Below, one piece after another: positions 1 to 64,000 of a DNA stretch of 64,000 bases. Below the pieces are notes generated by a model that saw nothing but the letters and a program-made list of their open reading frames with translations, made no database searches and had not been told where the DNA came from. Position numbers and translations under genes: made by a program. Source of the stretch: Desulfomicrobium macestii (GTDB taxonomy: Bacteria; Desulfobacterota; Desulfovibrionia; Desulfovibrionales; Desulfomicrobiaceae); the NCBI RefSeq assembly GCF_014873765.1, contig NZ_JADBGG010000021.1, positions 1 to 64,000 of the forward strand. The letters are read 5' to 3'. The first letter of the stretch is position 1; every line of letters starts with the position of its first letter.

Positions 1-190
1 TATTCTTTCCGATAAACGGAAGAACAAAGATGTTCAGAAGAATAGTCAAAGCAGAATATCCTCTAGCCTTCTTGATGCTTGAATTTCGCGCAATGCTCGC
101 AATTCCGAACTGACTGAAAAACGAATCGATTCTGCTCTCACACTCGTTTTTAATGAGTTGCAAATCGATGACATTGTTTGTAGTTTGCAT
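1..190 (-). CDS. IS4-like transposase, N-terminal part (runs off the window)
   Basis: On the minus strand an open frame begins with ATG at 190-188 and stays open for 63 codons to the window edge. An AAGGA ribosome site lies about 7 bases upstream. The peptide begins MQTTNNVIDLQLIKNECESR and then reads FFSQFGIASIARNSS, KKARGYSALTILLN and FVLPFIGKN. This pattern (polar helix, conserved FG, then a hydrophobic segment ending in GKN) resembles the N-terminus of IS4/DDE_Tnp_1 transposases. The catalytic DDE residues would lie outside the window, so whether the gene is intact cannot be judged. A nested inverted repeat at 301-334 (cgacttt/aaagtcg and actaac/gttagt) may mark this element's end, but the partner end is not visible. 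Confidence 0.6.
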   Translation of the reverse strand, partial: MQTTNNVIDLQLIKNECESRIDSFFSQFGIASIARNSSIKKARGYSALTILLNIFVLPFIGKN

Positions 191-380
191 GTGGGAATCC
201 TTGTTTTGTTGTTCAATTGCGTGGTAACAAAAGAACTACTACAGAATGAGGATCCCCTCAATCAAAATATCCAATTATTCTCGATAGATTTATGTTCCGG
301 CGACTTTACTAACAACCCCGAAAGTCGAGTTAGTTATTAAACAAGTTCTGAAGAAAAAAATGCAAAAAAATGATCATATA

Positions 381-1867
381 AATAGTCAGCCCTGAAAAAC
401 AGGACAAAATGTCGAAATTAATTGAAATTTAATCGGAGATAATGTATTTCAAATAACCAGTAATGCAGTGAAAAATGCATTTTTTCTGGTCGAAATCACT
501 CCGAGGTTACCAACGATGCAGCCCAAAAAATCGGACCGTCAGCGCAGCTTCCTCTGCCCAGATCTGATCGATCAACTCGATCCTCGAAACCACCTTCTGG
601 GGTTGGCCAAGGCCATCCCGTGGCAGGTCTTTGAAGACAGTTTTCGTCCGCTTTATGCTACGTCTGGCCGCCCTGCCAAACCCGTCCGGTTGATGGTCGG
701 GCTTCTCATCCTCAAGCAGCTTGAAAACCTCAGCGATGAGCGCGTCGTCGAGATTTGGGTCCAGAACCCCTATTTCCAAGCCTTTTGCGGCCAACAACGG
801 TTCACCTGGAAGCTGCCGTGTGATCCGTCCGAGCTGACCTATTTTCGGCGTCGCATCGGTGAAGACGGTGTGCGCAAGATTTTCGAAGTCTCCGTGACCC
901 TTCATGGCGACAAGGCCAAGGAAGAGGAAGTGGTCGTGGATTCCACCGTGCAGGAAAAAAACATCACCTTTCCCACGGACGCCAAGCTTCTGTCCAAGAT
1001 CGTAACGCGTTGCCGCATCATGGCCAAACAGGAAGACGTCAAACTCCGGCGCAGCTACCAGCGTGAAGTCAAAAAACTGCTGCGTGTCATTCGCTTCAAA
1101 TCAAAGGGCCGCAAACAGGGCGAGGCCCAGCGAGCGATCAAGCGTTTGCGGACTATTGCCGGAGTCCTGATCCGCGAAATGAAGCGGAAGCTTTCCTCGG
1201 AAGCACTTGAGGCCCACCAACAGTCTCTGGACCTCTACGACCGCGTTCAGCGCCAGCAGCGTTCCGATTCCAACAAAATTTACAGCCTCCATGAACCAGG
1301 CGTTTCCTGCATCAGCAAAGGCAAGGCCCACAAGAAATACGAGTTCGGAGCCAAGGCTTCTGTGACCGTGACCAAGACCAGCGGCATCATCGTTGGCGCC
1401 TTGTCCTTCCACGACAATCCTTTCGATGGTCATACCCTCCCTGCGGTGCTGACCCAGGTCGAGAGTATCGTAGGCCAAAGGCCAACCATGGCGATCTGCG
1501 ACCGGGGATATCGCGGCAAGCGTCAAATCGGGCCAACCCGCATCGAAATTCCAGAATCAGGCAAAGGGCCAAAAACGAAACACGAGAAGCGCAAAGCCAG
1601 AGAACGCTTTCGCCGCAGGGCCGCCATCGAACCAATCATCGGTCATTTCAAGAGTGATCACAGGATGATGCGAAACTACCTCAAAGGGCGGATCGGCGAT
1701 TCCGTGAACCTGTTCATGGCCTGCACTGCATTCAATTTCCGGAAGTTCATCCGGTTGTTGTATTTTTTGTGCCCCAAATTTTTGTGGCACATTTTTCGAC
1801 CCAATGTTCGGCCGGTACGGGCTTGCGCCTGAAAGGCCGTTTTTAGAGTTTTTCAGGGCTGACTAAT
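381..1867 (+). mobile_element. Complete IS5-type insertion sequence
   Basis: Perfect 17-bp terminal inverted repeats, agtcagccctgaaaaac at 384-400 and its reverse complement at 1848-1864, bracket one transposase gene. The flanking trinucleotide AAT occurs at 381-383 and again at 1865-1867, a plausible 3-bp target duplication. The element proper is about 1.48 kb. Its GC-rich codon use contrasts with the AT-rich DNA on both sides. Intact ends, matching flanks and an intact frame suggest a fairly recent insertion. Family assignment rests on the transposase. Confidence 0.85.
516..1832 (+). CDS. IS5-family DDE transposase
   Basis: A 438-residue transposase that would cut and join the ends of the surrounding insertion sequence. 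The N-terminal part (roughly residues 20-120, with a YFRRRIGEDG motif) matches the DUF772-type domain of IS5-like enzymes. The catalytic triad is visible: D142 in VVVDSTVQ, D329 in AICDRGYRG and E372 in RAAIEPIIGHFKSDHRM. A basic, helical insert of about 180 residues lies between the two aspartates. The frame could open earlier, at 468, but the ATG at 516 starts the family-like sequence MQPKKSDRQ and is preferred. The C-terminal tail after residue 420 is hydrophobic and basic. No frameshift is seen, so the enzyme may be active. Confidence 0.9.
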   Translation: MQPKKSDRQRSFLCPDLIDQLDPRNHLLGLAKAIPWQVFEDSFRPLYATSGRPAKPVRLMVGLLILKQLENLSDERVVEIWVQNPYFQAFCGQQRFTWKLPCDPSELTYFRRRIGEDGVRKIFEVSVTLHGDKAKEEEVVVDSTVQEKNITFPTDAKLLSKIVTRCRIMAKQEDVKLRRSYQREVKKLLRVIRFKSKGRKQGEAQRAIKRLRTIAGVLIREMKRKLSSEALEAHQQSLDLYDRVQRQQRSDSNKIYSLHEPGVSCISKGKAHKKYEFGAKASVTVTKTSGIIVGALSFHDNPFDGHTLPAVLTQVESIVGQRPTMAICDRGYRGKRQIGPTRIEIPESGKGPKTKHEKRKARERFRRRAAIEPIIGHFKSDHRMMRNYLKGRIGDSVNLFMACTAFNFRKFIRLLYFLCPKFLWHIFRPNVRPVRACA

Positions 1868-2041
1868 TAGTTGCTGCAAAAGACACCTTGAACTTTCTGT
1901 AACCATCATTGTAGACACAATTTTAATTTTTCAACTAGCACTCAAAACATTATATATGCCATGCTAAATAAAAATTAAAAAAAATATTATTACATTTTGA
2001 CACCACTTATAAATAAAAATAATACAAATAGTGAAAAACAA

Positions 2042-3571
2042 ATGAAAAAATACAGTAAAAACATAGACATAGAATACCTTGTTAATAACAACTTATGGAG
2101 CACAGATATACCATTAAAACTGCATTTAGGGTGTGGGAAAAAAATATTTAAAGGATATGTCAACATTGATTACCCTTCAGAAAAACATAATATTGTTAAT
2201 GTAAAGCCTGACATTGAAATTGATATTTTAAAATTAAATTTCGGTGCAAACCAAATAGACGAAATCCGTCTTCATCATGTATTCGAACATTTTAACAGGG
2301 TAACGGCACTAGGATTATTGATTCGATGGACTGAATGGCTAAAGGATGGAGGAAAACTCATCATCGAAACTCCAGATCTTATTGGGTGCGCACAAACCCT
2401 AGTAAGCGACGCGCCTTATAAGATTAAGGCTGCGATATCCCGACATCTGGCAGGAGACCAAACGGCAGAATGGGGATACCATATTGATCATTGGTTCGCA
2501 GACAGATTTTACAAGACCCTTACACTTTTCGGCTATGAAAACGTTCAAATTAAACAAGACAAATGGGATCACCCGCCGTATCTTTCAAATGTAATAGTTG
2601 TAGCAAGGAAAAAAAACATAATACCTCGAAACCTTCTCGTCGAAGCAGCTAATATGCTTTTAAAGGACTCACTTGTTTCGCATACAGAAATAAAATCTTT
2701 TAAAATATGGACAAATCAACTTAATTCTTTTTTAGATGACGACAAACATGATTCAAAAAATGATTATATAGCAAATAAGTTTACGATACAATCTATAACT
2801 GAAGCACTTAAAAATGAATGTGGAAAAATACGCTATCAAGAATTATTTGAAATGCTGCACGAATTCTCGCTAGCAGGAATGAACATTGGATGCAGTTGCG
2901 AATCTTATACAAATGGAGAATATTATATATTAAAATATATTAGCGATAAATATATTGAAAAACCAATAGTATTTGATGTCGGAGCAAATACAGGAGAGTA
3001 TACGATCAACGCAAACAAAGCATTTAAAAATAAAGCTACAATTTATGCTTTTGAACCGTCGAGAACAGCATATTCAATTCTATATAATAAATTTAGCGAC
3101 AATCATGACATTTTAACTTACAATATCGGCTTCGGCGAAAAATGCGAAAATAAAACATTATACTCAACAAAAAATAATTCACGCCTATCTAGTTTATATA
3201 AAAGAAACCTTGAACATGCAAAAATTACGATGGACACTGCTGAAAATATTACTATTGATACAATAGACGAGTTTTGCACAAAAAATAAAATAGGAAAAAT
3301 CACTTTGCTTAAATTAGACGTAGAAGGCCATGAACTTTTTGTCCTTCGTGGCGCAAAAAAAATGATCGAATCCAATAAAATTGATTACATCCAATTTGAA
3401 TTTGGCGGGTGCAACATTGACTCACAAACTTTTTTTAAAGATATATTTTTATTGTTATCAGAAAAATACAAAATATTTAGAGTTCTTAAAGATGGATTAA
3501 GAGAAATTGAAAAATATAAAGAATGCCATGAAATATTCATTTACTCTAATTTTCTTGCCATCGCTAAATAG
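2042..3571 (+). CDS. Two-domain methyltransferase: class I N-terminal domain plus FkbM-type C-terminal domain
   Basis: This 509-residue protein carries two SAM-dependent methyltransferase modules. The first has motif I LHLGCGKK at residues 27-34, an acidic ID pair at 42-43, and a predicted-methyltransferase pattern HHVFEHF. The second, from about residue 290, is FkbM-like, with FDVGANTGEY at 311-320, an acidic FEPS end of strand 2, and KLDVEGHE near 424-431. FkbM enzymes O-methylate sugars or other hydroxyls; the substrate here is unknown. A TTG at 1997 could extend the frame by 15 residues, but ATG 2042 is preferred; neither has a strong ribosome site. The gene is AT-rich, unlike the rest of the window, and heads a run of glycosyltransferases, so a role in decorating surface glycan is inferred. 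Confidence 0.8.
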   Translation: MKKYSKNIDIEYLVNNNLWSTDIPLKLHLGCGKKIFKGYVNIDYPSEKHNIVNVKPDIEIDILKLNFGANQIDEIRLHHVFEHFNRVTALGLLIRWTEWLKDGGKLIIETPDLIGCAQTLVSDAPYKIKAAISRHLAGDQTAEWGYHIDHWFADRFYKTLTLFGYENVQIKQDKWDHPPYLSNVIVVARKKNIIPRNLLVEAANMLLKDSLVSHTEIKSFKIWTNQLNSFLDDDKHDSKNDYIANKFTIQSITEALKNECGKIRYQELFEMLHEFSLAGMNIGCSCESYTNGEYYILKYISDKYIEKPIVFDVGANTGEYTINANKAFKNKATIYAFEPSRTAYSILYNKFSDNHDILTYNIGFGEKCENKTLYSTKNNSRLSSLYKRNLEHAKITMDTAENITIDTIDEFCTKNKIGKITLLKLDVEGHELFVLRGAKKMIESNKIDYIQFEFGGCNIDSQTFFKDIFLLLSEKYKIFRVLKDGLREIEKYKECHEIFIYSNFLAIAK

Positions 3572-3594
3572 ATTCAAACTTCATTAAATTTTAA

Positions 3595-5442
3595 ATGCGG
3601 AAGCATATTAAATTGAAAAAGACAAAATTAATATCTGCAATAATATTCAGCAAAGATAGAGCACTTCAACTCGAGCTGTGTCTTCGAACACTACTTAATA
3701 ACTGCATAGACTTCAACATAGCCAAAATACATGTTATTTACACATATAGCAATGATACAAACGCAAAACATTACGAATTACTCAAACAAGAATACAAAAA
3801 AATTCATTTTTGCAAAGAAACAAACTTTCATATAGACTTAATAAACTGCATCGGAGATGCGAAATTTATACTATTCATTGTCGATGACAACATTTTTATA
3901 AACAAATTTTCTATCACAACGACAACAGACATACTGAAAAATAATCACAACGCTATTGGATTTTCATTAAGACTTGGAAAAAATATAAAATATCACTACC
4001 CTTCAAACAGCGATCAAGTACAGCCAAAATTTACAAAAAAGGAAGAAAATATTTATTTTGCAAATTGGACACTGAACACTAAATATTTTGGATATCCTTT
4101 AGAAGTTTCTAGCTCTATATATAAATCAGACTTGATACTGCCGATTATTCTCTCTGACAAAACAATAAAAAACCCAAACTCTCTGGAGTCACAACTTCAT
4201 TTTTTTCGAAACAATTTCTTGAATTATCCTTTGTTATTTTTTTATGGACAGTCTGTTGCGTTCTGCAACCCACTTAATATTGTCCAGACAGAATATTTGA
4301 ACCGGCATTCCGGCGGATTACAAAATAGCGCTAAATATTTCGCAAATTGTTTTGAAAAAGGCGAACGACTTTTCCCGAATGGGCTAAATGATTTTATACC
4401 CGATTCGTGCCACCAAGAAGTAAAAGTTCAAACAAATAATGAATATTTTTACGAACCTTTTATTTCTATATGCATTCCAACATATAACAGAGACAAATAT
4501 ATTAAAGAATCAATAGAAAGCGCTCTTGCACAAAATTACGACAAATTCGAGATTGTTATCGTTGACGACGGCTCCACTGACAATACAGAAAATATCGTCA
4601 GATCCATTAAATCTGACAAAATTAGATACGTAAAAAAAGAGCATTCAAATGCACCAGATACGCGTAACATATGCATTCAAGAGGCCGAAGGCGAATTCAT
4701 CCTCTGGCTGGACAGTGATGACCATCTTGCCATCGACTTGTTAACACGATTTCAAGAACTGTTAGCCGATTTCCCCGACATTGATGTCTGCTACGGAGAT
4801 GTCCTGCCGTTTGGTAACACAGGAACCTTTGCCAACAAAACCATCCGTTACGCCGACTATTATAAAAAAAACAACGAACTGCTTGCCGAACTGGTCACCG
4901 GCAACAAAATCCCAAACCCGGGCACCTTTATCAGAAAGGATCTTTTCAATCGTGTGGGCGTGTACGACATTCAGTTCAAGCGAGCTCATGACTATGAGTT
5001 CTGGATTCGCTCGGCTCCGGTGGCCAAATTCAAACACATCGAGGGGATTTCGGTTCGATGGCGGTGGCACGAAAGCAACATGTCTGCAAGCAACAAAATA
5101 CTGGACACATCTTACGAATCTTCAATTCTAAAAAAACTGGTCCAGCAACATCCTATTGAAATACTCTTTCCTCTTTATGATTGGAATAATCAAAAATTTT
5201 CTTCATTTCTTGCTCATGGAGAAATTGCAATGATGTTTTTGAAGTGGAAAAATATATTTCAGTACACATTGCACTTAAAAAAAGCTATAAAATCAATATA
5301 TTTTAAAATTAAATTTCCAGACGATCATTCTTTACAACTTAAAATATTATCTAAATGTTACATTGAAATTTTTAATCAGACCAAAAATGTTTACTTTCAA
5401 GAGATGGCACGTATAGCGCTGAATGTGTCTAAAATAATTTAA
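3595..5442 (+). CDS. Glycosyltransferase family 2 with a second, divergent GT-A-like N-terminal domain
   Basis: The 615-residue protein ends in a clear GT2 domain: ISICIPTYNRDKYIKESIES begins near residue 290, VIVDDGSTDN follows, the DxD-type metal site is WLDSDDH near 370, and the acceptor-side HDYEFWIR lies near 463. The first 285 residues (ISAIIFSKDRALQLELCLRT, VDDNIF) look like a diverged GT-A fold whose catalytic competence is unclear. It should transfer a sugar from a nucleotide donor onto a growing glycan at the cytoplasmic membrane face. Composition is uneven: roughly 4680-5090, encoding the GT2 core, is distinctly GC-richer than the AT-rich flanks of the same gene, which suggests recombination. 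Start ATG 3595 follows the previous gene by 23 bp. Confidence 0.85.
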   Translation: MRKHIKLKKTKLISAIIFSKDRALQLELCLRTLLNNCIDFNIAKIHVIYTYSNDTNAKHYELLKQEYKKIHFCKETNFHIDLINCIGDAKFILFIVDDNIFINKFSITTTTDILKNNHNAIGFSLRLGKNIKYHYPSNSDQVQPKFTKKEENIYFANWTLNTKYFGYPLEVSSSIYKSDLILPIILSDKTIKNPNSLESQLHFFRNNFLNYPLLFFYGQSVAFCNPLNIVQTEYLNRHSGGLQNSAKYFANCFEKGERLFPNGLNDFIPDSCHQEVKVQTNNEYFYEPFISICIPTYNRDKYIKESIESALAQNYDKFEIVIVDDGSTDNTENIVRSIKSDKIRYVKKEHSNAPDTRNICIQEAEGEFILWLDSDDHLAIDLLTRFQELLADFPDIDVCYGDVLPFGNTGTFANKTIRYADYYKKNNELLAELVTGNKIPNPGTFIRKDLFNRVGVYDIQFKRAHDYEFWIRSAPVAKFKHIEGISVRWRWHESNMSASNKILDTSYESSILKKLVQQHPIEILFPLYDWNNQKFSSFLAHGEIAMMFLKWKNIFQYTLHLKKAIKSIYFKIKFPDDHSLQLKILSKCYIEIFNQTKNVYFQEMARIALNVSKII

Positions 5443-5627
5443 AGTAAAATTTTTTCATTGTTATAAAATTTTACTTATTTATTATGAAGATAATGCGACC
5501 ATCTCTAGATACGATATTCCGATATCTCCTCTCGAACCTCGTATCATGATTATTGAAAAGCTCTTGGATCAGCGACTAAGAGTCACCAGTACACAAATAT
5601 TATGGCTTACGCATAATTTGACAACCG

Positions 5628-6344
5628 ATGACAAATCCCGGCCAGCGCAGAATTGGAAACCACCGCACGGAGAACAAACATCAACCTCATGGATACACGA
5701 ACTTGAAATACGAACATGAGTATGGATACTGGCTGAACCGCTTCAGACAGGAAAATGAAAACTTGAGCAATTCACACTTTGCTAGTCGTATGCTGCTTAT
5801 GGCCGAAGAAGAAAATGATGAATTTCTTTGCGGAAAAATAGTCGCAGACTTCGGCTGCGGACCCAGAGGCAGCCTCTCCTGGACAAACGCTCCGTTACTA
5901 CGCATCGGCATTGACGTACTTATACCTGATTATCTGACATCTTTCGGAAAGTGTATGCGTGAACACGGCATGACATACATCACCTGCACCGAAAAAATTA
6001 TTCCAATCCAATCCTCGATAGTCGATGTCATGTTTACAATTAACGCACTGGACCATGTGGACGACTTTGAGCGCATGACCCACGAAATACTCCGCGTCCT
6101 CAAACCGGGAGGACTTTTCATTGGCAGCCTGAATCTCAATCAACCCGCAACTCCTTGCGAACCTCAAACCCTCACGGATATCAGCGTAAGAAAAAACCTG
6201 TTGAAATTTCTAAACTTATCCTCATATCGCTTAGCAAAAATCCACCCAAAGACACCTTATAAATTCATGATTGAAGACAAGCTATCAGACTCTTATGATA
6301 ACGACGAGCAATACATTTTATGGGTTAAAGGAACAAAAAAGTAA
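5628..6344 (+). CDS. Class I SAM-dependent methyltransferase
   Basis: A 238-residue protein with a Methyltransf_11-like core. Motif I is VADFGCGPRG near residue 70. IGIDVLIPDY supplies the acidic residue after strand 2. INALDHVDDFERM and VLKPGGLFIGSLNL form the later motifs. It probably methylates a sugar or small molecule; the substrate cannot be read from the sequence. It lies 185 bp after a glycosyltransferase and 5 bp before another, so it likely belongs to the same glycan operon. Its composition is intermediate between the AT-rich neighbours and the GC-rich genome. Confidence 0.85.
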   Translation: MTNPGQRRIGNHRTENKHQPHGYTNLKYEHEYGYWLNRFRQENENLSNSHFASRMLLMAEEENDEFLCGKIVADFGCGPRGSLSWTNAPLLRIGIDVLIPDYLTSFGKCMREHGMTYITCTEKIIPIQSSIVDVMFTINALDHVDDFERMTHEILRVLKPGGLFIGSLNLNQPATPCEPQTLTDISVRKNLLKFLNLSSYRLAKIHPKTPYKFMIEDKLSDSYDNDEQYILWVKGTKK

Positions 6345-6349
6345 ACAAT

Positions 6350-7615
6350 ATGTGCGATACAAACGATAAAGCAAAAAAAAATATACTTTATGTAATACAT
6401 GGCTACCCACCTCGCAACCATGCAGGAACAGAAAACTATTCTTATTCATTAGCGAAAGAAGTTTCAAAAAAAAAATTTAACGTTGCTTCTTTTTACCCCA
6501 TCATATATAATAATCTAGCAAAATCTGAGCTAAATATAAAAAAAATTAACAACCACACCGCATTTGAAGTTAAAACAAAACCTTCAAATCACATCAATAA
6601 TCTATTTAACATTGAAATAGAAAATATATTTTTACAAGTAATTAAAGCATTTAACCCTGATATAATTCACTTTCAACACACACATACAGTACTTCCATTC
6701 TCTCTTTTAACATTATCTATTTCTTTGAAAATTCCTACGTTAATTACATTGCACGACTTTTGGTACATATGCCCTAGAACTTATATGCTTAATAACGACG
6801 GAACGCTTTGCACCGGTCCAACAACTCCAGAAAAATGCACAAAATGTTTTTTAAAAAATGAATACTTGAGAGAAATTAATAACAAAAATATATTTTATTA
6901 CTTAGTAGATCTTTTTACAAAAAGATTAGAGCTGTCTCGTTTAATATTTTTAAATGCAAACCTAGCGACAGCTCCATCCAAATATTTATTAGATAAATAT
7001 AAAGAATACCTCACATTCGATAAAAGCGCACGCCTTCCACTTGGTCTTGACGTAACGATACAACATTTTGAAAAAAAAATTAATAGGCCGATAAGGTTTG
7101 GCTTCCTAGGCAATATTACTTTATTAAAAAATGTACACGGACTAATAGACTCTTTTTTGCGAACATCAGGAGAAGCCTTTCTTCATATTTATGGAAAAGT
7201 ACACGATAATTACATTCTAGAAACTCTAAAAAATATATCTTTAACAGATTCTCGAATCATATTTCATGGATGTTACTCGCCCAGCGATTTGCCTAAAATA
7301 TTTTCTCAAATCGATATTGGAGTTGTTCCTTCTTTCTTTGAAAATTACCCTCTTGTCGTTCGAGAATTTTTGAGCGTCAAGATACCTGTTATTGCATCAC
7401 GCGTTGGCGGCATTCCAGAAATTATAGAACACAATAAAAACGGTCTTCTTTTTGATCCGTTGTCAAAAGACGATCTATTCAATATTTTACAAGACATTAT
7501 TGATAACCCTGATCTAATTTCTAAACTTTCCTCTCAAATCAGCAACATAAAAACTATAGACCAAGATGCATCTGTTTGGTCTGAAATTTACAAATCTCTT
7601 GCGTTTAAGCCTTAA
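6350..7615 (+). CDS. Glycosyltransferase family 4
   Basis: This 421-residue protein has a GT-B fold of the GT4 type. The N-terminal half holds YVIHGYPPRNHAGTENYSYS, the usual glycine-rich acceptor loop, and THHD-like LITLHDFWYICPR. A cluster of cysteines follows (CTGPTTPEKCTKCF), as in several GT4 enzymes. The C-terminal nucleotide-sugar half has FGFLGNITLLKNVHGL and the E-x7-E region GVVPSFFENYPLVVREFLS followed by VGGIPEIIEHNKNG. It should extend a surface polysaccharide or a protein-linked glycan. The gene is strongly AT-rich, with many AAA, ATA and TTA codons, which points to acquisition by transfer. Confidence 0.88.
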   Translation: MCDTNDKAKKNILYVIHGYPPRNHAGTENYSYSLAKEVSKKKFNVASFYPIIYNNLAKSELNIKKINNHTAFEVKTKPSNHINNLFNIEIENIFLQVIKAFNPDIIHFQHTHTVLPFSLLTLSISLKIPTLITLHDFWYICPRTYMLNNDGTLCTGPTTPEKCTKCFLKNEYLREINNKNIFYYLVDLFTKRLELSRLIFLNANLATAPSKYLLDKYKEYLTFDKSARLPLGLDVTIQHFEKKINRPIRFGFLGNITLLKNVHGLIDSFLRTSGEAFLHIYGKVHDNYILETLKNISLTDSRIIFHGCYSPSDLPKIFSQIDIGVVPSFFENYPLVVREFLSVKIPVIASRVGGIPEIIEHNKNGLLFDPLSKDDLFNILQDIIDNPDLISKLSSQISNIKTIDQDASVWSEIYKSLAFKP

Positions 7616-7643
7616 AAATGAACTAACATAAATTTTACAACTC

Positions 7644-8768
7644 ATGAGCACATCAATAATAATACCCACACTTAACAATGCGAGCCTCATCTATTCTTGT
7701 ATAAAATCAATACTTAAAGTTAACACCATTGCTGACACTGACATTATAGTTATAGACAACGCATCAACCGACGAAACAAAATTTCTTCTCCAAAATTTCA
7801 CTAACTCAATCAAGCTAATCACAAATAATGCAAACCTCGGATTTTCAAAAGCATGTAATCAAGGGGCAAAGTCATCACGCGCTGATTTTTTAATTTTCCT
7901 CAACAATGACACAGAAGTTACAAGAGGATGGCTTGAAGGGCTTCTGCGCTGCTTGCATAGTAATTTTCCAAATAGTAATTTTCCAAATAGTAATTTTCCA
8001 ACTGGTATCGTCGGTTGCAAACTTCTTTATCCTGACAGTACCGTTCAACATGCAGGAGTAGCTTTTAGCTCCATAAAAGTTCACCATATTTACAGAAACT
8101 TCGCCCCCTCTCATCCTGCTGTCAATAAACAACGTGAGTTCCAGGCTGTCACCGCTGCTTGCATGCTGGTTCCGCGAAAACTCTTTCTTTCCCTCGGAGG
8201 ATTCGACGAATCCTTCATCAACGGATTCGAAGATCTCGATTTCTGTTTCCGAGCTAGAAGCAAGGGATACAAGGTGATGTACACACCTGAAAGCGTCGTC
8301 ATCCACCACGAAAGCAAAACTCCCGGCCGCCACGATCACCATGCGCATAATGCCCGCCTTTTCGCCTCTCGTTGGTTGTCCAATGTTGATCACGATCTGG
8401 ACAAAATCTATGCAGAAGACGGATTGCGGCGACATCTTGAGTACGAAGAAAAACTGGGCGGGAAATGGCTCGAAGATTCGAATCCAAACCACTTCTGGAA
8501 CCAGGCCAGATCCTTGGTAATTTCTGGCGAATATGTTGAGGCCGAAAAATTTTTTGGCCAGGCATTGTCCTTCAATCCATACGACGTCCGCAGGCTCTCC
8601 ATCGCTGAAGAGCTTTCCGACCTGTACATGAAGTGGGGTCGAGTATCGGACGCGGAGCAATGCCTTGACGCCGTCATCCAGGTAACGCCCTCGAAGCGCC
8701 TTCTCCAGAAAAAAGCTCGGATCGCAATGATGGCAACTCACCTTCCTTCGGATTTATCCCAAAAATGA
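7644..8768 (+). CDS. Glycosyltransferase family 2 with C-terminal TPR-like repeats
   Basis: The 374-residue protein begins with a rhamnosyltransferase-like GT2 domain: SIIIPTLNNASLIYSCIKSI, VIDNASTDET, NLGFSKACNQG and the DxD-type FLNNDTEV near residue 90. GGFDESFINGFEDLDFCFRA is the catalytic-base region. Residues about 285-350 form helical TPR-like pairs (SGEYVEAEKFFGQALSFNP, WGRVSDAEQCLDAVI), which may hold a partner. An in-frame 15-bp tandem repeat gives the peptide SNFPNSNFPNSNFP just before the conserved GIVGCKLLYPD strand. The first 450 bases are AT-rich; from about 8120 onward the gene is GC-rich, so it looks chimeric. Its stop overlaps the next start by 4 bp. Confidence 0.87.
   Translation: MSTSIIIPTLNNASLIYSCIKSILKVNTIADTDIIVIDNASTDETKFLLQNFTNSIKLITNNANLGFSKACNQGAKSSRADFLIFLNNDTEVTRGWLEGLLRCLHSNFPNSNFPNSNFPTGIVGCKLLYPDSTVQHAGVAFSSIKVHHIYRNFAPSHPAVNKQREFQAVTAACMLVPRKLFLSLGGFDESFINGFEDLDFCFRARSKGYKVMYTPESVVIHHESKTPGRHDHHAHNARLFASRWLSNVDHDLDKIYAEDGLRRHLEYEEKLGGKWLEDSNPNHFWNQARSLVISGEYVEAEKFFGQALSFNPYDVRRLSIAEELSDLYMKWGRVSDAEQCLDAVIQVTPSKRLLQKKARIAMMATHLPSDLSQK
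7957..8001 (+). repeat. Three perfect copies of a 15-bp in-frame tandem repeat
   Basis: The unit atagtaattttccaa occurs three times without a mismatch and encodes NSNFP units inside the glycosyltransferase at 7644-8768. Because the unit is a multiple of three, changes in copy number alter loop length, not reading frame. Confidence 0.95.
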
Positions 8769-9799
8769 ACGCAAACCACTGCATCAAAATCGCCGTCTAC
8801 TCCTTGGATCTCCCCCATTACGCCTGTGCTGATTTGCGAATTGTGACCCCTTTTCGAAGACTTCGAGAGCATCTGGATTTCAGATGGGCAGTTCAGGATT
8901 GCAACGGACAATCGCGAATTGACGCTGATCCTGTCGAATGGGCTGACCTCATTGTCGTTCAACGCTATTTTCCACTCAAGGAAACATCCCCGCTCCTGGA
9001 CATCATTCTTGCCTCTGGCAAGCCCGTTGTATTCGAAATTGATGACTTTCTGCTCGATGTTCCACCGACGCACCCCCTTTACCACAATTTTCAAAAGACA
9101 GCTCCATTCATCCGTCAACTCATCCCCAAAGTGGATATCGTGACCGTGAGCACTGACGCCCTGCGTGATCGTATTCTCAAATTCAACCCGAACACGGTGA
9201 CGCTTCCAAACTTCATTGACGAGGCGGCCGTCACGCCAGCCATTCCTGTAGCAGACCCTACGAAAACCGTCATCGCGTACATGGGCAGCCCGACGCATGA
9301 CCAGGACCTCAAGCTCATCGAGGACGCACTCTTCCGGGTCAAAGAGAAATTCGGGGAAGCGACTGAATTTATTTTCTGGGGATGCGCGGGCACGCGACTA
9401 GCAAAACTGGGCAGGGTCATTCCATTCGACGACAGCTACGCATCGTTCCTTAAAACCCTTGGCAAAATCCATTTCGACATCGGGCTTGCGCCCCTGGCAG
9501 ACAACCCATTCAACTGTTGCAAAAGCAATATCAAATGGTTGGAATACTCCGCTCACGCCCGGGCAGGAATTTTCTCGGATCTGGAGCCCTACCGCGAAAG
9601 CGTGGAGCATGGAAAAACGGGGATGCTGGTCGGAGACGACCCGAAAGAATGGTTTGAAGCGCTGGAATATCTAATCTCTAACCCCGACCAAAGAAAAGCC
9701 ATGGGCCGAGCGGCCCGTAAGGACGCTTTTGCCCGTTTCGGACTTTCAAAGGGCGTGCACCGCTATCTGGAACTCTACAGGGGCTTGCTGAAGCGATAG
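8765..9799 (+). CDS. Glycosyltransferase (GT-B type, family 1/4-like)
   Basis: This 344-residue protein starts with KIAVYSLDLPHYACADLRIV, has the WADLIVVQRYFP and KPVVFEIDDFLLDVP segments typical of a glycosyltransferase group seen in O-antigen and glycoprotein loci, and ends with a nucleotide-sugar domain (VIAYMGSPTHDQDL, FDIGLAPLADNPFN, KWLEYSAHARAGIFSDLEPY, GKTGMLVGDDPKEW). No signal peptide or membrane segment is seen. It begins inside the stop of the previous gene (ATGA overlap), so the two are translationally coupled. Base composition is that of the GC-rich host genome. It ends only 14 bp before the convergent operon. Confidence 0.82.
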   Translation: MNANHCIKIAVYSLDLPHYACADLRIVTPFRRLREHLDFRWAVQDCNGQSRIDADPVEWADLIVVQRYFPLKETSPLLDIILASGKPVVFEIDDFLLDVPPTHPLYHNFQKTAPFIRQLIPKVDIVTVSTDALRDRILKFNPNTVTLPNFIDEAAVTPAIPVADPTKTVIAYMGSPTHDQDLKLIEDALFRVKEKFGEATEFIFWGCAGTRLAKLGRVIPFDDSYASFLKTLGKIHFDIGLAPLADNPFNCCKSNIKWLEYSAHARAGIFSDLEPYRESVEHGKTGMLVGDDPKEWFEALEYLISNPDQRKAMGRAARKDAFARFGLSKGVHRYLELYRGLLKR

Positions 9800-9813
9800 C
9801 AATACACTTGAAT

Positions 9814-11037
9814 TTATACACTTCTTCCCTGGTGATGAGCCGACCATCGTCTACAAACATCCTGCAACACTTCGTCACGCGTTTTCACTGCCCAGTGCTG
9901 AAGGGCCATAAATTTTCTTGGAATGTCCTTTGAAGCCGCTTCCTCACGCAATTTCTCAAAGGTGTTGCGACAATTTGTCAGCAATTCCGCATCACCCAGT
10001 CTGCTGGCTACCCGGGCTAAACCAGTGACCACTTTTTCCGTCGAAAAATAACTCTGCTGCAACTGGAGGACATCCAACGCAGCATCCCACATCCCTTGTT
10101 TAAAGAAAAAATCCAGCAGGCGTTCATACCCTGCCTCCCACAAAGGTTCCGCGAGAACTTCCGCCCAAAGGCGCTCCATCCCAAAACCTTTTGTTTCGCC
10201 TTCGGAACGAACGCACACGATGTTTGCTGTAAGGGTCGAGGTGAGCCGGAGTTCATAACCGTCCGCATGTGCAAACAGGTGCATGTCCGGATAAAACGCT
10301 CCTTGGCAACGACGGGCAAGCACCTGTGAATTGTGACTCTCCGCGTTAAACCGCCCTGGTGTCTGGCTGGTAAGATGGTAAATCCGGCTTGCCGGCTCGC
10401 AACGCAACGTCAGCCCCAGTGAACGAATCTTCCAGCACAAATCCAGATCTTCGTAACCGTTGCGGTACTCTTCCCAAAATCTTCCCGCTTGCCCGAAAAC
10501 TCCGGCCGGGATCATGAGCGCGGCGCCCGTTATGGCCTGCAGATTCCGTTCGCGTTGAACAACCGGATGCGTGCTTGGAAAATTGTGATACAAATGAGTG
10601 ACGTGATTGGTAGGTGTGAAAGTGACGCCCAGATGCTGGACACGATCCTGGTCCGGATAAAGCAAAAGCGGCCCCACTGCACCAAGCTCCGGCCTGACCT
10701 CGAACGCCCGCAACAGCGGCGGCAGCCACCCTGGGGTCAACAGCGTATCGTTATTCAGAAAAAACAAATAATCCGCGTTCGCCCGCCCTGCGCCCAGGTT
10801 GCAACCCGGTCCGAAATTGATGTTTTCATCCAGGCGCAAATGCTTAAAACGCTCCCCGAACAATTCTTGCCCGAGAACCCCGCATGACCCAGCAGTCTCG
10901 TCCGTGGAACCGTTGTCGACCACGATGACCTGCACATCCTCGTCCGGCGTGTGCTCACGCAGGCTGCGCAGGCAGTCCGCCGTAAGCGCCCACTGGTTGA
11001 ACACGGGAATGATGATCGCAACTCTATACTGTCCCAT
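9814..11037 (-). CDS. Glycosyltransferase family 2
   Basis: A 407-residue GT2 enzyme: VAIIIPVFNQWALTADCLRS, VIVVDNGSTD, NINFGPGCNLGAGR and the DxD-type FFLNNDTLL, followed by YRNGYEDLDLCWKIRS. The rest (about residues 260-407) is helical and probably contains TPR-like helices, as in the plus-strand enzyme at 7644-8768, which it resembles in layout. ATG 11037 is preferred over a TTG at 11052 because GAGG sits 9 bases before it. It is the last gene of a four-gene minus-strand glycosyltransferase operon. Confidence 0.87.
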   Translation of the reverse strand: MGQYRVAIIIPVFNQWALTADCLRSLREHTPDEDVQVIVVDNGSTDETAGSCGVLGQELFGERFKHLRLDENINFGPGCNLGAGRANADYLFFLNNDTLLTPGWLPPLLRAFEVRPELGAVGPLLLYPDQDRVQHLGVTFTPTNHVTHLYHNFPSTHPVVQRERNLQAITGAALMIPAGVFGQAGRFWEEYRNGYEDLDLCWKIRSLGLTLRCEPASRIYHLTSQTPGRFNAESHNSQVLARRCQGAFYPDMHLFAHADGYELRLTSTLTANIVCVRSEGETKGFGMERLWAEVLAEPLWEAGYERLLDFFFKQGMWDAALDVLQLQQSYFSTEKVVTGLARVASRLGDAELLTNCRNTFEKLREEAASKDIPRKFMALQHWAVKTRDEVLQDVCRRWSAHHQGRSV

Positions 11038-11048
11038 AATGTTCTGCC

Positions 11049-11774
11049 TCAATCAATTTCCCGGAAATCTCCGGCCATCAGTTTCACATGTTCACGGTAA
11101 TCCGAACCAAATCTACCCGCGAGATACCCCGCCTCCGCCTCGGCCGCCCGCGCCATGAACCCATTCACCTCGCGGGCGGTGGAATGGTATTTGTGCCGGA
11201 TGACGACTTGATGATCTACAACGCAGGCAAATCCCGACTCCTGCGTCCGGCTTGAAAACCAGACATCCACACCGTAGCCGTACGGGTTGCCACCAAAATC
11301 AACGCCCCCTGCCCGCTTCCAGAATTCGACGCTGACCAGCGGCGCGATCCCGTCCACGTAACGCACCTGCCTGAACTGCCCCCCGGGCCGTTCCACCATC
11401 TGCGGGTGGTAGGGATTGGCCGTCACTGCCGGGGAATACACGCCCACCGGCCCGACCAGACGCTCTGCCCGGACCAGGCGCAGACACGCGCGCTCGATGA
11501 GCGGAGGCTTCGAGACAAAGGTCGCATCGTTGTTCAGAAACCAGACATGGGACGCGCCCTTGCTTGCCAGAATTCCCATTACCCGCTCCAGCGCACCGGC
11601 CCAGTAAAGATTTTCCTCGCCCCTCAGCCAGGCGTTTTCATACGGTTCGGGGCTGGCGTTGTCGAAAACCAGAATCCTGTCCCGCCGCGCGGGGTCGCTC
11701 TCCATCAATTGCCAGTGCAGCTGTTTCGTGCGCGCAGCAGGCCCATAGTGCAGGATCACGGTGTAAAGATTCAT
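11049..11774 (-). CDS. Glycosyltransferase family 2, short form
   Basis: A 241-residue protein with a compact GT2 domain: YTVILHYGPAARTKQLHWQL, RILVFDNASPEPY and the DxD-type VWFLNNDATFV. A later GVDFGGNPYGYGVDVWFSSR segment corresponds to the acceptor/catalytic region. It is near the minimum length for a GT-A fold and has no membrane segment. Its start overlaps the stop of the upstream gene by 4 bp (11771-11774), so they are coupled. The sugar transferred is unknown. Confidence 0.82.
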   Translation of the reverse strand: MNLYTVILHYGPAARTKQLHWQLMESDPARRDRILVFDNASPEPYENAWLRGEENLYWAGALERVMGILASKGASHVWFLNNDATFVSKPPLIERACLRLVRAERLVGPVGVYSPAVTANPYHPQMVERPGGQFRQVRYVDGIAPLVSVEFWKRAGGVDFGGNPYGYGVDVWFSSRTQESGFACVVDHQVVIRHKYHSTAREVNGFMARAAEAEAGYLAGRFGSDYREHVKLMAGDFREID

Positions 11775-12955
11775 GCCGGAGTCCCGAACAGCCGCTTCAT
11801 GTTCGCGCAGATCGTTGCCATGCGATGGCCGTAAGAGTGCTCCTTTTCGATGCGTTGCCGAGCGCGCAGGGCAATCCGTTCACGCGAGGACGAATTGGCC
11901 AGATAATGACGCACAAGATCGCCGATCTCTTCCACATCTCGGTAGCAGACAACTTCCTTGCCCAGCTCGAAAGCGGCGGCAAGCTGCTCGCGGTAATCCG
12001 TCAGCAGAAAGCCGCCACTGGCGGGCACGTCGAAGACGCGCTGGTTGAGGGCCCCTTTCATCTGCATGCTGGTGGTGTTGAAATTGATTCTGGTCGATCG
12101 GTAGAAACCTGGCAGGTCGGAATAATAATGCAATGGGCCCACGTAGGTCCACGAAGCATCCCCGAGCAGCGGCCGCCAGTGCTCGTCTCCGGCCACCACC
12201 GGTTCAAACGGAAGAAGCGCCTGCACGCATTTCAATCTGTGCAGCTGGGTCGCCCGCCAGTACACGAAGCTGTCCAGAGCGGCCCTTGGCGACGGCTCGC
12301 AGGCTTCGCGCAATCTCCCGGCTTCAGAATTTTCCCGGCCGACAAATTCGGACAGATCACGCGTATCGCTGGCGGTGAATTTCCCCGCCACATCCTCCCA
12401 AAACCCTCGCAATCTGTCCGACTGTGCTGAAAGCGCCCAGCATTTTTCCTGGGCTGCCTGCATGGAATTGCCCACGAACGCCACGTTGCGCAGGGGCAAG
12501 GCGTCCGGAACAAAGTGAATGCGGCTCAGATCGACGGCGAGGGGAAGATGAAAGGCCGCACCGTGCCCCGCATCTGCAAGGGGCTCAATAGCATCGGCAT
12601 CCCAGACGGCGTAGGCGAGACAGGGGTTGTCCAGATTGCGGTACTGCGGAAGAAAAAGATCCGGGCGGTCCACGAACCAACTGAGCAGCGGCAGTTCGCG
12701 CTGACGGCAAAATTCGCTGACCAGCCCTTCGCGATCAAGGCCAAGGTGATTCATGGTCAACAGAAAATCGGGCGCGAACCGGTCCACTTCGACGCGCAAC
12801 TTTTCTTCAAGCTCCGCGGCCGAAGAAATCCCGCCCAGAAAAAGATAGGCATGCTCAAGACCCCGGGCCTGACAGCCACAGATCAGTTCGGCCATGAGAT
12901 AATGCTTTGCCGAGATAAGCAGTATTCTGGGCTGCTTGCGGGCAGATCGGTTCAT
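11771..12955 (-). CDS. CgeB-like glycosyltransferase
   Basis: The 394-residue protein has an N-terminal Rossmann-like half (RILLISAKHYLMAELICGCQ) and a C-terminal domain of the Glyco_trans_1_2 type found in CgeB-like proteins: LNQRVFDVPASGGFLLTDYR, then ELGKEVVCYRDVEEIGDLVR and RIEKEHSYGHRM. Such genes are frequent in flagellin- and LPS-glycan loci of Desulfovibrionales. ATG 12955 overlaps the upstream TGA as ATGA and is chosen over an upstream in-frame start at 13009, which would lie inside the previous gene. Confidence 0.8.
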   Translation of the reverse strand: MNRSARKQPRILLISAKHYLMAELICGCQARGLEHAYLFLGGISSAAELEEKLRVEVDRFAPDFLLTMNHLGLDREGLVSEFCRQRELPLLSWFVDRPDLFLPQYRNLDNPCLAYAVWDADAIEPLADAGHGAAFHLPLAVDLSRIHFVPDALPLRNVAFVGNSMQAAQEKCWALSAQSDRLRGFWEDVAGKFTASDTRDLSEFVGRENSEAGRLREACEPSPRAALDSFVYWRATQLHRLKCVQALLPFEPVVAGDEHWRPLLGDASWTYVGPLHYYSDLPGFYRSTRINFNTTSMQMKGALNQRVFDVPASGGFLLTDYREQLAAAFELGKEVVCYRDVEEIGDLVRHYLANSSSRERIALRARQRIEKEHSYGHRMATICANMKRLFGTPA

Positions 12956-13944
12956 AAGGCTGTACGCCCGCTTTTTGCGGACTCCGACAACGCGGCCACG
13001 ATCTCGCATTTTTGAGCGTCACTGCCATAGGCGCCTGCCGTCTGAGCCGTTCGGGCGAGAATGTCCAGATTGCGGGGCAAGGCTTGCGCCGCCCGCTCAA
13101 GGCCCAGCGCCGCACCCAGCACGTCACCGTCCGCAAACCACCAGCCGTTGCCGCCCCACGGCACATCGCGAGGCACATACCCATGCGGCGCATATCCATC
13201 CGGCTCTATCTGCCGCATGTAATCCCACCCGCCAAAGCCGGTGAAGCCCACGCACATACAGCCGCAGGCCATGGCTTCAAGGGGCGGGAGCGGACAGCCC
13301 TCGGGGAATCCCGTGACCAGAAAAACATGGCAGGAACGCAGTGCCTCGGCCACGCCGGGGCGGTCCAGGCCGTGGATGGGCACCCATTCCACCTTTACGC
13401 GCGGGTTGCGCTCCTCGAAGATGCGCCGGATCTGCTCGGCCAGAGCCTTGTTCTTGCGGGGCATGAAGCCGATGCGTAGCGCTCCGCCGGGTTTTGACGC
13501 CGGAGGATGAAAAAGCTCCGTGTCCAGAGCGGGGCGGATGATCCGCGGCCTCTTGCCCAGCACCTGCTCCATGTGCCAAGCCACGGGACCTGATACGGCC
13601 AGAAAGTCCACGGGCAGATCCCGCCAGTGCACGCCCGCCTCCAGGCCATGAAAGAGATAGGACCAGTTCTGGCAGTAGACCAGGGTCCGGCAGCCGCGCT
13701 TCAGACCCGGCACCAGGGCATTGGGCCAGCCTTCGGGAACCACGTAGATGTCCCCGGCCGCCATGGCCGCCGTGCTGGCCCGCACCCAGGGCAACCCCGC
13801 GCACTCGGCCCCGCCCGGCGGCTCATCCCAATACAGAATCCCGCCCAGCCTGCCCAGGACGTGCAACTGCCGGGCGATCTGCAAAAGCACCATGCACCCT
13901 CCGGACATGGCCTTGAGCGGTGGATAGAAAATCCACGTTTTCAT
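12952..13944 (-). CDS. Glycosyltransferase (GT4-like), first gene of the minus-strand operon
   Basis: A 330-residue GT-B-type protein: TWIFYPPLKAMSGGCMVLLQ, VYCQNWSYLFHGL, VSGPVAWHMEQVLG, LRIGFMPRKNKALAEQI and the C-terminal donor site FPEGCPLPPLEAMACGCMCV. The frame stays open upstream to 14283, but that extension is a translated intergenic repeat (it contains VIPAKAGIHS, a known artefact of such repeats), so ATG 13944 is chosen. It heads the run 13944 to 9814, all on one strand with overlapping or nearly touching ends. Confidence 0.82.
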   Translation of the reverse strand: MKTWIFYPPLKAMSGGCMVLLQIARQLHVLGRLGGILYWDEPPGGAECAGLPWVRASTAAMAAGDIYVVPEGWPNALVPGLKRGCRTLVYCQNWSYLFHGLEAGVHWRDLPVDFLAVSGPVAWHMEQVLGKRPRIIRPALDTELFHPPASKPGGALRIGFMPRKNKALAEQIRRIFEERNPRVKVEWVPIHGLDRPGVAEALRSCHVFLVTGFPEGCPLPPLEAMACGCMCVGFTGFGGWDYMRQIEPDGYAPHGYVPRDVPWGGNGWWFADGDVLGAALGLERAAQALPRNLDILARTAQTAGAYGSDAQKCEIVAALSESAKSGRTAL

Positions 13945-14054
13945 GGCCGCACCCGAAATCGTCCGGACTGAAATTTGACTGAAAATAACGCCATGGTGTT
14001 CCCTGAGCAAAATAAAGGCCATGCACCGAAATGGACCATCTCGGAGAGGGGCGC

Positions 14055-14240
14055 TGCAAAAAGTCGTCATCCCCTTGAAGAAGGGGATCCATGCTTTTTT
14101 AACTATCTGAAAAGAATGGATTCCCGCCTTCGCGGGAATGACACTCGGGTTCTTTTGCGACTTTTTGCAGTGTCGTCTGGAAAGACATGGGTTCCCTCCG
14201 TTACAGGAATGACGTCCAGGTTCTCTCGCGACTTTTTGCA
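14055..14240. repeat. MITE-like composite intergenic repeat
   Basis: A 186-bp block bounded by inverted 12-mers, tgcaaaaagtcg at 14055-14066 and its complement at 14229-14240, with a further copy of the complement at 14158-14169. Inside are three hairpin units of one family: 14066-14092 (inverted), 14116-14142 and 14187-14213. The second is a 27-mer whose core is ttcccgccttcgcgggaatg and is identical to a copy at 60682-60708. The block fills the 345-bp gap between two minus-strand genes and has no coding content of its own. Confidence 0.8.
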
Positions 14241-14289
14241 ATGAGACATTTAACTGACGTACGCCAGAGTACGTCTTCAGCATAGTCCT

Positions 14290-15417
14290 CTACAGCTTGT
14301 TCAGCCACTCAGAAAAGAACGGATCTACCACTCGCCAGACACCCTCTTCTGTTTTCTCGATCAGATCTTCGCGCAGCAAAATTTCACGGATATCCGAAAT
14401 GGAAGAAGACGGCAGTTCCGCCTTGACCACAAATTCGGCGCTAGTGAGCTGAGCACTCGGATTGGCGGACAACGTCTTGAGCAATTTCAATTGCCGCGTG
14501 GTCAGCGGAGCGATCATGGTCTCGTACAAGCCGGATTCTGATTGAATCACCCTCATTTTTGCAAGCTCCACGTCTTCCAACGTCACGTCGCGGCCGCTGC
14601 GCTCATAAACCTCGCTGGCCAGGCGCTGTACGTAAAAGGGATATTGTCTGGCCGCCGCAACAAGAGCGGCGCTCACTTGCGGATCGATGTGCCTACCTTC
14701 CTGCGCAAAAAAAGAGGCTATGCATTGGGATGTATCCGAAATGGGCAGAGGAGGCAGGAACATCTTCACGGCGGAGAGCGTCAAAAAACGTTTCTGATCG
14801 CTGAACATGGCCAACAGAAGGCTTCGCCTGCTCCCGGAAAAAACGAACGAGGCCGGCAAGCCTTGGATGGTTTTTCGCACTATGCCTTCCACGGCTTGGG
14901 ATTCGGCAAGCTTGGTCAAATCCTGAAATTCGTCCATGACTACGTGGCAAGGCCATTCCCGTGATTCTATGATTCGCGCCAAATCTTCGAGAGTCTGTTC
15001 CAGCAAAGTTCGGGGATCCTGGGTCTCATTGGCACGCGTCACGGATATGGCGGCCTCGCCGGAATGATCGAATGTCAAGACCGGACGAAACGCACTCAAG
15101 GCGTTCAACCAGCGTTTTCCCCTGGCCAACAGTGATTCCCGGGCGTGCAAGGTCTTGAACATGTCGCGGGCAAGACGGCGGGCGATCTCAGAGACGCCAT
15201 CGACACCGGAAAAATCAAATGCAAAGCAAAGATATCCCTCATCGTGCAGAATCTTCTGCACCTTCCGGCACAAGGATGTCTTTCCGTACCTGCGCGGCGA
15301 GGCAAGCACCATATTCTGCGTGGCCCTGGCGCAACGCAGGAGTTGTTGCACTTCTTCCTGACGATCACAAAAAGGATCGCCCTCTCCAAGCACTTCAAGA
15401 CGAAAAGGATTAGGCAT
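14290..15417 (-). CDS. AAA+ ATPase with C-terminal winged helix (archaeal-ATPase-like)
   Basis: A 375-residue P-loop ATPase. Walker A is ASPRRYGKTSL at about residues 39-49; Walker B is HVVMDEFQDL; a sensor-like FVFSGSRR follows. The C-terminal 90 residues (LTTRQLKLLKTLSANPS, SSSISDIREILLREDLIEKT, WRVVDPFFSEWL) form a winged-helix domain. The family is widespread, often on mobile or sporadic loci, and its function is not established; DNA-linked or toxin/stress roles have been suggested. ATG 15417 has GGAGG at good spacing, so a longer frame to 15513 is rejected. An inverted repeat covers this ribosome site. It stands alone between the glycan operon and an acyl-CoA synthetase. Confidence 0.8.
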   Translation of the reverse strand: MPNPFRLEVLGEGDPFCDRQEEVQQLLRCARATQNMVLASPRRYGKTSLCRKVQKILHDEGYLCFAFDFSGVDGVSEIARRLARDMFKTLHARESLLARGKRWLNALSAFRPVLTFDHSGEAAISVTRANETQDPRTLLEQTLEDLARIIESREWPCHVVMDEFQDLTKLAESQAVEGIVRKTIQGLPASFVFSGSRRSLLLAMFSDQKRFLTLSAVKMFLPPLPISDTSQCIASFFAQEGRHIDPQVSAALVAAARQYPFYVQRLASEVYERSGRDVTLEDVELAKMRVIQSESGLYETMIAPLTTRQLKLLKTLSANPSAQLTSAEFVVKAELPSSSISDIREILLREDLIEKTEEGVWRVVDPFFSEWLNKL

Positions 15418-15430
15418 AATTCCGGAACCT

Positions 15431-15464
15431 CCGTTACGGAAATGTCGTAACGGAAGATCCGTAA
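15431..15464 (-). promoter_or_regulatory. Inverted repeats over the ATPase leader; possible operator
   Basis: CCGTTACG at 15431-15438 and CGTAACGG at 15446-15453 form a perfect 8-bp inverted repeat with a 7-bp spacer, and a further half-site TCCGTAA lies at 15458-15464. The inner arm overlaps the GGAGG ribosome site of the ATPase gene. It could be a repressor operator or an RNA hairpin that hides the ribosome site. Confidence 0.4.
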
Positions 15465-15500
15465 AAGTCAAGGCAGGCCCCCTTGAGCAACAGCCGCCAC

Positions 15501-15530
15501 AAAAAAAGGCCACACATCACGCATGGCCTC
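15501..15530 (-). terminator. Rho-independent terminator downstream of the acyl-CoA synthetase
   Basis: Read on the minus strand, AGGCCA (15529-15524) pairs with TGGCCT (15512-15507) and is followed by a run of seven T. The stem is short but resembles the efp terminator at 25713-25750. It would separate the acyl-CoA synthetase from the ATPase gene. Confidence 0.55.
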
Positions 15531-15554
15531 AAAATCATTCCCCCCTACCCGGGT

Positions 15555-15595
15555 CAAGGGGCGCGCCCCTTGCGGGGTGCGGGGCAGGGCCCCGC
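15555..15595. repeat. Adjacent GC-rich palindromes
   Basis: A perfect 18-bp palindrome (15555-15572, centred on GCGCGC) is followed by a GCGGGGC/GCCCCGC hairpin (15579-15595). Such GC hairpins are common after genes in Desulfovibrionales; on the plus strand it is followed by a T-rich stretch. A termination or mRNA-end role is possible. Confidence 0.5.
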
Positions 15596-15615
15596 TTTTC
15601 CCTTCTCCCCTTTCT

Positions 15616-17256
15616 TTATGCCTCGTCCCGTGCCCGGATCTCGGCGCGTTTGATCTTGCCGCTGATGGTCTTGGGCAGTTCCTTAACGTAGTCGATGATG
15701 CGCGGGTATTTGTAAGGCGCAGTCACTTTCTTGACGTGGTTCTGCAGTTCCTTGGTCAGTTCCGGCGAGGGCTCGTAGCCTGCGGCCAGGGTCACGGAGG
15801 CTTTGACGGCCTGACCACGGTCGGGGTCGGGCACGCCGGTCACGGCAGCTTCGACCACGGCGGGGTGGGTGATGAGCGCGCTTTCGACCTCGAAGGGGCC
15901 GATGCGGTAGCCCGAGCTCTTGATCAGGTCATCGATGCGCCCGAGGAACCAGAAGTAGCCGTCCTCGTCCATCCAGGCCTTGTCGCCGGTGCGATAGTAG
16001 CCTCCGTTCATGACGCTCGCGGTCTTGGCCTCGTCCTGCAGGTAGCAGGAGAAGAGGCCCACGGGCCGCGTGGGCTCGATGCCGATGCAGATTTCCCCTT
16101 CAACGCCGGGGGGGCAGGGCTCATCGTTTTCATCCAGGAGCCGGATGTCCCAGCCCGGGCAGGGCTTGCCGATGGAGCCGGCCTTGGGTTTCATGAACGG
16201 GAAGGTCGCGATCTGCAGAGTGGTCTCGGTCTGTCCGTAGCCTTCGTAGATGGGCATGCCCATTTTCTCCACCCAGGTCTCGAACACGCTGTCGTTCAGG
16301 AGTTCGCCCGCAGTGGTGCAATGGCGCAACGCGGAAAGATCGTAGGCGTCCAGATCCTCGCGGATCAGGAAGCGATAGACCGTGGGCGGCGCGCAAAAAT
16401 TGGTGACCTTGTGGTCGGCGATGACCTGAAGCAGCCTCGCGGGCTCGAACTTGCCCCGAAAATCCCAGACGAAAACCACTCCTCCGGCCAGCCATTGCCC
16501 ATAGAACTTGCCCCAGGTGGACTTGGCCCAGCCCGTGTCGGCCAGGGTCAGGTGCAGGTTTCCGGGCTCTATGTCGTGCCAGTAGGAGCCGGTCATAATG
16601 TGGCCGAAGGGGTAGTTGAAATTGTGCAGCACCATCTTCGGGTGCCCGGTGGTGCCGGAAGAAAAAAAGATGGTCGCCGGGTCTTCGCCGCAGGCCGCGT
16701 CGGCCGGACGGGAAAAGACTGGTGACGCGTCGTCGACGATCCGCGAGAAGCTGTGCCAATCGCCTTCGGGCTGCTCAAGTCCGGCCAGCACCTGCACGGT
16801 CAGCGTCGGGCAGTCGAGCTTGGCCGCTTCCACCGTGGCGCGCACGGATTCATCGACAATGGCGCCCTTGATGGAGGCAAAATTGACCCGGTAGGTGATG
16901 TCCTTGGCCGTCAGGAGCGCAGGCGACGGCACGCCCAACGCGCCGAGCTTGTGCAGGGCAAGCATGACGGTCCAGAATTCCACCCGGCGGTGCAGGATGA
17001 TCATGACCTTGTCGCCGCGCCCGATGCCGAGGCTCTGCAGCGCACCCGCCAGACGGCTCGACTGTTCTGAAAAATAGCCGAAGGTGTATTCGCGGCGCAC
17101 ATCGGCGTCGTCCACGTGAACCATGGCCAGGCGTGCCGGGTCCGCAGCGGCGGTGGCATCGACCATGTCGAAGGCGAAATTGTACTTGTCCGGGATGGTC
17201 AGGGAAAAAGATGCCTGGAACTCTTCATAAGACGAAGGACGCAGTTTTGTATGCAT
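15616..17256 (-). CDS. AMP-forming acyl-CoA synthetase
   Basis: The 546-residue protein is a member of the ANL adenylating family that would activate a carboxylic acid with ATP and join it to CoA. Motifs: the P-loop-like TIFFSSGTTGHPKMV, the A5 motif YEGYGQTETT, the A7/A8 hinge YRTGDKAWMDEDGYFWFLGR then IDDLIKSSGYRIGPFEVE, and the C-terminal catalytic lysine in LPKTISGKIKRAEIR. Length and motifs fit medium-chain or aryl acyl-CoA synthetases; the exact acid cannot be told. The XRE-cupin regulator gene lies 69 bp upstream on the same strand, suggesting joint control. A terminator hairpin follows at 15501-15530. Confidence 0.9.
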   Translation of the reverse strand: MHTKLRPSSYEEFQASFSLTIPDKYNFAFDMVDATAAADPARLAMVHVDDADVRREYTFGYFSEQSSRLAGALQSLGIGRGDKVMIILHRRVEFWTVMLALHKLGALGVPSPALLTAKDITYRVNFASIKGAIVDESVRATVEAAKLDCPTLTVQVLAGLEQPEGDWHSFSRIVDDASPVFSRPADAACGEDPATIFFSSGTTGHPKMVLHNFNYPFGHIMTGSYWHDIEPGNLHLTLADTGWAKSTWGKFYGQWLAGGVVFVWDFRGKFEPARLLQVIADHKVTNFCAPPTVYRFLIREDLDAYDLSALRHCTTAGELLNDSVFETWVEKMGMPIYEGYGQTETTLQIATFPFMKPKAGSIGKPCPGWDIRLLDENDEPCPPGVEGEICIGIEPTRPVGLFSCYLQDEAKTASVMNGGYYRTGDKAWMDEDGYFWFLGRIDDLIKSSGYRIGPFEVESALITHPAVVEAAVTGVPDPDRGQAVKASVTLAAGYEPSPELTKELQNHVKKVTAPYKYPRIIDYVKELPKTISGKIKRAEIRARDEA

Positions 17257-17325
17257 GGGTACTCCGATGGTGTTGGATTGATTCGGGATGACTGCTTGCG
17301 GGGTACGAACCTTGTGGCCCGCCCC

Positions 17326-17886
17326 CTAGATAATCACATCCAGAAACTCGGCCGGTTGGCCGTCCAGGCCACGCAGGGCGTGGGGAGTACGCGAGGTGAA
17401 GTACAGGCTGTCTCCAGGTTCCATGACATGGACCGTGGAGCCGAGGGTGATTTCAAGCTTGCCGGAGAGGACATGGATGAATTCCTGCCCGGGGTGCTCG
17501 TTGAAGGTCAGGGAGTGTTTGTCCTTGGGTGGGACGGTGACGACGAAGGGCTCCATCTTGCGGCCGACGAAACGGTAAGCCAGGCTCTTGTAGTCGTAGT
17601 CCTTGCGCCGTTCCACGCTCATGCCCTTGCCCTTCTTGACTAGGGAGGCGGTGTGCAGATGCGCTTCCTTGCCGGACATGAGCACGGTCAGGTCGACCTG
17701 AAACGCCTGGGCCACGTTGAAAAGATAACTGACCGGGATCTCCTGCTCTCCGGACTCGTAACCGAGGACATCCGCAGCCGTGACGCCCAGCTGCGCGGCC
17801 ATATCCTCTTCGCTCAAATCCATGGCGTCCCGCAGCCCCCGCAAACGGGGCGCAATATCCTTATAGGCGGGTTGTTGCGCATCCAT
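17326..17886 (-). CDS. XRE-family regulator with C-terminal cupin sensor domain
   Basis: A 186-residue regulator. Residues about 10-65 form an HTH_3 domain (LRGLRDAMDLSEEDMAAQLG, VLGYESGEQEIPVSYLFNVA), and the C-terminal 75 residues a cupin_2 barrel (HPGQEFIHVLSGKLEITLGS, HVMEPGDSLYFTSRTPHALR). Proteins of this design sense small ligands and often control a neighbouring metabolic gene, here probably the acyl-CoA synthetase. ATG 17886 is preceded by AAGGAG; an upstream in-frame start at 17949 lacks this. The ligand is unknown. Confidence 0.88.
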   Translation of the reverse strand: MDAQQPAYKDIAPRLRGLRDAMDLSEEDMAAQLGVTAADVLGYESGEQEIPVSYLFNVAQAFQVDLTVLMSGKEAHLHTASLVKKGKGMSVERRKDYDYKSLAYRFVGRKMEPFVVTVPPKDKHSLTFNEHPGQEFIHVLSGKLEITLGSTVHVMEPGDSLYFTSRTPHALRGLDGQPAEFLDVII

Positions 17887-17996
17887 AGTCTGCTCCTTGT
17901 ACTGAAAATGTATGAAAACAGGGGCAGAAATTACGGGCTTCGCGTTCAAAAAGCAATGCGCAAGCGATAATCGAGTAAGGATTTCTACTGATCACC

Positions 17997-18305
17997 TTAC
18001 ACTTCGACAACGGAATTCTCGCAGTTTCCATACTCGCTGTAGCAGTAGGAATCGGCGCTCCAGTCATTCTCCCAGCGATCATCGTCGAGCAGGTAGCGAA
18101 ACTGGTACGCATTCCCGATGGGCAGGTCGATGGTCAGCTTGAAGGATCCGTCCTTGAGCCTCTTCATGGGCAGCGAGTGCATGGCCCAATCATTGAATTC
18201 CCCGACCAGAAACGCCGTTGCCGCCCCGCCCGCGCCGCCGACCGGCAGATGGAAGGTGACCTTGCAGATGTTTTTCGTCTTCAGATATTTCTTTTCAATG
18301 CTCAT
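17997..18305 (-). CDS. Stand-alone CBM48 (AMPK-beta/isoamylase N-terminal-like) glycogen-binding protein
   Basis: A 102-residue protein that is nothing but a CBM48-type domain: [20 protein letters not shown], then [20 protein letters not shown], a [16 protein letters not shown] strand pair and an acidic tail. The EFNDW and YQFRYLLD pattern is the hallmark of the glycogen-binding fold. It has no catalytic domain. Its ATG overlaps the stop of glycogen synthase as ATGA, so it is translated from the same message and may guide GlgA or its product. A short serine-rich overlapping frame on the other strand is ignored. Confidence 0.82.
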
Positions 18306-19783
18306 ATCATCCTCCATGTGTCTAAAAGATCTCCGTGCAGCGATGCATAGACATCCATGTACTTGCGTGCGGAATTTTCCCAGGAAAACCGTGTCTGCAT
18401 GGCGTTCATCTGAACCTCTCTCCAGGCATCGCGATCCTCCCAGACCTGCACTGCCATGCGCACCGTGGCCAAAAGCGCCTCCGGTGTGGATTCGGAAAAA
18501 ATGAACCCGTTGGCTCCGGGATCGGGATACGGAGTTATGGTGTCTCGCAGGCCGCCCACCGCGGTGGCCACGGGCGGAGTGCCGTAGCTCAGGCTGTACA
18601 TCTGCGTCAGCCCGCACGGTTCGTAGCGTGACGGCATGAGAAAGATGTCCGCCCCGGCCTGGATGAGATGCGACATTTCCTCCGTGTACCCGATGACCCC
18701 CACGATCCTGCCCGGGTAATCCTCCATGACGCTCATCAGCATGGCCTCGAACTCGGCGCGCCCCTCGCCCAGAACCACCAGTCCCACGCCCAGTTCCATG
18801 AGTTCGGGGATGATTTCGAGCACGATGTCGATACCCTTCTGACCGCGCAGGCGTCCGACGAAACCCAGAAGCGGACGCTCGGTCAGTTCGGGAGACAATC
18901 CGAGCACGCCCATGAGATGCTTCTTGCAGTCCGCCTTGCCTTCAGGCTTTTCCGCCGAATAGGTGCACTCCAGAATCCGGTCGTTCTCGGGACTCCAGAT
19001 GGAGTAGTCCGCGCCGTTCAAAATCCCGACCAGGTCGGCCGCGCGGCGGGTCAGGATGCCCTCCAGACCGCACCCGAATTCCGGGGTCATGATTTCCGCG
19101 GCATAGCTGGGGCTGACCGTGGTGATCTTGTCGGCGTATGCGATCCCGGCTTTCAGCAGGTTGAAGCTGTTGTAGAATTCCACGCCCTCCATGTTCCAGG
19201 CTTCCAGAGGCAGGCCTGACTGCGCGAAGAGGCGGTAGGAGAAACGACCCTGGTAGGCCAGGTTGTGGATGGACATGACCGTGCGCACGCCCGCCCAGAA
19301 GGGATCGGTGCGTCGCCAGAAGGCCAGATAGGCCATGGCCAGGCCCGCGTGCCAATCCTGGGCGTGAACGATGCGCGCCCCCATGTTCAGATGCCTGATG
19401 GCGGCCAGGGCAGCGCGGCAGAAAAAGATGAACCGCTCGCAATTGTCGAAATAATCGCCCTTGTGCGTGCAATAGTATTGACGGCGGTCGAAGTATTCGC
19501 CGCGTTCAATGAAATAGACGGGCAGCCCGTGATAATCGGCCAGATAGATGTCGGCGGTGGTGTCGGCCCAGGGGTACCCCACCGGGCAGTCCTCCTGAAC
19601 CAGATGCACTGGGTATTGTCCCGTGGAAAGCCTGCCGTAGAAGGGCGTGATCACGGCCACACGCACCCCCATGCGGGACAGGGTCAGGGGCAGGATGCCC
19701 ATGACGTCGGCCAACCCTCCGGACTTGGAGAAGGGATAAATTTCCGAAGTCAGGAAAACTATATCATGGGGCGGTGTGATCAT
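18302..19783 (-). CDS. glgA: Glycogen synthase
   Basis: A 493-residue GT5 enzyme that extends alpha-1,4-glucan from ADP-glucose. The donor-binding [10 protein letters not shown] motif is at about residues 19-28; [14 protein letters not shown] and [17 protein letters not shown] are further family signatures, and the GT-B C-terminal catalytic region reads [20 protein letters not shown]. Length is normal. It sits between a NUDIX hydrolase gene and a CBM48 gene, with 4-bp overlaps on both sides (19780-19783 and 18302-18305). No glgB, glgC or glgP lies in the window. Confidence 0.93.
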
Positions 19784-20244
19784 GCGCTCCTGCTTACTTT
19801 CTTGGCAAAATCGGCAATGATTCTGCGGTGATCAAAGGCAATGTCGGCCGGCAATGCATCAAGGGGAAAGAAACGGGCATTCCTGGCGTCGTCTCCGGCG
19901 CACGGGATTGCGTCGTCATCGCATTCCACCGTGTAGGCCACGCTCAATGTATGAAAACGCGGGTCACGGTCCGGATCGGAATAGACTCCAAGAAGCCCGG
20001 TCAGTCGCACGGCCAGGCCGGTCTCTTCCAGGGCCTCGCGAACGGCAGCCTGCTCGGCGCTTTCCCCGCAATCGATGAAGCCTCCGGGCAACGCCCATCC
20101 ATGTGGAGGGTTGCCACGCTCGATGAGCAGAATTCCCTGAGGGGCGCGATGGAGTACAATATCCACCGTGGGGAAAGGATTTCTCTGCGCAACCGCTGCA
20201 CCGCACCGTGTACATGCGCAGCTGAATGACCGGGTTTTGTGCAT
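19780..20244 (-). CDS. NUDIX hydrolase
   Basis: A 154-residue protein with a full NUDIX box, [20 protein letters not shown] followed by ETGL, near residues 55-78. The N-terminus has a possible zinc ribbon ([10 protein letters not shown]). Members of this group hydrolyse nucleoside diphosphates linked to another group, such as ADP-ribose or ADP-sugars. As the first gene of an overlapping trio with glycogen synthase, an ADP-glucose or related substrate is a reasonable guess, but other substrates are possible. Confidence 0.85.
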
Positions 20245-20788
20245 GGCATCCTCGTAGCTTTCTTATGCCAATTCTCTTCAAACTTGCCTAGCACCATTTT
20301 TTCGGGACTTGAAGCCTTAAACTTGGCTACGCAAAATCGTTACAAAAGAACCCGAAACATCTGAAAATCATTAGCCGGATTAATGGTACGTTCAGTGCTC
20401 AAAAACGCAACCCCCAGCATTGACATGGGATTTCAGTTCCGAACGCATAGCCCTTTAAAAACCGGTACCAAAAATAATCGTGGAGCACGGCATGTGCTCT
20501 CTCGCGAGCATGGCTGCAGGCAATTTTTCGGAGATCAAACAAAATCGGCCCCCGAACCGTGAGGTTCGGGGGCCGATTTTGGCAAAAAGAGGAAGTTATT
20601 TTCTAATTAGCAAAGGTCGGGCCAAAACCAGTATTGCTTCAAATTTTATCAATAAAAATTTTAATACATTGAAATTAAAGTACTTTATTTTGAATTTACA
20701 AAGCCCCGATCGGCTCGATTAATTCAAATTTTTTAACCACGTTTTCTTTAAAGCCCGAAGCAGACCATTCGGTGAAAAAAATTTTGTA
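20245..20788. other. 544-bp intergenic region
   Basis: No convincing gene is seen. The part from 20245 to 20540 is mixed sequence upstream of the NUDIX gene and should contain its promoter. A strong hairpin lies at 20541-20580. From 20581 to 20760 the DNA is AT-rich. A plus-strand frame of 80 codons at 20480-20722 has no family resemblance and runs through the hairpin, so it is not called. Confidence 0.6.
20541..20580. terminator. Strong bidirectional terminator hairpin with no obvious gene before it
   Basis: A perfect 18-bp stem (aaaatcggcccccgaacc and its complement, 20541-20558 and 20563-20580) with a GTGA loop, with A on one end and T on the other. It would stop transcription from both sides. 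On the minus strand it lies about 200 bp after the threonylcarbamoyl-AMP synthase gene; on the plus strand no gene precedes it. Confidence 0.8.
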
Positions 20789-21403
20789 CTAGGAGACCAC
20801 CTCGACCCCTGCGGCAATTATCTCCCGGGCCGATATCGCTCCCGCTCGCAGGATGCGCACGGACTCTGCCCCCACGATTTTTACCAACGTGGAAGGCAAT
20901 CCGCCACCGGGCCACGGAGTGGACGCGATGACTAGCGCCCCAGAATCTCTGACAAGCTCCGAGTCGAGCTCGTCTGGCCTGCACACGGGCGGCAGTCCGC
21001 TGCGGTTGGCGCTGGAAGACACCAGCGGCGCGCCCGCCTCATGGCAGAGACGCGCGGCAATGACGTGCGGGGACATGCGCACGGCCGAACGACCGGTGTG
21101 GTCCTTGGCAAGCGGACTCACTCGCGGATCGACCTCGGCCACGATGGAGAGCGGCCCCGGCCAGAATTTCCGGGCCAACTCCTCCTCGGCTTTGGTCAGA
21201 CGCAAAAAGCGCTCCGCCATCTCCCAGTCGGAGACGATGAGCGGCAGCGGCTTGTCCGCAGGCCTTCCCTTGGCCGAAATAATTTTCTCCACGGCTTGGT
21301 GCATCGTGGCCAGACATCCAAGGGCGTAAAACGTTTCCGTCGGGTAGATGACCAGCCCGCCGCATGCAAGTTCAAGAACTTCAACCTCGTGCTGCCGACT
21401 CAT
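20789..21403 (-). CDS. tsaC: L-threonylcarbamoyladenylate synthase (Sua5/YrdC/TsaC family)
   Basis: A 204-residue YrdC-domain protein that makes threonylcarbamoyl-AMP for the t6A37 modification of ANN-reading tRNAs. The family signatures are LVIYPTETFYALGCLA at the start, the KGRPADKPLPLIV substrate loop, RMSPHVIAARLC and SSANRSGLPP. It has only the YrdC domain and so resembles TsaC/YciO more than full-length Sua5. No other t6A gene is nearby. Confidence 0.9.
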   Translation of the reverse strand: MSRQHEVEVLELACGGLVIYPTETFYALGCLATMHQAVEKIISAKGRPADKPLPLIVSDWEMAERFLRLTKAEEELARKFWPGPLSIVAEVDPRVSPLAKDHTGRSAVRMSPHVIAARLCHEAGAPLVSSSANRSGLPPVCRPDELDSELVRDSGALVIASTPWPGGGLPSTLVKIVGAESVRILRAGAISAREIIAAGVEVVS

Positions 21404-21596
21404 GCGTCACCCCCTCCTTCGTGCATTGACCGGGGTCCGGCGAGACTGGTACACGCAAGGCACGGGCGCGCTTGGCGGCGCCCGGCAAACCTTTCCGCCC
21501 CTTGCAAATAAAATTCATGAATTTTCATATGTTGGAATCAAAGCTCGTCTTGGCAGGGACTTTGCTTGGTCTGATGAAAAAAGGAAGGAGATGGCC

Positions 21597-22055
21597 ATGA
21601 AAATCACCCCGGATCAATTGGCTGCCCTGCAGCTCCAGCAAAAAAACACGGCCCGGAACACTCCAGGCGAAGGATTCGCAAAGGCCCTGGCCCAGGAACT
21701 TGGATCGGAATCCACCGCCCAGACCAGCAATGCCGCGCCTGCGACCGGTCCCATGGTTCGACTTGATCAGGCCTTGCAGGCCGCCATGCTGCAAAAACCA
21801 ACAGAGCAGACGGTCATGGACAAGATGAATGCACTGCTTTCCAAGTGGGAAGATTATTCCCAAATCATCGGCTCGGAAAACGGCAATCTGCGAGAAGGCT
21901 ACAATCTGCTCGCGGACATTCGCCAAAACATCCAGGAGGTCAAGGGCGATCTGGCCCAAACCTCCGGTCAGGGGCTCGCGGCCATGGTCGAAGAGCTGGA
22001 CATCCTGACCACCACGGAAGAGTTCAAGTTTAACCGCGGCGACTACCTGAACTGA
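21597..22055 (+). CDS. Hypothetical protein, 152 residues
   Basis: I do not recognise the family. The protein is soluble, with no signal peptide, and helical: residues 1-20 are glutamine-rich (MKITPDQLAALQLQQKN), residues 30-55 are alanine- and threonine-rich and probably disordered, and residues 60-152 have the look of two or three long helices (MDKMNALLSKWEDYSQIIGS, EGYNLLADIRQNIQEVKGDL). AAGGAAGGAG lies just before ATG 21597 at good spacing; an ATG 6 bases upstream is too close to it. A strong terminator follows directly, so the gene is a monocistronic unit. Confidence 0.75.
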   Translation: MKITPDQLAALQLQQKNTARNTPGEGFAKALAQELGSESTAQTSNAAPATGPMVRLDQALQAAMLQKPTEQTVMDKMNALLSKWEDYSQIIGSENGNLREGYNLLADIRQNIQEVKGDLAQTSGQGLAAMVEELDILTTTEEFKFNRGDYLN

Positions 22056-22088
22056 CGCCCGGTTCCGGTGCCATTTCTCCCGTTTTTT

Positions 22089-22117
22089 TCGGCGCTTCAC
22101 CTGAAGCGCCGTTTTTT
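22089..22117. terminator. Rho-independent terminator shared by two convergent genes
   Basis: Stem CGGCGCTTC (22090-22098) and GAAGCGCCG (22103-22111), loop of four, then six T on the plus strand; seven T precede the stem, giving A-run/T-run symmetry for the minus-strand pncC gene as well. Confidence 0.85.
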
Positions 22118-22121
22118 ATGA

Positions 22122-22595
22122 TCAGAGCAGACCCAAAACAGCCTCGCGCACGCTAGCCTGCTTGATCTCCCGACGCGAGCCCTGAAACCTGAATTCGCGG
22201 CTCCAGATCCGATGATTGATCCGCCACGCCATCCAGACCAGCCCCACCGGCTTCTCCGGTGTTCCCCCGCCCGGCCCGGCAATGCCGGAGATGGCCAGGG
22301 CCACGGGGACCTTCATCAGCTCGCACACGCCCTTGACCATGCTCTCAACGCAAGCCTGACTGACCGCGCCATGACGGATCAATATCTCTTCGGGTACGCC
22401 GAGCAGACGCATCTTGACGCGGTTGTCATAGGCCACGACCCCACCCTCGAACCAGCGCGAGCTTCCCGCCACATCCGTCAGGGTGCTTGCGAGCAGCCCC
22501 CCGGTGCAGGACTCTGCCGTGGCCATATGGGCTCCCTGAAGAAGCAGGGATTCTCCAAGTCGGCCGACCATGGTTTCCACATCAAGTTCCATCAA
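22122..22595 (-). CDS. pncC: CinA C-terminal domain protein (nicotinamide-nucleotide amidohydrolase)
   Basis: A 157-residue stand-alone CinA_C domain that deamidates NMN to nicotinate mononucleotide, recycling NAD breakdown products. Signatures are MATAESCTGGLLASTLTDVA with the catalytic serine and the conserved glycines, then GGVVAYDNRVKMRLLGVP, and AISGIAGPGGGTPEKPVGLV. The N-terminal molybdopterin-binding-like half of full CinA is absent, as in E. coli PncC. It converges with the 152-residue hypothetical gene. Confidence 0.9.
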   Translation of the reverse strand: MMELDVETMVGRLGESLLLQGAHMATAESCTGGLLASTLTDVAGSSRWFEGGVVAYDNRVKMRLLGVPEEILIRHGAVSQACVESMVKGVCELMKVPVALAISGIAGPGGGTPEKPVGLVWMAWRINHRIWSREFRFQGSRREIKQASVREAVLGLL

Positions 22596-22832
22596 CCCTC
22601 CAGATCAGACGGGGAATAATTCTCCATGCCACGAACGTGGCAGTCCGGGCGTCCATGCCCAAGGCCGGCGACGATGTCCGGCTTCGCCAGGCATCATCCT
22701 GAAATTGATGGCATCTTCTACTCACGCACCTGGACCCAAGGCAAGCCTTGAATTCGCCCTTCCATGATGCCAAAGAAGAAATTCATTGAATGCCTGCATG
22801 ATTTTTCAACCCCGAAACAAAGGAAAAAACCG

Positions 22833-23075
22833 ATGTCCAGTTCCGGCGACAAGAATGAAACCCTGCTGCAGCCCGGCCGTTACCGGCATTTCAAGGGAAG
22901 AGAATACGAGGTCCTGGGCGTGGCCAGGCACAGCGAGGGCCTTGAGGACATGGTGGTGTACCGCCCACTCTACAACGACACGGGCCTGTGGGTGCGTCCG
23001 CTGTCCATGTTCACGGAACTCATCGAGCGGAACGGAAAAAAACAGCCACGTTTCACCTTCCTGGACAAAGCCTGA
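22833..23075 (+). CDS. DUF1653 family protein
   Basis: An 80-residue protein of the DUF1653 family: PGRYRHFKGREYEVLGVARH, VVYRPLYNDTGLWVRPLSMF and FTELIERNGKKQPRFTFLD. It is a small SH3-like beta protein of unknown function found in many bacteria. ATG 22833 is preceded by AAAGGA at 9 bases; an upstream in-frame ATG at 22764 has no such site. It is monocistronic, and a large palindromic region follows. Confidence 0.82.
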   Translation: MSSSGDKNETLLQPGRYRHFKGREYEVLGVARHSEGLEDMVVYRPLYNDTGLWVRPLSMFTELIERNGKKQPRFTFLDKA

Positions 23076-23126
23076 CGTTTTTCTTCGGCAAAACCCTGCC
23101 CGTCGGAGGCGCCTATTTGCGTCGTA

Positions 23127-23377
23127 TGCGAAAAACGCGAGTCGGCTCGATTAGGGCAAGGAGTTCCGGAGACATCCCTTTTGCGCCGGATGCGAAAAAC
23201 GCGTGTCGGCTCGGTTCGGGCAAGGCCTGCCGGAACTCCTTTGCCGACCTCGTAATGCTTCCCGGCCTTGAGCTCTTGCCCTTTTTCTTGCCTCGTGTAC
23301 GAAACGGCCGGGAAGCAAACGATGTCTGGCTCAGTCAGACAGCCGACAGGCCTTGCCCGAACCGAGCCGACACGCTT
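23127..23377. repeat. Long imperfect palindrome with nested direct repeats
   Basis: A 29-bp arm at 23201-23229 (begins gcgtgtcggctcggttcggg) is perfectly complementary to 23347-23375. Inside, gcttcccggcc at 23257-23267 pairs with ggccgggaagc at 23306-23316. The outer arm also has a direct, 34-bp copy with three mismatches starting at 23127, 64 bp upstream. Transcribed, this would fold into a hairpin of about 175 nt. It fills the 425-bp gap between two convergent genes (23076-23500), where no gene is called; the gap ends with a GC palindrome near 23466-23481. Confidence 0.85.
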
Positions 23378-23500
23378 GAGCCGATGCGGGAAGTCCGTTG
23401 AAGATCACGGCAGCTTAAATCGAAGCAGAATTCGTCAACGACATTGCCCCCTTAATGGGGTGCAGGGGACGCGTCCCCTGCCCGCCGGAGGCATCTTTCT

Positions 23501-25684
23501 CTAATCCTTCTTGCGCACCAGCCGGGGCTTGCTGCCGTCCTGTGGTCCTATGATGCCGTCCATCTCCATCTGTTCGATGAAGCGGGCCGCACGGTTGAAA
23601 CCGATGCGCAGACGGCGCTGGATCATGGAGATGGAGGCTCGGCCCTGGTCGGAGACGAAATCGATGGCCTCGGCGTACTTGGGGTCGTCGAGGACGTCGC
23701 TGGACCCGCCGTTGCCGTCCCCCCCGCTCTCGCCCGCCGTGTTCCACTCGGCAAAATCCAGCTCGAATCGTTGAGGGCGCTGTTTTTCCCAGTATTTGAC
23801 CACGCGCGCGATCTCGTCATCGCCCACAAAAGCGCCGTGCACGCGCTGAATGTTACCGCCGCTGAGCTTGAAGAGCATGTCACCGTGGCCGAGGAGATAT
23901 TCCGCGCCGATGCCGTCGAGGATGGTCCGCGAGTCGTGTTTGGAGCTGACCTGAAAGGCTATGCGCGAAGGAAAGTTGGCCTTGATGATGCCGGTCACCA
24001 CGTCCACGGAAGGACGCTGAGTGGCCAGGATGAGATGAATGCCCGAAGCGCGTGCCAGCTGCGCCAGGCGCACGATGCTGCCTTCAACTTCCTTGGCCGC
24101 CGTCATCATCATGTCGGCCAGCTCGTCGACCACGATGATAAGATAGGGAAAGGGCTTGAGGTCGCGCATGTCCTCGGGGCGGTCGTCACCCATCTCGTCG
24201 AGCTTCTGGTTGTAGGTGGTGATGTGCCGCACGCCTGTTCTGGCCATGGCCTCGTAGCGCTGCTCCATTTCATAGACCGCCCATTCCAGGGCGTTCTTGG
24301 CCAGATGCATGTCCGTGACCACGGGGTGGACCAGATGCGGAAGAGTTCCGTAGACGGCCAGTTCGATGCGTTTGGGGTCGACCAGCAGCAGTTTCACGTG
24401 CTCCGGGTCGTGCTTGTAGACGATGCTCAGGAGCAGGCAGTTCAGGCATACGGACTTGCCCGCGCCCGTGGCGCCGGCCACCAGCATGTGCGGCATCTTG
24501 GCCAGGTCGGCGATCTTGGGCACGCCCTGGATGTCCATGCCCAGGGCCAGGGGCAGCTGGGCCTTGGTGTCGGCGAAGGCCGGGTCATCGAGGATTTCAC
24601 GCAGATAGACGATCTGGCGTTGTTCGTTGGGAATCTCGATGCCCACCGTGTCGCGTCCGGGCAGCGGGGCCACGATGCGCACGGCCCGGGCTTTCAGGGC
24701 CAGGGCCAGATCATCGCTCATACCCGCGATGCGGCTGACCTTGACGCCCGGCGCGGGCTTAAACTCAAACATGGTGATGACCGGTCCGGGCTGCACGCCC
24801 TGCACCTCGCCCTGAATGCCGAAATCGGCGAAGCAGGCGGTCAGAGCCTGGGACTGACGATCCAGAACGGCCTTGGAGATCGAAATGCGCGAGGCCGGAA
24901 CCGGGGCCAGAAGATCGATGGGAGGCAGGCTGCCCAGGGTAGTTTGCGGGCGGACGGGAGGCACGGGTTTTGCGGTCTTGGGCTGAGGCTTGGGAATGAT
25001 CCGGGGTTCTTCCCTGCGCGTCTCCTCTGCGGATTTGCGCGGTTTGGCGGGGGCGCGCTGAGGCTGCGGGGTGGCTGGGGCGGGGACCTGCGTGAAGCGC
25101 TCGGCCCGCCAGGCCCGGAATCCTTGGAGCAGACGCCGCAACGGAGCCAGCCAGGCCGCGCACTTTTCCATCAGAGCGTGGTAGGACATGCCGAAAAGCA
25201 GTCTGCCCGCGATGAGGGTCAGACAGACGGCCACGAGGACGAAGCCGTAATTGCCGAAGACGCGCTGCAGCAGCGCATACAGCGTCCGCCCGACAAAACC
25301 TCCGCTGACCATGCCCGATCCGGGCAAGCCCAGGTGCAGGACCGCGAAATGCGCCCAGATAGGAATCAGGATCGCCAGCATGATGCCGCCGATCCAGCGC
25401 AGCCAGTGCGGCCGAAAATTCGGGAAAAAGAGCATCGCCGCGGCCAGGGCGAAGAAAACGGGCCACAGCCATGCCGCCATGCCGCAAAGATCGACCAGTC
25501 CTCCGGCCACGTATGCGCCCAGGGTGCCGACCAGATTCTGCGTCTTGTGTCCGGCCACGGCCTGATGGTTGAATCCGGGGTCGGCGGGGGAAAAGGAATA
25601 CAGGGCCAGGGTCACAAGTGCCAGTGAACAGGCGAAGACCAGCGCACAAATTTCCCGTACGAGCTTGTTGCCGTCTTTAGTCAT
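23501..25684 (-). CDS. ftsK: DNA translocase FtsK/SpoIIIE
   Basis: A 727-residue translocase that pumps chromosome ends out of the closing septum. The N-terminal 180 residues hold about four membrane helices. A proline/arginine-rich linker of about 100 residues follows. The motor has Walker A VAGATGAGKSV near residue 405, Walker B LIIVVDELADMMM and the LATQRPSVDVVTGIIKANFP segment. The C-terminal gamma winged helix (ISMIQRRLRIGFNRAARFIE, MEMDGIIGP) recognises KOPS-type sequences. ATG 25684 is preferred to 25720, which would overlap the upstream terminator. It is shorter in the linker than E. coli FtsK, as usual for this clade. Confidence 0.95.
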   Translation of the reverse strand: MTKDGNKLVREICALVFACSLALVTLALYSFSPADPGFNHQAVAGHKTQNLVGTLGAYVAGGLVDLCGMAAWLWPVFFALAAAMLFFPNFRPHWLRWIGGIMLAILIPIWAHFAVLHLGLPGSGMVSGGFVGRTLYALLQRVFGNYGFVLVAVCLTLIAGRLLFGMSYHALMEKCAAWLAPLRRLLQGFRAWRAERFTQVPAPATPQPQRAPAKPRKSAEETRREEPRIIPKPQPKTAKPVPPVRPQTTLGSLPPIDLLAPVPASRISISKAVLDRQSQALTACFADFGIQGEVQGVQPGPVITMFEFKPAPGVKVSRIAGMSDDLALALKARAVRIVAPLPGRDTVGIEIPNEQRQIVYLREILDDPAFADTKAQLPLALGMDIQGVPKIADLAKMPHMLVAGATGAGKSVCLNCLLLSIVYKHDPEHVKLLLVDPKRIELAVYGTLPHLVHPVVTDMHLAKNALEWAVYEMEQRYEAMARTGVRHITTYNQKLDEMGDDRPEDMRDLKPFPYLIIVVDELADMMMTAAKEVEGSIVRLAQLARASGIHLILATQRPSVDVVTGIIKANFPSRIAFQVSSKHDSRTILDGIGAEYLLGHGDMLFKLSGGNIQRVHGAFVGDDEIARVVKYWEKQRPQRFELDFAEWNTAGESGGDGNGGSSDVLDDPKYAEAIDFVSDQGRASISMIQRRLRIGFNRAARFIEQMEMDGIIGPQDGSKPRLVRKKD

Positions 25685-25712
25685 GCGTTTTTTTCCATGC
25701 TGGGACAGTTGC

Positions 25713-25750
25713 AAAAACAAAAGGCCACAGAGCGCTCTCCATGGCCTTTT
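25713..25750 (-). terminator. Terminator of efp
   Basis: On the minus strand AAAAGGCCA (25750-25742) pairs with TGGCCTTTT (25727-25719), and after one base (25718) a run of five T follows (25717-25713). It lies 21 bp after the efp stop and before ftsK. Confidence 0.75.
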
Positions 25751-25771
25751 GGATGCTGTCGATCAACCAAT

Positions 25772-26329
25772 CTATTCGCGGCCGAGGTATTCGCCCGTTT
25801 CCGTATTGACCTTGATCTTGGTTCCAATCTCGACGAAAAGCGGGACGTTGACCACGATCCCCGTCTCCAGGGTCGCGGGTTTGGAGGCGCCGGTAACCGT
25901 GTCGCCTTTCATGCCGGGATCGGTCATGGTCACTTCCAGGACAACGGAGCCTGACATTTCCAGATCAAGCGGACGACCTTGATACAGCATGACCTTGTAG
26001 GCCTGTGCTTCTTTCAGGTAGCCGCCCTTTTCACCGATGAGATCGTGGGGAACGGAAGTCTGCTCGAAGGTTGTCATATCCATGAAGGCATAGCTGTCGC
26101 CTTCATTGTAGAGGTACTGCATTTCCCGGACTTCCAAGTCCGGCTTGGGAAATTTGATCCCGGAGCGGAAATTCTGCTCGACCACCGACCCGGTGAGCAG
26201 GTTGCGGTACTTGGTGCGCATGAACGCACCGCCCTTGCCCGGCTTGTAATGACTGCACTCCAGAATCTCGCACGGTGCGCCGTCAATCTCTATCTTCTTG
26301 CCTTTCTTGAAATCACTCGTAGCTAACAT
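25772..26329 (-). CDS. efp: Translation elongation factor EF-P
   Basis: A 185-residue EF-P, which relieves ribosome stalling at proline runs by binding next to the P-site tRNA. The three beta-barrel domains are complete. The tip of domain I is SHYKPGKGGAF with the modifiable lysine K32, so a lysine-type (EpmA-like) or related modification is expected, not the arginine rhamnosylation type. The C-terminal GTKIKVNTETGEYLGRE is canonical. AroQ lies just upstream with 45 bp between. Confidence 0.96.
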   Translation of the reverse strand: MLATSDFKKGKKIEIDGAPCEILECSHYKPGKGGAFMRTKYRNLLTGSVVEQNFRSGIKFPKPDLEVREMQYLYNEGDSYAFMDMTTFEQTSVPHDLIGEKGGYLKEAQAYKVMLYQGRPLDLEMSGSVVLEVTMTDPGMKGDTVTGASKPATLETGIVVNVPLFVEIGTKIKVNTETGEYLGRE

Positions 26330-26374
26330 GCTTGCCTTGCTTCCTCCATAGATTTGTCCCTGCCGGCGGCAGCC

Positions 26375-26827
26375 TCAGGGCTGGACGGCCAGACGCTGCC
26401 AAAGCGCCTGGACTGCGAGCGCATAGCTCATAATGCCGAAACCGGCAATAGCCCCTATGCAGTGCCGCCCGATGAGACTTGTGTGCCGCATGGCGGACTG
26501 GCGGGCGTGCACGTTGCTCAGATGGACCTCGACGCAGGGAAGCCCGGTCCAGGCCAGGCAATCGGCCAAGGCGAGGCTGGTGTGGGTGTAGGCTCCGGCA
26601 TTGAGGACGATTCCGTCGCTCTTGACCTTCCACGCCTCTTCCAGCCGATCGATGAGAGCGCCCTCGGAATTGGACTGGAACAGCGTCAGACGAATGCGTC
26701 CGGCGTCTTCTCCGAGCAATCTTTCAACCAGCCCCGGGAGCGCGTCCATGCCTTCGGTTCCGTATATTTCCGGCTGTCGCTGTCCCAGAAAGCCCAGATT
26801 GGGCCCGTTTATGACCACGAACTCCAT
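26375..26827 (-). CDS. aroQ: 3-dehydroquinate dehydratase, type II
   Basis: A 150-residue type II enzyme that dehydrates 3-dehydroquinate to 3-dehydroshikimate in the shikimate pathway. The N-terminus FVVINGPNLGFLGQRQPEIY contains the GPNL signature and the catalytic tyrosine loop; the catalytic histidine region reads HTSLALADCL, then CVEVHLSNVHARQ. It overlaps nothing but follows the lipoprotein gene by 3 bp and precedes efp, so the three are probably cotranscribed. Confidence 0.95.
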   Translation of the reverse strand: MEFVVINGPNLGFLGQRQPEIYGTEGMDALPGLVERLLGEDAGRIRLTLFQSNSEGALIDRLEEAWKVKSDGIVLNAGAYTHTSLALADCLAWTGLPCVEVHLSNVHARQSAMRHTSLIGRHCIGAIAGFGIMSYALAVQALWQRLAVQP

Positions 26828-26830
26828 GGA

Positions 26831-27643
26831 TTATTTCTGCTCCGAAGGCTCGCTCACGGTATCGGAGTGCGGCGGCAGGACCACAACCGTGTCCGGCTCG
26901 TCCTGGGCGATGACGGCATCCGGGTCCAGGGCGGCGACATCGACGTTCATGAGAAAAATGCGATCTCCGGCCTCTACCTCGCGGTCGCTGACGATGATCT
27001 CAAGGTTGCACAACACGCCCGTAGCTCCGCCCTGCGCCTTGGGCAACGCCACGGTGTCCTGCATGAGTTGCTTGATTTCGGCCATGCCGATGATGCGGTA
27101 AAAGCTTGATCCAAGCTCCCCGACAGGTTCGGCGATGGTCACAAAGGACGGCAGGGATTCGGGCGTCGTCTGATAGAGCATGGCATAGAGCACATCATGC
27201 ATGCCGGCGATATAGCGGTCCTCTTCCAGCGAGATGATCTGGCCTCCAAGGCTCAGGTCACCCACGAAACTGGCCGAGATCAGAAAGCTCTGAACCATGT
27301 CTCCGGTTTCCGGATCTCCCTGGGTGTTGAGCAGACCGCTCTGGGTGAAAGCACCGTCCATGCGCCCCAGCGGGGTCATCCCGGCCACGGGCACGATGAC
27401 TATGTTCTTGTTCAGGATCTTGTTGAAGACCTTGACCAGACCTGCGTTCCTGGCCTCGGTCCAAACCCCGGTGTCGGCATCCACGTATTTGATCAGGTCC
27501 ACTTCACTCAAACGCAATTCGACAGTGGCTTGTTCCTCGACCCGGATGGGTTCCTGGGCAGAATTGGCCGAAACCAACTTCACTTCCTTGGAACACCCTC
27601 CAAAGATAAAGACGGCGCTCAAGAGCACGAGCAACGCACGCAT
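26831..27643 (-). CDS. Predicted lipoprotein, function unknown
   Basis: A 270-residue secreted protein. The N-terminus MRALLVLLSAVFIFGGCSKE is a lipoprotein signal with a GGC lipobox, acylated at C17. The mature part is acidic, with strands such as VELRLSEVDLIKYVDADTGV, a KILNKNIVIVPVAG segment, and SDREVEAGDRIFLMNVDVAA near the end; the C-terminus is serine/glutamate-rich. I do not recognise the family. ATG 27643 has GGAGG upstream. It is 3 bp from aroQ and divergent from engB. Confidence 0.75.
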   Translation of the reverse strand: MRALLVLLSAVFIFGGCSKEVKLVSANSAQEPIRVEEQATVELRLSEVDLIKYVDADTGVWTEARNAGLVKVFNKILNKNIVIVPVAGMTPLGRMDGAFTQSGLLNTQGDPETGDMVQSFLISASFVGDLSLGGQIISLEEDRYIAGMHDVLYAMLYQTTPESLPSFVTIAEPVGELGSSFYRIIGMAEIKQLMQDTVALPKAQGGATGVLCNLEIIVSDREVEAGDRIFLMNVDVAALDPDAVIAQDEPDTVVVLPPHSDTVSEPSEQK

Positions 27644-27747
27644 AGTATGCCTCCAATTAATTATTGATAACCAAGACAATTCTTTCTATCACTGCCTGAT
27701 CAAAACGCATTTCGTCAAGAACCCTAGCCCCAGGAAATGGTAGTTTC

Positions 27748-28344
27748 ATGCCCAGCACCGTAATTTTGGAAAAGACAATCTACACCATCGATCAATTGGG
27801 AGAAATGCCGCTTCCTCAACTCGCCCTTGCCGGACGATCCAATGTTGGAAAATCGTCCCTGCTGAACAAACTCACCGGCAGGAAAAATCTTGCGAAAATC
27901 AGTTCCACCCCCGGCAAAACCCGCAGCCTGAACTTTTACAGGGTCAGCCCGGAAGAATTCTATCTCGTTGATCTTCCGGGATACGGATATGCCCGTTGCT
28001 CCAAAACGGAACGTGAAAAATGGGCCACGCTCATCAACAGATACTTGAAAAACAACCCCCGCCTCTTTGGTGTAGTAGCCCTGCTTGATTCACGCCTCCC
28101 GCCCCAGGCCCTTGACATAGAGCTGATCACCTACATCAGGGCTCAAGGGATGGATGTATTCCCCGTGATGACCAAGGCCGACAAATGCAAGCAACCCGTA
28201 CGGAGCGCAAATCAGACCGCATGGCAAAGACTCCTCGGAACGGAAAAGCCACCGCTGCTCATCTCCAGCCATTCCGGCATGAATATCGACAAACTCTGGC
28301 AATTCTTCCTTGATAAATTTTCCGCAGTGCAGCCTCACGAATAA
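27748..28344 (+). CDS. engB: Ribosome biogenesis GTPase EngB/YsxC
   Basis: A 198-residue TrmE-Era-EngA-type GTPase needed for assembly of the large ribosomal subunit. G1 is AGRSNVGKSSLLN near residue 28, G2 lies at STPGKTRS, G3 is DLPGYGYA and G4 is TKADK; the G5-like ISSHSG follows. Length is typical. It is divergent from the lipoprotein-aroQ-efp unit and precedes the antiporter operon, from which 183 bp separate it. Confidence 0.95.
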   Translation: MPSTVILEKTIYTIDQLGEMPLPQLALAGRSNVGKSSLLNKLTGRKNLAKISSTPGKTRSLNFYRVSPEEFYLVDLPGYGYARCSKTEREKWATLINRYLKNNPRLFGVVALLDSRLPPQALDIELITYIRAQGMDVFPVMTKADKCKQPVRSANQTAWQRLLGTEKPPLLISSHSGMNIDKLWQFFLDKFSAVQPHE

Positions 28345-28527
28345 GAATTTGTGCATGATTCAATACGAAATTATTTTGTGATTGAACAGTTTTTTATCCA
28401 ACCCAACACCAAAAAAACATCTCGGAAAGACCTGCGCGCCATTTACCCGAAACAATGACGCAGGTTGACATGTTTTATTTCGCACTGTCCGGTTGACGCA
28501 GTCCGTTTTGAACATCTAAGCTCAGGC

Positions 28528-31323
28528 ATGAACGTTCTCCTTCTCGTCCTGCTCCCCCTCCTGGGAGCCATGCTCCCGCCCCTGACCATTCGCTTCGGAC
28601 GCGACGTCTGCACCTGGGCGGCCATGGCTGTCACCGCGTGCACCCTGATGCTGGCCGCGGTCCTGTTCATCCAGGCCCTTGAAGGCTCTCCCGCGTCCAT
28701 GCATCTGCCCTGGCTGCACGGCATCGGGCTTGACCTGTCCCTGCGCATGGACGGCCTGGCCGCCCTGTTTGCATTGCTGGTGCCGGGCATCGGGCTGCTG
28801 GTCATCATCTATGCCCGCTACTATCTCTCGGAAAAGGATCCCATGGGTCGCCTCCATGGGCTGCTGCTCGTGTTCATGAGTTCCATGCTCGGCGTGGCGC
28901 TGTCCGACAACCTGATCCTGATGCTCATCTTCTGGGAGTCGACCTCGCTTTCCTCCTTTCTGCTCATTGGCTTCTGGCAACACCGCGCGGATGCCAGGCA
29001 GGGTGCGCGCATGGCCCTGATCGTCACAGGGGCGGGCGGCCTGGCCCTGCTGGCCGGGTTTCTGCTTCTGGGACAGATGGCCGGGACATTCCGAATTTCC
29101 GAGATTCTGGCACAAGGCGACCACATCCGCGCCCATTCGCTCTACGTCCCGACGCTCATGCTCATCCTGATCGGCGCTTTCACCAAGTCGGCGCAGTTTC
29201 CGTTCCATTTCTGGCTGCCAAAGGCCATGGCCGCGCCCACGCCCATCAGCGCCTATCTGCACTCCGCCACCATGGTCAAAGCCGGCGTCTTCCTACTGGC
29301 CAGACTCTACCCTGTCCTGTCAGGCACGGACCTCTGGTTCTTCACCGTGAGCGGCGTAGGTCTGACCACGCTGCTCATGGGCGCCTATGCCGCCATCTTC
29401 CAGCATGACCTGAAAGGACTCCTGGCCTACTCGACCATCAGCCACCTCGGCCTCATCGTGCTTCTCTTCGGACTGGACACGCCGCTGGCTGCCGTGGCCG
29501 GAGTGTTCCACATCATCAACCACGCTACCTTCAAGGCCTCCCTGTTCATGGCCGCAGGCATCATCGACCACGAAACCGGAACCCGCGACATGCGCCGCCT
29601 GAACGGGCTCTGGAAATACATGCCCCACACCGCGGCCCTGGCCATGATCGCGGCCGCCGCCATGGCCGGTGTTCCGCTCCTGAACGGCTTTCTGTCCAAG
29701 GAGATGTTTTTTGCCGAAACCCTGCACGTTCACCTGCTCGGCCCCGCTTGGATGCTCCTTCCGGCCGCCGCGACCCTGGCCGGAATCTTCGCCGTGGCCT
29801 ATTCCGCCCGCTTCATTCACGACGTCTTCTTCAACGGGGCGCCCCGTGATCTACCCAGGTTTCCGCCGCACGAACCGCCGCGCTTCATGAAGATTCCGGT
29901 GGAGATCCTGGCCGGAGCGTGCCTGCTGGTGGGCATCCTGCCCGCCCTGACCGTGGGTCCGCTGCTGGATCTGGCCGCCACCAGCGTGACGGGTGAAACC
30001 TTGCCGCCCTACAGCCTGGCCATATGGCACGGCTTTAACACACCGCTGCTGATGAGCCTCGTCGCCCTTGGAGGCGGGTTTGCCGTCTACGCAATGCGGC
30101 GCAGGCTCTTCGCCCTGCACGAGCGCCTGCCCCTTGCTCCCGATGCTGCCGCTCTCTTCCATGCCGCCGAGGAAGCCCTGATCCGATGCGCACGCGCCTT
30201 CCTGCACGGCTTGGACAACGGCTCCCTGCAACGCTCGGCGGCCCTGCTCCTGGGCGTGGCGGCCCTGGTCATGATTCTGCCCCTCGCCGGTCCTGCCATC
30301 AGCGGCCCGCTCCCTCTCACCCCCATCGACGGCCCGTCTCTCATGGGCGCGCTGCTGCTCATTGCCGCCGGTCTGCTGACCGTGCTCTGGCACGAACACC
30401 GCCTGTCCGCGATCATGGCCCTAAGCGTTGTCGGCCTGCTCGTGGCCTTGGTCTTCGTGCGTTTCTCCGCTCCGGACCTGGCCCTGACCCAGCTCAGCGT
30501 CGAGGTGGTGACCATCATGCTTCTGCTGCTGGCCCTCTTTTTCATTCCCCGGCGTCACAAACCGCGATCCCGCCCATCCGGACGCTTCAGGGATATTGTC
30601 CTGTCCACGGGCATCGGGGCCGGATGCGGACTGCTGGCCTGGGGCATGCTGACCCGCCCCCTTGACTCCATCTCCACATTTTTCATGGAGCAGAGCATAC
30701 CCGGCGGTGGCGGAGCCAATGTGGTCAACGTCATTCTGGTGGATTTTCGCGGCTTCGACACCCTGGGCGAAGTCACGGTCCTGGCCGTGGCCGCCGTCGG
30801 CATCTTCGCCATGCTCGACAATCTGCGTCTGCCGATCCCGGCGCACGACCAGGACGGCCGCCCCTGGGCCGCCGAGCCGCATCCACTCATCCTGTCGCAG
30901 ACGACCCGTTTCCTGCTGCCACTTGCCCTTTTGGTCTCGGTCTTCCTGTTCCTGCGCGGGCACAATGCGCCCGGGGGCGGCTTCATCGCGGGCCTGGTCA
31001 CGGCAGTGGCTCTCATTCTGCAATACATGGCCAACGGCACCGCCTGGACCCAGCGGCAGTGGCGGCTGCCCTTCCATCCGCTCATCGCCGTCGGCGTGCT
31101 CGTGGCCGCCGCCACCGGAGCCGCCAGCCTGCTTGCAGGCCATCCCTTCCTGACCTCCACCTTCGGCCATGTCAGCCTGCCCATTGTCGGAAAATTCGAG
31201 CTGGCCAGCGCCATGCTTTTCGACCTGGGCGTTTTTCTGACCGTCGTCGGGGTGATCATGCTCATCCTGGCCAATCTGGGCAAGCTGACCAGGCGCAAAA
31301 TTCGCCCCGCAAGGATACGCTGA
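28528..31323 (+). CDS. mrpA: Mrp-type Na+/H+ antiporter, fused subunits A and B
   Basis: A 931-residue polytopic protein. The N-terminal 500 residues resemble complex I NuoL/M antiporter subunits ([49 protein letters not shown]). An MrpA-specific region and an MbhE/D-like part follow, and the last 150 residues are an MrpB domain ([20 protein letters not shown]). Group 2 operons of Gram-negative bacteria carry this A-B fusion, and no separate mrpB is present here. It exchanges cytoplasmic Na+ for external protons. Start 28528 is set by the membrane-segment start [14 protein letters not shown]; the ribosome site is weak. Confidence 0.9.
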
Positions 31324-31652
31324 TGGAAGCCCTCGCCGCCCTGATCATCGCCGTTCTCATCGGTTGCGGGACGTACCTGACGCTATGCGCCCGGACCTTC
31401 TCCGTGGTTCTCGGGCTCTCGCTCATGTCCTACGCGGTCAACCTCTTCCTCTTTTTCAGCGGCCGTCTGGTCACCGGTGCACCGCCTCTGGCCACAAACA
31501 TCGGAGCCACGGCCGACCCCTTGCCCCAGGCGCTGGTCCTGACCGCCATCGTCATCGGTTTCGGCATGACCGCCTTCGTGGTCATCCTGGCCTTGCGCGC
31601 CCTTGGAGAGCTGGGCACCGACCAGGTCGACGGAGAGGACGAAAAACCATGA
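31323..31652 (+). CDS. mrpC: Mrp antiporter subunit C
   Basis: A 109-residue, three-helix membrane protein of the NuoK/MrpC type: LIIAVLIGCGTYLTLCARTF, VVLGLSLMSYAVNLFLFFSG and DPLPQALVLTAIVIGFGMTA, the last carrying the conserved DPLPQALVLTAIVI signature. Its ATG overlaps the TGA of mrpA by one base. It is an essential part of the hetero-oligomeric antiporter. Confidence 0.93.
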   Translation: MEALAALIIAVLIGCGTYLTLCARTFSVVLGLSLMSYAVNLFLFFSGRLVTGAPPLATNIGATADPLPQALVLTAIVIGFGMTAFVVILALRALGELGTDQVDGEDEKP

Positions 31653-33145
31653 ACCATCTGATCATGATCCCCCTGCTCCTGCCGCTGGCCGCCGGCATGA
31701 CGAACCTTCTGCTGGTGCGCAAAGGCATCGGCCCACAGCGCCTTGTCTCCGTCCTGACGGCCTGCGGGCTGCTCGCGGCGACCCTGCTTTTACTGGTCAG
31801 GGCCGAAACCGGGCACATCGACACATACGAACTCGGCAACTGGCCCGCGCCCTTCGGCATAATCCTGGTGCTCGACAGGCTGAGCGCCCTCATGCTTGTC
31901 CTGACCGCCTTCCTGACCCTGCCTGTCCTGCTCCATGCCTGTAGCGGCGACGACAAGCTCGGACGTGATTTTCACGTCATCTTCCCGTTGCAGATCATGG
32001 GCTTAAACGGTGCGTTCCTGACCGGCGACCTCTTCAACCTTTTCGTCTTCTTCGAAATACTGCTCATTGCGTCCTATTGCCTGGCGCTGCACGGCCTGGG
32101 CCCCGAGCGCACGCGAAACGCCCTGCGCTACGTGGTCCTGAACCTCATCGGCTCAAGTCTTTTCCTCATCGCCCTCGGCACCCTCTATGGAGTCTGCGGC
32201 ACCCTGAACATGGCCGACCTCGCGCTCAAGGTGGCCGGCAGCACTCCGGATCAGGCCCCGCTGCTGCGCGCCGCCGGCTTGCTTCTTCTGGCCGTGTTCG
32301 GGTTCAAGGCCGCCATCCTGCCCCTCTTCCTGTGGCTGCCCGGCCTTTACGCCGCCGTACTGCCCTCGGTGGCAGCACTTTTCGCCATCATGACCAAGGT
32401 TGGCGTCTATGCCATCCTGCGCACCCAGTCGCTCATCTTCACAAACCACGGTCCCGTTCCCGAAGCGGCAGGGCTGCTCTTTCCCGTGGCCCTTGCGACA
32501 CTGGCCGCCGGATCGCTGTGCGTCCTCGGCAGCAGGCGCCTGCGGGTGCTTCTGGCCTGGCTGGTCATCGTTTCCGTCGGCACCCTGCTGGCAGGCATCG
32601 GCCTGTGGAACGTGGCCGGGATAAGCGCGAGCCTCTATTATCTGCCGCACTCAACCCTGGTCACCGCCGGACTCTTTTTGCTCGCCGATCATCTGGCGCG
32701 CCAGCGCGGACCGGCGGGGGACGTGCTTGAGTCAGGCCCTACCATGTCTCGCCCGAATCTGCTGGGATCGCTTTTTCTCCTTGGCGCCATGGCCATCGCC
32801 GGGCTACCCCCGCTGTCCGGATTCATCGGCAAACTGCTGCTCCTCAATGCCGCGCAGGCTCCTATTGCAGCCTGGCTCTGGCCTGTCGTCCTTGGCGGCA
32901 GTCTCATAGGAATCATCGCGCTGGGCCGATGCGGAAGCGTACTCTTCTGGAAGACCCAGGGCGATCCTCTATCCGGCCCCCCGGTGTCATGGCTGCGGCT
33001 CGCACCCGCCGCCACGCTGCTCCTGACCGCCGTGGCACTGTCGGTCATGGCGGGTCCCGTCACCACATACACCGACGCCGCGGCCGAACAGCTCCTTGCT
33101 CCGGACAGCTACATCAACGCCGTTCTCGGCAGGGGAACCCCATGA
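31649..33145 (+). CDS. mrpD: Mrp antiporter subunit D
   Basis: A 498-residue polytopic protein of the NuoN/M-like antiporter family. Conserved features include LNGAFLTGDLFNLFVFFEIL with its membrane glutamate, AAILPLFLWLPGLYAAVLPS near residue 225 and AIAGLPPLSGFIGKLLLL near 385. Together with MrpA it forms the ion path. ATGA overlaps link it to mrpC and mrpE. Confidence 0.93.
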   Translation: MNHLIMIPLLLPLAAGMTNLLLVRKGIGPQRLVSVLTACGLLAATLLLLVRAETGHIDTYELGNWPAPFGIILVLDRLSALMLVLTAFLTLPVLLHACSGDDKLGRDFHVIFPLQIMGLNGAFLTGDLFNLFVFFEILLIASYCLALHGLGPERTRNALRYVVLNLIGSSLFLIALGTLYGVCGTLNMADLALKVAGSTPDQAPLLRAAGLLLLAVFGFKAAILPLFLWLPGLYAAVLPSVAALFAIMTKVGVYAILRTQSLIFTNHGPVPEAAGLLFPVALATLAAGSLCVLGSRRLRVLLAWLVIVSVGTLLAGIGLWNVAGISASLYYLPHSTLVTAGLFLLADHLARQRGPAGDVLESGPTMSRPNLLGSLFLLGAMAIAGLPPLSGFIGKLLLLNAAQAPIAAWLWPVVLGGSLIGIIALGRCGSVLFWKTQGDPLSGPPVSWLRLAPAATLLLTAVALSVMAGPVTTYTDAAAEQLLAPDSYINAVLGRGTP

Positions 33146-33630
33146 AAAGATGGCTGCCACAACCCATGTTCAGCCTGTTCCTGCTGCTGATCTGGCTTCT
33201 GCTCGTGAATTCGGCGGCTCCCGGGCAGATTGTCCTCGGAGCGCTGCTCGCCGTGACCATACCGCTGTTCACGATCAGGTTCTGGCCCGATCAACCGTGC
33301 ATGCGCCGCCCGCTTACCCTCATCGTCTATCTGGCCGTTTTTTTCTGGGACATCGTCGTCGCCAACCTGACCGTGGCCCGCCTCATACTCGGCCCGACAG
33401 GGAGGCTGCGGCCAGCGTTCATCCGCCTGCCCCTGGACCTGAAAAACGATTTCGCCATCACCCTGCTGGCCCACACCATATCCCTCACTCCGGGCACCGT
33501 TTCCGCGCAAGTGGCGGAGGATCGGCGCAGCCTGCTCATTCACGTCCTGGACCTCGATGATGAAGCCCTGCTCGTGAACCGCATCAAACAGCGCTACGAA
33601 GCGCCCCTGAAGGAGATCTTCCCATGCTGA
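33142..33630 (+). CDS. mrpE: Mrp antiporter subunit E
   Basis: A 162-residue protein with two or three N-terminal membrane helices (FSLFLLLIWLLLVNSAAPGQ, RPLTLIVYLAVFFWDIVVAN) and a cytoplasmic domain with LAHTISLTPGTVSAQVAEDR, the MrpE signature. It aids assembly or stability of the complex. It starts inside the mrpD stop and ends 7 bp into mrpF. Confidence 0.9.
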   Translation: MKRWLPQPMFSLFLLLIWLLLVNSAAPGQIVLGALLAVTIPLFTIRFWPDQPCMRRPLTLIVYLAVFFWDIVVANLTVARLILGPTGRLRPAFIRLPLDLKNDFAITLLAHTISLTPGTVSAQVAEDRRSLLIHVLDLDDEALLVNRIKQRYEAPLKEIFPC

Positions 33631-33893
33631 CCACTGCCATCACGGTGGCCTTTTTCTGCATAGCCGCCGCCCTGACGCTCAATTTCTGGAGACTCTTTGC
33701 CGGGCCGACCCTTCCGGACCGCATCCTGGCCCTGGACACCATGGCCATCAACACCATCGCCCTTTTGATCCTGCTGGGCATCCATCAGAACCTGACCGAA
33801 TATTTCGAGGCAGCCCTGCTCATCGCCATGATGGGCTTCATCGGAACCGTGGCCCTGTGCAAATACCTGTTGCGCGGCGACATCATCGAATAG
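33624..33893 (+). CDS. mrpF: Mrp antiporter subunit F
   Basis: An 89-residue, three-helix protein: AITVAFFCIAAALTLNFWRL, GPTLPDRILALDTMAINTIA and EAALLIAMMGFIGTVALCKY. The GPTLPDRILALD motif with its conserved aspartates defines MrpF. It overlaps mrpE by 7 bp. Confidence 0.93.
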   Translation: MLTTAITVAFFCIAAALTLNFWRLFAGPTLPDRILALDTMAINTIALLILLGIHQNLTEYFEAALLIAMMGFIGTVALCKYLLRGDIIE

Positions 33894-33905
33894 GAGTTGC
33901 CAGAC

Positions 33906-34217
33906 ATGCTCAGTGAAGCGCTCATCTCCCTCTTTCTGCTCATCGGAGGAGCTTTCGCCCTGATCGGCTCCATCGGGTTGGCCCGCCTGCCCGACCTTTT
34001 CACCCGGCTGCACGGACCGACCAAGGCCACGACGCTGGGTGTCGGCGGCATCCTGATCGCATCGGTCCTGCACTTCAGCGGACAGGAGCATGCCTTGAGC
34101 CTGCACGAGCTGCTCATCACCCTCTTTCTTTTCGCCACCGCCCCGGTCAGCGCCTATCTCATTGCCCGATCGGCACTGCACCTGCGCGGCCCGGACGGGC
34201 CCAAGGACGACTCTTGA
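33906..34217 (+). CDS. mrpG: Mrp antiporter subunit G
   Basis: A 103-residue membrane protein ending the operon. LIGSIGLARLPDLFTRLHGP followed by TKATTLGVGG is the MrpG signature. Three helices are visible. ATG 33906 lies 9 bases after AGGAG; an in-frame TTG at 33897 is too close to that site. No clear terminator follows within the next 196 bp. Confidence 0.92.
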   Translation: MLSEALISLFLLIGGAFALIGSIGLARLPDLFTRLHGPTKATTLGVGGILIASVLHFSGQEHALSLHELLITLFLFATAPVSAYLIARSALHLRGPDGPKDDS

Positions 34218-34413
34218 AATTTGGCGACAAGCAGGAATGTCCGAAATACGATTCCCAAGTTCAATGGAAATCGCCGTGCGGTGCTCAGGCATGGCTTGGT
34301 TTGAAGCTTCCAAACGTCGTCTTGACCGGACCGGAGGGGAAGAATAGGTAGAGGCACATTTTTCAAGCAGCCCAGCGCACCAATCTTTTCGACCATGGCA
34401 AGGAGAGACTCAC

Positions 34414-35040
34414 ATGGCAGTATTCGTGGCGGATCATCCACTCATCAAGCACAAGCTCGGACTCATGCGCAAGCATGATATCAGTACCAAGAATTTCCGG
34501 GAACTCGCTTCCGAAGTCGCCAGACTGCTGACATACGAGGCCACCAAGGACCTGGAGACAGAAAAAAAGACCGCGCAGGGATGGGCCGGGCCCGTCGAGG
34601 TGGACGTGATCAAGGGCAAGAAGATCACCGTCGTGCCGATCCTGCGCGCCGGACTCGGCATGCAGGACGGCGTGCTTGACCTGATCCCCGGCGCCAAGGT
34701 CAGCGTCGTCGGTTTCTACCGCAACGAGGAGACCCTCCAGCCCGTGGAATATTACGTGAAGCTGGCCAAGAACATAAGCAAGCGCATGGCCCTCATCCTT
34801 GACCCCATGCTCGCCACGGGCGGCACCCTGGACGCCACCATCCGCTGCCTGAAGAACGCAGGCTGCACCAGCATCCGCGGCCTCTTTCTGGTCGCGGCTC
34901 CCGAAGGGCTGAAGCGGATCACCGAAGCGCACCCCGATGTGGATATCTACGTCGCAGCCGTTGACGAACGCCTGAACGAAAACGGGTATATCCTGCCCGG
35001 CCTGGGCGACGCCGGGGACAAAATCTTTGGCACCAAATAG
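34414..35040 (+). CDS. upp: Uracil phosphoribosyltransferase
   Basis: A 208-residue enzyme that salvages uracil with PRPP to UMP. The PRPP-binding motif [17 protein letters not shown] lies at residues about 127-143; [29 protein letters not shown] and the C-terminal [16 protein letters not shown] uracil-binding region are all present. AAGGAGAG precedes ATG 34414. A small unknown gene follows after 9 bp and shares its terminator. Confidence 0.96.
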
Positions 35041-35049
35041 GAGGCTAAC

Positions 35050-35259
35050 GTGATTTCCGACAAACTCATGGACGAACTGTCAGGGGAGATCGAGAGAACC
35101 CTCAAGGCCATGGCCAAGGCCAAGACCCCCGAGGAAAAGCTGACCTACAGCATGACCGTCAAGAACTTGTGTCAATCGATGGGCGTGTTCCTCCAGGCGG
35201 CCGCCGACTACATGGAATACGCAGACGGCAACGACGAGGATTTCGAAAGACCGTTCTGA
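35050..35259 (+). CDS. Small acidic protein, 69 residues, unknown
   Basis: It starts with GTG 35050 after a strong AGGAGG site. The peptide is helical (MDELSGEIERTLKAMAKAKT, MTVKNLCQSMGVFLQAAADY) with an acidic tail (GNDEDFERPF) and no membrane segment. I do not recognise the family. It is 9 bp from upp and ends before a shared terminator, so the pair forms one operon; a role linked to uracil salvage is only a guess. Confidence 0.72.
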   Translation: MISDKLMDELSGEIERTLKAMAKAKTPEEKLTYSMTVKNLCQSMGVFLQAAADYMEYADGNDEDFERPF

Positions 35260-35281
35260 TCATCCCCGAGCACTTTGCAAC

Positions 35282-35315
35282 AAAAAACGCCCGATCATCC
35301 GACCGGGCGTTTTTT
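35282..35315. terminator. Bidirectional terminator between the upp operon and hisA
   Basis: A perfect 12-bp stem (aaaaaacgcccg at 35282-35293 and its complement at 35304-35315) with a 10-base loop. T-runs occur on both strands, so it serves both convergent units. Confidence 0.88.
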
Positions 35316-35336
35316 GTCATCTGAAGGCTGAAAATG

Positions 35337-36068
35337 CTAGTTCTGGGCAGCGAGCCAGTCCAGGGCGGCTTTGAGATCAAGGCTCCCGGCATAGATCGCC
35401 TTGCCTGTGATGACTCCGGCCAGACCTTTCTCACGCAAGGGATGAACGGCCTGCACGTCTTCAAGAGTGGAGATGCCTCCGGCGATGAGCACGGGTCTGT
35501 CCGTCATGGCCAGCAGGGCTTCAAGGGCCGGGATGTTCACCCCGGACTGCATCCCGTCGCGGCTTATGTCGGTGTAGATGAAAAAAGCGGCGCCCGCTGC
35601 CTCAAGTTCGGGGACGACATCCGCCACGGTCTTGTCCGCATCCTCGACCCAGCCCTTGGTCTTGAGCCTGCCGTCGCGGGCGTCGAGGGAAACCCCGATG
35701 CGACCTGGGTAGACTTGGCAGAGTTCGCTGAACAATTCGGGATCTTCCAGCGCAACGGTGCCGATGATCAGGCGCGTCACCCCGGCTTCAAGATATTTGC
35801 CCGCGATCTCGACGCTTCGAATTCCACCGCCGAGCTGTACCGGGATGGAAACCGCCGAACACAACTCGCGAATCAGGTCCATGTTACGAGGAGTCCCACT
35901 GAATGCGCCATCAAGATCGATGACATGCAGCCATCTGGTACCCGCCTCCACCCACTGCCTGGCCATGGCCACCGGATCGTCGGAAAAAATCGTGACCTGA
36001 TCCTCGACACCCTGCCGCAAGCGCACGCACTTGCCATCTTTTATGTCAACTGCCGGAAATATATTCAT
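35337..36068 (-). CDS. hisA: ProFAR isomerase (phosphoribosylformimino-AICAR isomerase)
   Basis: A 243-residue (beta-alpha)8 enzyme of histidine synthesis. The catalytic D8 is in [14 protein letters not shown] and D127 in ISLDARDG-like [10 protein letters not shown]; phosphate-binding GGGIRS and AGGIST are both present. It starts inside the stop of the lipoprotein gene (ATGA). No other his genes than hisB are near. Confidence 0.94.
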
Positions 36069-36688
36069 AAACCAAGAACCCTCGTCCCTTCTTCCAAAGC
36101 TTCGGCCGCTATTTCAAGCGGCGTGATCCAGCGTCCCTTGCGTTTGAAGAAACGCCCTCCCTTGAGCAGATTTTCGGCCAATCCCTGCTGCTCCTCTTCA
36201 AAATGATAGCGCCGCACTTCACTGGTGGCCATGTTGATCAGGAAAAGATCCAGGGTCACGCCGGCAGGACGGGTCACGCCCCATTCGCCGCCGTCGCGCT
36301 CCTGCCAGCGGGAAACAAAAGGCACGAGCAGAAAATCCGCCTTGATGCAGGTTCCCACATTCTTCCAGTAGTCAAGGGGCTCGAAACGCGGTCTTTCCTT
36401 GCCGGCCTGGACGATCTCCTCGCACTGCCTGACCGTGGCCGCGTGCATGACCGTGCGCGCCTCGCTTTTATCCAGAATGGCGGCCAGGTTGTCGTCCAGG
36501 GAATCCAATACCTCTTCAGAAATGACCGAAACCTCATCCGGCAGTACACCGGCCATGAGTTCCCAGTCATGCTGCGCATGGACAAAATGAGCCACGGCCA
36601 GGGTGGCCTTGGGCTCGACGGCGGGCCAGTGCGCGGTGCCCGCGCAGGCCGTACATAAAAATAGCAAAGCCGGAATGATGTATCTCAT
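36065..36688 (-). CDS. Predicted lipoprotein lying between hisB and hisA
   Basis: A 207-residue protein with a short lipoprotein signal, [20 protein letters not shown], lipobox CTAC with C15 as acylated residue. The mature part has [16 protein letters not shown], a [20 protein letters not shown] region, [20 protein letters not shown], and [20 protein letters not shown] near the end, reminiscent of outer-membrane-associated lipoproteins that report a sum of small values; function is unknown. Both ends overlap the his genes by 4 bp (ATGA), so it is translationally coupled to histidine enzymes without an obvious metabolic link. Confidence 0.8.
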
Positions 36689-37275
36689 GAGTCAAGACCT
36701 CCTTTGGTGCTGAGCACGTCTTCGCGTTCCACGCGCACGGCCTGACGCAGGGCCAGGCCGAGTCCCTTGAATACCGATTCCAGCAGATGGTGCCCGTTTT
36801 GTCCGTAAAGCATGCGCACGTGCAGGTTCATGCCCGCCTTGGACGCCAGGGATTTCAGAAATTCACGCCACAGATCCTTTTCCTCTCCGGCGATAACGGC
36901 CGGCAGGACATTTTCCTCGTACACCAGATAGGACCGTCCCGAAAGGTCGAGACAGACCTCGGTCAGGGCTTCGTCCATGGGAACCTTCGCACATCCGACC
37001 CGGGCGATGCCCCGGCGCTCTCCAAGGGCCATGCTCAAGGCGTTGCCAAGGCACAAGCCGATGTCCTCCAGAGAGTGATGCGCGTCTATATGCAGATCGC
37101 CCTTGCAGGAAATCTCAAGATCGAAACCGGCCCAATGGCCCAAAAGATCAAGCATGTGGTCGGCGAATCCGAACCCTGTTTGCACCGAGCAGACGCCCTT
37201 TCCGTCGAGATTGACGACCACGGAAATCCGGGTTTCCCGGGTCTCCCGATCGATACGGCCTGTACGAGGATGCAT
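36685..37275 (-). CDS. hisB: Imidazoleglycerol-phosphate dehydratase
   Basis: A 196-residue single-domain enzyme that dehydrates imidazoleglycerol phosphate. The manganese-binding histidine motifs [16 protein letters not shown] and [14 protein letters not shown] are complete, and the C-terminal [19 protein letters not shown] matches. No N-terminal histidinol-phosphatase domain is present. A terminator separates it from tatC upstream. Confidence 0.95.
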
Positions 37276-37293
37276 AACGTCTCCTTGCAGTGA

Positions 37294-37320
37294 AAAAAGG
37301 CCGGGCTATGAAGCCCGGCC
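37294..37320 (-). terminator. Terminator after tatC
   Basis: On the minus strand GGCCGGGCT (37320-37312) pairs with AGCCCGGCC (37307-37299) around a 4-base loop and is followed by T-run (37298-37293). It ends the tatB-tatC message and lies 19 bp before the hisB start. Confidence 0.85.
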
Positions 37321-37326
37321 CTGGTT

Positions 37327-38451
37327 TTATCCCTTGGCTTCCGCCGTCGCGTCATCTTCCGCCGGGGACTCTTTTCGCTTCTTGCCGAACGCATAGGCCA
37401 CCCAGATGCCTATCTCGTACAGAATGCACAGCGGCCCGGCCATCAGCGTTTGGGAGACAACGTCCGGCGGAGTGAGCACTGCGGCCACGACGAAACTCCC
37501 CAATATGGCGAATTTACGATATTTGCGCAGGGTCTGGTGCGTCACGATCCCAAGGATCGAAAGGAAGAACATGAAGAGTGGCAACTCGAAAATAAACCCG
37601 AACGCAAAAAGCATGCTGGTCGAAAAGCTGAAATACTCCCTGACCGAGGGCATGGGCTTGATGACATCCGAAGCATAACCCAGAAAAAACTGAAAACCAA
37701 ACGGGAATACCACATAATACCCGAATAGAGCCCCGGACACAAAACAAAGGGCCGAACACAAGGCTATGGGGATCATGTATTTTCGCTCCCCTTCGTAGAG
37801 ACCGGGAGCGATGAACATCCAGAGCTGATAGAAAATGTACGGACTGGCCACGAAAAGTCCGGCGATGGCCGCGACCTTGAGGTGGGTGAAGAAGGCCTCG
37901 GGCAGACCAGTGTAGATAAGCGAACCGCCGGAAGGTTCGAGCAGCGTGATAAGCGGCTGCATGAGCATCATGAAGAGCTGCTCGGCAAACGCATAACAGA
38001 CCAGAAGGCCCACGAACGCCGCGATGATGCAGCGCACCAGACGCACCCGAAGCTCATTCAGGTGCTCGGTGAACGTCATCTCATGCACGGGCTCTTCTTC
38101 TTCGGGCTCGGCCTTGGCCTCGGCCTCGGCGACGCCCCCATCGCCCTTGGGCGCGATGTCGGAGGTGCTTTCAGCCGCGTCCCCGCTGTCCTGAGCCTCC
38201 GGCGAGAGAGGTTCGGGGTCGGCGGAATCTTCCGACGGCGAATCCTCCGTCGGCCGAGAAGCGCCATCCTCAGCTTCGTCCGAAGCCACGGCGTCCCCCA
38301 AGTCCAGACCGGGGGCGTGCCCTTTGTCGGAGGAATCGTTCAGAACGGGGTCTTCAGCCGTACCCTCGCCCTGATTCAGGGAAGACGTCCCTTCCGATTC
38401 AGCGCCGGCTTCGTCTTCGATCCTGTCCCGATCCGTGCGCTCCTCGCTCAT
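37327..38451 (-). CDS. tatC: Twin-arginine translocase subunit TatC with long acidic N-terminal extension
   Basis: A 374-residue protein; usual TatC is about 250. Residues 1-122 are acidic, rich in Glu, Asp, Ser and Pro, and have no known domain. The TatC core begins at MTFTEHLNELRVRLVRCIIA (125-144), with the conserved HLNELR motif and its glutamate, followed by six membrane helices (ATPIIFYQLWMF-like ASPYIFYQLWMFIAPGLYEG; FGFIFELPLFMFFLSILGIV). It exports folded proteins with twin-arginine signals, important for periplasmic metalloenzymes of sulfate reducers. It overlaps tatB by 4 bp. Confidence 0.92.
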   Translation of the reverse strand: MSEERTDRDRIEDEAGAESEGTSSLNQGEGTAEDPVLNDSSDKGHAPGLDLGDAVASDEAEDGASRPTEDSPSEDSADPEPLSPEAQDSGDAAESTSDIAPKGDGGVAEAEAKAEPEEEEPVHEMTFTEHLNELRVRLVRCIIAAFVGLLVCYAFAEQLFMMLMQPLITLLEPSGGSLIYTGLPEAFFTHLKVAAIAGLFVASPYIFYQLWMFIAPGLYEGERKYMIPIALCSALCFVSGALFGYYVVFPFGFQFFLGYASDVIKPMPSVREYFSFSTSMLFAFGFIFELPLFMFFLSILGIVTHQTLRKYRKFAILGSFVVAAVLTPPDVVSQTLMAGPLCILYEIGIWVAYAFGKKRKESPAEDDATAEAKG

Positions 38452-38771
38452 GCCTTGTCCTTCTCGTTCTCCGTGGCCTTCACGGTGGGTTGCTCGGCAG
38501 GCTGATCGGGAGCAGGAGCCGCCGCGGCCTCTGGCTCGGCAGTGGCCGCGGTTTCAGGAAAAAGCTCCTTCTTGGCCTGTTCCGTCTTCACTTTCTGCTC
38601 GGACTGCTCGGCTTCCATTTCGATGGTCCGCTTCACATCGGTGCTGACTCGCCGGAATTCACCCAGGGCCTTGCCCAGGGACTTGGCCATTTCCGGCAGC
38701 TTGGCAGGCCCGATGACGATCAGGGCGACTATGAGAATAACTATAAGTTCCGTGGACCCAATTCCAAACAT
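38448..38771 (-). CDS. tatB: Twin-arginine translocase subunit TatB (or TatA-like)
   Basis: A 107-residue protein: one N-terminal membrane helix (GSTELIVILIVALIVIGPAK), the GP-hinge, then an amphipathic helix (LPEMAKSLGKALGEFRRVST) and a charged, alanine/proline-rich tail. The glutamate in the helix and the LPE hinge favour TatB over TatA, but small TatA/B proteins are hard to separate. It overlaps tatC and probably lies downstream of guaA in one message (35 bp). Confidence 0.88.
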   Translation of the reverse strand: MFGIGSTELIVILIVALIVIGPAKLPEMAKSLGKALGEFRRVSTDVKRTIEMEAEQSEQKVKTEQAKKELFPETAATAEPEAAAAPAPDQPAEQPTVKATENEKDKA

Positions 38772-38805
38772 AGGTTCATCTCCGTGAGAGGTGTGTTTTG
38801 GACGG

Positions 38806-40353
38806 CTATTCCCACTCTATGGTGCTCGGCGGCTTGGACGAAATGTCGTACACCACGCGATTAACCCCTTTGACCTCGTTGATGATCCTGCTCGACATGC
38901 GCCCCAGGATCTCGGTCGGAATCCTGGACCAGTCGGCGGTCATGGCGTCGATGGAATCGACAATGCGCAGGGCGATGACGTGTTCGTAAGTACGTTCATC
39001 ACCCATGACGCCGACCGTCTTCAACGGCAGCAGTACGGCAAATCCCTGCCAGACCTTGTAGTACCAGTTGGAAGCCATGAGCTCGTGCTGCACGATCTTG
39101 TCGGCCTGGCGCAGAATTTCAAGACGCTCGTCGGTGATCTCGCCGATGACGCGGATGGCAAGACCGGGGCCCGGGAACGGGTGGCGCCACACGATGAAAT
39201 CGGGCAGCCCCAGTTCCTGGGCGACCTTGCGCACTTCGTCCTTGAACAACTCGCGCAGGGGTTCGACCAGGGCGAAATCCATCTTTTCAGGCAGCCCGCC
39301 GACGTTGTGATGGCTCTTGATCACGGCGGAAGGCCCCTTGAAGCTGATGGATTCGATGACGTCGGGATAGAGCGTGCCCTGGGCCAGATACTTGACCCCC
39401 GGAATCTTCTTGGCCTCTTCCTCGAATACCTCGATGAAGGTGTAGCCGATGATCTTGCGCTTCTGCTCGGGATCATCAAGCCCTTCAAGCCGTGACAGGA
39501 ACTTGTCCTGCGCCTTGATGTAATGCAGGTTCAGGTCGAAATGCTGGCGCAGGTAGCCGATTACCTCGTCGCCCTCGCCCGCACGCAACAGGCCGTTGTC
39601 GACGAAGATGCAATGCAGGTTCTTGCCGATGGCCTTGTTCAGCAGCACCGCCACGACGGTGGAATCGATGCCGCCGGAGAGACCGCACACCACCTTGTCG
39701 TCGCCGATCTGCTCCGGCAGGGCCTGCAGCATGGAATCCACGAACGAAGACATGGTCCAGACGGATTTAAGATCTGCCACATGGAAAAGGAAATTGCGCA
39801 GGATTTCATCGCCCTGCTCGGTGTGCGCCACCTCGGGGTGGAACTGCAGCGCATACATCTTGCGGCTGACGTCGGCCATGGCCGCGATCTCGATGTTCTG
39901 GGTCTTGGCCGTAACCGAAAAACCCGGAGGAACGGCCAGGACATGGTCCCCGTGGGACATCCAGACCGTCAGCTTTTCAGCTTCGGAGACCGTATTCCAC
40001 AAAGGGCACTGTCCTTCGAAATAAAGGTCGCTGCGGCCGTATTCGCGGTCAAGCGAAGGCGCGACCTTGCCGCCAAGCATGTGCGCCATGAGCTGCATGC
40101 CGTAGCAAATGCCAAGGATCGGAAGGCCCCACTCGAAGATGCAGGGATCGATGCCCGGAGAGTCGGGGCTGGACACGGAGGCCGGGCCACCGGAAAGGAT
40201 AATGGCGCTGGGCTGCAGGGCCTTGAGCTCGTTTATTCCGATATTGCATGGATGAATCTCGGAATAGACGCCGGATTCACGGGTGCGCCGGGCGATGAGC
40301 TGGGTGTATTGGGATCCGAAATCCAGAATGATGACTTTTTCTTGTATATCCAT
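38806..40353 (-). CDS. guaA: GMP synthase (glutamine-hydrolysing)
   Basis: A 515-residue enzyme converting XMP to GMP. The N-terminal class I amidotransferase has the nucleophile in [16 protein letters not shown] and the [10 protein letters not shown] end of the triad. The ATP-pyrophosphatase P-loop is [15 protein letters not shown]. The dimerisation domain ends in [20 protein letters not shown] 40353 has GGAGG upstream; an earlier frame start at 40365 is rejected. It follows guaB by 45 bp. Confidence 0.97.
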
Positions 40354-40398
40354 TTTTACCTCCATCCGATTTCACGGATGGTTATGATCTCGAAAGTT

Positions 40399-41859
<1,461 letters not shown>

Positions 41860-41906
41860 TCATCTCTCCCGATGCTGGGGATTGGGTTACAATTCAAGAT
41901 TCGGGG

Positions 41907-42611
41907 CTAGATCCCCAGATAAGCCTTTTTGACATCCTCGTTGGAGAGCAGGGCCGCGCCCGAGTCTTCAAGCGTTATGCGGCCGTTTTCCATGACATAG
42001 GCCCTGTGAGCGATCTTGAGCGCCTGATTGGCGTTCTGTTCGACCAGAAAGACCGTGGTCCCCGATTCGTTGACCTTGCGAATGATGTCGAAAATTTGAG
42101 CGATGATGATCGGCGCGAGTCCAAGAGAGGGTTCGTCCAGCAGCAGCAGTCTGGGCCGGGCCATGAGCGCGCGGGAAATGGCCAGCATCTGCTGCTCGCC
42201 GCCGGACAGGGTGCCGCCGAGCTGCTTGCGTCGCTCGGCCAGAATGGGAAAGAGCGTGAAGACATATTCCAGATCCTGGGCGATGCCGACCTTGTCGTTG
42301 CGCAGGAAGGCCCCCAGGTCCAGGTTCTCCATGACCGTCATTTCCGGGAATATGAGCCGCCCTTCAGGCACCTGCGATATGCCCATGCGCACGATCCTGT
42401 CCGCCTTGACCTGATGGATGGGCTGGCCCTCGAACAGGATTTCGCCGCTTCGGGGCGGAACCCCGCCGCAGATGGACATGAGCGTGGTGCTCTTGCCCGC
42501 GCCGTTGGCACCGATCAGGGAAACGATCTCCCCCTTGTCGATGTGCATGGAAATCCCGTGCAGGGCCTGGATGTTTCCATAGAATGTGCAGACGTTCTTG
42601 AGTTCAAGCAT
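41907..42611 (-). CDS. livF: Branched-chain amino acid ABC transporter ATPase LivF
   Basis: A 234-residue ABC ATPase: Walker A GANGAGKSTTLM, signature LSGGEQQMLAIS, Walker B LLLLDEPSLGLAP, and the LivF end MENGRITLEDSGAALLSNED. It overlaps livG by 8 bp and is the last gene of the operon. Confidence 0.94.
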   Translation of the reverse strand: MLELKNVCTFYGNIQALHGISMHIDKGEIVSLIGANGAGKSTTLMSICGGVPPRSGEILFEGQPIHQVKADRIVRMGISQVPEGRLIFPEMTVMENLDLGAFLRNDKVGIAQDLEYVFTLFPILAERRKQLGGTLSGGEQQMLAISRALMARPRLLLLDEPSLGLAPIIIAQIFDIIRKVNESGTTVFLVEQNANQALKIAHRAYVMENGRITLEDSGAALLSNEDVKKAYLGI

Positions 42612-43392
42612 GCGCTTCCTCCCCGAGGTAGGCTTTGATGACCCGAGGATCGCTGCTGATCTCGGACGGAGTGCCGCTGGCGATGAGACAGCCGTACTCC
42701 ATGACGTAAATGCGATCCGAGAGGCTCATGACCATGCTCATGTCGTGCTCGATGAGCAGGATGGCCATATCCATCTCGTCCCGGATCTTGAAAACCAGAT
42801 GCTTGAGCGTCTCGGTTTCCTGCGGATTCATGCCCGCGGCGGGTTCATCGAGCAGCAAAAGCGTCGGGTCGGTGGCCAGGGCACGGGCGATTTCAAGGCG
42901 GCGCTGGGCGCCATAGGGCAGATTGCATGCCAGTTCCTTGTAGAACTTGTGCAATCCCATATATTTGAGCAGCTCGTAGCTCCGATCCACGATCTCCTTT
43001 TCCTCGCGAAGCACTGCGGGTGAACGCAGAAGCGCTCCCCAGATGCCGGTCTTGGTCCGGCAGTGGCGGGCGATCATGACGTTTTCAAGCACGCTCATGT
43101 TCTTGAAAAGCCGGATGTTCTGGAAAGTCCGGGCCATGCCGAGTTCCGTGACCAGATTGGGCTTGAGGCCGTTCACCTTGGTCCGCGCCCCATTCCTGGG
43201 CGTGAACCAGACTTCGCCTTCGGTCGGTTCGTAGATGCTTGTGATGCAGTTGAAGAAGGTGGTCTTGCCCGCCCCGTTGGGGCCTATGAGCGCGACGATC
43301 TCTCCCGAATGAACCGCAAGCTGCACTTCGTTCAAAGCGCGCAGGCCTCCAAAATTCATGGACACAGCCGTGACGTCGAGTACCGGTTTCAT
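42604..43392 (-). CDS. livG: Branched-chain amino acid ABC transporter ATPase LivG
   Basis: A 262-residue ABC ATPase: Walker A GPNGAGKTTFFN, signature LPYGAQRRLEIARAL, Walker B LLLLDEPAAGMNPQET. The LPYGAQRRLEIAR signature separates LivG from LivF. Directly abuts livM. Confidence 0.94.
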   Translation of the reverse strand: MKPVLDVTAVSMNFGGLRALNEVQLAVHSGEIVALIGPNGAGKTTFFNCITSIYEPTEGEVWFTPRNGARTKVNGLKPNLVTELGMARTFQNIRLFKNMSVLENVMIARHCRTKTGIWGALLRSPAVLREEKEIVDRSYELLKYMGLHKFYKELACNLPYGAQRRLEIARALATDPTLLLLDEPAAGMNPQETETLKHLVFKIRDEMDMAILLIEHDMSMVMSLSDRIYVMEYGCLIASGTPSEISSDPRVIKAYLGEEAHA

Positions 43393-44616
43393 CTAGATAC
43401 GTCCTCCATTGGCCGCGTTCAATTCAGGATCGTCCACCGTGTAGGAGCGCCCCTTGGCCGGAATGAGGCCCTGAGGCCGAAAGACCATCATGAGCACCAT
43501 GGCGGAGGCAAAAAGGATCATGCGGTATTCGGAAAAGGCGCGCAGATATTCCGGCAGAAGCACCAGAAAGGCGGAACCGAGAATGACCCCGAGGTTTGAA
43601 CCCATCCCGCCCAGAACGACAATGGACAAAATGATGGCCGATTCGAAAAAGGTGAAACTCGCGGGGTTGATGAAGGTGGTCTTGGCCGCGAAGATGACAC
43701 CCGCGAATCCGGCCCAGGCAGTGCCCAGGCCGAATGCCATGACCTTCACGCCGACGCGGTCGATGCCCATCGCTTCGCAGGCGATCTCGTCTTCACGCAG
43801 GGCCTGCAGGGCACGACCGATGCGCGAATCCTTGAGGCGGGTCACGGCAATGATGGTGATAATGGCAAGAACCAGTACAATATAGTAAATATAGATGTTT
43901 GCATCCGCAACAGAGAGCTTCACGTCAAAAAGGCCCGGACGCGGGATGTTCGAGACCCCCGAAGGGCCGCCTGTCAGATCGCTCCAGTTCTCAAGCACCA
44001 GGCGCACTATCTCGCCGAAACCGAGGGTGACGATGGCCAGATAGTCTCCGCGCAGTCGCAGCACCGGAAATGCCAATGCAATACCGGCCAGGGCCGCGAT
44101 CACGCCGCCCAGAGGCAGGGCGACCCAGAAGCCAAGACCGAAATACTGATTCAGAAGTGCGTAGGAATAGGCGCCGATGGCGTAGAAGGCCGCATGGCCA
44201 AGAAACAGCAGGCCGGCCACGCCGACGATGATGTTCAGGCCGAGCCCGAGCACGACGTAAAGCAAAAAGGAGATGAGGATATTGGTCTGGTAGGTGGTCA
44301 CAAGCCAGGGGGTAACCAGAAAGACGACCAGAAAAAAAGCTCGAAACGAATTGGTCAGTGCCGGGTTGTTGGCCAGCTCCGCCAATTTGCCGCTCTTCTT
44401 CTCTCCGGACGCGGCCACCGCGTCACCGGCCTCCTTGCGCCGGATGGCCCAGCGCCACACAAAGGACAGCACAAAGCTGCCGATGCCAATCAAGGCCATG
44501 TTCTCCCAGCGCCAGATCACCGTTTTTTCAATGGTATTGACGCGGATAACCATGAGGGGAAAGGTCAGGAACATGAACCACAGGCTGACCATGATGGATT
44601 TTTTCAACTCGTTCAT
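43393..44616 (-). CDS. livM: Branched-chain amino acid ABC transporter permease LivM
   Basis: A 407-residue permease with about 10 membrane helices and the LivM motif ALREDEIACEAMGIDRVGVK, preceded by RLKDSRIGRALQ. The N-terminal 110 residues add two helices and a charged loop absent from shorter LivM proteins, which occurs in proteobacterial LivM. Lies 37 bp after livH. Confidence 0.93.
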   Translation of the reverse strand: MNELKKSIMVSLWFMFLTFPLMVIRVNTIEKTVIWRWENMALIGIGSFVLSFVWRWAIRRKEAGDAVAASGEKKSGKLAELANNPALTNSFRAFFLVVFLVTPWLVTTYQTNILISFLLYVVLGLGLNIIVGVAGLLFLGHAAFYAIGAYSYALLNQYFGLGFWVALPLGGVIAALAGIALAFPVLRLRGDYLAIVTLGFGEIVRLVLENWSDLTGGPSGVSNIPRPGLFDVKLSVADANIYIYYIVLVLAIITIIAVTRLKDSRIGRALQALREDEIACEAMGIDRVGVKVMAFGLGTAWAGFAGVIFAAKTTFINPASFTFFESAIILSIVVLGGMGSNLGVILGSAFLVLLPEYLRAFSEYRMILFASAMVLMMVFRPQGLIPAKGRSYTVDDPELNAANGGRI

Positions 44617-44653
44617 TATCGTGTCCGCCCTTCGATACGTTTGCGTCCGCTGA

Positions 44654-45562
44654 TCATACTTTCTCCACCTTGGCCTTGCCCATGATACCCGACGGCCGGA
44701 AGATCAGAAAGACCACCAGCAGGGTGAAGGCAAAGACGTCTTCGTAGTCGCTTGAAATATAGCCGGTGGCGAAACTCTCGGACAGACCCAGAAAGAGGCC
44801 GCCGAGCATGGCGCCGGGGATGGATCCGATGCCGCCCAGAACAGCGGCCGTGAAGGCCTTGATGCCTGCGAGAAATCCGATGGCGAAATTGACCATGCCC
44901 ACATGCGAGGCGATGAGCACGCCGCCGAGGGCGGCAAGAGACGAACCGAGGATGAAGGTGATGGAGATGACCTTGTCCGAATCCACTCCGAGCAGCATGG
45001 CCATCTTGCGGTTCTGGGCCGTGGCGCGCATGGCCTTGCCCATCTTGGTGTACTTGATGAACGCCGTCAGACCGGCCATTGAAAACGCACTGGTGACAAC
45101 GATGACGAAGTCCGAGGATCCGAAAACGTGGGCTATGGGCTCGATGAAATCAAAATCCGGGATCAGGCGCGGAAACGGCAGAAAGTCGGAAGTCTGAGCC
45201 AGGATGATGTAGTTCTGCAGGAACAGGGACATGCCGATGGCGGAAATGAGCGGAGAGAGACGACCGGCCCCGCGCAGGGGCTTGTAGGCGATCTTCTCCA
45301 TGGTGTAGCCGTACCCCGCGCAGTAGATGATCGCCACCACTGCGGCGATGACCAGAATGGCGGGCGCGGGAAACCCCATGATCCCAAGCACTCCGGCGAT
45401 GATCAGACCCACGAAGGCGCCGAGCATGTATACTTCGCCGTGGGCGAAGTTGATGAGCTCGATGATGCCGTAGACCATGGTGTAGCCGATGGCGATGAGA
45501 GCGTAGATGCTTCCCCTGGTCAATCCGCCCAAAAAAAGTTCCGTGAAATATTGCCAGTCCAT
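44654..45562 (-). CDS. livH: Branched-chain amino acid ABC transporter permease LivH
   Basis: A 302-residue permease with about eight membrane helices: TRGSIYALIAIGYTMVYGII, LINFAHGEVYMLGAF, ATAQNRKMAMLLGVDSDKVI and AVLGGIGSIPGAMLGGLFLG are family signatures. ATG 45562 (GGGGAA upstream) is preferred to a frame opening at 45592. A hairpin lies between it and livJ. Confidence 0.94.
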   Translation of the reverse strand: MDWQYFTELFLGGLTRGSIYALIAIGYTMVYGIIELINFAHGEVYMLGAFVGLIIAGVLGIMGFPAPAILVIAAVVAIIYCAGYGYTMEKIAYKPLRGAGRLSPLISAIGMSLFLQNYIILAQTSDFLPFPRLIPDFDFIEPIAHVFGSSDFVIVVTSAFSMAGLTAFIKYTKMGKAMRATAQNRKMAMLLGVDSDKVISITFILGSSLAALGGVLIASHVGMVNFAIGFLAGIKAFTAAVLGGIGSIPGAMLGGLFLGLSESFATGYISSDYEDVFAFTLLVVFLIFRPSGIMGKAKVEKV

Positions 45563-45613
45563 AATTCCCCGTCTGCTCCGGCCCTGGACCATTCCTTGCC
45601 GGGCTGTTGAAAG

Positions 45614-45649
45614 AACCGAGGGACAGGCTTTATCGCCCGTCCCTCGGTT
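45614..45649 (-). other. Hairpin between livJ and livH
   Basis: A perfect 11-bp stem, AACCGAGGGAC (45614-45624) and its complement at 45639-45649, loop of 14 bases, in the 110-bp gap after the binding-protein gene. On the minus strand it is not followed by a T-run, so it is more likely an mRNA-stabilising end that gives more livJ than livH message. Confidence 0.6.
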
Positions 45650-45672
45650 AAAGCTGCATTGTAAGAGGGAGC

Positions 45673-46785
45673 CTACTTCAATTCCACGTAAGCGCCGCCC
45701 TGTACCTGATACATGGAGAAGCCAACGCCTTCGGCATCGCCGCGGGCGTCAAACTTGATCGTACCGACGGTGGTGTCCACGGTCTCGGTGCGAAGCTTTT
45801 CCATGATCTTGTCGGCGTCGGTGGAGTCGGCCTTGTCGATGGCGTTGACCAGGGCCTGCATGGCCGCATAGGCGGCATCAAAGAACGCGCCGGGCTCGGA
45901 GCCGAATTCTGCCATGTGGGCAGCCTTGGCGGCCTTGTTCATTTCCAGGCCGCTGACGTCCTGGGGACCGGAAGCGTAAACGCCTTCGGCGTCGGCGCCC
46001 GCGACCTTGATGAAGGTGTCATCCTTGACGCCGTCGTCGGAGATGAACTTCACGTTGACGCGCTTCTTCTTCAGCTGGGAAACAATCTTGGAGGCTTCAG
46101 GATGGTAGCCGCCGAACATGACGGTGTCCGCGCCGGCCTGACGAACCTTCTGGACAACGGCGGAGTAATCCACCGCGCCGGGGGTCACGCCTTCGAACAG
46201 GACGACTTCGGCCTTGCCGCCTTCCTGGATGAACTTCTGTGCGTACTCGGCATAACCCTTGCCGTAATCGCCCTTGTCATGCAGGACGGCGATCTTCTTG
46301 GCGCCCAGCTTGTCGATGGCGAAGTTGACGCCGAGCATGGCCTGGGCGTCATCGGAAGCGATGGTGCGGAAGAAAGTGGGGTACTGGCCGCTCTGGGTCA
46401 ACTCAGGATTGGTGGCCGAGGGGGACATGGTCACGATCTTGGCTTCGGTGTAGATGGGCAGGGCAGCCTTGGTGGCACCGGAACAGATGTGCCCAAGCAC
46501 GACTACAGCACCGTCGGAAACGAGCTTGGTGGCCGCGTTGGTCGCCTTTTCAGGCTTGCACTCTTCGTCCTGGATCAAAAGTTCGATCTGCTTGCCGTCG
46601 ATGCCGCCCTTGGCGTTGATGTCCTTTGCCACGAGCTTGGCGGCATTGACCGTCGGCAGGCCATAGGAGGCCAGATCGCCGGTGTGGGCTCCCGCCACGC
46701 CGATCTTCACGGTATCGGCACCAAATGCCGTACTGGTCAGCAAAGTCAGGCACGCCGCGATCACGAGACCAGAAAAACGTTTCAT
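45673..46785 (-). CDS. livJ: Branched-chain amino acid-binding protein LivJ/LivK
   Basis: A 370-residue periplasmic protein with a clear signal peptide (MKRFSGLVIAACLTLLTSTA, cleavage after AFG). The mature part is a Peripla_BP_6 fold: VKIGVAGAHTGDLASYG, HICSGATKAALPIYTEAKIV, FRTIASDDAQAMLG and MFGGYHPEASKIVSQLKKKR. It delivers Leu/Ile/Val, or related ligands, to LivHMGF. ATG 46785 has GGAGGA upstream; longer frames are rejected. Confidence 0.94.
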   Translation of the reverse strand: MKRFSGLVIAACLTLLTSTAFGADTVKIGVAGAHTGDLASYGLPTVNAAKLVAKDINAKGGIDGKQIELLIQDEECKPEKATNAATKLVSDGAVVVLGHICSGATKAALPIYTEAKIVTMSPSATNPELTQSGQYPTFFRTIASDDAQAMLGVNFAIDKLGAKKIAVLHDKGDYGKGYAEYAQKFIQEGGKAEVVLFEGVTPGAVDYSAVVQKVRQAGADTVMFGGYHPEASKIVSQLKKKRVNVKFISDDGVKDDTFIKVAGADAEGVYASGPQDVSGLEMNKAAKAAHMAEFGSEPGAFFDAAYAAMQALVNAIDKADSTDADKIMEKLRTETVDTTVGTIKFDARGDAEGVGFSMYQVQGGAYVELK

Positions 46786-46823
46786 CAGTTCCTCCACAAT
46801 GTTCAAGTTTAGGATATGATTCA

Positions 46824-46843
46824 TGGCCCGCCATGGCGGGCCA
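46824..46843. repeat. Perfect 20-bp palindrome upstream of livJ
   Basis: TGGCCCGCCA joined to its own reverse complement, in the 125-bp gap between the TPR gene and livJ, 38 bp before the livJ start. A second hairpin (GGGCT/AGCCC) lies at about 46861-46880. They may end the ccm operon or act in the livJ leader; a repressor site is equally possible. Confidence 0.5.
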
Positions 46844-46910
46844 CTAAAGCTTGCGGAATCGAGGGCTATTACCATTAGCCCCTTGGAGGTGTCAAACAGG
46901 AGCAAGAGGA

Positions 46911-47498
46911 TTACTTGCTTTCGAGTTCCCGCTTGGCGTTTTCGATCAGAGCGGGATCATCGGGGGCGGCGTCGATGACGGCCTGAAAATGGACGGCGGC
47001 CTTGTCGGGTTCCGACAAGTAATGTTTGTAGATGACGCCCAGATTGTAGTGGGCGTGAAAATTCTTCTGCTCGATGGTCAGCATGCGCTCGAAAAGTTCC
47101 GCGGCCTCGGCGTATTTTTCCAGCTCGAACAAGCAGAAGCCCTTCTGGTTGAGGGCCATGACGTCATTCCCGTCCCGCTCAAGGAGCATGTCCCAGAAAG
47201 ACATCGCCTTGTCCCAGGCCTGCATGTCCATGAAAGACATGCCAAGGGCGCGCATGGCTTGGACGTCTTCCGGGTTTTCCTGCAGTTTCTTCATCATGGA
47301 GGAAACAGCGGCCATGTCTCCACCCATCTGCTCCATGCCCCCGCCGCCGGGCATCCCCCGGGGTTCTTCATGCTGCACGATGGAAGGGTTTTCCACCCTG
47401 AAGCTCACCGCCGCGAAGAGCATTACGCCAAGGCAAGCCAGCAGGAAGAAAAGCGCCCGGCGCCGGGCAGTCTGGGGAAAAGCGTTATTCGTTTCCAT
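46911..47498 (-). CDS. Membrane-anchored TPR protein at the end of the ccm operon (CcmI-like)
   Basis: A 195-residue protein with one N-terminal membrane helix (RRALFFLLACLGVMLFAAVS) and at least three TPR units (EDVQAMRALGMSFMDMQAWD, ALNQKGFCLFELEKYAEAAE, FHAHYNLGVIYKHYLSEPDK). Its place after ccmD and its layout recall CcmI/CycH, which brings apocytochrome to the haem-attachment complex; sequence similarity alone is not decisive. It overlaps ccmD by 14 bp. Confidence 0.78.
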   Translation of the reverse strand: METNNAFPQTARRRALFFLLACLGVMLFAAVSFRVENPSIVQHEEPRGMPGGGGMEQMGGDMAAVSSMMKKLQENPEDVQAMRALGMSFMDMQAWDKAMSFWDMLLERDGNDVMALNQKGFCLFELEKYAEAAELFERMLTIEQKNFHAHYNLGVIYKHYLSEPDKAAVHFQAVIDAAPDDPALIENAKRELESK

Positions 47499-47616
47499 CA
47501 ATGATCTCCAGTTGCCGTACGCGGCGTTCCAAAACACTGTGCTGCCGGGCCAGGAACAGGACGTAACCGCCCACGCCCAGCCAGATGCACACATTGGCGA
47601 TAAAAAGGTAATTCAT
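47485..47616 (-). CDS. ccmD: CcmD-family protein
   Basis: A 43-residue protein: MNYLFIANVCIWLGVGGYVL then FLARQHSVLERRVRQLEIID. One membrane helix and a basic amphipathic helix match CcmD, which helps release haem-CcmE from the CcmABCD complex. It lies 11 bp after ccmC and overlaps the TPR gene. Confidence 0.82.
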   Translation of the reverse strand: MNYLFIANVCIWLGVGGYVLFLARQHSVLERRVRQLEIIDGNE

Positions 47617-47627
47617 GCCTATTCCCC

Positions 47628-48323
47628 TTATTGCAAGGTCTTTTCCTGAATGCCGATCAGGGCCGCCTCGACGCGCCGCTTCAGACCGGCGCCGTGATAG
47701 CGCGCCAGGACAAGAGTCCCGAACATCGCTCCCCAGGCCAGGACATTGATCCACACGGCCGTCCACATCTCCGGCTCAAGTCCACCGCCCCTGGAGGCGA
47801 GCACGGCCGGATGAATGGACCGCCAAAGCCTGGCGGACAAAAAAACCAGCGGAACATCCAAAAAGGCCACGATCCCGAGCACCGCCCGCACCTTCGCGCC
47901 CTTGGTCCCTCCCACGTCGGCGGAACGAAGAACCAGATAACCGGCGTACACGAACCACATCACCAGCGTCGTCGAGAGACGCGGATCCCAGGTCCACCAG
48001 GTATTCCAGGCCGCTCTGCCCCAGAGGGAGCCGGTGACCAGGGCCAAGCCGCTGAAAAGCACCCCGATCTCGGCCAGCACTCCGGCCAGAACGTCCCATT
48101 GCTCCCGTCCGGTCCACAGCACCATGACGCTTGCGGCGCACACACCGAAAAAGGCCACAAACGACCACCACGCCAGGGGCAAATGAAAATAGAAGATCTT
48201 CTGCACCAGCCCCATGGTCAGTTCCTCGGGGGCATGGAACCAGATGGCGTATTGTCCAACCGCCATCAGCGCCATGCTAACGCAGGCAAAAATCGTGAGT
48301 ATTTTTGGATAGATGCGAAACAT
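47628..48323 (-). CDS. ccmC: Haem exporter/handling protein CcmC
   Basis: A 231-residue protein with six membrane helices and the periplasmic tryptophan-rich motif WGRAAWNTWWTWDPRLSTTL, which binds haem with flanking histidines (FYFHLPLAWW and SIHPAV-like sites). It loads haem onto CcmE. ATG 48323 is chosen; a frame open to 48407 would overlap ccmB. Confidence 0.93.
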   Translation of the reverse strand: MFRIYPKILTIFACVSMALMAVGQYAIWFHAPEELTMGLVQKIFYFHLPLAWWSFVAFFGVCAASVMVLWTGREQWDVLAGVLAEIGVLFSGLALVTGSLWGRAAWNTWWTWDPRLSTTLVMWFVYAGYLVLRSADVGGTKGAKVRAVLGIVAFLDVPLVFLSARLWRSIHPAVLASRGGGLEPEMWTAVWINVLAWGAMFGTLVLARYHGAGLKRRVEAALIGIQEKTLQ

Positions 48324-48333
48324 GTTCGTCCCT

Positions 48334-49008
48334 TTATTCCCCTCTGAAGACATGAGGGAACAGAAAAAGTGCCGCGCCCGCAAAAACTGCGTCGAACGCC
48401 AAGACAAGTCCGAACCAATCCGAGACTCCGGCCATTGACGCGCCTTGCATCAGCCCGACCCCGATACGGATTCCGCCGAGCAGCAGCGGCACCTGCAACG
48501 GAAAAACGATGATGGTCAAAAGCGCGTCCTTGGCTCCCTGCCCCTGCCCCATGGCCCCGATGAGCCCGCCAAGCACGCACAGGCCGACGTCCACGGCCAG
48601 CACCATGAGTATGAGCCCGGGCAGGTTTTCGCCGGGGTCAAGGCCCAAAAAGACGAGAGCCGCCGGAAAAAAGAACACCTGACACAACAAAAGCAAAAGA
48701 AGCCCCGCCAGGGTCTTGCCCAACCACAGTCCCTGCACTGGCAGAGGGGAAAGGAGCAGGGCCGTGGCCGTGTCGTTCTCTTCCTCGAAACGAAAAAGCA
48801 GGGAAAAAATCAGGACCACCCCGAAGGAACTGCACAGCCAGAAGATGGCCATGGCCTGCTGGGCGGAAAAACGGTCGCCCGGGGCGGCCGAAAGGCTGAA
48901 GATGAATACCAGCAGGAGTCCGAGCAGCACCGCCTGCACCGGCCCCTGCCCCCCGGCGAAGGCCAGGCGCAGATCCTTGCGCGCGATGGCCAGTGAAGAT
49001 GCGATCAC
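48334..49008 (-). CDS. ccmB: Haem exporter CcmB
   Basis: A 224-residue, six-helix permease of the CcmB family: ARKDLRLAFAGGQGPVQAVL, SSFGVVLIFSLLFRFEEEND, LLLSPLPVQGLWLGKTLAGL. The start is GTG 49008, which overlaps the ccmA stop as GTGA. It pairs with CcmA; the complex releases haem-CcmE by ATP use. Confidence 0.92.
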   Translation of the reverse strand: MIASSLAIARKDLRLAFAGGQGPVQAVLLGLLLVFIFSLSAAPGDRFSAQQAMAIFWLCSSFGVVLIFSLLFRFEEENDTATALLLSPLPVQGLWLGKTLAGLLLLLLCQVFFFPAALVFLGLDPGENLPGLILMVLAVDVGLCVLGGLIGAMGQGQGAKDALLTIIVFPLQVPLLLGGIRIGVGLMQGASMAGVSDWFGLVLAFDAVFAGAALFLFPHVFRGE

Positions 49009-49664
49009 GGTCCCTCCGGGACGAACCCGTGCACCGGGCCGAAATAGCTCATGCCGCGACCGCCAAGCGAGAGGACCGTATCCGCGCGGCCAAGATCCCG
49101 GTCCAGGTCGTGGGATATCCAGACTATTCCTGCGCCCCGGGTCCTTGCGGCCTCCAACTCGGCATGCAGCAACGCCTGGGAAGCCGTATCAAGGCCGGTT
49201 GAAGGCTCATCCAGAAACACAATCGCAGGCTCGACAAGAAGGACTCGCGCCAGGGACAGGCGCTGGGCCATGCCCCTGGAAAACGTGCCCGCCGACTCCA
49301 GGGCGAAGCCCTTGAGGCCGACCCGGTCCAAAAGAGCGAGCAGGGCCGCGTCGCCAAGTCCGCGCCCGTAGACGCTGTTCCAGAATTCGAGATTGCCCAG
49401 GGCAGTGAGCGCCGGATAGACAAAGGTCTGATGCCCCATGAAGGCCATGGCCCGATCCTTGACCTTGCGCTCCACCGTGCCCGCACGGGGCGGGGTCAGA
49501 CCGGCCATGATCTTCAGGAGGGTGGTTTTGCCCGCGCCGTTGGGTCCGGCCACGAGCATTATGCTGCCCGGCGCCAGTTCGCAGGACACCCCCTTGAAGA
49601 TCAGCCGGGAGCCAAAGAAATGGCTGACGCCGCGCAAGGTTAGCAGGGAACCTGAACTCATCAT
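49005..49664 (-). CDS. ccmA: Haem exporter ATPase CcmA
   Basis: A 219-residue ABC ATPase: Walker A AGPNGAGKTTLLK, signature FSRGMAQRLSLARVL, Walker B IVFLDEPSTGLD. ATG 49664 overlaps the ccmF stop (ATGA); an upstream frame start at 49688 lies inside ccmF. Confidence 0.93.
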   Translation of the reverse strand: MMSSGSLLTLRGVSHFFGSRLIFKGVSCELAPGSIMLVAGPNGAGKTTLLKIMAGLTPPRAGTVERKVKDRAMAFMGHQTFVYPALTALGNLEFWNSVYGRGLGDAALLALLDRVGLKGFALESAGTFSRGMAQRLSLARVLLVEPAIVFLDEPSTGLDTASQALLHAELEAARTRGAGIVWISHDLDRDLGRADTVLSLGGRGMSYFGPVHGFVPEGP

Positions 49665-51544
49665 CGGCGCTCGATCTTTCTCCAGCACAGAAACGCGATC
49701 AGGCAGGACAGGGTGCCGCCGATCCAGATCCAGTTGACCAGCGGGTTGACGCTCACCTTCAGGCTGACCGCGCCCTCTTCGTTGAAACCGAGCAGCGTGG
49801 CATATATTTCCTCGCCAAGAGACGGGATGACCGAGACCTCGGCGAAGGTCGACTGTTCGAAGTTGCGGTACAGCCGTTTCTCAGGTGCCAGGCTCCCCAC
49901 ATCCTTGCCGCCCCGGGTCACGGTCAACAGGGCCGCGTGGGTATCCATGGCCGGATTGTCGTGATCGTGGGTCAGTTCATGAAACATGACCTCGTACGAG
50001 CCCACGGTCATGGACTGTCCCTTGGTCAGTACGGCCTCCGCCTCCACCTTGTAGGGCCCGGAAAAGGCCACGCCCACGACCATCAGCGCCACGCCAAGGT
50101 GCACGCCGTACGCGCCCAAGGACGGCAGGAAGGCCCGCGCGCCCTTGTTGCGGACAAAATACAGGGCAATGGAGACGATCATCATGAATCCCGAAGCGGC
50201 CGAAAAAAGAGCCAGCGGCTGCGAGTAGCCCATGACGAACATGATCACCGCCGATCCTGCACCGGCACCCAGAACCAGCCCCAGGGCCGCCTTGTCACTG
50301 ATCCCGCTTTTTTGCGAAAACCATGGACAGATGGACATGATAAAGGCCAGCACGGCAAACAGCGGCAGACAGACCTTGTTGTAAAAGCCCGCATCAAGAC
50401 CCACCGGATTTGCGCTCCACATGCTGCTCAGAACCGGCCAGAGCACGCCCAGGAAGACGATGCCGCCCAGGCACAAAAACAGCCAGGAAGCCAGGAAGAG
50501 CATGCCCGGACGACTGGCGAAGTCATCGATGTGCGCGGAGTCGTCCTTGCGCTGGACCAGACAGACATAGAAGGTCAGCACCAGCGTGGCGACCATGAAT
50601 ACCAGAAGCGGGATGCCCATGCGACTGCCGCCGAAGGCGTGCAGGGAATCGATCATGCCGCTGCGAACCACGAAAGTGGCGAAAAAGCAGAGCAGGAAGG
50701 TCAGGGCGACCATGAACACGTTGGTCCGCAGCAGCGATTTGCGCGTGCGGCCGACAATGGCGGTGTGGATGAAGGCGGTTCCGGCCAGCCAGGGGATGAG
50801 CGACGCGTTCTCGACCGGATCCCAGGCCCAGTAGCCGCCCCAGCCAAGCTCCATGTAGGACCACCAGGCTCCGAGGATGATGCCCGAGGTCAGGAATATC
50901 CAGGCCACGATGTTCCAGTTGCGGCACAATTCAAGCCACTCGCGGCTATTGCCCGAGAGGCGGGAGGCCAGGGCCAGGCAAAATGGGATGGTGTAGCCGG
51001 CGTAGCCCAGGAAAAGAAGCGGGGGATGAAAGATCATGCCCGGATTCTGCAAAAGAGGGTTGAGACCCCGGCCTTCAGCCGGAACGGGATCAAGCTTCAT
51101 GAAGGGGTTGCTCGGGCCGGTCAGGGCGTAAAGGAAAAAGATCTCGACCAGGAAAAAGAGAATCCAGAAGAAAACCTTGGTCCTGTTGTCCAGCCGGGAA
51201 TATCCGGGGGTGTAGATCATGCACCAACCCATGACGGCCACGCACAGGTACCAGAACAGGAAGGATCCGTTCTGACCGGCCCAGAATGCCGTTACGGCGT
51301 AGAAAAGGGGCAGAAAGGTGTCCGTGTAATCCCGGACATAGACATATGAGAAATCACGGACCACCAAGGCCTGCACCAGGACGGCGGAAACCGCCAAAAC
51401 CACGATGGTCAGCAGGATCTGCCCCTTTTCAAGCAGGGCTACGGTGTCGAAATCGTCTTTGAGGGCCTTCATCCCGGCCGTCGCGGTCAAGCCCACGGCG
51501 GCCAGCATGCTCAAGAGTAGTGCGGTGAAACTGATGGCGTGCAT
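49661..51544 (-). CDS. ccmF: Cytochrome c haem lyase CcmF
   Basis: A 627-residue polytopic protein with the tryptophan-rich motif ELGWGGYWAWDPVENASLIP and conserved haem-binding histidines (FHPPLLFLGY region). A C-terminal periplasmic domain (GSYEVMFHELTHDHDNPAMD, RNFEQSTFAEVSVIPS) follows. It attaches haem to the CXXCH sites of apocytochrome c. No CcmH gene follows; see ccmE. Confidence 0.94.
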   Translation of the reverse strand: MHAISFTALLLSMLAAVGLTATAGMKALKDDFDTVALLEKGQILLTIVVLAVSAVLVQALVVRDFSYVYVRDYTDTFLPLFYAVTAFWAGQNGSFLFWYLCVAVMGWCMIYTPGYSRLDNRTKVFFWILFFLVEIFFLYALTGPSNPFMKLDPVPAEGRGLNPLLQNPGMIFHPPLLFLGYAGYTIPFCLALASRLSGNSREWLELCRNWNIVAWIFLTSGIILGAWWSYMELGWGGYWAWDPVENASLIPWLAGTAFIHTAIVGRTRKSLLRTNVFMVALTFLLCFFATFVVRSGMIDSLHAFGGSRMGIPLLVFMVATLVLTFYVCLVQRKDDSAHIDDFASRPGMLFLASWLFLCLGGIVFLGVLWPVLSSMWSANPVGLDAGFYNKVCLPLFAVLAFIMSICPWFSQKSGISDKAALGLVLGAGAGSAVIMFVMGYSQPLALFSAASGFMMIVSIALYFVRNKGARAFLPSLGAYGVHLGVALMVVGVAFSGPYKVEAEAVLTKGQSMTVGSYEVMFHELTHDHDNPAMDTHAALLTVTRGGKDVGSLAPEKRLYRNFEQSTFAEVSVIPSLGEEIYATLLGFNEEGAVSLKVSVNPLVNWIWIGGTLSCLIAFLCWRKIERR

Positions 51545-51600
51545 GAAGCGGGGTATCCTCGTGGAGGTTCTGGTTGCAAAAGATACTGAATGAACCGGGA

Positions 51601-52044
51601 CTAGCCTGCAAATCCGGGGGGACGCATCTGGCCCTTTTCATTCTTTTCGTATTTGGAAGGACATTTGGTCAGCAGCGTGGTGGCCTCGAACACCCGGGTG
51701 TCGGCCGTGAACGATCCTTCGAGGATAACCTCGACGCCGGGTTTAAACGTATCGGGCACGGCCCCCTGGTAGTGGACGCGAATGGCCTTGCTCGGATCAT
51801 CCTTGTCCAGGGCGAAAAAGGACACGCCCATGGCCGAAGGGTCATGATCCACGCCCTTCTCTGCCACCGTACCGAAAAGCCTCGCCTGGGACAGCTTTTC
51901 GGCAGGCATGGCCAGGGCCTCGGAAACATTCAGGAAATAGACGGAATTCTGGGACAGGCCACTGAAGAGAAGATAGCCCACCCCGGCCCCGACGAGCAGG
52001 ACGGCGGCGAGGTAGACCCATTTCTGATTTTTTGCGGTACTCAT
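51601..52044 (-). CDS. ccmE: Haem chaperone CcmE, CXXXY variant
   Basis: A 147-residue protein: N-terminal membrane anchor (WVYLAAVLLVGAGVGYLLFS), then an OB-fold domain (LFGTVAEKGVDHDPSAMGVS, IRVHYQGAVPDTFKPGVEVI, LEGSFTADTRVFEATTLLTK). In E. coli haem binds covalently to a histidine in an HXXXY motif; here the equivalent is C128-P-S-K-Y132. This Cys form defines the variant System I found in sulfate reducers and some archaea, which lacks CcmG and CcmH, as here. It is the first gene of the operon, divergent from the phosphatase gene. Confidence 0.92.
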   Translation of the reverse strand: MSTAKNQKWVYLAAVLLVGAGVGYLLFSGLSQNSVYFLNVSEALAMPAEKLSQARLFGTVAEKGVDHDPSAMGVSFFALDKDDPSKAIRVHYQGAVPDTFKPGVEVILEGSFTADTRVFEATTLLTKCPSKYEKNEKGQMRPPGFAG

Positions 52045-52282
52045 AAAGTCTCCGGTTTCATTGTGGCCCGGCTCCTAGCACGAACCGCCGCCACCTGTCA
52101 CGACGCCTTGCGTGCCGTTTCGCACGCGCATATCCACAACCAGACCAGTTTCGTCAACAATTTCGTCGGACAAAATTTTTACCTCCAACGCTCCGGGAAC
52201 CGGCGGTCCGAACCGATTCATTTCCTTTCTTGACCTTGCTGCGCTTACCGATCAAAAAAGCCCATCTTCGGCAAGGACAAAT

Positions 52283-52897
52283 ATGACAGACATGGACACC
52301 ATACTCCTCGACCGCGACGGAACCCTGATTGAAGAGCGCCACTACCTGAGCGATCCCGCCCTGGTCGCGCTCATTCCGGGCGTGGCCGCCCCCATGCGCA
52401 GGCTGGCAGGGCTCGGCTGCCGCTTCTACCTGGCCAGCAACCAGAGCGGCATCGGGCGCGGGCTGTTCAGCGAAGACGACTACCGCCGGGTGCACGCGCG
52501 CCTGGTGGAACTGCTGCTGGCCGAAGGGATCGTCCTTGGCGGCGCCGCCCACTGCCCCCACTCTCCGGAAGACGAATGCGGATGCCGCAAGCCGCGCACC
52601 GGACTCTGGCGGGAACTGGCGGCGAACTTCAGCCTGTCTCCCGAAAAAACGGTCATGATCGGAGACAAGGTTGCCGACATCCGCTTCGGGCAGGCCATCG
52701 GCTGCGCCGAAACGGTGCTGGTCCTGACCGGACATGGCCTTGACGCCGCCCGGAAGCTTGGCCTCGATGCACCCGGAGCCCCGCTGCAGCGCTGCGTCAC
52801 CGGACCGGACCGGCCGACTTGGCTGGCGCGCGACCTTGGCTGCTATCTGGAGCATCTTGTGCAAAAAAAGGAACATGTGCATGCACATCGGATTTGA
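52283..52897 (+). CDS. gmhB: GmhB-like histidinol/heptose-bisphosphate phosphatase
   Basis: A 204-residue HAD-IIIA phosphatase. Motif I is ILLDRDGTLIEERHYLSDPA, motif II YLASNQSGIGRG, the zinc-binding loop reads CPHSPEDECGCRKP (CxH...CxC), and motif IV is KTVMIGDKVADIRFG. GmhB removes the 7-phosphate from heptose 1,7-bisphosphate in ADP-heptose synthesis. The following GT9 gene, heptosyltransferase-like, supports that role. AAGGAC precedes ATG 52283; an ATG 9 bases later is an alternative. Confidence 0.88.
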   Translation: MTDMDTILLDRDGTLIEERHYLSDPALVALIPGVAAPMRRLAGLGCRFYLASNQSGIGRGLFSEDDYRRVHARLVELLLAEGIVLGGAAHCPHSPEDECGCRKPRTGLWRELAANFSLSPEKTVMIGDKVADIRFGQAIGCAETVLVLTGHGLDAARKLGLDAPGAPLQRCVTGPDRPTWLARDLGCYLEHLVQKKEHVHAHRI

Positions 52898-54011
52898 CGC
52901 CAAGCGCTTCTTTCACAACCCCACCGGGCTCGGCAACTACGCCCGCAGCACCATCTTCGGGCTGGCGGAGCATTTTCCAGAGCATCGCTATACATTATAT
53001 ACGCAGCGCCTCTCCGGACCATTTTGCACATTGCCCGCCTGTCACGGCCTGCATGTGCAGGAAGCATGCCCGCTTGGGCGCATGTTCCCCGCCCTGTGGC
53101 GCAGCCTGGGCATTCCCCGCGCGGCGCGCGGCCATGAGCTGGACATCTACCACGGGCTGTCCCACGAGCTCCCGCTGACCTCTTTCGGACCACGCACGCG
53201 CACCGTGGTCAGCATGCATGACCTGCTCTTCCTGACCCACCCGCACCTCTATCCCTGGATCGACCGCCAGCTCTACGCTTTCAAATACAGAAAAAGCTGC
53301 CAGCGCGCGGACATGATCGTGGCCATCAGCCAAAAGACCGCCGACGACGTGCACGAAATTTTCAATATCCCCCGGGAACGCATCCGTGTCGCCTATCAGA
53401 GCTGCTCCCCGGCCTTCTCTGTCGTCAGGGGCAGGGACGAGGCGGCCAGGCTGCGTGGGATTCACGGCCTGCCCGAACGCTACGTCCTGTTCGTCGGCTC
53501 CCTCATCCCCCGCAAGGGCGCCCAGACGCTCATCTCCGCCCTGGCGAGCCTGCCACGGTCCGACCGGCCGGACCTGGTCATCGTCGGCAAGGGACCCATG
53601 GAAACCGCGCTTCGCGACCAGGCGCTGGCCTCGGGCCTTGGCGGCCAGGTTCATTTCCTGGGACAGGTCGCGGATGCGGACCTGCCCGGCCTGTACCAGC
53701 TGGCCGAGGCATTTGCCTATCCTTCGGTAGGCGAAGGCTTCGGCATTCCCATCCTTGAGGCCCTGAACAGCAAGGTGCCGGTCATCACTTCCTCCGGTTC
53801 CTGCTTTGCCGAACCTGGCGGCGACGCCGCCCTGTACACCACCCCGGGCGACGTGCCGGAACTGGCCCTGGCCCTGACCAGGATCCTGCAGGACAGCGCC
53901 CTGCGCCAGGACATGATCGCCAGGGGTGAGCGCCACGCCCGGAATTTTCACATCTCGCGCACCTCGGCAGCCCTCATGCAGGTCTACGCCGACCTCTGCG
54001 CCCAAAGATAG
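52881..54011 (+). CDS. Glycosyltransferase family 4
   Basis: A 376-residue GT4: MHIGFDAKRFFHNPTGLGNY, ISMHD-like VVSMHDLLFLTHPHLYPW, RYVLFVGSLIPRKGAQTLIS, then the donor site FAYPSVGEGFGIPILEALNS. It likely transfers a sugar onto LPS core. ATG 52881 is spaced 8 bases from AAGGA; ATG 52875 is too close. It overlaps the phosphatase gene by 17 bp. Confidence 0.9.
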   Translation: MHIGFDAKRFFHNPTGLGNYARSTIFGLAEHFPEHRYTLYTQRLSGPFCTLPACHGLHVQEACPLGRMFPALWRSLGIPRAARGHELDIYHGLSHELPLTSFGPRTRTVVSMHDLLFLTHPHLYPWIDRQLYAFKYRKSCQRADMIVAISQKTADDVHEIFNIPRERIRVAYQSCSPAFSVVRGRDEAARLRGIHGLPERYVLFVGSLIPRKGAQTLISALASLPRSDRPDLVIVGKGPMETALRDQALASGLGGQVHFLGQVADADLPGLYQLAEAFAYPSVGEGFGIPILEALNSKVPVITSSGSCFAEPGGDAALYTTPGDVPELALALTRILQDSALRQDMIARGERHARNFHISRTSAALMQVYADLCAQR

Positions 54012-54024
54012 GAGCCTCTCCCCC

Positions 54025-55032
54025 ATGTCCCTGCCCTTCAGCAACCAGGAATGCCTGACCGTACGCCTGAGCGCCCTTGGCGACGCCATTCTGACCACGG
54101 GAGTGCTCGCATACTGGCATGATCAGGCCGGGTTGACCTTTCGGGTGCTGACCAAACCGGCCCTGACTCCCGTCTTCGACAACCACCCGGCCGTGACCGG
54201 AATCATCGGCGTCCGCGAAGAAGACCTGCACGGCGCAAGCTGGATCAGGTTCTGCCGTGAGCTGGCCAGGGAATTTGGCCGGTTGCCGCTCATCGACCTG
54301 CACGTCAACCTGCGCACCCTGCTACTGCGCTCGCTCTGGCCCGGACCCACGCGCTCCTACCGCAAATTTTCACTGACCAGACGATTGTTTCTGGCCACTC
54401 GGCACCCCGTGTTCGCCGCCAGACTCCGCCGCCTCAATGTCCCCCAGCGCTACTGCATGGCTCTGGATCCACAGGTCGTGGATGCGAACGCGCTGAAACC
54501 CCGCATCTTTCTTGCCGGGAACGAGAAGGCTGCGGCCCGTGAAACGCTTTCACGCCTGGGACTGACCCGCCCCGTCGCCATCCATCCCTACGCCACCCAC
54601 CCGGCCAAGACCCCGAGCCCCGAAGTCTGGCGAAACCTGATCAGAAGCCTGGAAGCCCAGGGAGAGCAGGTGCTCATCCTCGGTCGCCATGACCAGCCGC
54701 TCCTTCCACAGACTCCGCATGACCTGACCAACACCACGGATCTGCGCGCCACCTCGGCCCTGCTGTCCCTGTGCCGAGTTCTGATCACCGGAGACTCCGG
54801 CCCCATGCACCTGGCCACGGCCGTGGATACGCCGGTCATCGCCCTGTTCGGACCGACCACAAAGGAATGGGGGTTCTACCCTTCAGGTCCGCATGACGTT
54901 GTCCATCAAAGCCCCTGCCCCAAGGCCCCCTGCTCCCTGCACGGCCAGGATGCATGCGCGCTCGGCAACGCCTGCATGAAAGACGTCTCGGAGAAACTGA
55001 TCCTGGATCTGCTTTCTACCATCCCGGCCTGA
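54025..55032 (+). CDS. Glycosyltransferase family 9 (heptosyltransferase-like)
   Basis: A 335-residue GT9: LTVRLSALGDAILTTGVLAY at the start, PVAIHPYATHPAKTPSPEVW in the middle, and VLITGDSGPMHLATAVDTPV followed by IALFGPTTKEWGFYPSGPH, the ADP-heptose-binding region. It probably adds heptose to the inner core of LPS, in keeping with the GmhB-like gene two places upstream. It ends 77 bp before the Fur-type regulator. Confidence 0.9.
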   Translation: MSLPFSNQECLTVRLSALGDAILTTGVLAYWHDQAGLTFRVLTKPALTPVFDNHPAVTGIIGVREEDLHGASWIRFCRELAREFGRLPLIDLHVNLRTLLLRSLWPGPTRSYRKFSLTRRLFLATRHPVFAARLRRLNVPQRYCMALDPQVVDANALKPRIFLAGNEKAAARETLSRLGLTRPVAIHPYATHPAKTPSPEVWRNLIRSLEAQGEQVLILGRHDQPLLPQTPHDLTNTTDLRATSALLSLCRVLITGDSGPMHLATAVDTPVIALFGPTTKEWGFYPSGPHDVVHQSPCPKAPCSLHGQDACALGNACMKDVSEKLILDLLSTIPA

Positions 55033-55109
55033 TCCAACCCCGCCTTTTTGTTGACGCCGGTCCTTATTTTTAATAGGAACAATTATCAAAGTTTGACAGA
55101 GGTACCGAC

Positions 55110-55523
55110 ATGAAAGAACTATTGGGCAAAGACATGCGCCTGACCAATCAACGCAGGATCATCCTGGAAGAGCTCAAATCAGTGACCACCCACCCCACTG
55201 CCGACGAGATCTACGGCATGGTGCGCCAGAAGATGCCTCGCATCAGCCTGGGCACCGTGTACCGCAATCTCGAAGTGCTCAGTTCGCTCGGCCTGGTGCG
55301 TAAGCTGGAAAACGCGGCCGGACAGAAGCGCTTTGACGGCGACGTCTCCCCCCACCACCATATCCGCTGCGAAGTATGCGGAAAGGTGGGGGACATCTTC
55401 GACGCTCCGGACATCACGGGAATTGAGCAGGGACTTGGCACGGACTTCCAGATCACCGGCGTAAGCCTGGAATTTTCGGGGATCTGCCCCCAGTGCCAGG
55501 CTGGAAAAAAGCTGGCGCAATAG
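55110..55523 (+). CDS. Fur-family regulator (PerR/Fur type)
   Basis: A 137-residue regulator. The N-terminal winged helix includes MRLTNQRRIILEELKSVTTH and RISLGTVYRNLEVLSSLGLV. C87-E-V-C90 and C126-P-Q-C129 would hold the structural zinc; PHHHIRCE (H82-H84) belongs to the regulatory metal site. It resembles PerR-like regulators in anaerobes. It stands first of the oxygen-defence genes, so it may control them by sensing iron or peroxide; which metal cannot be told. Confidence 0.9.
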   Translation: MKELLGKDMRLTNQRRIILEELKSVTTHPTADEIYGMVRQKMPRISLGTVYRNLEVLSSLGLVRKLENAAGQKRFDGDVSPHHHIRCEVCGKVGDIFDAPDITGIEQGLGTDFQITGVSLEFSGICPQCQAGKKLAQ

Positions 55524-55562
55524 TCCATTAGCGGCGAACATGTCCCAATTATCAAAATCACT

Positions 55563-55616
55563 GGAACACTCAGCCGTTCCATGGTATGTGTTCGGGTAAA
55601 TTCACACCACGAACAC
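55563..55616. promoter_or_regulatory. Inverted repeats upstream of desulfoferrodoxin
   Basis: Two inverted repeats lie between the Fur gene and the desulfoferrodoxin gene: GGAAC/GTTCC at 55563-55567 and 55576-55580, and GTGTTCG/CGAACAC at 55588-55594 and 55610-55616. They end just before the GGAGGA ribosome site. They may be operators or leader-RNA hairpins; neither matches a Fur box consensus clearly. Confidence 0.35.
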
Positions 55617-55626
55617 GGAGGAAGAA

Positions 55627-56007
55627 ATGGCGCAAAGACTCGAAGTTTACAAATGTGACCTGTGCGGCAATATCGTTGAAGTGATGCATGGCGGCGAAGG
55701 AGCCTTGGTCTGCTGCGGCGAGGACATGAAGCTTCAGGTAGAAGGAACAGTGGACGCGGCCCGGGAAAAACATGTTCCCGTGATCCACAAAACCGCCACC
55801 GGCTACAAGGTCGTGGTCGGCGAAGTCGCCCACCCCATGATCGACGCTCATTATATTGAATGGATCGAGCTTGTCGCCGACGGCAAGGTCTACCGCCAGT
55901 ACCTGAGCCCCGGCCAGGCCCCTGAAGCCGAGTTCTGCATCGAGGCGGAAAAGGTCACGGCCCGCGAATATTGCAACCTGCACGGACACTGGAAAATCGA
56001 AAACTAA
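55627..56007 (+). CDS. dfx: Desulfoferrodoxin (superoxide reductase, class I)
   Basis: A 126-residue two-iron protein reducing superoxide to hydrogen peroxide in the cytoplasm. The N-terminal desulforedoxin-like centre has Cys10, 13, 29 and 30. The catalytic centre is His49 (in EKHVP with Glu47 and Lys48), His69, His75, Cys116 and His119 (YCNLHGHW). All ligands are present. It is followed after 15 bp by rubredoxin, its electron donor. Confidence 0.97.
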
Positions 56008-56022
56008 AAGGAGATACCCAGC

Positions 56023-56184
56023 ATGGATAAATACGTTTGCACGCTCTGCGGTTATGTTTACGACCCGGCCACCGGCGACCCGGACAACGGAGTCGCCCCC
56101 GGAACCAAGTTTGAAGACGTTCCGGAAGATTGGACCTGTCCTGTCTGCGGAGCCGGCAAGGAAGATTTCGCCAAGGAAGATTGA
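56023..56184 (+). CDS. rub: Rubredoxin
   Basis: A 53-residue rubredoxin with the two CxxC pairs [10 protein letters not shown] and [13 protein letters not shown] that hold one iron. It carries electrons to desulfoferrodoxin and to the flavodiiron protein encoded next. It is preceded by AAGGAG and followed by a strong terminator 3 bp after its stop. Confidence 0.97.
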
Positions 56185-56187
56185 TTT

Positions 56188-56227
56188 ACCAGGCCAGCCC
56201 GCACGATCCGGGCTGGCCTGGTTTTTT
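56188..56227 (+). terminator. Terminator after rubredoxin
   Basis: A perfect 14-bp stem (accaggccagcccg at 56188-56201 and its complement at 56209-56222) with a 7-base loop, followed by six T. It ends the dfx-rub message before the flavodiiron gene. Confidence 0.9.
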
Positions 56228-56282
56228 CTAAGCTCAACTCCCCGCCCCGGGCGGGGTCATCACGTTGTAAGGACAATTCCCA

Positions 56283-57491
56283 ATGCCTGTTACCGAAATC
56301 AAGAAAGACATCTACTGGGTCGGAGTCGTGGACTGGAACATCCATGATTTCCACGGATACTCCAAATCTCCCCAGGGAACGACATATAACGCGTATCTGG
56401 TCATCGACGACAAGATCACCCTTTTCGACTCGGTTCCCGCCAAATTTCAGATGGACCTATATCACCAGATCCGGTCCATCATTCCGCTGGAAAAGATCGA
56501 CTACATCGTCTGCAACCACATCGAGCCCGACCACTCCGGAGCCATGCCCTTCCTGATGGAGAAGATCCAGCCCGAGAAAGTCTTCTGCTCCAAGATGGGA
56601 CACCGCATGCTCCTCGACCATTTCCACCAGCCAGACTGGCCCTACCATCCGGTCCAGACCGGCGACTCCATCAGCCTCGGCAAGCGCACGGTGCAGTTCA
56701 TGGAGACACGCATGCTGCACTGGCCGGACTCCATGTTCTCCTACATTCCCGAAGAGAAGCTGCTCATCTCCAACGACGCTTTCGGGCAGAACATCGCCTC
56801 CAGCGAACGCTTCGACGACGAAATCGATCTGGCCATGCTCATGGCGGAGGCTTCCCACTACTACTTCAACATCGTCCTGCCCTTTTCGCCCCGGGTCATT
56901 GCGGTGCTCGACGAGGTGGCCAAGCTGGGTCTTGAGATCGACATGATCGCACCGGACCACGGCATCATCTGGCGCTCCAACGTGCCGCTGATCCTCCAGG
57001 CCTACCGCGACTACGCCGAGCAGAAGCCGAACAAAAAGGCCGTCATCGTTTTTGACACCATGTGGCACTCCACGGAGAAGATGGCCAAGGCCATCGCCGA
57101 GGGACTCATGGAAGAAGGGGTCGCGGTCAGGATCATGCATCTCAAGCAGTACCACCACTCCGACGTCATGGGCGCCCTGGCCGACGCCACCGGCATCATC
57201 TGCGGTTCCCCAACCCACAACAACGGCATCATGCCGCTGATGGCGGACTTTCTGACCTACATGAAAGGCCTGAAGCCCCTGGGACGCGTCGGCGCGGCCT
57301 TCGCATCCTTCGGTTGGAGCGGCGAATCCCTGAACATTCTGACCGAGTGGCTCAAATCGGCCAAGATAGAGGTCGTCGAGCCCGGCGTGAAATGCAAGAA
57401 CGTGCCGGATCACGCCAAGCTGGCCGAGTGCAAGGAACTGGGACGCCAGGTGGGCAAGGCCATCGTCGCCAAAGTGGAAGCCGAGGCTTAA
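56283..57491 (+). CDS. roo: Rubredoxin:oxygen oxidoreductase (flavodiiron protein)
   Basis: A 402-residue flavodiiron protein that reduces O2 to water (or NO to N2O) with electrons from rubredoxin. The N-terminal beta-lactamase-like diiron domain has NHIEPDHSGAMPFLMEKI, with the HxExDH ligands, and later FCSKMGHRMLL, LHWPDSMFSYIPEEKLLISN, and PDHGIIWR. The C-terminal flavodoxin domain has VIVFDTMWHSTEKMAKAIAE and GSPTHNNGIMPLMADFLTYM. Length matches D. gigas ROO. Confidence 0.96.
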   Translation: MPVTEIKKDIYWVGVVDWNIHDFHGYSKSPQGTTYNAYLVIDDKITLFDSVPAKFQMDLYHQIRSIIPLEKIDYIVCNHIEPDHSGAMPFLMEKIQPEKVFCSKMGHRMLLDHFHQPDWPYHPVQTGDSISLGKRTVQFMETRMLHWPDSMFSYIPEEKLLISNDAFGQNIASSERFDDEIDLAMLMAEASHYYFNIVLPFSPRVIAVLDEVAKLGLEIDMIAPDHGIIWRSNVPLILQAYRDYAEQKPNKKAVIVFDTMWHSTEKMAKAIAEGLMEEGVAVRIMHLKQYHHSDVMGALADATGIICGSPTHNNGIMPLMADFLTYMKGLKPLGRVGAAFASFGWSGESLNILTEWLKSAKIEVVEPGVKCKNVPDHAKLAECKELGRQVGKAIVAKVEAEA

Positions 57492-57501
57492 GATACGCAC
57501 C

Positions 57502-58209
57502 ATGGCGCGCAGCAGAGAAATAAAACGCCAAGTCCTGGACCTCCTGGCCACCGATGGCTGGGAGGCGGACCTTGGCGGCCTCGCGGATCTTGGACAGCAG
57601 GCCGTGGCGCCGCTTTTTTCGGCGCTGTGCAACCCTGCGCCGCTGGTCCGCTGGCGCGCGGTCACGGGGTTTGGGATCGTCATCGCGGCCCTGGCCGAAA
57701 AGTCTCCGGAAAAGGCGCGCGTGGTCATGCGCCGCTTCATCTGGAGCCTCAACGACGAATCCGGGGGCATCGGCTGGGGCGCACCGGAGGCCATGGCCGA
57801 AATCATGACCGCAAGCCCCCTGATCGCTTCCGAATACCACAACCACCTCCTGGCCTATATCCATGAGGACCACTGCCGGCCTGACTGCTACCTGGAACAC
57901 GCCCCCCTGCGCCGTGGGGCCGTCTGGGGCGTGGGGCGGCTGGCTCAGGTTCGGCCGGACCTCGCGGCGAAGGCGGAGCCCGATCTGCTCTGCGCCCTGG
58001 AAGACTGCGACACGGTCATCCGGGGCCTTGCGGCCTGGGCCTGCGGTCTGCTGGGTCTGACTGCGGCGCTGCCGAAACTTGGAGCCATCAGCCAGGACCA
58101 ATCGGTCCTTGAATTGTACCGCGACCGCGAACTTCAGGAAGTGACCCCGGCCATCCTGGCCGCGGAGGCCGTCTGCCGGATCACGGGCCACGCACCCGCT
58201 CAAAACTAA
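57502..58209 (+). CDS. HEAT-repeat protein between roo and cydAB
   Basis: A 235-residue soluble protein of helical repeats: WEADLGGLADLGQQAVAPLF, SALCNPAPLVRWRAVTGFGI, LNDESGGIGWGAPEAMAEIM, LRRGAVWGVGRLAQVRPDLA and LEDCDTVIRGLAAWACGLLG. PBS-lyase HEAT-like repeats of this type are seen beside redox genes in Desulfovibrio. A CRPDCYLEH segment carries cysteines and histidine. It is 10 bp from roo and 12 bp from cydA; cotranscription is likely. Function is unknown; a scaffold or assembly factor for an oxygen reductase is inferred. Confidence 0.82.
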   Translation: MARSREIKRQVLDLLATDGWEADLGGLADLGQQAVAPLFSALCNPAPLVRWRAVTGFGIVIAALAEKSPEKARVVMRRFIWSLNDESGGIGWGAPEAMAEIMTASPLIASEYHNHLLAYIHEDHCRPDCYLEHAPLRRGAVWGVGRLAQVRPDLAAKAEPDLLCALEDCDTVIRGLAAWACGLLGLTAALPKLGAISQDQSVLELYRDRELQEVTPAILAAEAVCRITGHAPAQN

Positions 58210-58221
58210 AGGAGACTCACT

Positions 58222-59526
58222 ATGGATGTGCTCATGTTATCCAGGCTTCAATTCGCCATGGCTACCATGTTTCATTTCATCTTCGTCCCGCTGACCCTGG
58301 GCCTGTCCATTCTGGTAGCCATCATGGAAACCAAATACGTACGGACCGGCGACGAGACGTACAAACGGATGACCAAATTCTGGGGCAAGCTCTTTGTCAT
58401 CAATTTCGTGCTCGGCGTGGTCACGGGAATCACGCTTGAATTTCAGTTCGGCACCAACTGGTCCCGCTATTCCGAATATGTCGGAGACATCTTCGGATCA
58501 CTTTTGGCCATTGAAGCCACCACATCCTTTTTTCTTGAATCGACCTTTCTCGGCGCCTGGATCTTCGGCTGGAACATCCTGTCCCCCAAGATGCACGCGG
58601 CATGTATCTGGCTTGTGGCCATCGCCTCCAACCTTTCGGCGGCATGGATTCTCCTGGCCAACGCCTTCATGCAGAACCCCGTGGGCTATGTGCTCAGAAA
58701 CGGACGCGCCGAACTGGACAATTTCTTTCACGTGCTCCTGAATCCCTTTGGCTGGCAGCAGTACGTCCACACGCTGAGCGGCGCCTTCACCCTGGCCGGA
58801 TTTTTCGTCATGGGTGTCTCCGCCTACCATCTGCTCAAAAAACAGAACATCGACTTCTTCACCCGCTCCTTCAAGATGGGCATGGTCTTCGCCCTTGTCT
58901 TCTCGGTACTGGTCGCGGTCCAGGGCCACCATCACGCCCAGGAAGTCGGCAAGATCCAGCCCGCCAAGCTCGCGGCCATGGAGTCCCTGTGGGAAACCCA
59001 TGAAAACGCGCCCATGTATCTTTTGGTCGTGCCGGACGAAAAAAACGAAAAGAACGCCATCGAACTCTTCGGCATCCCCGGCGCCCTGTCCTTTCTGGCC
59101 CACGGCTCCTTCAACACTTCCGTCCAGGGCCTGAAGGACTGGCCGGCGGATGAGCGCCCGCCCGTCATGCTGACCTTCCTCTCCTTCAGGGCCATGGTCG
59201 GCCTCGGCACGCTCCTGCCCATCCTCTGCATCTGGGCCTTCCTGCGCCGCAACAAGCTGACCGAGACGCCGCGCCTGCTGAAGGCCATGCTCTTCGCCAT
59301 CCCGCTCCCCTATCTCGCCATCGAGGCGGGCTGGGTCGTGGCCGAGGTGGGACGTCAGCCCTGGATCGTCTACGGGCTCATGAAAACCGCCGACGCGGTC
59401 TCGCCCATCGTGACGTCCCAGGTGGCCTTCTCCCTGGTGGCGCTGACCCTGCTCTACGCGCTGCTGGGCGCAGTGGACATCTACCTGCTCTTCAAGTTCG
59501 CCAAGAAAGGCCCGGCCGAGGCATAA
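58222..59526 (+). CDS. cydA: Cytochrome bd quinol oxidase subunit I
   Basis: A 434-residue subunit with about nine membrane helices and haem ligands near the N-terminus (RLQFAMATMFHFIFVPLTLG, His in FHFIF) and in the centre (GHHHAQEVGKIQPAKLAAME). The quinol loop is short, as in bacteria with the S-type bd oxidase. GRQPWIVYGLMKTADAVSP is canonical. It reduces O2 to water from menaquinol at the membrane. Confidence 0.96.
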   Translation: MDVLMLSRLQFAMATMFHFIFVPLTLGLSILVAIMETKYVRTGDETYKRMTKFWGKLFVINFVLGVVTGITLEFQFGTNWSRYSEYVGDIFGSLLAIEATTSFFLESTFLGAWIFGWNILSPKMHAACIWLVAIASNLSAAWILLANAFMQNPVGYVLRNGRAELDNFFHVLLNPFGWQQYVHTLSGAFTLAGFFVMGVSAYHLLKKQNIDFFTRSFKMGMVFALVFSVLVAVQGHHHAQEVGKIQPAKLAAMESLWETHENAPMYLLVVPDEKNEKNAIELFGIPGALSFLAHGSFNTSVQGLKDWPADERPPVMLTFLSFRAMVGLGTLLPILCIWAFLRRNKLTETPRLLKAMLFAIPLPYLAIEAGWVVAEVGRQPWIVYGLMKTADAVSPIVTSQVAFSLVALTLLYALLGAVDIYLLFKFAKKGPAEA

Positions 59527-59555
59527 ACCGTTCGGATCACAAGGAGGATTGATAC

Positions 59556-60581
59556 ATGCTTGAAACCATATGGTTCCTACTCTGGGGTGTGCTCTGGGCT
59601 GTTTATTTCGTGCTGGACGGATACGATCTGGGCATCGGAACCCTTGTCCCGTTCCTCGGCAAATCCGACACGGACCGCAGGGTAATGTTCAACGCCATGG
59701 GGCCCTTCTGGGACGGCAACGAAGTCTGGCTGATCACCGCCGGCGGCGTGACTTTCGCCGCGTTCCCCAAGGCCTACGCGGTCATGTTCAGCGGCCTTTA
59801 TACGCCGCTCATGCTGCTGCTTTTCGCCCTCATCGTCCGCGGCGTCTCCCTGGAGTTCAGACACCAGGTCGACAGCCCGGCCTGGCGCAAGGTCTGGGAC
59901 TGGGGTGCCACCATCGGCAGCTTCGTGCCCGCGCTGCTTCTGGGCGTGGCCTTCGCCAACATCTTCATGGGCCTGCCCCTGGATGAAAACGGTGTCTTCC
60001 AGGGCAACCTGCTGACCCTTCTGAATCCCTACGGCCTGGCCGGAGGAGTGCTCTTCGTGCTGCTCTTCGTCATGCACGGAGCCCTGTGGCTGACGATCAA
60101 AAGCGAAGGCGACCTGCAGCAACGCGCAGCCAAGCTGGCCCGCAGGCTCTGGCCAGTGCTGGTTGCACTCATCGGCGCCTTCGTGGTCCTGACCGCCATC
60201 TACACCAACCTGCTGGCCAACTACCTGCTCAACCCGCTGATGCTCGTCCTGCTGGTGATTCCTGTCCTGGCGCTCGTTCTGCTGCGCCAGCAGATCGGCA
60301 AGGAGCAGTGGTGGTCCGCCTGGGGCCTGTCCGCCGCCATAATCGCCGGCCTGACGCTCTTCGGCGTGGTCGGGCTGTACCCGGCGCTGCTGCCTTCGAG
60401 CATCTCCCCGGACTATTCCATCACCATCACCAACGCGGCCTCCAGCACCCTGACCCTGTCCATCATGCTGGGCGTGACGCTGGTCTTCATCCCCATCGTG
60501 GCGGCCTACCAGTTCTGGCTCTACCGGACCTTCGCCCACAAGGTCACCGAAAAGGAACTGGCCCAGGACGGTGCCTACTAG
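59556..60581 (+). CDS. cydB: Cytochrome bd quinol oxidase subunit II
   Basis: A 341-residue, nine-helix subunit: VYFVLDGYDLGIGTLVPFLG, GPFWDGNEVWLITAGGVTFA, FPKAYAVMFSGLYTPLMLLL. It has no long extra domain and no CydX-like gene was seen after it. AAGGAGG precedes the ATG. A terminator follows at 60604-60644. Confidence 0.96.
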   Translation: MLETIWFLLWGVLWAVYFVLDGYDLGIGTLVPFLGKSDTDRRVMFNAMGPFWDGNEVWLITAGGVTFAAFPKAYAVMFSGLYTPLMLLLFALIVRGVSLEFRHQVDSPAWRKVWDWGATIGSFVPALLLGVAFANIFMGLPLDENGVFQGNLLTLLNPYGLAGGVLFVLLFVMHGALWLTIKSEGDLQQRAAKLARRLWPVLVALIGAFVVLTAIYTNLLANYLLNPLMLVLLVIPVLALVLLRQQIGKEQWWSAWGLSAAIIAGLTLFGVVGLYPALLPSSISPDYSITITNAASSTLTLSIMLGVTLVFIPIVAAYQFWLYRTFAHKVTEKELAQDGAY

Positions 60582-60603
60582 CGCCGGATTCTGTTCGCAT
60601 CGA

Positions 60604-60644
60604 CAACAAAAAAGGGTGGCCGAAATGGTCACCCTTTTTTGTTG
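60604..60644. terminator. Terminator after cydB
   Basis: An 18-bp stem with one G-U-type mismatch (caacaaaaaagggtggcc at 60604-60621 and its complement at 60627-60644), a 5-base loop, and A- and T-runs in the arms, usable on both strands. Confidence 0.88.
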
Positions 60645-60681
60645 AGTCAAAACAAGTTGTTTCGATATGAAATCATGCCGG

Positions 60682-60708
60682 ATGGATTCCCGCCTTCGCG
60701 GGAATGAC
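60682..60708. repeat. 27-bp dispersed hairpin repeat
   Basis: Identical to the unit at 14116-14142, 46 kb away; its core is ttcccgccttcgcgggaatg, a perfect hairpin. It lies in the gap between cydB and the TraB-family gene, which has no other feature beyond the terminator. Confidence 0.85.
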
Positions 60709-60828
60709 AGTGTATCTTGCGCAGCCCTGCCTCAAGCCGTCTTGCAGCGATCTTCGGGTATGGATGGCATATATCGCCACCTCTCACGGTCCCCTCACCG
60801 ACGCGGACCCCGTCAAAAATCGACCGTT

Positions 60829-62019
60829 CTAGAAGACCATGCTCGCGATCCAGCTTCCGGAGACAAAGACGCCTATGGTCGCGCCCAGATTGGCAAAGAT
60901 AACCACGAGCAAAATGCGGCTGACCGGATTGATCCAGAATCCCTTCACGGTCATGACGCTCATGGGCAGTTCTTCAAGATCCGAAACCGTGGGCTTCTTG
61001 ACCCAGGCCTGGACAAGTCCGGCCACCCAGCCCGCGGCAATGAGCGGATGCAGCGTGGTGATGGGCGCGGCCAGAAAGCTCGAAAGCACGGTCAGCGGAT
61101 GCCCGAAGGCGGCAAGGGAACCAAGGGCCGCGCCGATGCCGGTCACCAGCACCCAGACGGAAATTGCGTCCATGGAGGCATCAGCGCCGCCACGGAAAAA
61201 TCCGATGACCAGCAATGCGACGAAAAAACCGGGTAATCCCCACTTCCAGAACGCGCCCCATCTGGAGGGTGGAGGAAGCTCTTCCAGCGGAGCCAGGTCG
61301 ATCTCCTGGCCAAAATATTTCTGCATGCCCGGCACGTGACCGGCTCCGACCACGGCCACGATGTTCGTGCCCGGAGCCTTGCGGATTTTCTGCGCCAGAT
61401 AGATGTCGCGCTCGTCGATGAGGCGTTCCTTGATCTGGGGGAAATTTTCCGCAAAAGAGCCCATGATCGCGGCCAGCTGATCCTTCTTCTTCAGATCCTC
61501 GATAAGCTCCTTGTCCACGTCGTCGTCGACGAAGATGCTGGCCAGAAGCTGGCTCAGAAGCTGGAATTTCTTCCAGAAGCCAAGAAAACCCCAGACGCGC
61601 TTCAAGGTGACCTGCACATCGCGGTCGGCCAGGACCAGGGTGGCTCCGGTCTCGCCGGCCAGACGCACTCCTTCCATCATCTCCGCGCCGGGCTGCACGC
61701 CCAGCTTGTCGCCGATCTTGCGGTAGAAAGCCTGCAACACGAGTTGCACCATGAGGAAGACAGCCTTGCCTTCCTTGATGACCTTGTAGATGTCCATCCG
61801 CTTCCAGTCGTCGCGGCGGGTCATGGCCTGATGACGCGCCGGGCAAAGCTCGACGCAGATGGAATCAGGACGCACTATCTCCACGGTCCGGCGCACATCC
61901 TCGACACTTTCCAGGGAAACGTGGGCGGTTCCGACGAGAAAAAACCTTTTCTCGCCCTCTTCGACCACGGTCACGCTCTCGGGCAAATTTTCAAAATCCA
62001 CGCTATACCTCACGGGCAC
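60829..62019 (-). CDS. TraB/PrgY-family membrane protein
   Basis: A 396-residue protein. The N-terminal domain has the TraB signature KRFFLVGTAHVSLESVEDVR, then RPDSICVELCPARHQAM, and NIVAVVGAGHVPGMQKYFGQ. The last 140 residues are four or five membrane helices (WGLPGFFVALLVIGFFRGGA, GLVQAWVKKPTVSDLEELPM). PrgY and GumN-like members act on peptides or pheromones; some are metalloproteases. The start is GTG; 62019 and, with GAGG before it, 62001 are both possible. Role here unknown. Confidence 0.78.
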   Translation of the reverse strand: MPVRYSVDFENLPESVTVVEEGEKRFFLVGTAHVSLESVEDVRRTVEIVRPDSICVELCPARHQAMTRRDDWKRMDIYKVIKEGKAVFLMVQLVLQAFYRKIGDKLGVQPGAEMMEGVRLAGETGATLVLADRDVQVTLKRVWGFLGFWKKFQLLSQLLASIFVDDDVDKELIEDLKKKDQLAAIMGSFAENFPQIKERLIDERDIYLAQKIRKAPGTNIVAVVGAGHVPGMQKYFGQEIDLAPLEELPPPSRWGAFWKWGLPGFFVALLVIGFFRGGADASMDAISVWVLVTGIGAALGSLAAFGHPLTVLSSFLAAPITTLHPLIAAGWVAGLVQAWVKKPTVSDLEELPMSVMTVKGFWINPVSRILLVVIFANLGATIGVFVSGSWIASMVF

Positions 62020-62170
62020 AAGCCCTGTTTATTGTCAAGATCCGTTCCGTTATCCGCAGCCACCCGGGAAAGCAAGCCCAGGCGGTCCCTGACATCGGGC
62101 GGGCACATTTTCGCTTGTCAAATCAAAGTCCCTGAAGCATTCCGACCCAGACAACTCATCCGGAGCAGAC

Positions 62171-63556
62171 ATGTCTAAAAGCGATTTCGACCAGAACTTG
62201 CAACGCGCACCTTACGCTACCATCTGGAACCTGGCCTGGCCCCAGGTGGTCATGATGTTCTTCCATTTCCTGATCGGCTTTGTCGACGTGTGGGTGGCCG
62301 GACGGATCGGTCGCGAGACTCAAGCCTGCGTGGGCGTCATGAGCCAAGCCATGTTTTTTTTCATGGTCGTGGCCATTGCGCTGGCCAACGGTGGTGTGGC
62401 GGCCATAAGCCAGAGCTCCGGAGCGGGGCTGCCACGCCGCGTCAAACGTTTTGTGGGGCTTGGAGTGGGACTCGGATTTGTCACGGGACTGATCATTCTG
62501 GCCTTCGGGCTCTGGTTCGACGAACGCTTCCTGCTCCTGCTGCAGATACCGGCCGAGGTCATGCCCATCGCCGAATATCTGCTGCAAGTCAGTCTCTACA
62601 TTCTGCCGGCCTACTACCTGTTCACCATCAGCAACGCCTTTTTCCGGGCCCAGAAAATAGTGACCCTGCCCCTTTATTCCATGATTCTGGTCACGGGAGT
62701 AAACACACTGCTCGACCTGGGCCTTGGACTCGGCATGTGGGGGCTACCCAACCTCGGGTACAAGGGCATCGCCTGGGCGACATTCGCCTCCATCCTTTGC
62801 GGCACCGTCTATAATTTTGCCATGATGTTCCGCTGCGGGCTGCTCTCCCGGCAAAGCCTGGCCCCATGGCGCTGGGTCCGGCTGGCCCTGCCCTATCTGG
62901 TCAAGGTAGCCTGGCCGGCCGGGCTCATGCAGCTGGTCTGGCACTCGGCCTACATGGTGCTCTATGCCATCACGGCCAGTCTTCCCTTTGACAACGTCGT
63001 CGCCATGGCGGGCATGAGCGCGGGCATCCGCATCGAAGCGCTGCTCTTTCTTCCCGGCATCGCCTTCAATTTCACCGCCTCAATTCTGGTGGGCCACTAT
63101 CTCGGCCAGGGGCGAAAGGAGGAGGCCAAGCGCATCGGCTACAAGATCATGGTCGTGGGCGTGATCGCCATGAGCATCATCACCGGCCTTTTGTGGCTGG
63201 TCATTGAGCCGGTCATCGCCTTTGTCGCGCCGGACCTGCAGGTACAGGACGAAGCCATTCGCTATCTGGCCTGGAACATGGCCGCCACGCCGCCGCTGCT
63301 GGCCGCCATGATCCTTGGCGGCGCCTTCACCGGAGCGGGCGCGACCATCTACCAGGCCGTCATATTCGGCACGGCAGCGTGGCTGGTGCGCCTGCCGCTG
63401 GCGTACCTGCTGGGGCATGTGGTATTCCAGACCGCCAACGGCGTATGGATGGCCATGTTCGCGTCCGTCCTGGTCCAGTGCGCCACCGCCCTTTATTTCT
63501 ATCAGTACAAGGATTGGTACAAATTCACTCTGCGCAAAGACAGGAGAACCGCTTGA
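62171..63556 (+). CDS. MATE-family multidrug/Na+ efflux protein
   Basis: A 461-residue transporter with about 12 membrane helices and two matching halves: LAWPQVVMMFFHFLIGFVDV, then NGGVAAISQSSGAGL, and VAWPAGLMQLVWHSAYMVLY, AGIRIEALLFLPGIAFNFTA, SILVGHYLGQGRKEEAKRIG. It exports cationic compounds against Na+ or H+. It is divergent from the TraB gene and overlaps the next start by 4 bp. Confidence 0.92.
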   Translation: MSKSDFDQNLQRAPYATIWNLAWPQVVMMFFHFLIGFVDVWVAGRIGRETQACVGVMSQAMFFFMVVAIALANGGVAAISQSSGAGLPRRVKRFVGLGVGLGFVTGLIILAFGLWFDERFLLLLQIPAEVMPIAEYLLQVSLYILPAYYLFTISNAFFRAQKIVTLPLYSMILVTGVNTLLDLGLGLGMWGLPNLGYKGIAWATFASILCGTVYNFAMMFRCGLLSRQSLAPWRWVRLALPYLVKVAWPAGLMQLVWHSAYMVLYAITASLPFDNVVAMAGMSAGIRIEALLFLPGIAFNFTASILVGHYLGQGRKEEAKRIGYKIMVVGVIAMSIITGLLWLVIEPVIAFVAPDLQVQDEAIRYLAWNMAATPPLLAAMILGGAFTGAGATIYQAVIFGTAAWLVRLPLAYLLGHVVFQTANGVWMAMFASVLVQCATALYFYQYKDWYKFTLRKDRRTA

Positions 63557-63849
63557 AATCCCTGCCCGGCCACTATCTCGGGTCCGTTGCCAACTACGCG
63601 GCGGACACTCCCTGGGACCTGGAGTACTCCCTGGTGCTGGACGCCCTGGGGCACTACCAATTCTTTTCACGCGACGGTGAAGGACTGATCCGCCAGCGCA
63701 ACGCCGGCACCTCCGGCCGGGCATTCGCCCAGTTCGCGGTGCAAAACGGCTTTGACGTGGAAGAATTGTTGCGCGACCTGAGCTACATCGACAGCGGATT
63801 TGCCGCCGACTTCAAGAACTTCATCGCAAGCCGCAACGCAACAGACTGA
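63553..63849 (+). CDS. Small protein coupled to the MATE gene, unknown
   Basis: A 98-residue soluble protein. It starts with TTG 63553, overlapping the MATE stop (TTGA), and an AGGAG site lies 6 bases before it. Sequence: GHYLGSVANYAADTPWDLEY then SLVLDALGHYQFFSRDGEGL, QRNAGTSGRAFAQFAVQNGF, and a helical end (EELLRDLSYIDSGFAADFKN). I do not recognise the family. The start could also be an internal codon, but no ATG is available near the beginning. Confidence 0.7.
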   Translation: MKSLPGHYLGSVANYAADTPWDLEYSLVLDALGHYQFFSRDGEGLIRQRNAGTSGRAFAQFAVQNGFDVEELLRDLSYIDSGFAADFKNFIASRNATD

Positions 63850-63949
63850 AACCATAAACGAAAACATGGCAGCACTTCGGCCGGCAAAAACCAAAACCAG
63901 TCAAAAATAAAAAAATCCCCGTCCACCAAACGACGTCCCACCGCATCGT

Positions 63950-63973
63950 AGGGGCGAAAAATTTTTCGCCCCT
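63950..63973. repeat. Perfect 24-bp palindrome near the right edge
   Basis: aggggcgaaaaa and its reverse complement adjoin directly. It lies 100 bp after the small protein gene and is followed by C-rich DNA. It resembles dispersed intergenic palindromes of many genomes; it may also end transcription of the MATE unit. Confidence 0.6.
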
Positions 63974-64000
63974 CCCCCGCGCCGCGTCACCCGATCGACC

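Follow-up and report, generated by a model that had tools for sequence, protein, structure and literature searches.

Joints inside two glycosyltransferase genes of a variable glycan gene island in Desulfomicrobium macestii

Two glycosyltransferase genes of Desulfomicrobium macestii, at 3595–5442 (GT3595) and 7644–8768 (GT7644) of a 64,000-nucleotide stretch of contig NZ_JADBGG010000021.1 (the window), change in GC content within their reading frames. Do such changes mark recombination inside the genes, and if so, which part of each enzyme was exchanged? An earlier note on this DNA had taken the GC borders to be recombination borders within the reading frames. Comparison with relatives of the same genus upholds intragenic recombination for both genes and places the joints off the GC borders.

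The glycan gene island

The two genes are part of a variable, AT-rich glycan gene cluster of methyltransferases and GT2 and GT4 glycosyltransferases, bounded on the left by a conserved epimerase gene and on the right by a conserved block of glycosyltransferase genes. To judge from gene content, its product is probably a surface glycan. The features outside the two genes are as follows.

379–1869, forward strand: IS5-family insertion element close to the left end of the contig (transposase 468–1832; NF033578, E-value=5.3e-145)
1997–3571, forward strand: AT-rich methyltransferase gene with two modules (PF05050 and module map; GC3 0.26)
5628–6344, forward strand: island methyltransferase gene (PF08241; 36.1 bits, cut-off 21.2)
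6350–7615, forward strand: island GT4-type glycosyltransferase gene (PF00534; GC3 0.24)
8765–11828, unstranded: conserved flank, part of 8004–11828, which is 93.5% identical to genome G013 and gap-free

Both flanks are conserved between strains, the right one by alignment and the left one through the epimerase gene, whose link to the island we infer in the window genome, since this is a 99-contig assembly with the epimerase on a different contig. On that side the homology of G009, G013 and contig C78 of the window genome stops at or near the 3' end of the epimerase gene. Island content varies by strain: no G013 island gene is orthologous to a window gene left of the joint in GT7644, and GT3595 is common to the islands of the window genome and G009. 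GT7644 spans the right edge of the island; the ends of conserved blocks fall inside other open reading frames (ORFs) too in places and are not special to this gene.

The insertion element has 22-base inverted ends (arms 379–400 and 1848–1869, 95% complementary), and a plasmid search with it as query returned short matches only. As a cause of the mosaics it was dropped, its position being away from any joint.

Both genes carry the GT2/GT-A domain (PF00535; 105.1 bits in GT3595 and 87.1 bits in GT7644, cut-off 23.3) and resemble solved GT2-type structures in sequence; sugar transfer is the predicted activity. From alignments the motifs DSDD (residues 373–376) and DYE (466–468) were read in GT3595, and NND (87–89) and ED (196–197) in GT7644. 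We take DSDD and NND to be the DXD-type motif, and DYE and ED the later acidic pair. Unlike plain PF00535 enzymes, GT3595 adds an N-terminal module (N-module) without a Pfam match and GT7644 a TPR-like end (TPR_19, 22.3 bits, below the cut-off of 25). PADLOC matches in this end (E-value=6.6e-5) and in a G009 neighbour (E-value=3e-5) were set aside as weak, and a structure predicted for GT7644 from the single sequence was of low quality (mean pLDDT 47.9) and left aside.

Third-position GC within the genes

GC at third codon positions (GC3) was scanned for change points and permutation-tested, the permutations for GT3595 using a coarser grid. The best two breaks in GT3595 fell at 4681 and 5107 (GC3 0.30, 0.60 and 0.22; LLR 24.1, reached by 0 of 200 permutations), and the best single break in GT7644 at 8136 (0.31 to 0.57; LLR 13.0, reached by 0 of 500). 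These values agree with the GC-richer segment at about 4680–5090 and the AT-rich to GC-rich switch near 8120 reported in the earlier note; third-position GC is flat in neither gene. That the segment in GT3595 encodes the catalytic core is roughly right, as it covers residues 363–504, about the later two thirds of a GT-A domain that begins near residue 287 (nucleotide ~4453).

As a control, ranks were taken over the 47 retained ORFs of the window with 200 or more codons. GT3595 ranks first of the 47 for a two-break pattern and outside the first eight for one break; GT7644 ranks third for one break, after 31364–33145 and 12952–14283, and fourth for two. Steps in GC3 as large as these are uncommon within the ORFs of the window, though not unique, and GC3 by itself is weak evidence because ORF 31364–33145 has a larger single step than GT7644.

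The right-edge gene

Comparison with related genomes divides GT7644 as follows.

7644–8003, forward strand: island half, residues 1–120, with NND at 87–89; 49–54% amino-acid identity to G013 and G009
7957–8001, forward strand: perfect tandem repeat of three 15-base units (NSNFP peptide) adjoining the joint, without counterpart in G013, G009 and G012
8004–8078, forward strand: joint zone, nearly identical in the window genome and G013 and different in G009; joint of window genome and G013 at 8004–8016, joint to G009 at 8079
8079–8768, forward strand: conserved half, with ED at 196–197 and the TPR-like end, running on into the conserved flank

DNA identity between the window genome and G013 is ~50% up to ~8004 and then 93.5% over 3,825 gap-free bases. 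Third-position identity rises from 0.32 to 0.89 at 8016 (LLR 59.2; maximum of 1000 permutations 10.5). The change inside this border gene is abrupt at synonymous sites as well: 3 of 18 fourfold sites are identical before 8004 and 87 of 106 after it, and among codons for the same amino acid 20 of 57, then 200 of 230, are identical. Since synonymous positions break too, the joint is ascribed to recombination. Against G009 the window genome and G013 both break at 8079 (LLR 34.1 and 29.8; maxima of 1000 permutations 9.3 and 8.0), giving two separate joints within ~75 bases at the right edge, ~60–130 bases ahead of the GC step. By blastn the conserved right-hand block begins at 31–32% of the gene in all three pairings of the window genome, G013 and G009. 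The window genome and G012 gave no significant break in GT7644.

The joint divides the GT-A domain, with the donor-binding motif on one side and the catalytic acidic pair on the other. The replaced half is the one with the donor-binding motif, in keeping with the earlier suggestion that a substrate-determining part had been exchanged. Half-gene trees (22 rows) show no significant conflict of topology, whence the exchanged half probably came from the same subfamily; the N-half data discriminate little (p-AU 0.37 for grouping the window genome with G013). No donor was found in 16 genomes of the genus, the window's own included, nor by DNA in a shallow search of 348 genomes of the order with two candidates scored per genome.

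The gene at 3595–5442

GT3595 was compared mainly with its counterpart in G009.

3595–4440, forward strand: N-module, residues 1–282, present in few genomes (6 of the 199 from the order, counting that of the window)
4441–4908, forward strand: first part of the GT2/GT-A domain (PF00535 at residues 291–429), with DSDD at 373–376
4681–5106, forward strand: GC-rich block singled out by the earlier note (GC3 0.60 between 0.30 and 0.22)
4909–5442, forward strand: remainder of the GT-A domain with the C-terminal tail, an allele unlike that of G009 (64%, then 37% amino-acid identity)

Identity to G009 breaks at 4489 and 4909 (0.55, 0.84 and 0.37; LLR 37.5, maximum of 100 permutations 10.0). The latter is a break at third positions; with synonymous changes only it falls at 4912, the synonymous-only breaks having an LLR of 18.2 against a maximum of 13.4 in only 30 permutations. 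As in GT7644, the joint lies in frame. Identical codons for the same amino acid number 106 of 130 in residues 299–438 and 13 of 38 in residues 505–615; the excess in the former is soft because four control genes of the same genome pair range from 0.60 to 0.78, and the N-module (119 of 187) resembles the controls. Comparison with G015, G024 and G113 gave no direction for the exchange at 4909, that is, which of the two genomes holds the derived side.

The stretch 4441–4908, 93% identical to G009 in amino acids, includes the GC step at 4681, across which DNA identity is 88–92%. The 4681 edge is old, being common to both genomes at ~90% identity. In both genes the GC steps and identity breaks differ in position (4681 and 5107 against 4909; 8136 against 8004–8016 and 8079), and a GC step may flag the neighbourhood of a recombination, ~60–230 bases away, and not the joint itself.

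The GT2 domains that follow the N-module fail to group as a single clade (p-AU 0.0002), which indicates a deeper domain swap near 4440. Trees of separate segments, the check proposed in the earlier note, hence conflict in GT3595 between N-module and GT2 domain and not at the GC edge, and in GT7644 not significantly. In G018, G020 and G170 the N-module also adjoins the N-terminal part (about residues 20–247) of the methyltransferase at 1997–3571, which in the window is followed by an FkbM domain (residues 327–489). A contig search for relatives of GT3595 returned one distant, uninformative match.

Origin of the mosaic genes

Read literally, the earlier note has the GC-rich block of GT3595 inserted whole in place of the catalytic core, and its GC3 contrast speaks for this, as do the homologous domains of G015 and G024, which are AT-rich throughout. 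G009, however, has the same GC rise (windows 4570 to 4795), 4681 lies within the stretch shared with it, and the break near 4909 falls inside the block, so that the block is not the unit exchanged between these genomes. Such an insertion is unlikely, although it may have occurred as an old event, before the window genome and G009 split. Less likely still is uneven selection on halves of common descent, with the less constrained half faster and GC following amino-acid or codon selection. The N-half of GT7644 does evolve faster generally (median end branch 0.45, against 0.14 in the C-half) and the topologies of the halves do not conflict significantly, but the path from the window genome to G013 shortens from 1.48 in the N-half to 0.032 in the C-half, the synonymous sites break as well, and the break falls where continuous DNA homology ends on the island side. 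For GT7644 this explanation is already contradicted.

With 22 GT2 matches in the window genome, conversion by a paralogue in the same genome, in place of exchange between genomes, has many possible sources. The N-half of GT7644, however, best matches G013 (55%), G009 (53%) and G012 (50%); elsewhere in the window genome the closest sequence is 43% identical, and no near-identical copy was found in the draft; conversion is highly improbable. The same holds for an assembly chimera or misjoin. The 99 contigs, and the repeats and insertion element near the left end, would favour it, yet the reading frames are continuous without a stop, the halves fit together in register as corresponding parts of a single domain, and G009 (on one contig) and G013 hold intact versions of their own whose mutual homology starts at the same position in the gene.

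Very probably, then, homologous recombination replaced the island, and its crossovers lay within GT2 genes and left chimeric enzymes behind. Related bacteria would have exchanged the island, presumably by RecA-type recombination, through GT2 genes present as versions in both partners. The right edge cuts GT7644 at residues 121–146, so that a donor-binding half from the island is joined to the resident acceptor half; in the comparison with G009 a second edge cuts GT3595 near residue 439. This cut and that in GT7644 both fall between the two motifs of the GT-A fold, so the pair of mosaics may represent the ends of one block, ~4909–8079, replaced in a putative single event. The substrate specificity of the chimeric enzymes would be altered.

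It is rather doubtful, if conceivable, that half a GT-A domain is the unit of glycan diversification in this lineage, with crossovers favoured between donor-binding motif and acidic pair. The joints at residues 121–146 and ~439 would fit such a scheme: each exchange would bring a new sugar-donor half while the resident acceptor half continues to match the conserved portion of the pathway. The window genome, G013 and G009 form a clean natural series of glycosyltransferases with one half common and the other different, which could test directly whether the donor half alone sets the sugar of a GT2 enzyme.

Comparison with known systems

Mosaic genes arising from exchanged glycan clusters are an already known kind of event, of which the present case is clear. 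A close precedent is found in the border genes of Salmonella O-antigen clusters, where, in the part of that account drawn on here, recombination joints lie inside rml genes, the cluster-side sequence tracking the O antigen and the flank-side sequence the subspecies, in divergence and GC (PMC3715488). Common to both cases are the passage of a variable glycan cluster of low GC between lineages and mosaic edge genes; the rml genes described there make a nucleotide sugar (dTDP-rhamnose), whereas here a glycosyltransferase gene stands at the edge and the cut runs through its catalytic domain. Pneumococcal cps is likewise a polysaccharide locus with frequent recombination and mosaic loci, there mosaic serotypes; the portion of that report used here treats loci and whole genes, with no joint within a half glycosyltransferase domain (PMC5850285). 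The meningococcal capsule locus, within the same limits, is a glycan locus of mosaic make-up too, in which ancestry changes within one gene (ctrE); the joint described is not in a GT2 gene, and donor species were put forward, unlike here, where none was found (PMC6619384).

GC content at third codon positions

The earlier note had placed GC borders inside two glycosyltransferase genes, 3595-5442 and 7644-8768 (products GT3595 and GT7644, both GT2), and a change-point scan of GC at third codon positions (GC3) bore these out. Gene 3595-5442 has steps at nucleotides 4681 and 5107 (GC3 0.30, 0.60 and 0.22), with a score reached by none of 200 permutations, which were run on a coarser grid than the real scan; gene 7644-8768 has one step at 8136 (0.31 to 0.57; 0/500 permutations). 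Among the 47 window ORFs of 200 codons or more that served as the control set, 3595-5442 ranked first for two breaks and 7644-8768 third for one, behind 31364-33145 and 12952-14283. Since other ORFs possess stronger single steps, GC3 steps alone are no proof of recombination. The top single step of the 47, in 31364-33145 (0.46 to 0.79; break score, LLR, 20.5), may reflect a misplaced start or another mosaic. The other stronger step lies in the long ORF 12952-14283; the ORF of G013, a relative in the same genus, matches it only from residue 92, so that the true start is probably downstream. Its N-terminal part we take to be dispersed-repeat-like, with an AKAGI-type peptide.

Joints in gene 7644-8768

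In 40-codon windows, DNA identity between the window and G013 is 47-55% for starts at 7644-7869, 70% at 7944 and 91-97% at 8019-8544, the last two windows giving 88% and 92%. A gap-free alignment of 3,825 bases (93.5%) begins at 8004; left of it there is a single weak stretch, 7739-7867 (68%). Third-position identity is 0.32 to the left and 0.89 to the right of its best break, which lies at 8016 (LLR 59.2; maximum of 1000 permutations 10.5). Identical fourfold sites number 3/18 before 8004, 18/20 in 8004-8135 and 69/86 thereafter, and identical codons for the same amino acid number 20/57, 38/43 and 162/187 in three successive segments.

Compared with G009, a second relative, the best break falls at 8079 for both the window and G013. 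Across residues 121-145 (8004-8078) the window and G013 are nearly identical, and only 4/20 same-amino-acid codons are identical between the window and G009, as against 145/188 beyond. This implies at least two exchanges with a joint inside about 75 bases. By blastn, whose ends slightly overrun the true change points, the conserved block begins at 31-32% of the gene in all three pairings. In the control gene 8765-9799, 136/157 (G013) and 122/162 (G009) fourfold sites are identical to the window's. No significant break was detected against the more distant version in G012. Directly left of the window/G013 joint, between the GT7644 halves, a perfect 15-base sequence is repeated three times in frame (7957-8001; NSNFP); no such repeat occurs in G013, G009 or G012.

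Separate trees of the two halves (22 rows) gave a divided answer to the proposal that the segments differ in phylogeny. Topologies show no significant conflict: the N-half tree keeps the window, G013 and G009 together (support 80/86, not starred), and holding the window with G013 was not rejected (p-AU 0.37). Distances differ greatly, that between the window and G013 being 1.48 in the N-half and 0.032 in the C-half, whose tree drew long-branch warnings. This grouping, with such unequal distances, argues that the source of the exchanged half was a divergent gene within this same subfamily.

Modules and breaks in gene 3595-5442

GT3595 opens with an N-module that matches no Pfam family (residues 1-282); its GT2 domain starts at residue ~287 and is followed by a tail. 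The N-module is present in 6/199 genomes of the order, counting that of the window, the match in G144 being only E 7e-5 over 69 residues. In G018, G020 and G170 the GT2 domain that follows it belongs to a different clade from that of the window and G009, which cluster with G015 and G024 (support 92/86, not starred). A single clade for the five post-N-module domains was rejected (log-likelihood 51.6 lower, p-AU 0.0002) in a 25-row tree with three long branches reported. This marks a domain swap near nucleotide 4440 that predates the split between the window and G009.

Third-position identity to G009 changes at 4489 and again at 4909, the three segments giving 0.55, 0.84 and 0.37 (LLR 37.5; maximum of 100 permutations 10.0). 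Identical same-amino-acid codons were compared with four pooled control genes (753/1122; single genes 0.60 to 0.78): the N-module gave 119/187, much as in the controls (p 0.36), residues 299-438 106/130 (p 0.0006), residues 439-504 19/38 (p 0.035) and residues 505-615 13/38 (p 7e-5). The allelic break at ~4909 is solid. That at 4489 is softer because of the range of the control genes and because the synonymous-only scan (LLR 18.2, largest permuted value 13.4) has 30 permutations.

Contrary to what had been suggested, the GC-rich core was not itself the exchanged unit. Its 4681 edge is common to G009 (GC3 0.40, 0.57, 0.60 and 0.70 in overlapping windows from 4570, 4645, 4720 and 4795) at 88-92% DNA identity, and is therefore old; the solid break is at ~4909. 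The 5107 step is missing in G009, where GC3 is still high at that point (0.72 to 0.53). In G015 and G024 the whole GT2 domain is AT-rich (GC3 at most 0.39 in every bin).

Position of the joints in the fold

GT7644 carries NND at residues 87-89 and ED at 196-197, with joints at 121-146; GT3595 carries DSDD at 373-376 and DYE at 466-468, with its joint at ~439. We take NND and DSDD to be the donor-binding motif and ED and DYE the catalytic one. On this reading of the motifs, the joints of both genes fall between the two. Coincidence may account for this in a sample of two genes, or conserved DNA there may permit pairing. Conserved-block ends occur in places within further ORFs too.

The island and its flanks

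Of the 47 window ORFs, GC3 is below 0.5 only in the five between 1997 and 8768, whose products are methyltransferases and GT2/GT4 glycosyltransferases; four measured genes to their right have 0.60-0.71. To the left lies

379-1869, IS5-family element with 22-base inverted ends

In G009 and G013 the corresponding island is bordered by an epimerase gene on one side and, on the other, by the right flank that the window also has. In the window's genome the epimerase gene is on a separate contig, C78 (93% identity to the G009 protein), where homology to G009 stops just past the gene and homology to G013 stops ~70 bases short of the gene's end. We infer that C78 and the window's contig, C21, belong to one island.

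Several other observations were made. Near the contig end, the stretch 100-331 has further copies in the same genome, at 91-94% on contigs C25 and C10 and, for part of it, at 93-99% on C24 and C79. Another contig (C56) encodes a 1,098-residue glycosyltransferase frame (5350-8643 of locus L108) with GT4, RgpF and GT2 matches. To the right of the island, ~1.5 kb (14021-15501) with an AAA-ATPase gene (14290-15513) is missing from G013, where the flanks are ~120 bases apart; G012 and G006 homology likewise stops before this segment and picks up at 15501-15502. G013 also lacks ~1.0 kb (11828-12844), with 3 bases between the flanks, which removes most of the glycosyltransferase gene 11771-13009.

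A proposed replaced block and the search for a donor

The window and G009 share 3428-5084 (77.7%) and 8008-13864 (82.9%), aligner ends that overrun the change points, and between these only 7833-7942 (72%). Either the window or G009 would have had a block of about 4909-8079 replaced, and both ends of that block would lie within GT2 genes. A single replacement is the simplest reading; two events are possible. Beside its counterpart of gene 3595-5442, G009 keeps a leftover (L034:9909-10037) that matches the 1997-3571 methyltransferase over residues 478-520; in this region no ORF of 40 residues or more is listed on that strand. The methyltransferase side was cut too. Close to this tail lies an island ORF (L034:8739-8993) that looks, by its motif, like the end portion of an IS3-type integrase.

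No donor of the GT7644 N-half was found in 16 genomes of the genus, its own included (best protein identity 55%). For 4909-8003, 348 genomes of the order, with two candidates scored per genome, gave one 74-base match at 76% besides the window.

Comparison with known systems

Recombination inside the two genes, as first proposed from GC, is backed by independent evidence, the identity and synonymous breaks against relatives. The GC edges did not hold up as the joints themselves, the steps lying at 4681, 5107 and 8136 versus identity breaks at ~4909, 8004-8016 and 8079. The window, G013 and G009 provide a useful natural set of enzymes that have one half in common.

The event itself is of an already known kind. 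Mosaic capsule loci are described in PMC5850285 and PMC6619384. In PMC3715488, the Salmonella rml gene at the cluster start tracks subspecies in divergence and GC, the one adjoining the O-antigen-specific region tracks the O antigen, and a recombination joint lies inside one rml gene. The event seen here is of that kind, with the difference that a glycosyltransferase gene forms the border.
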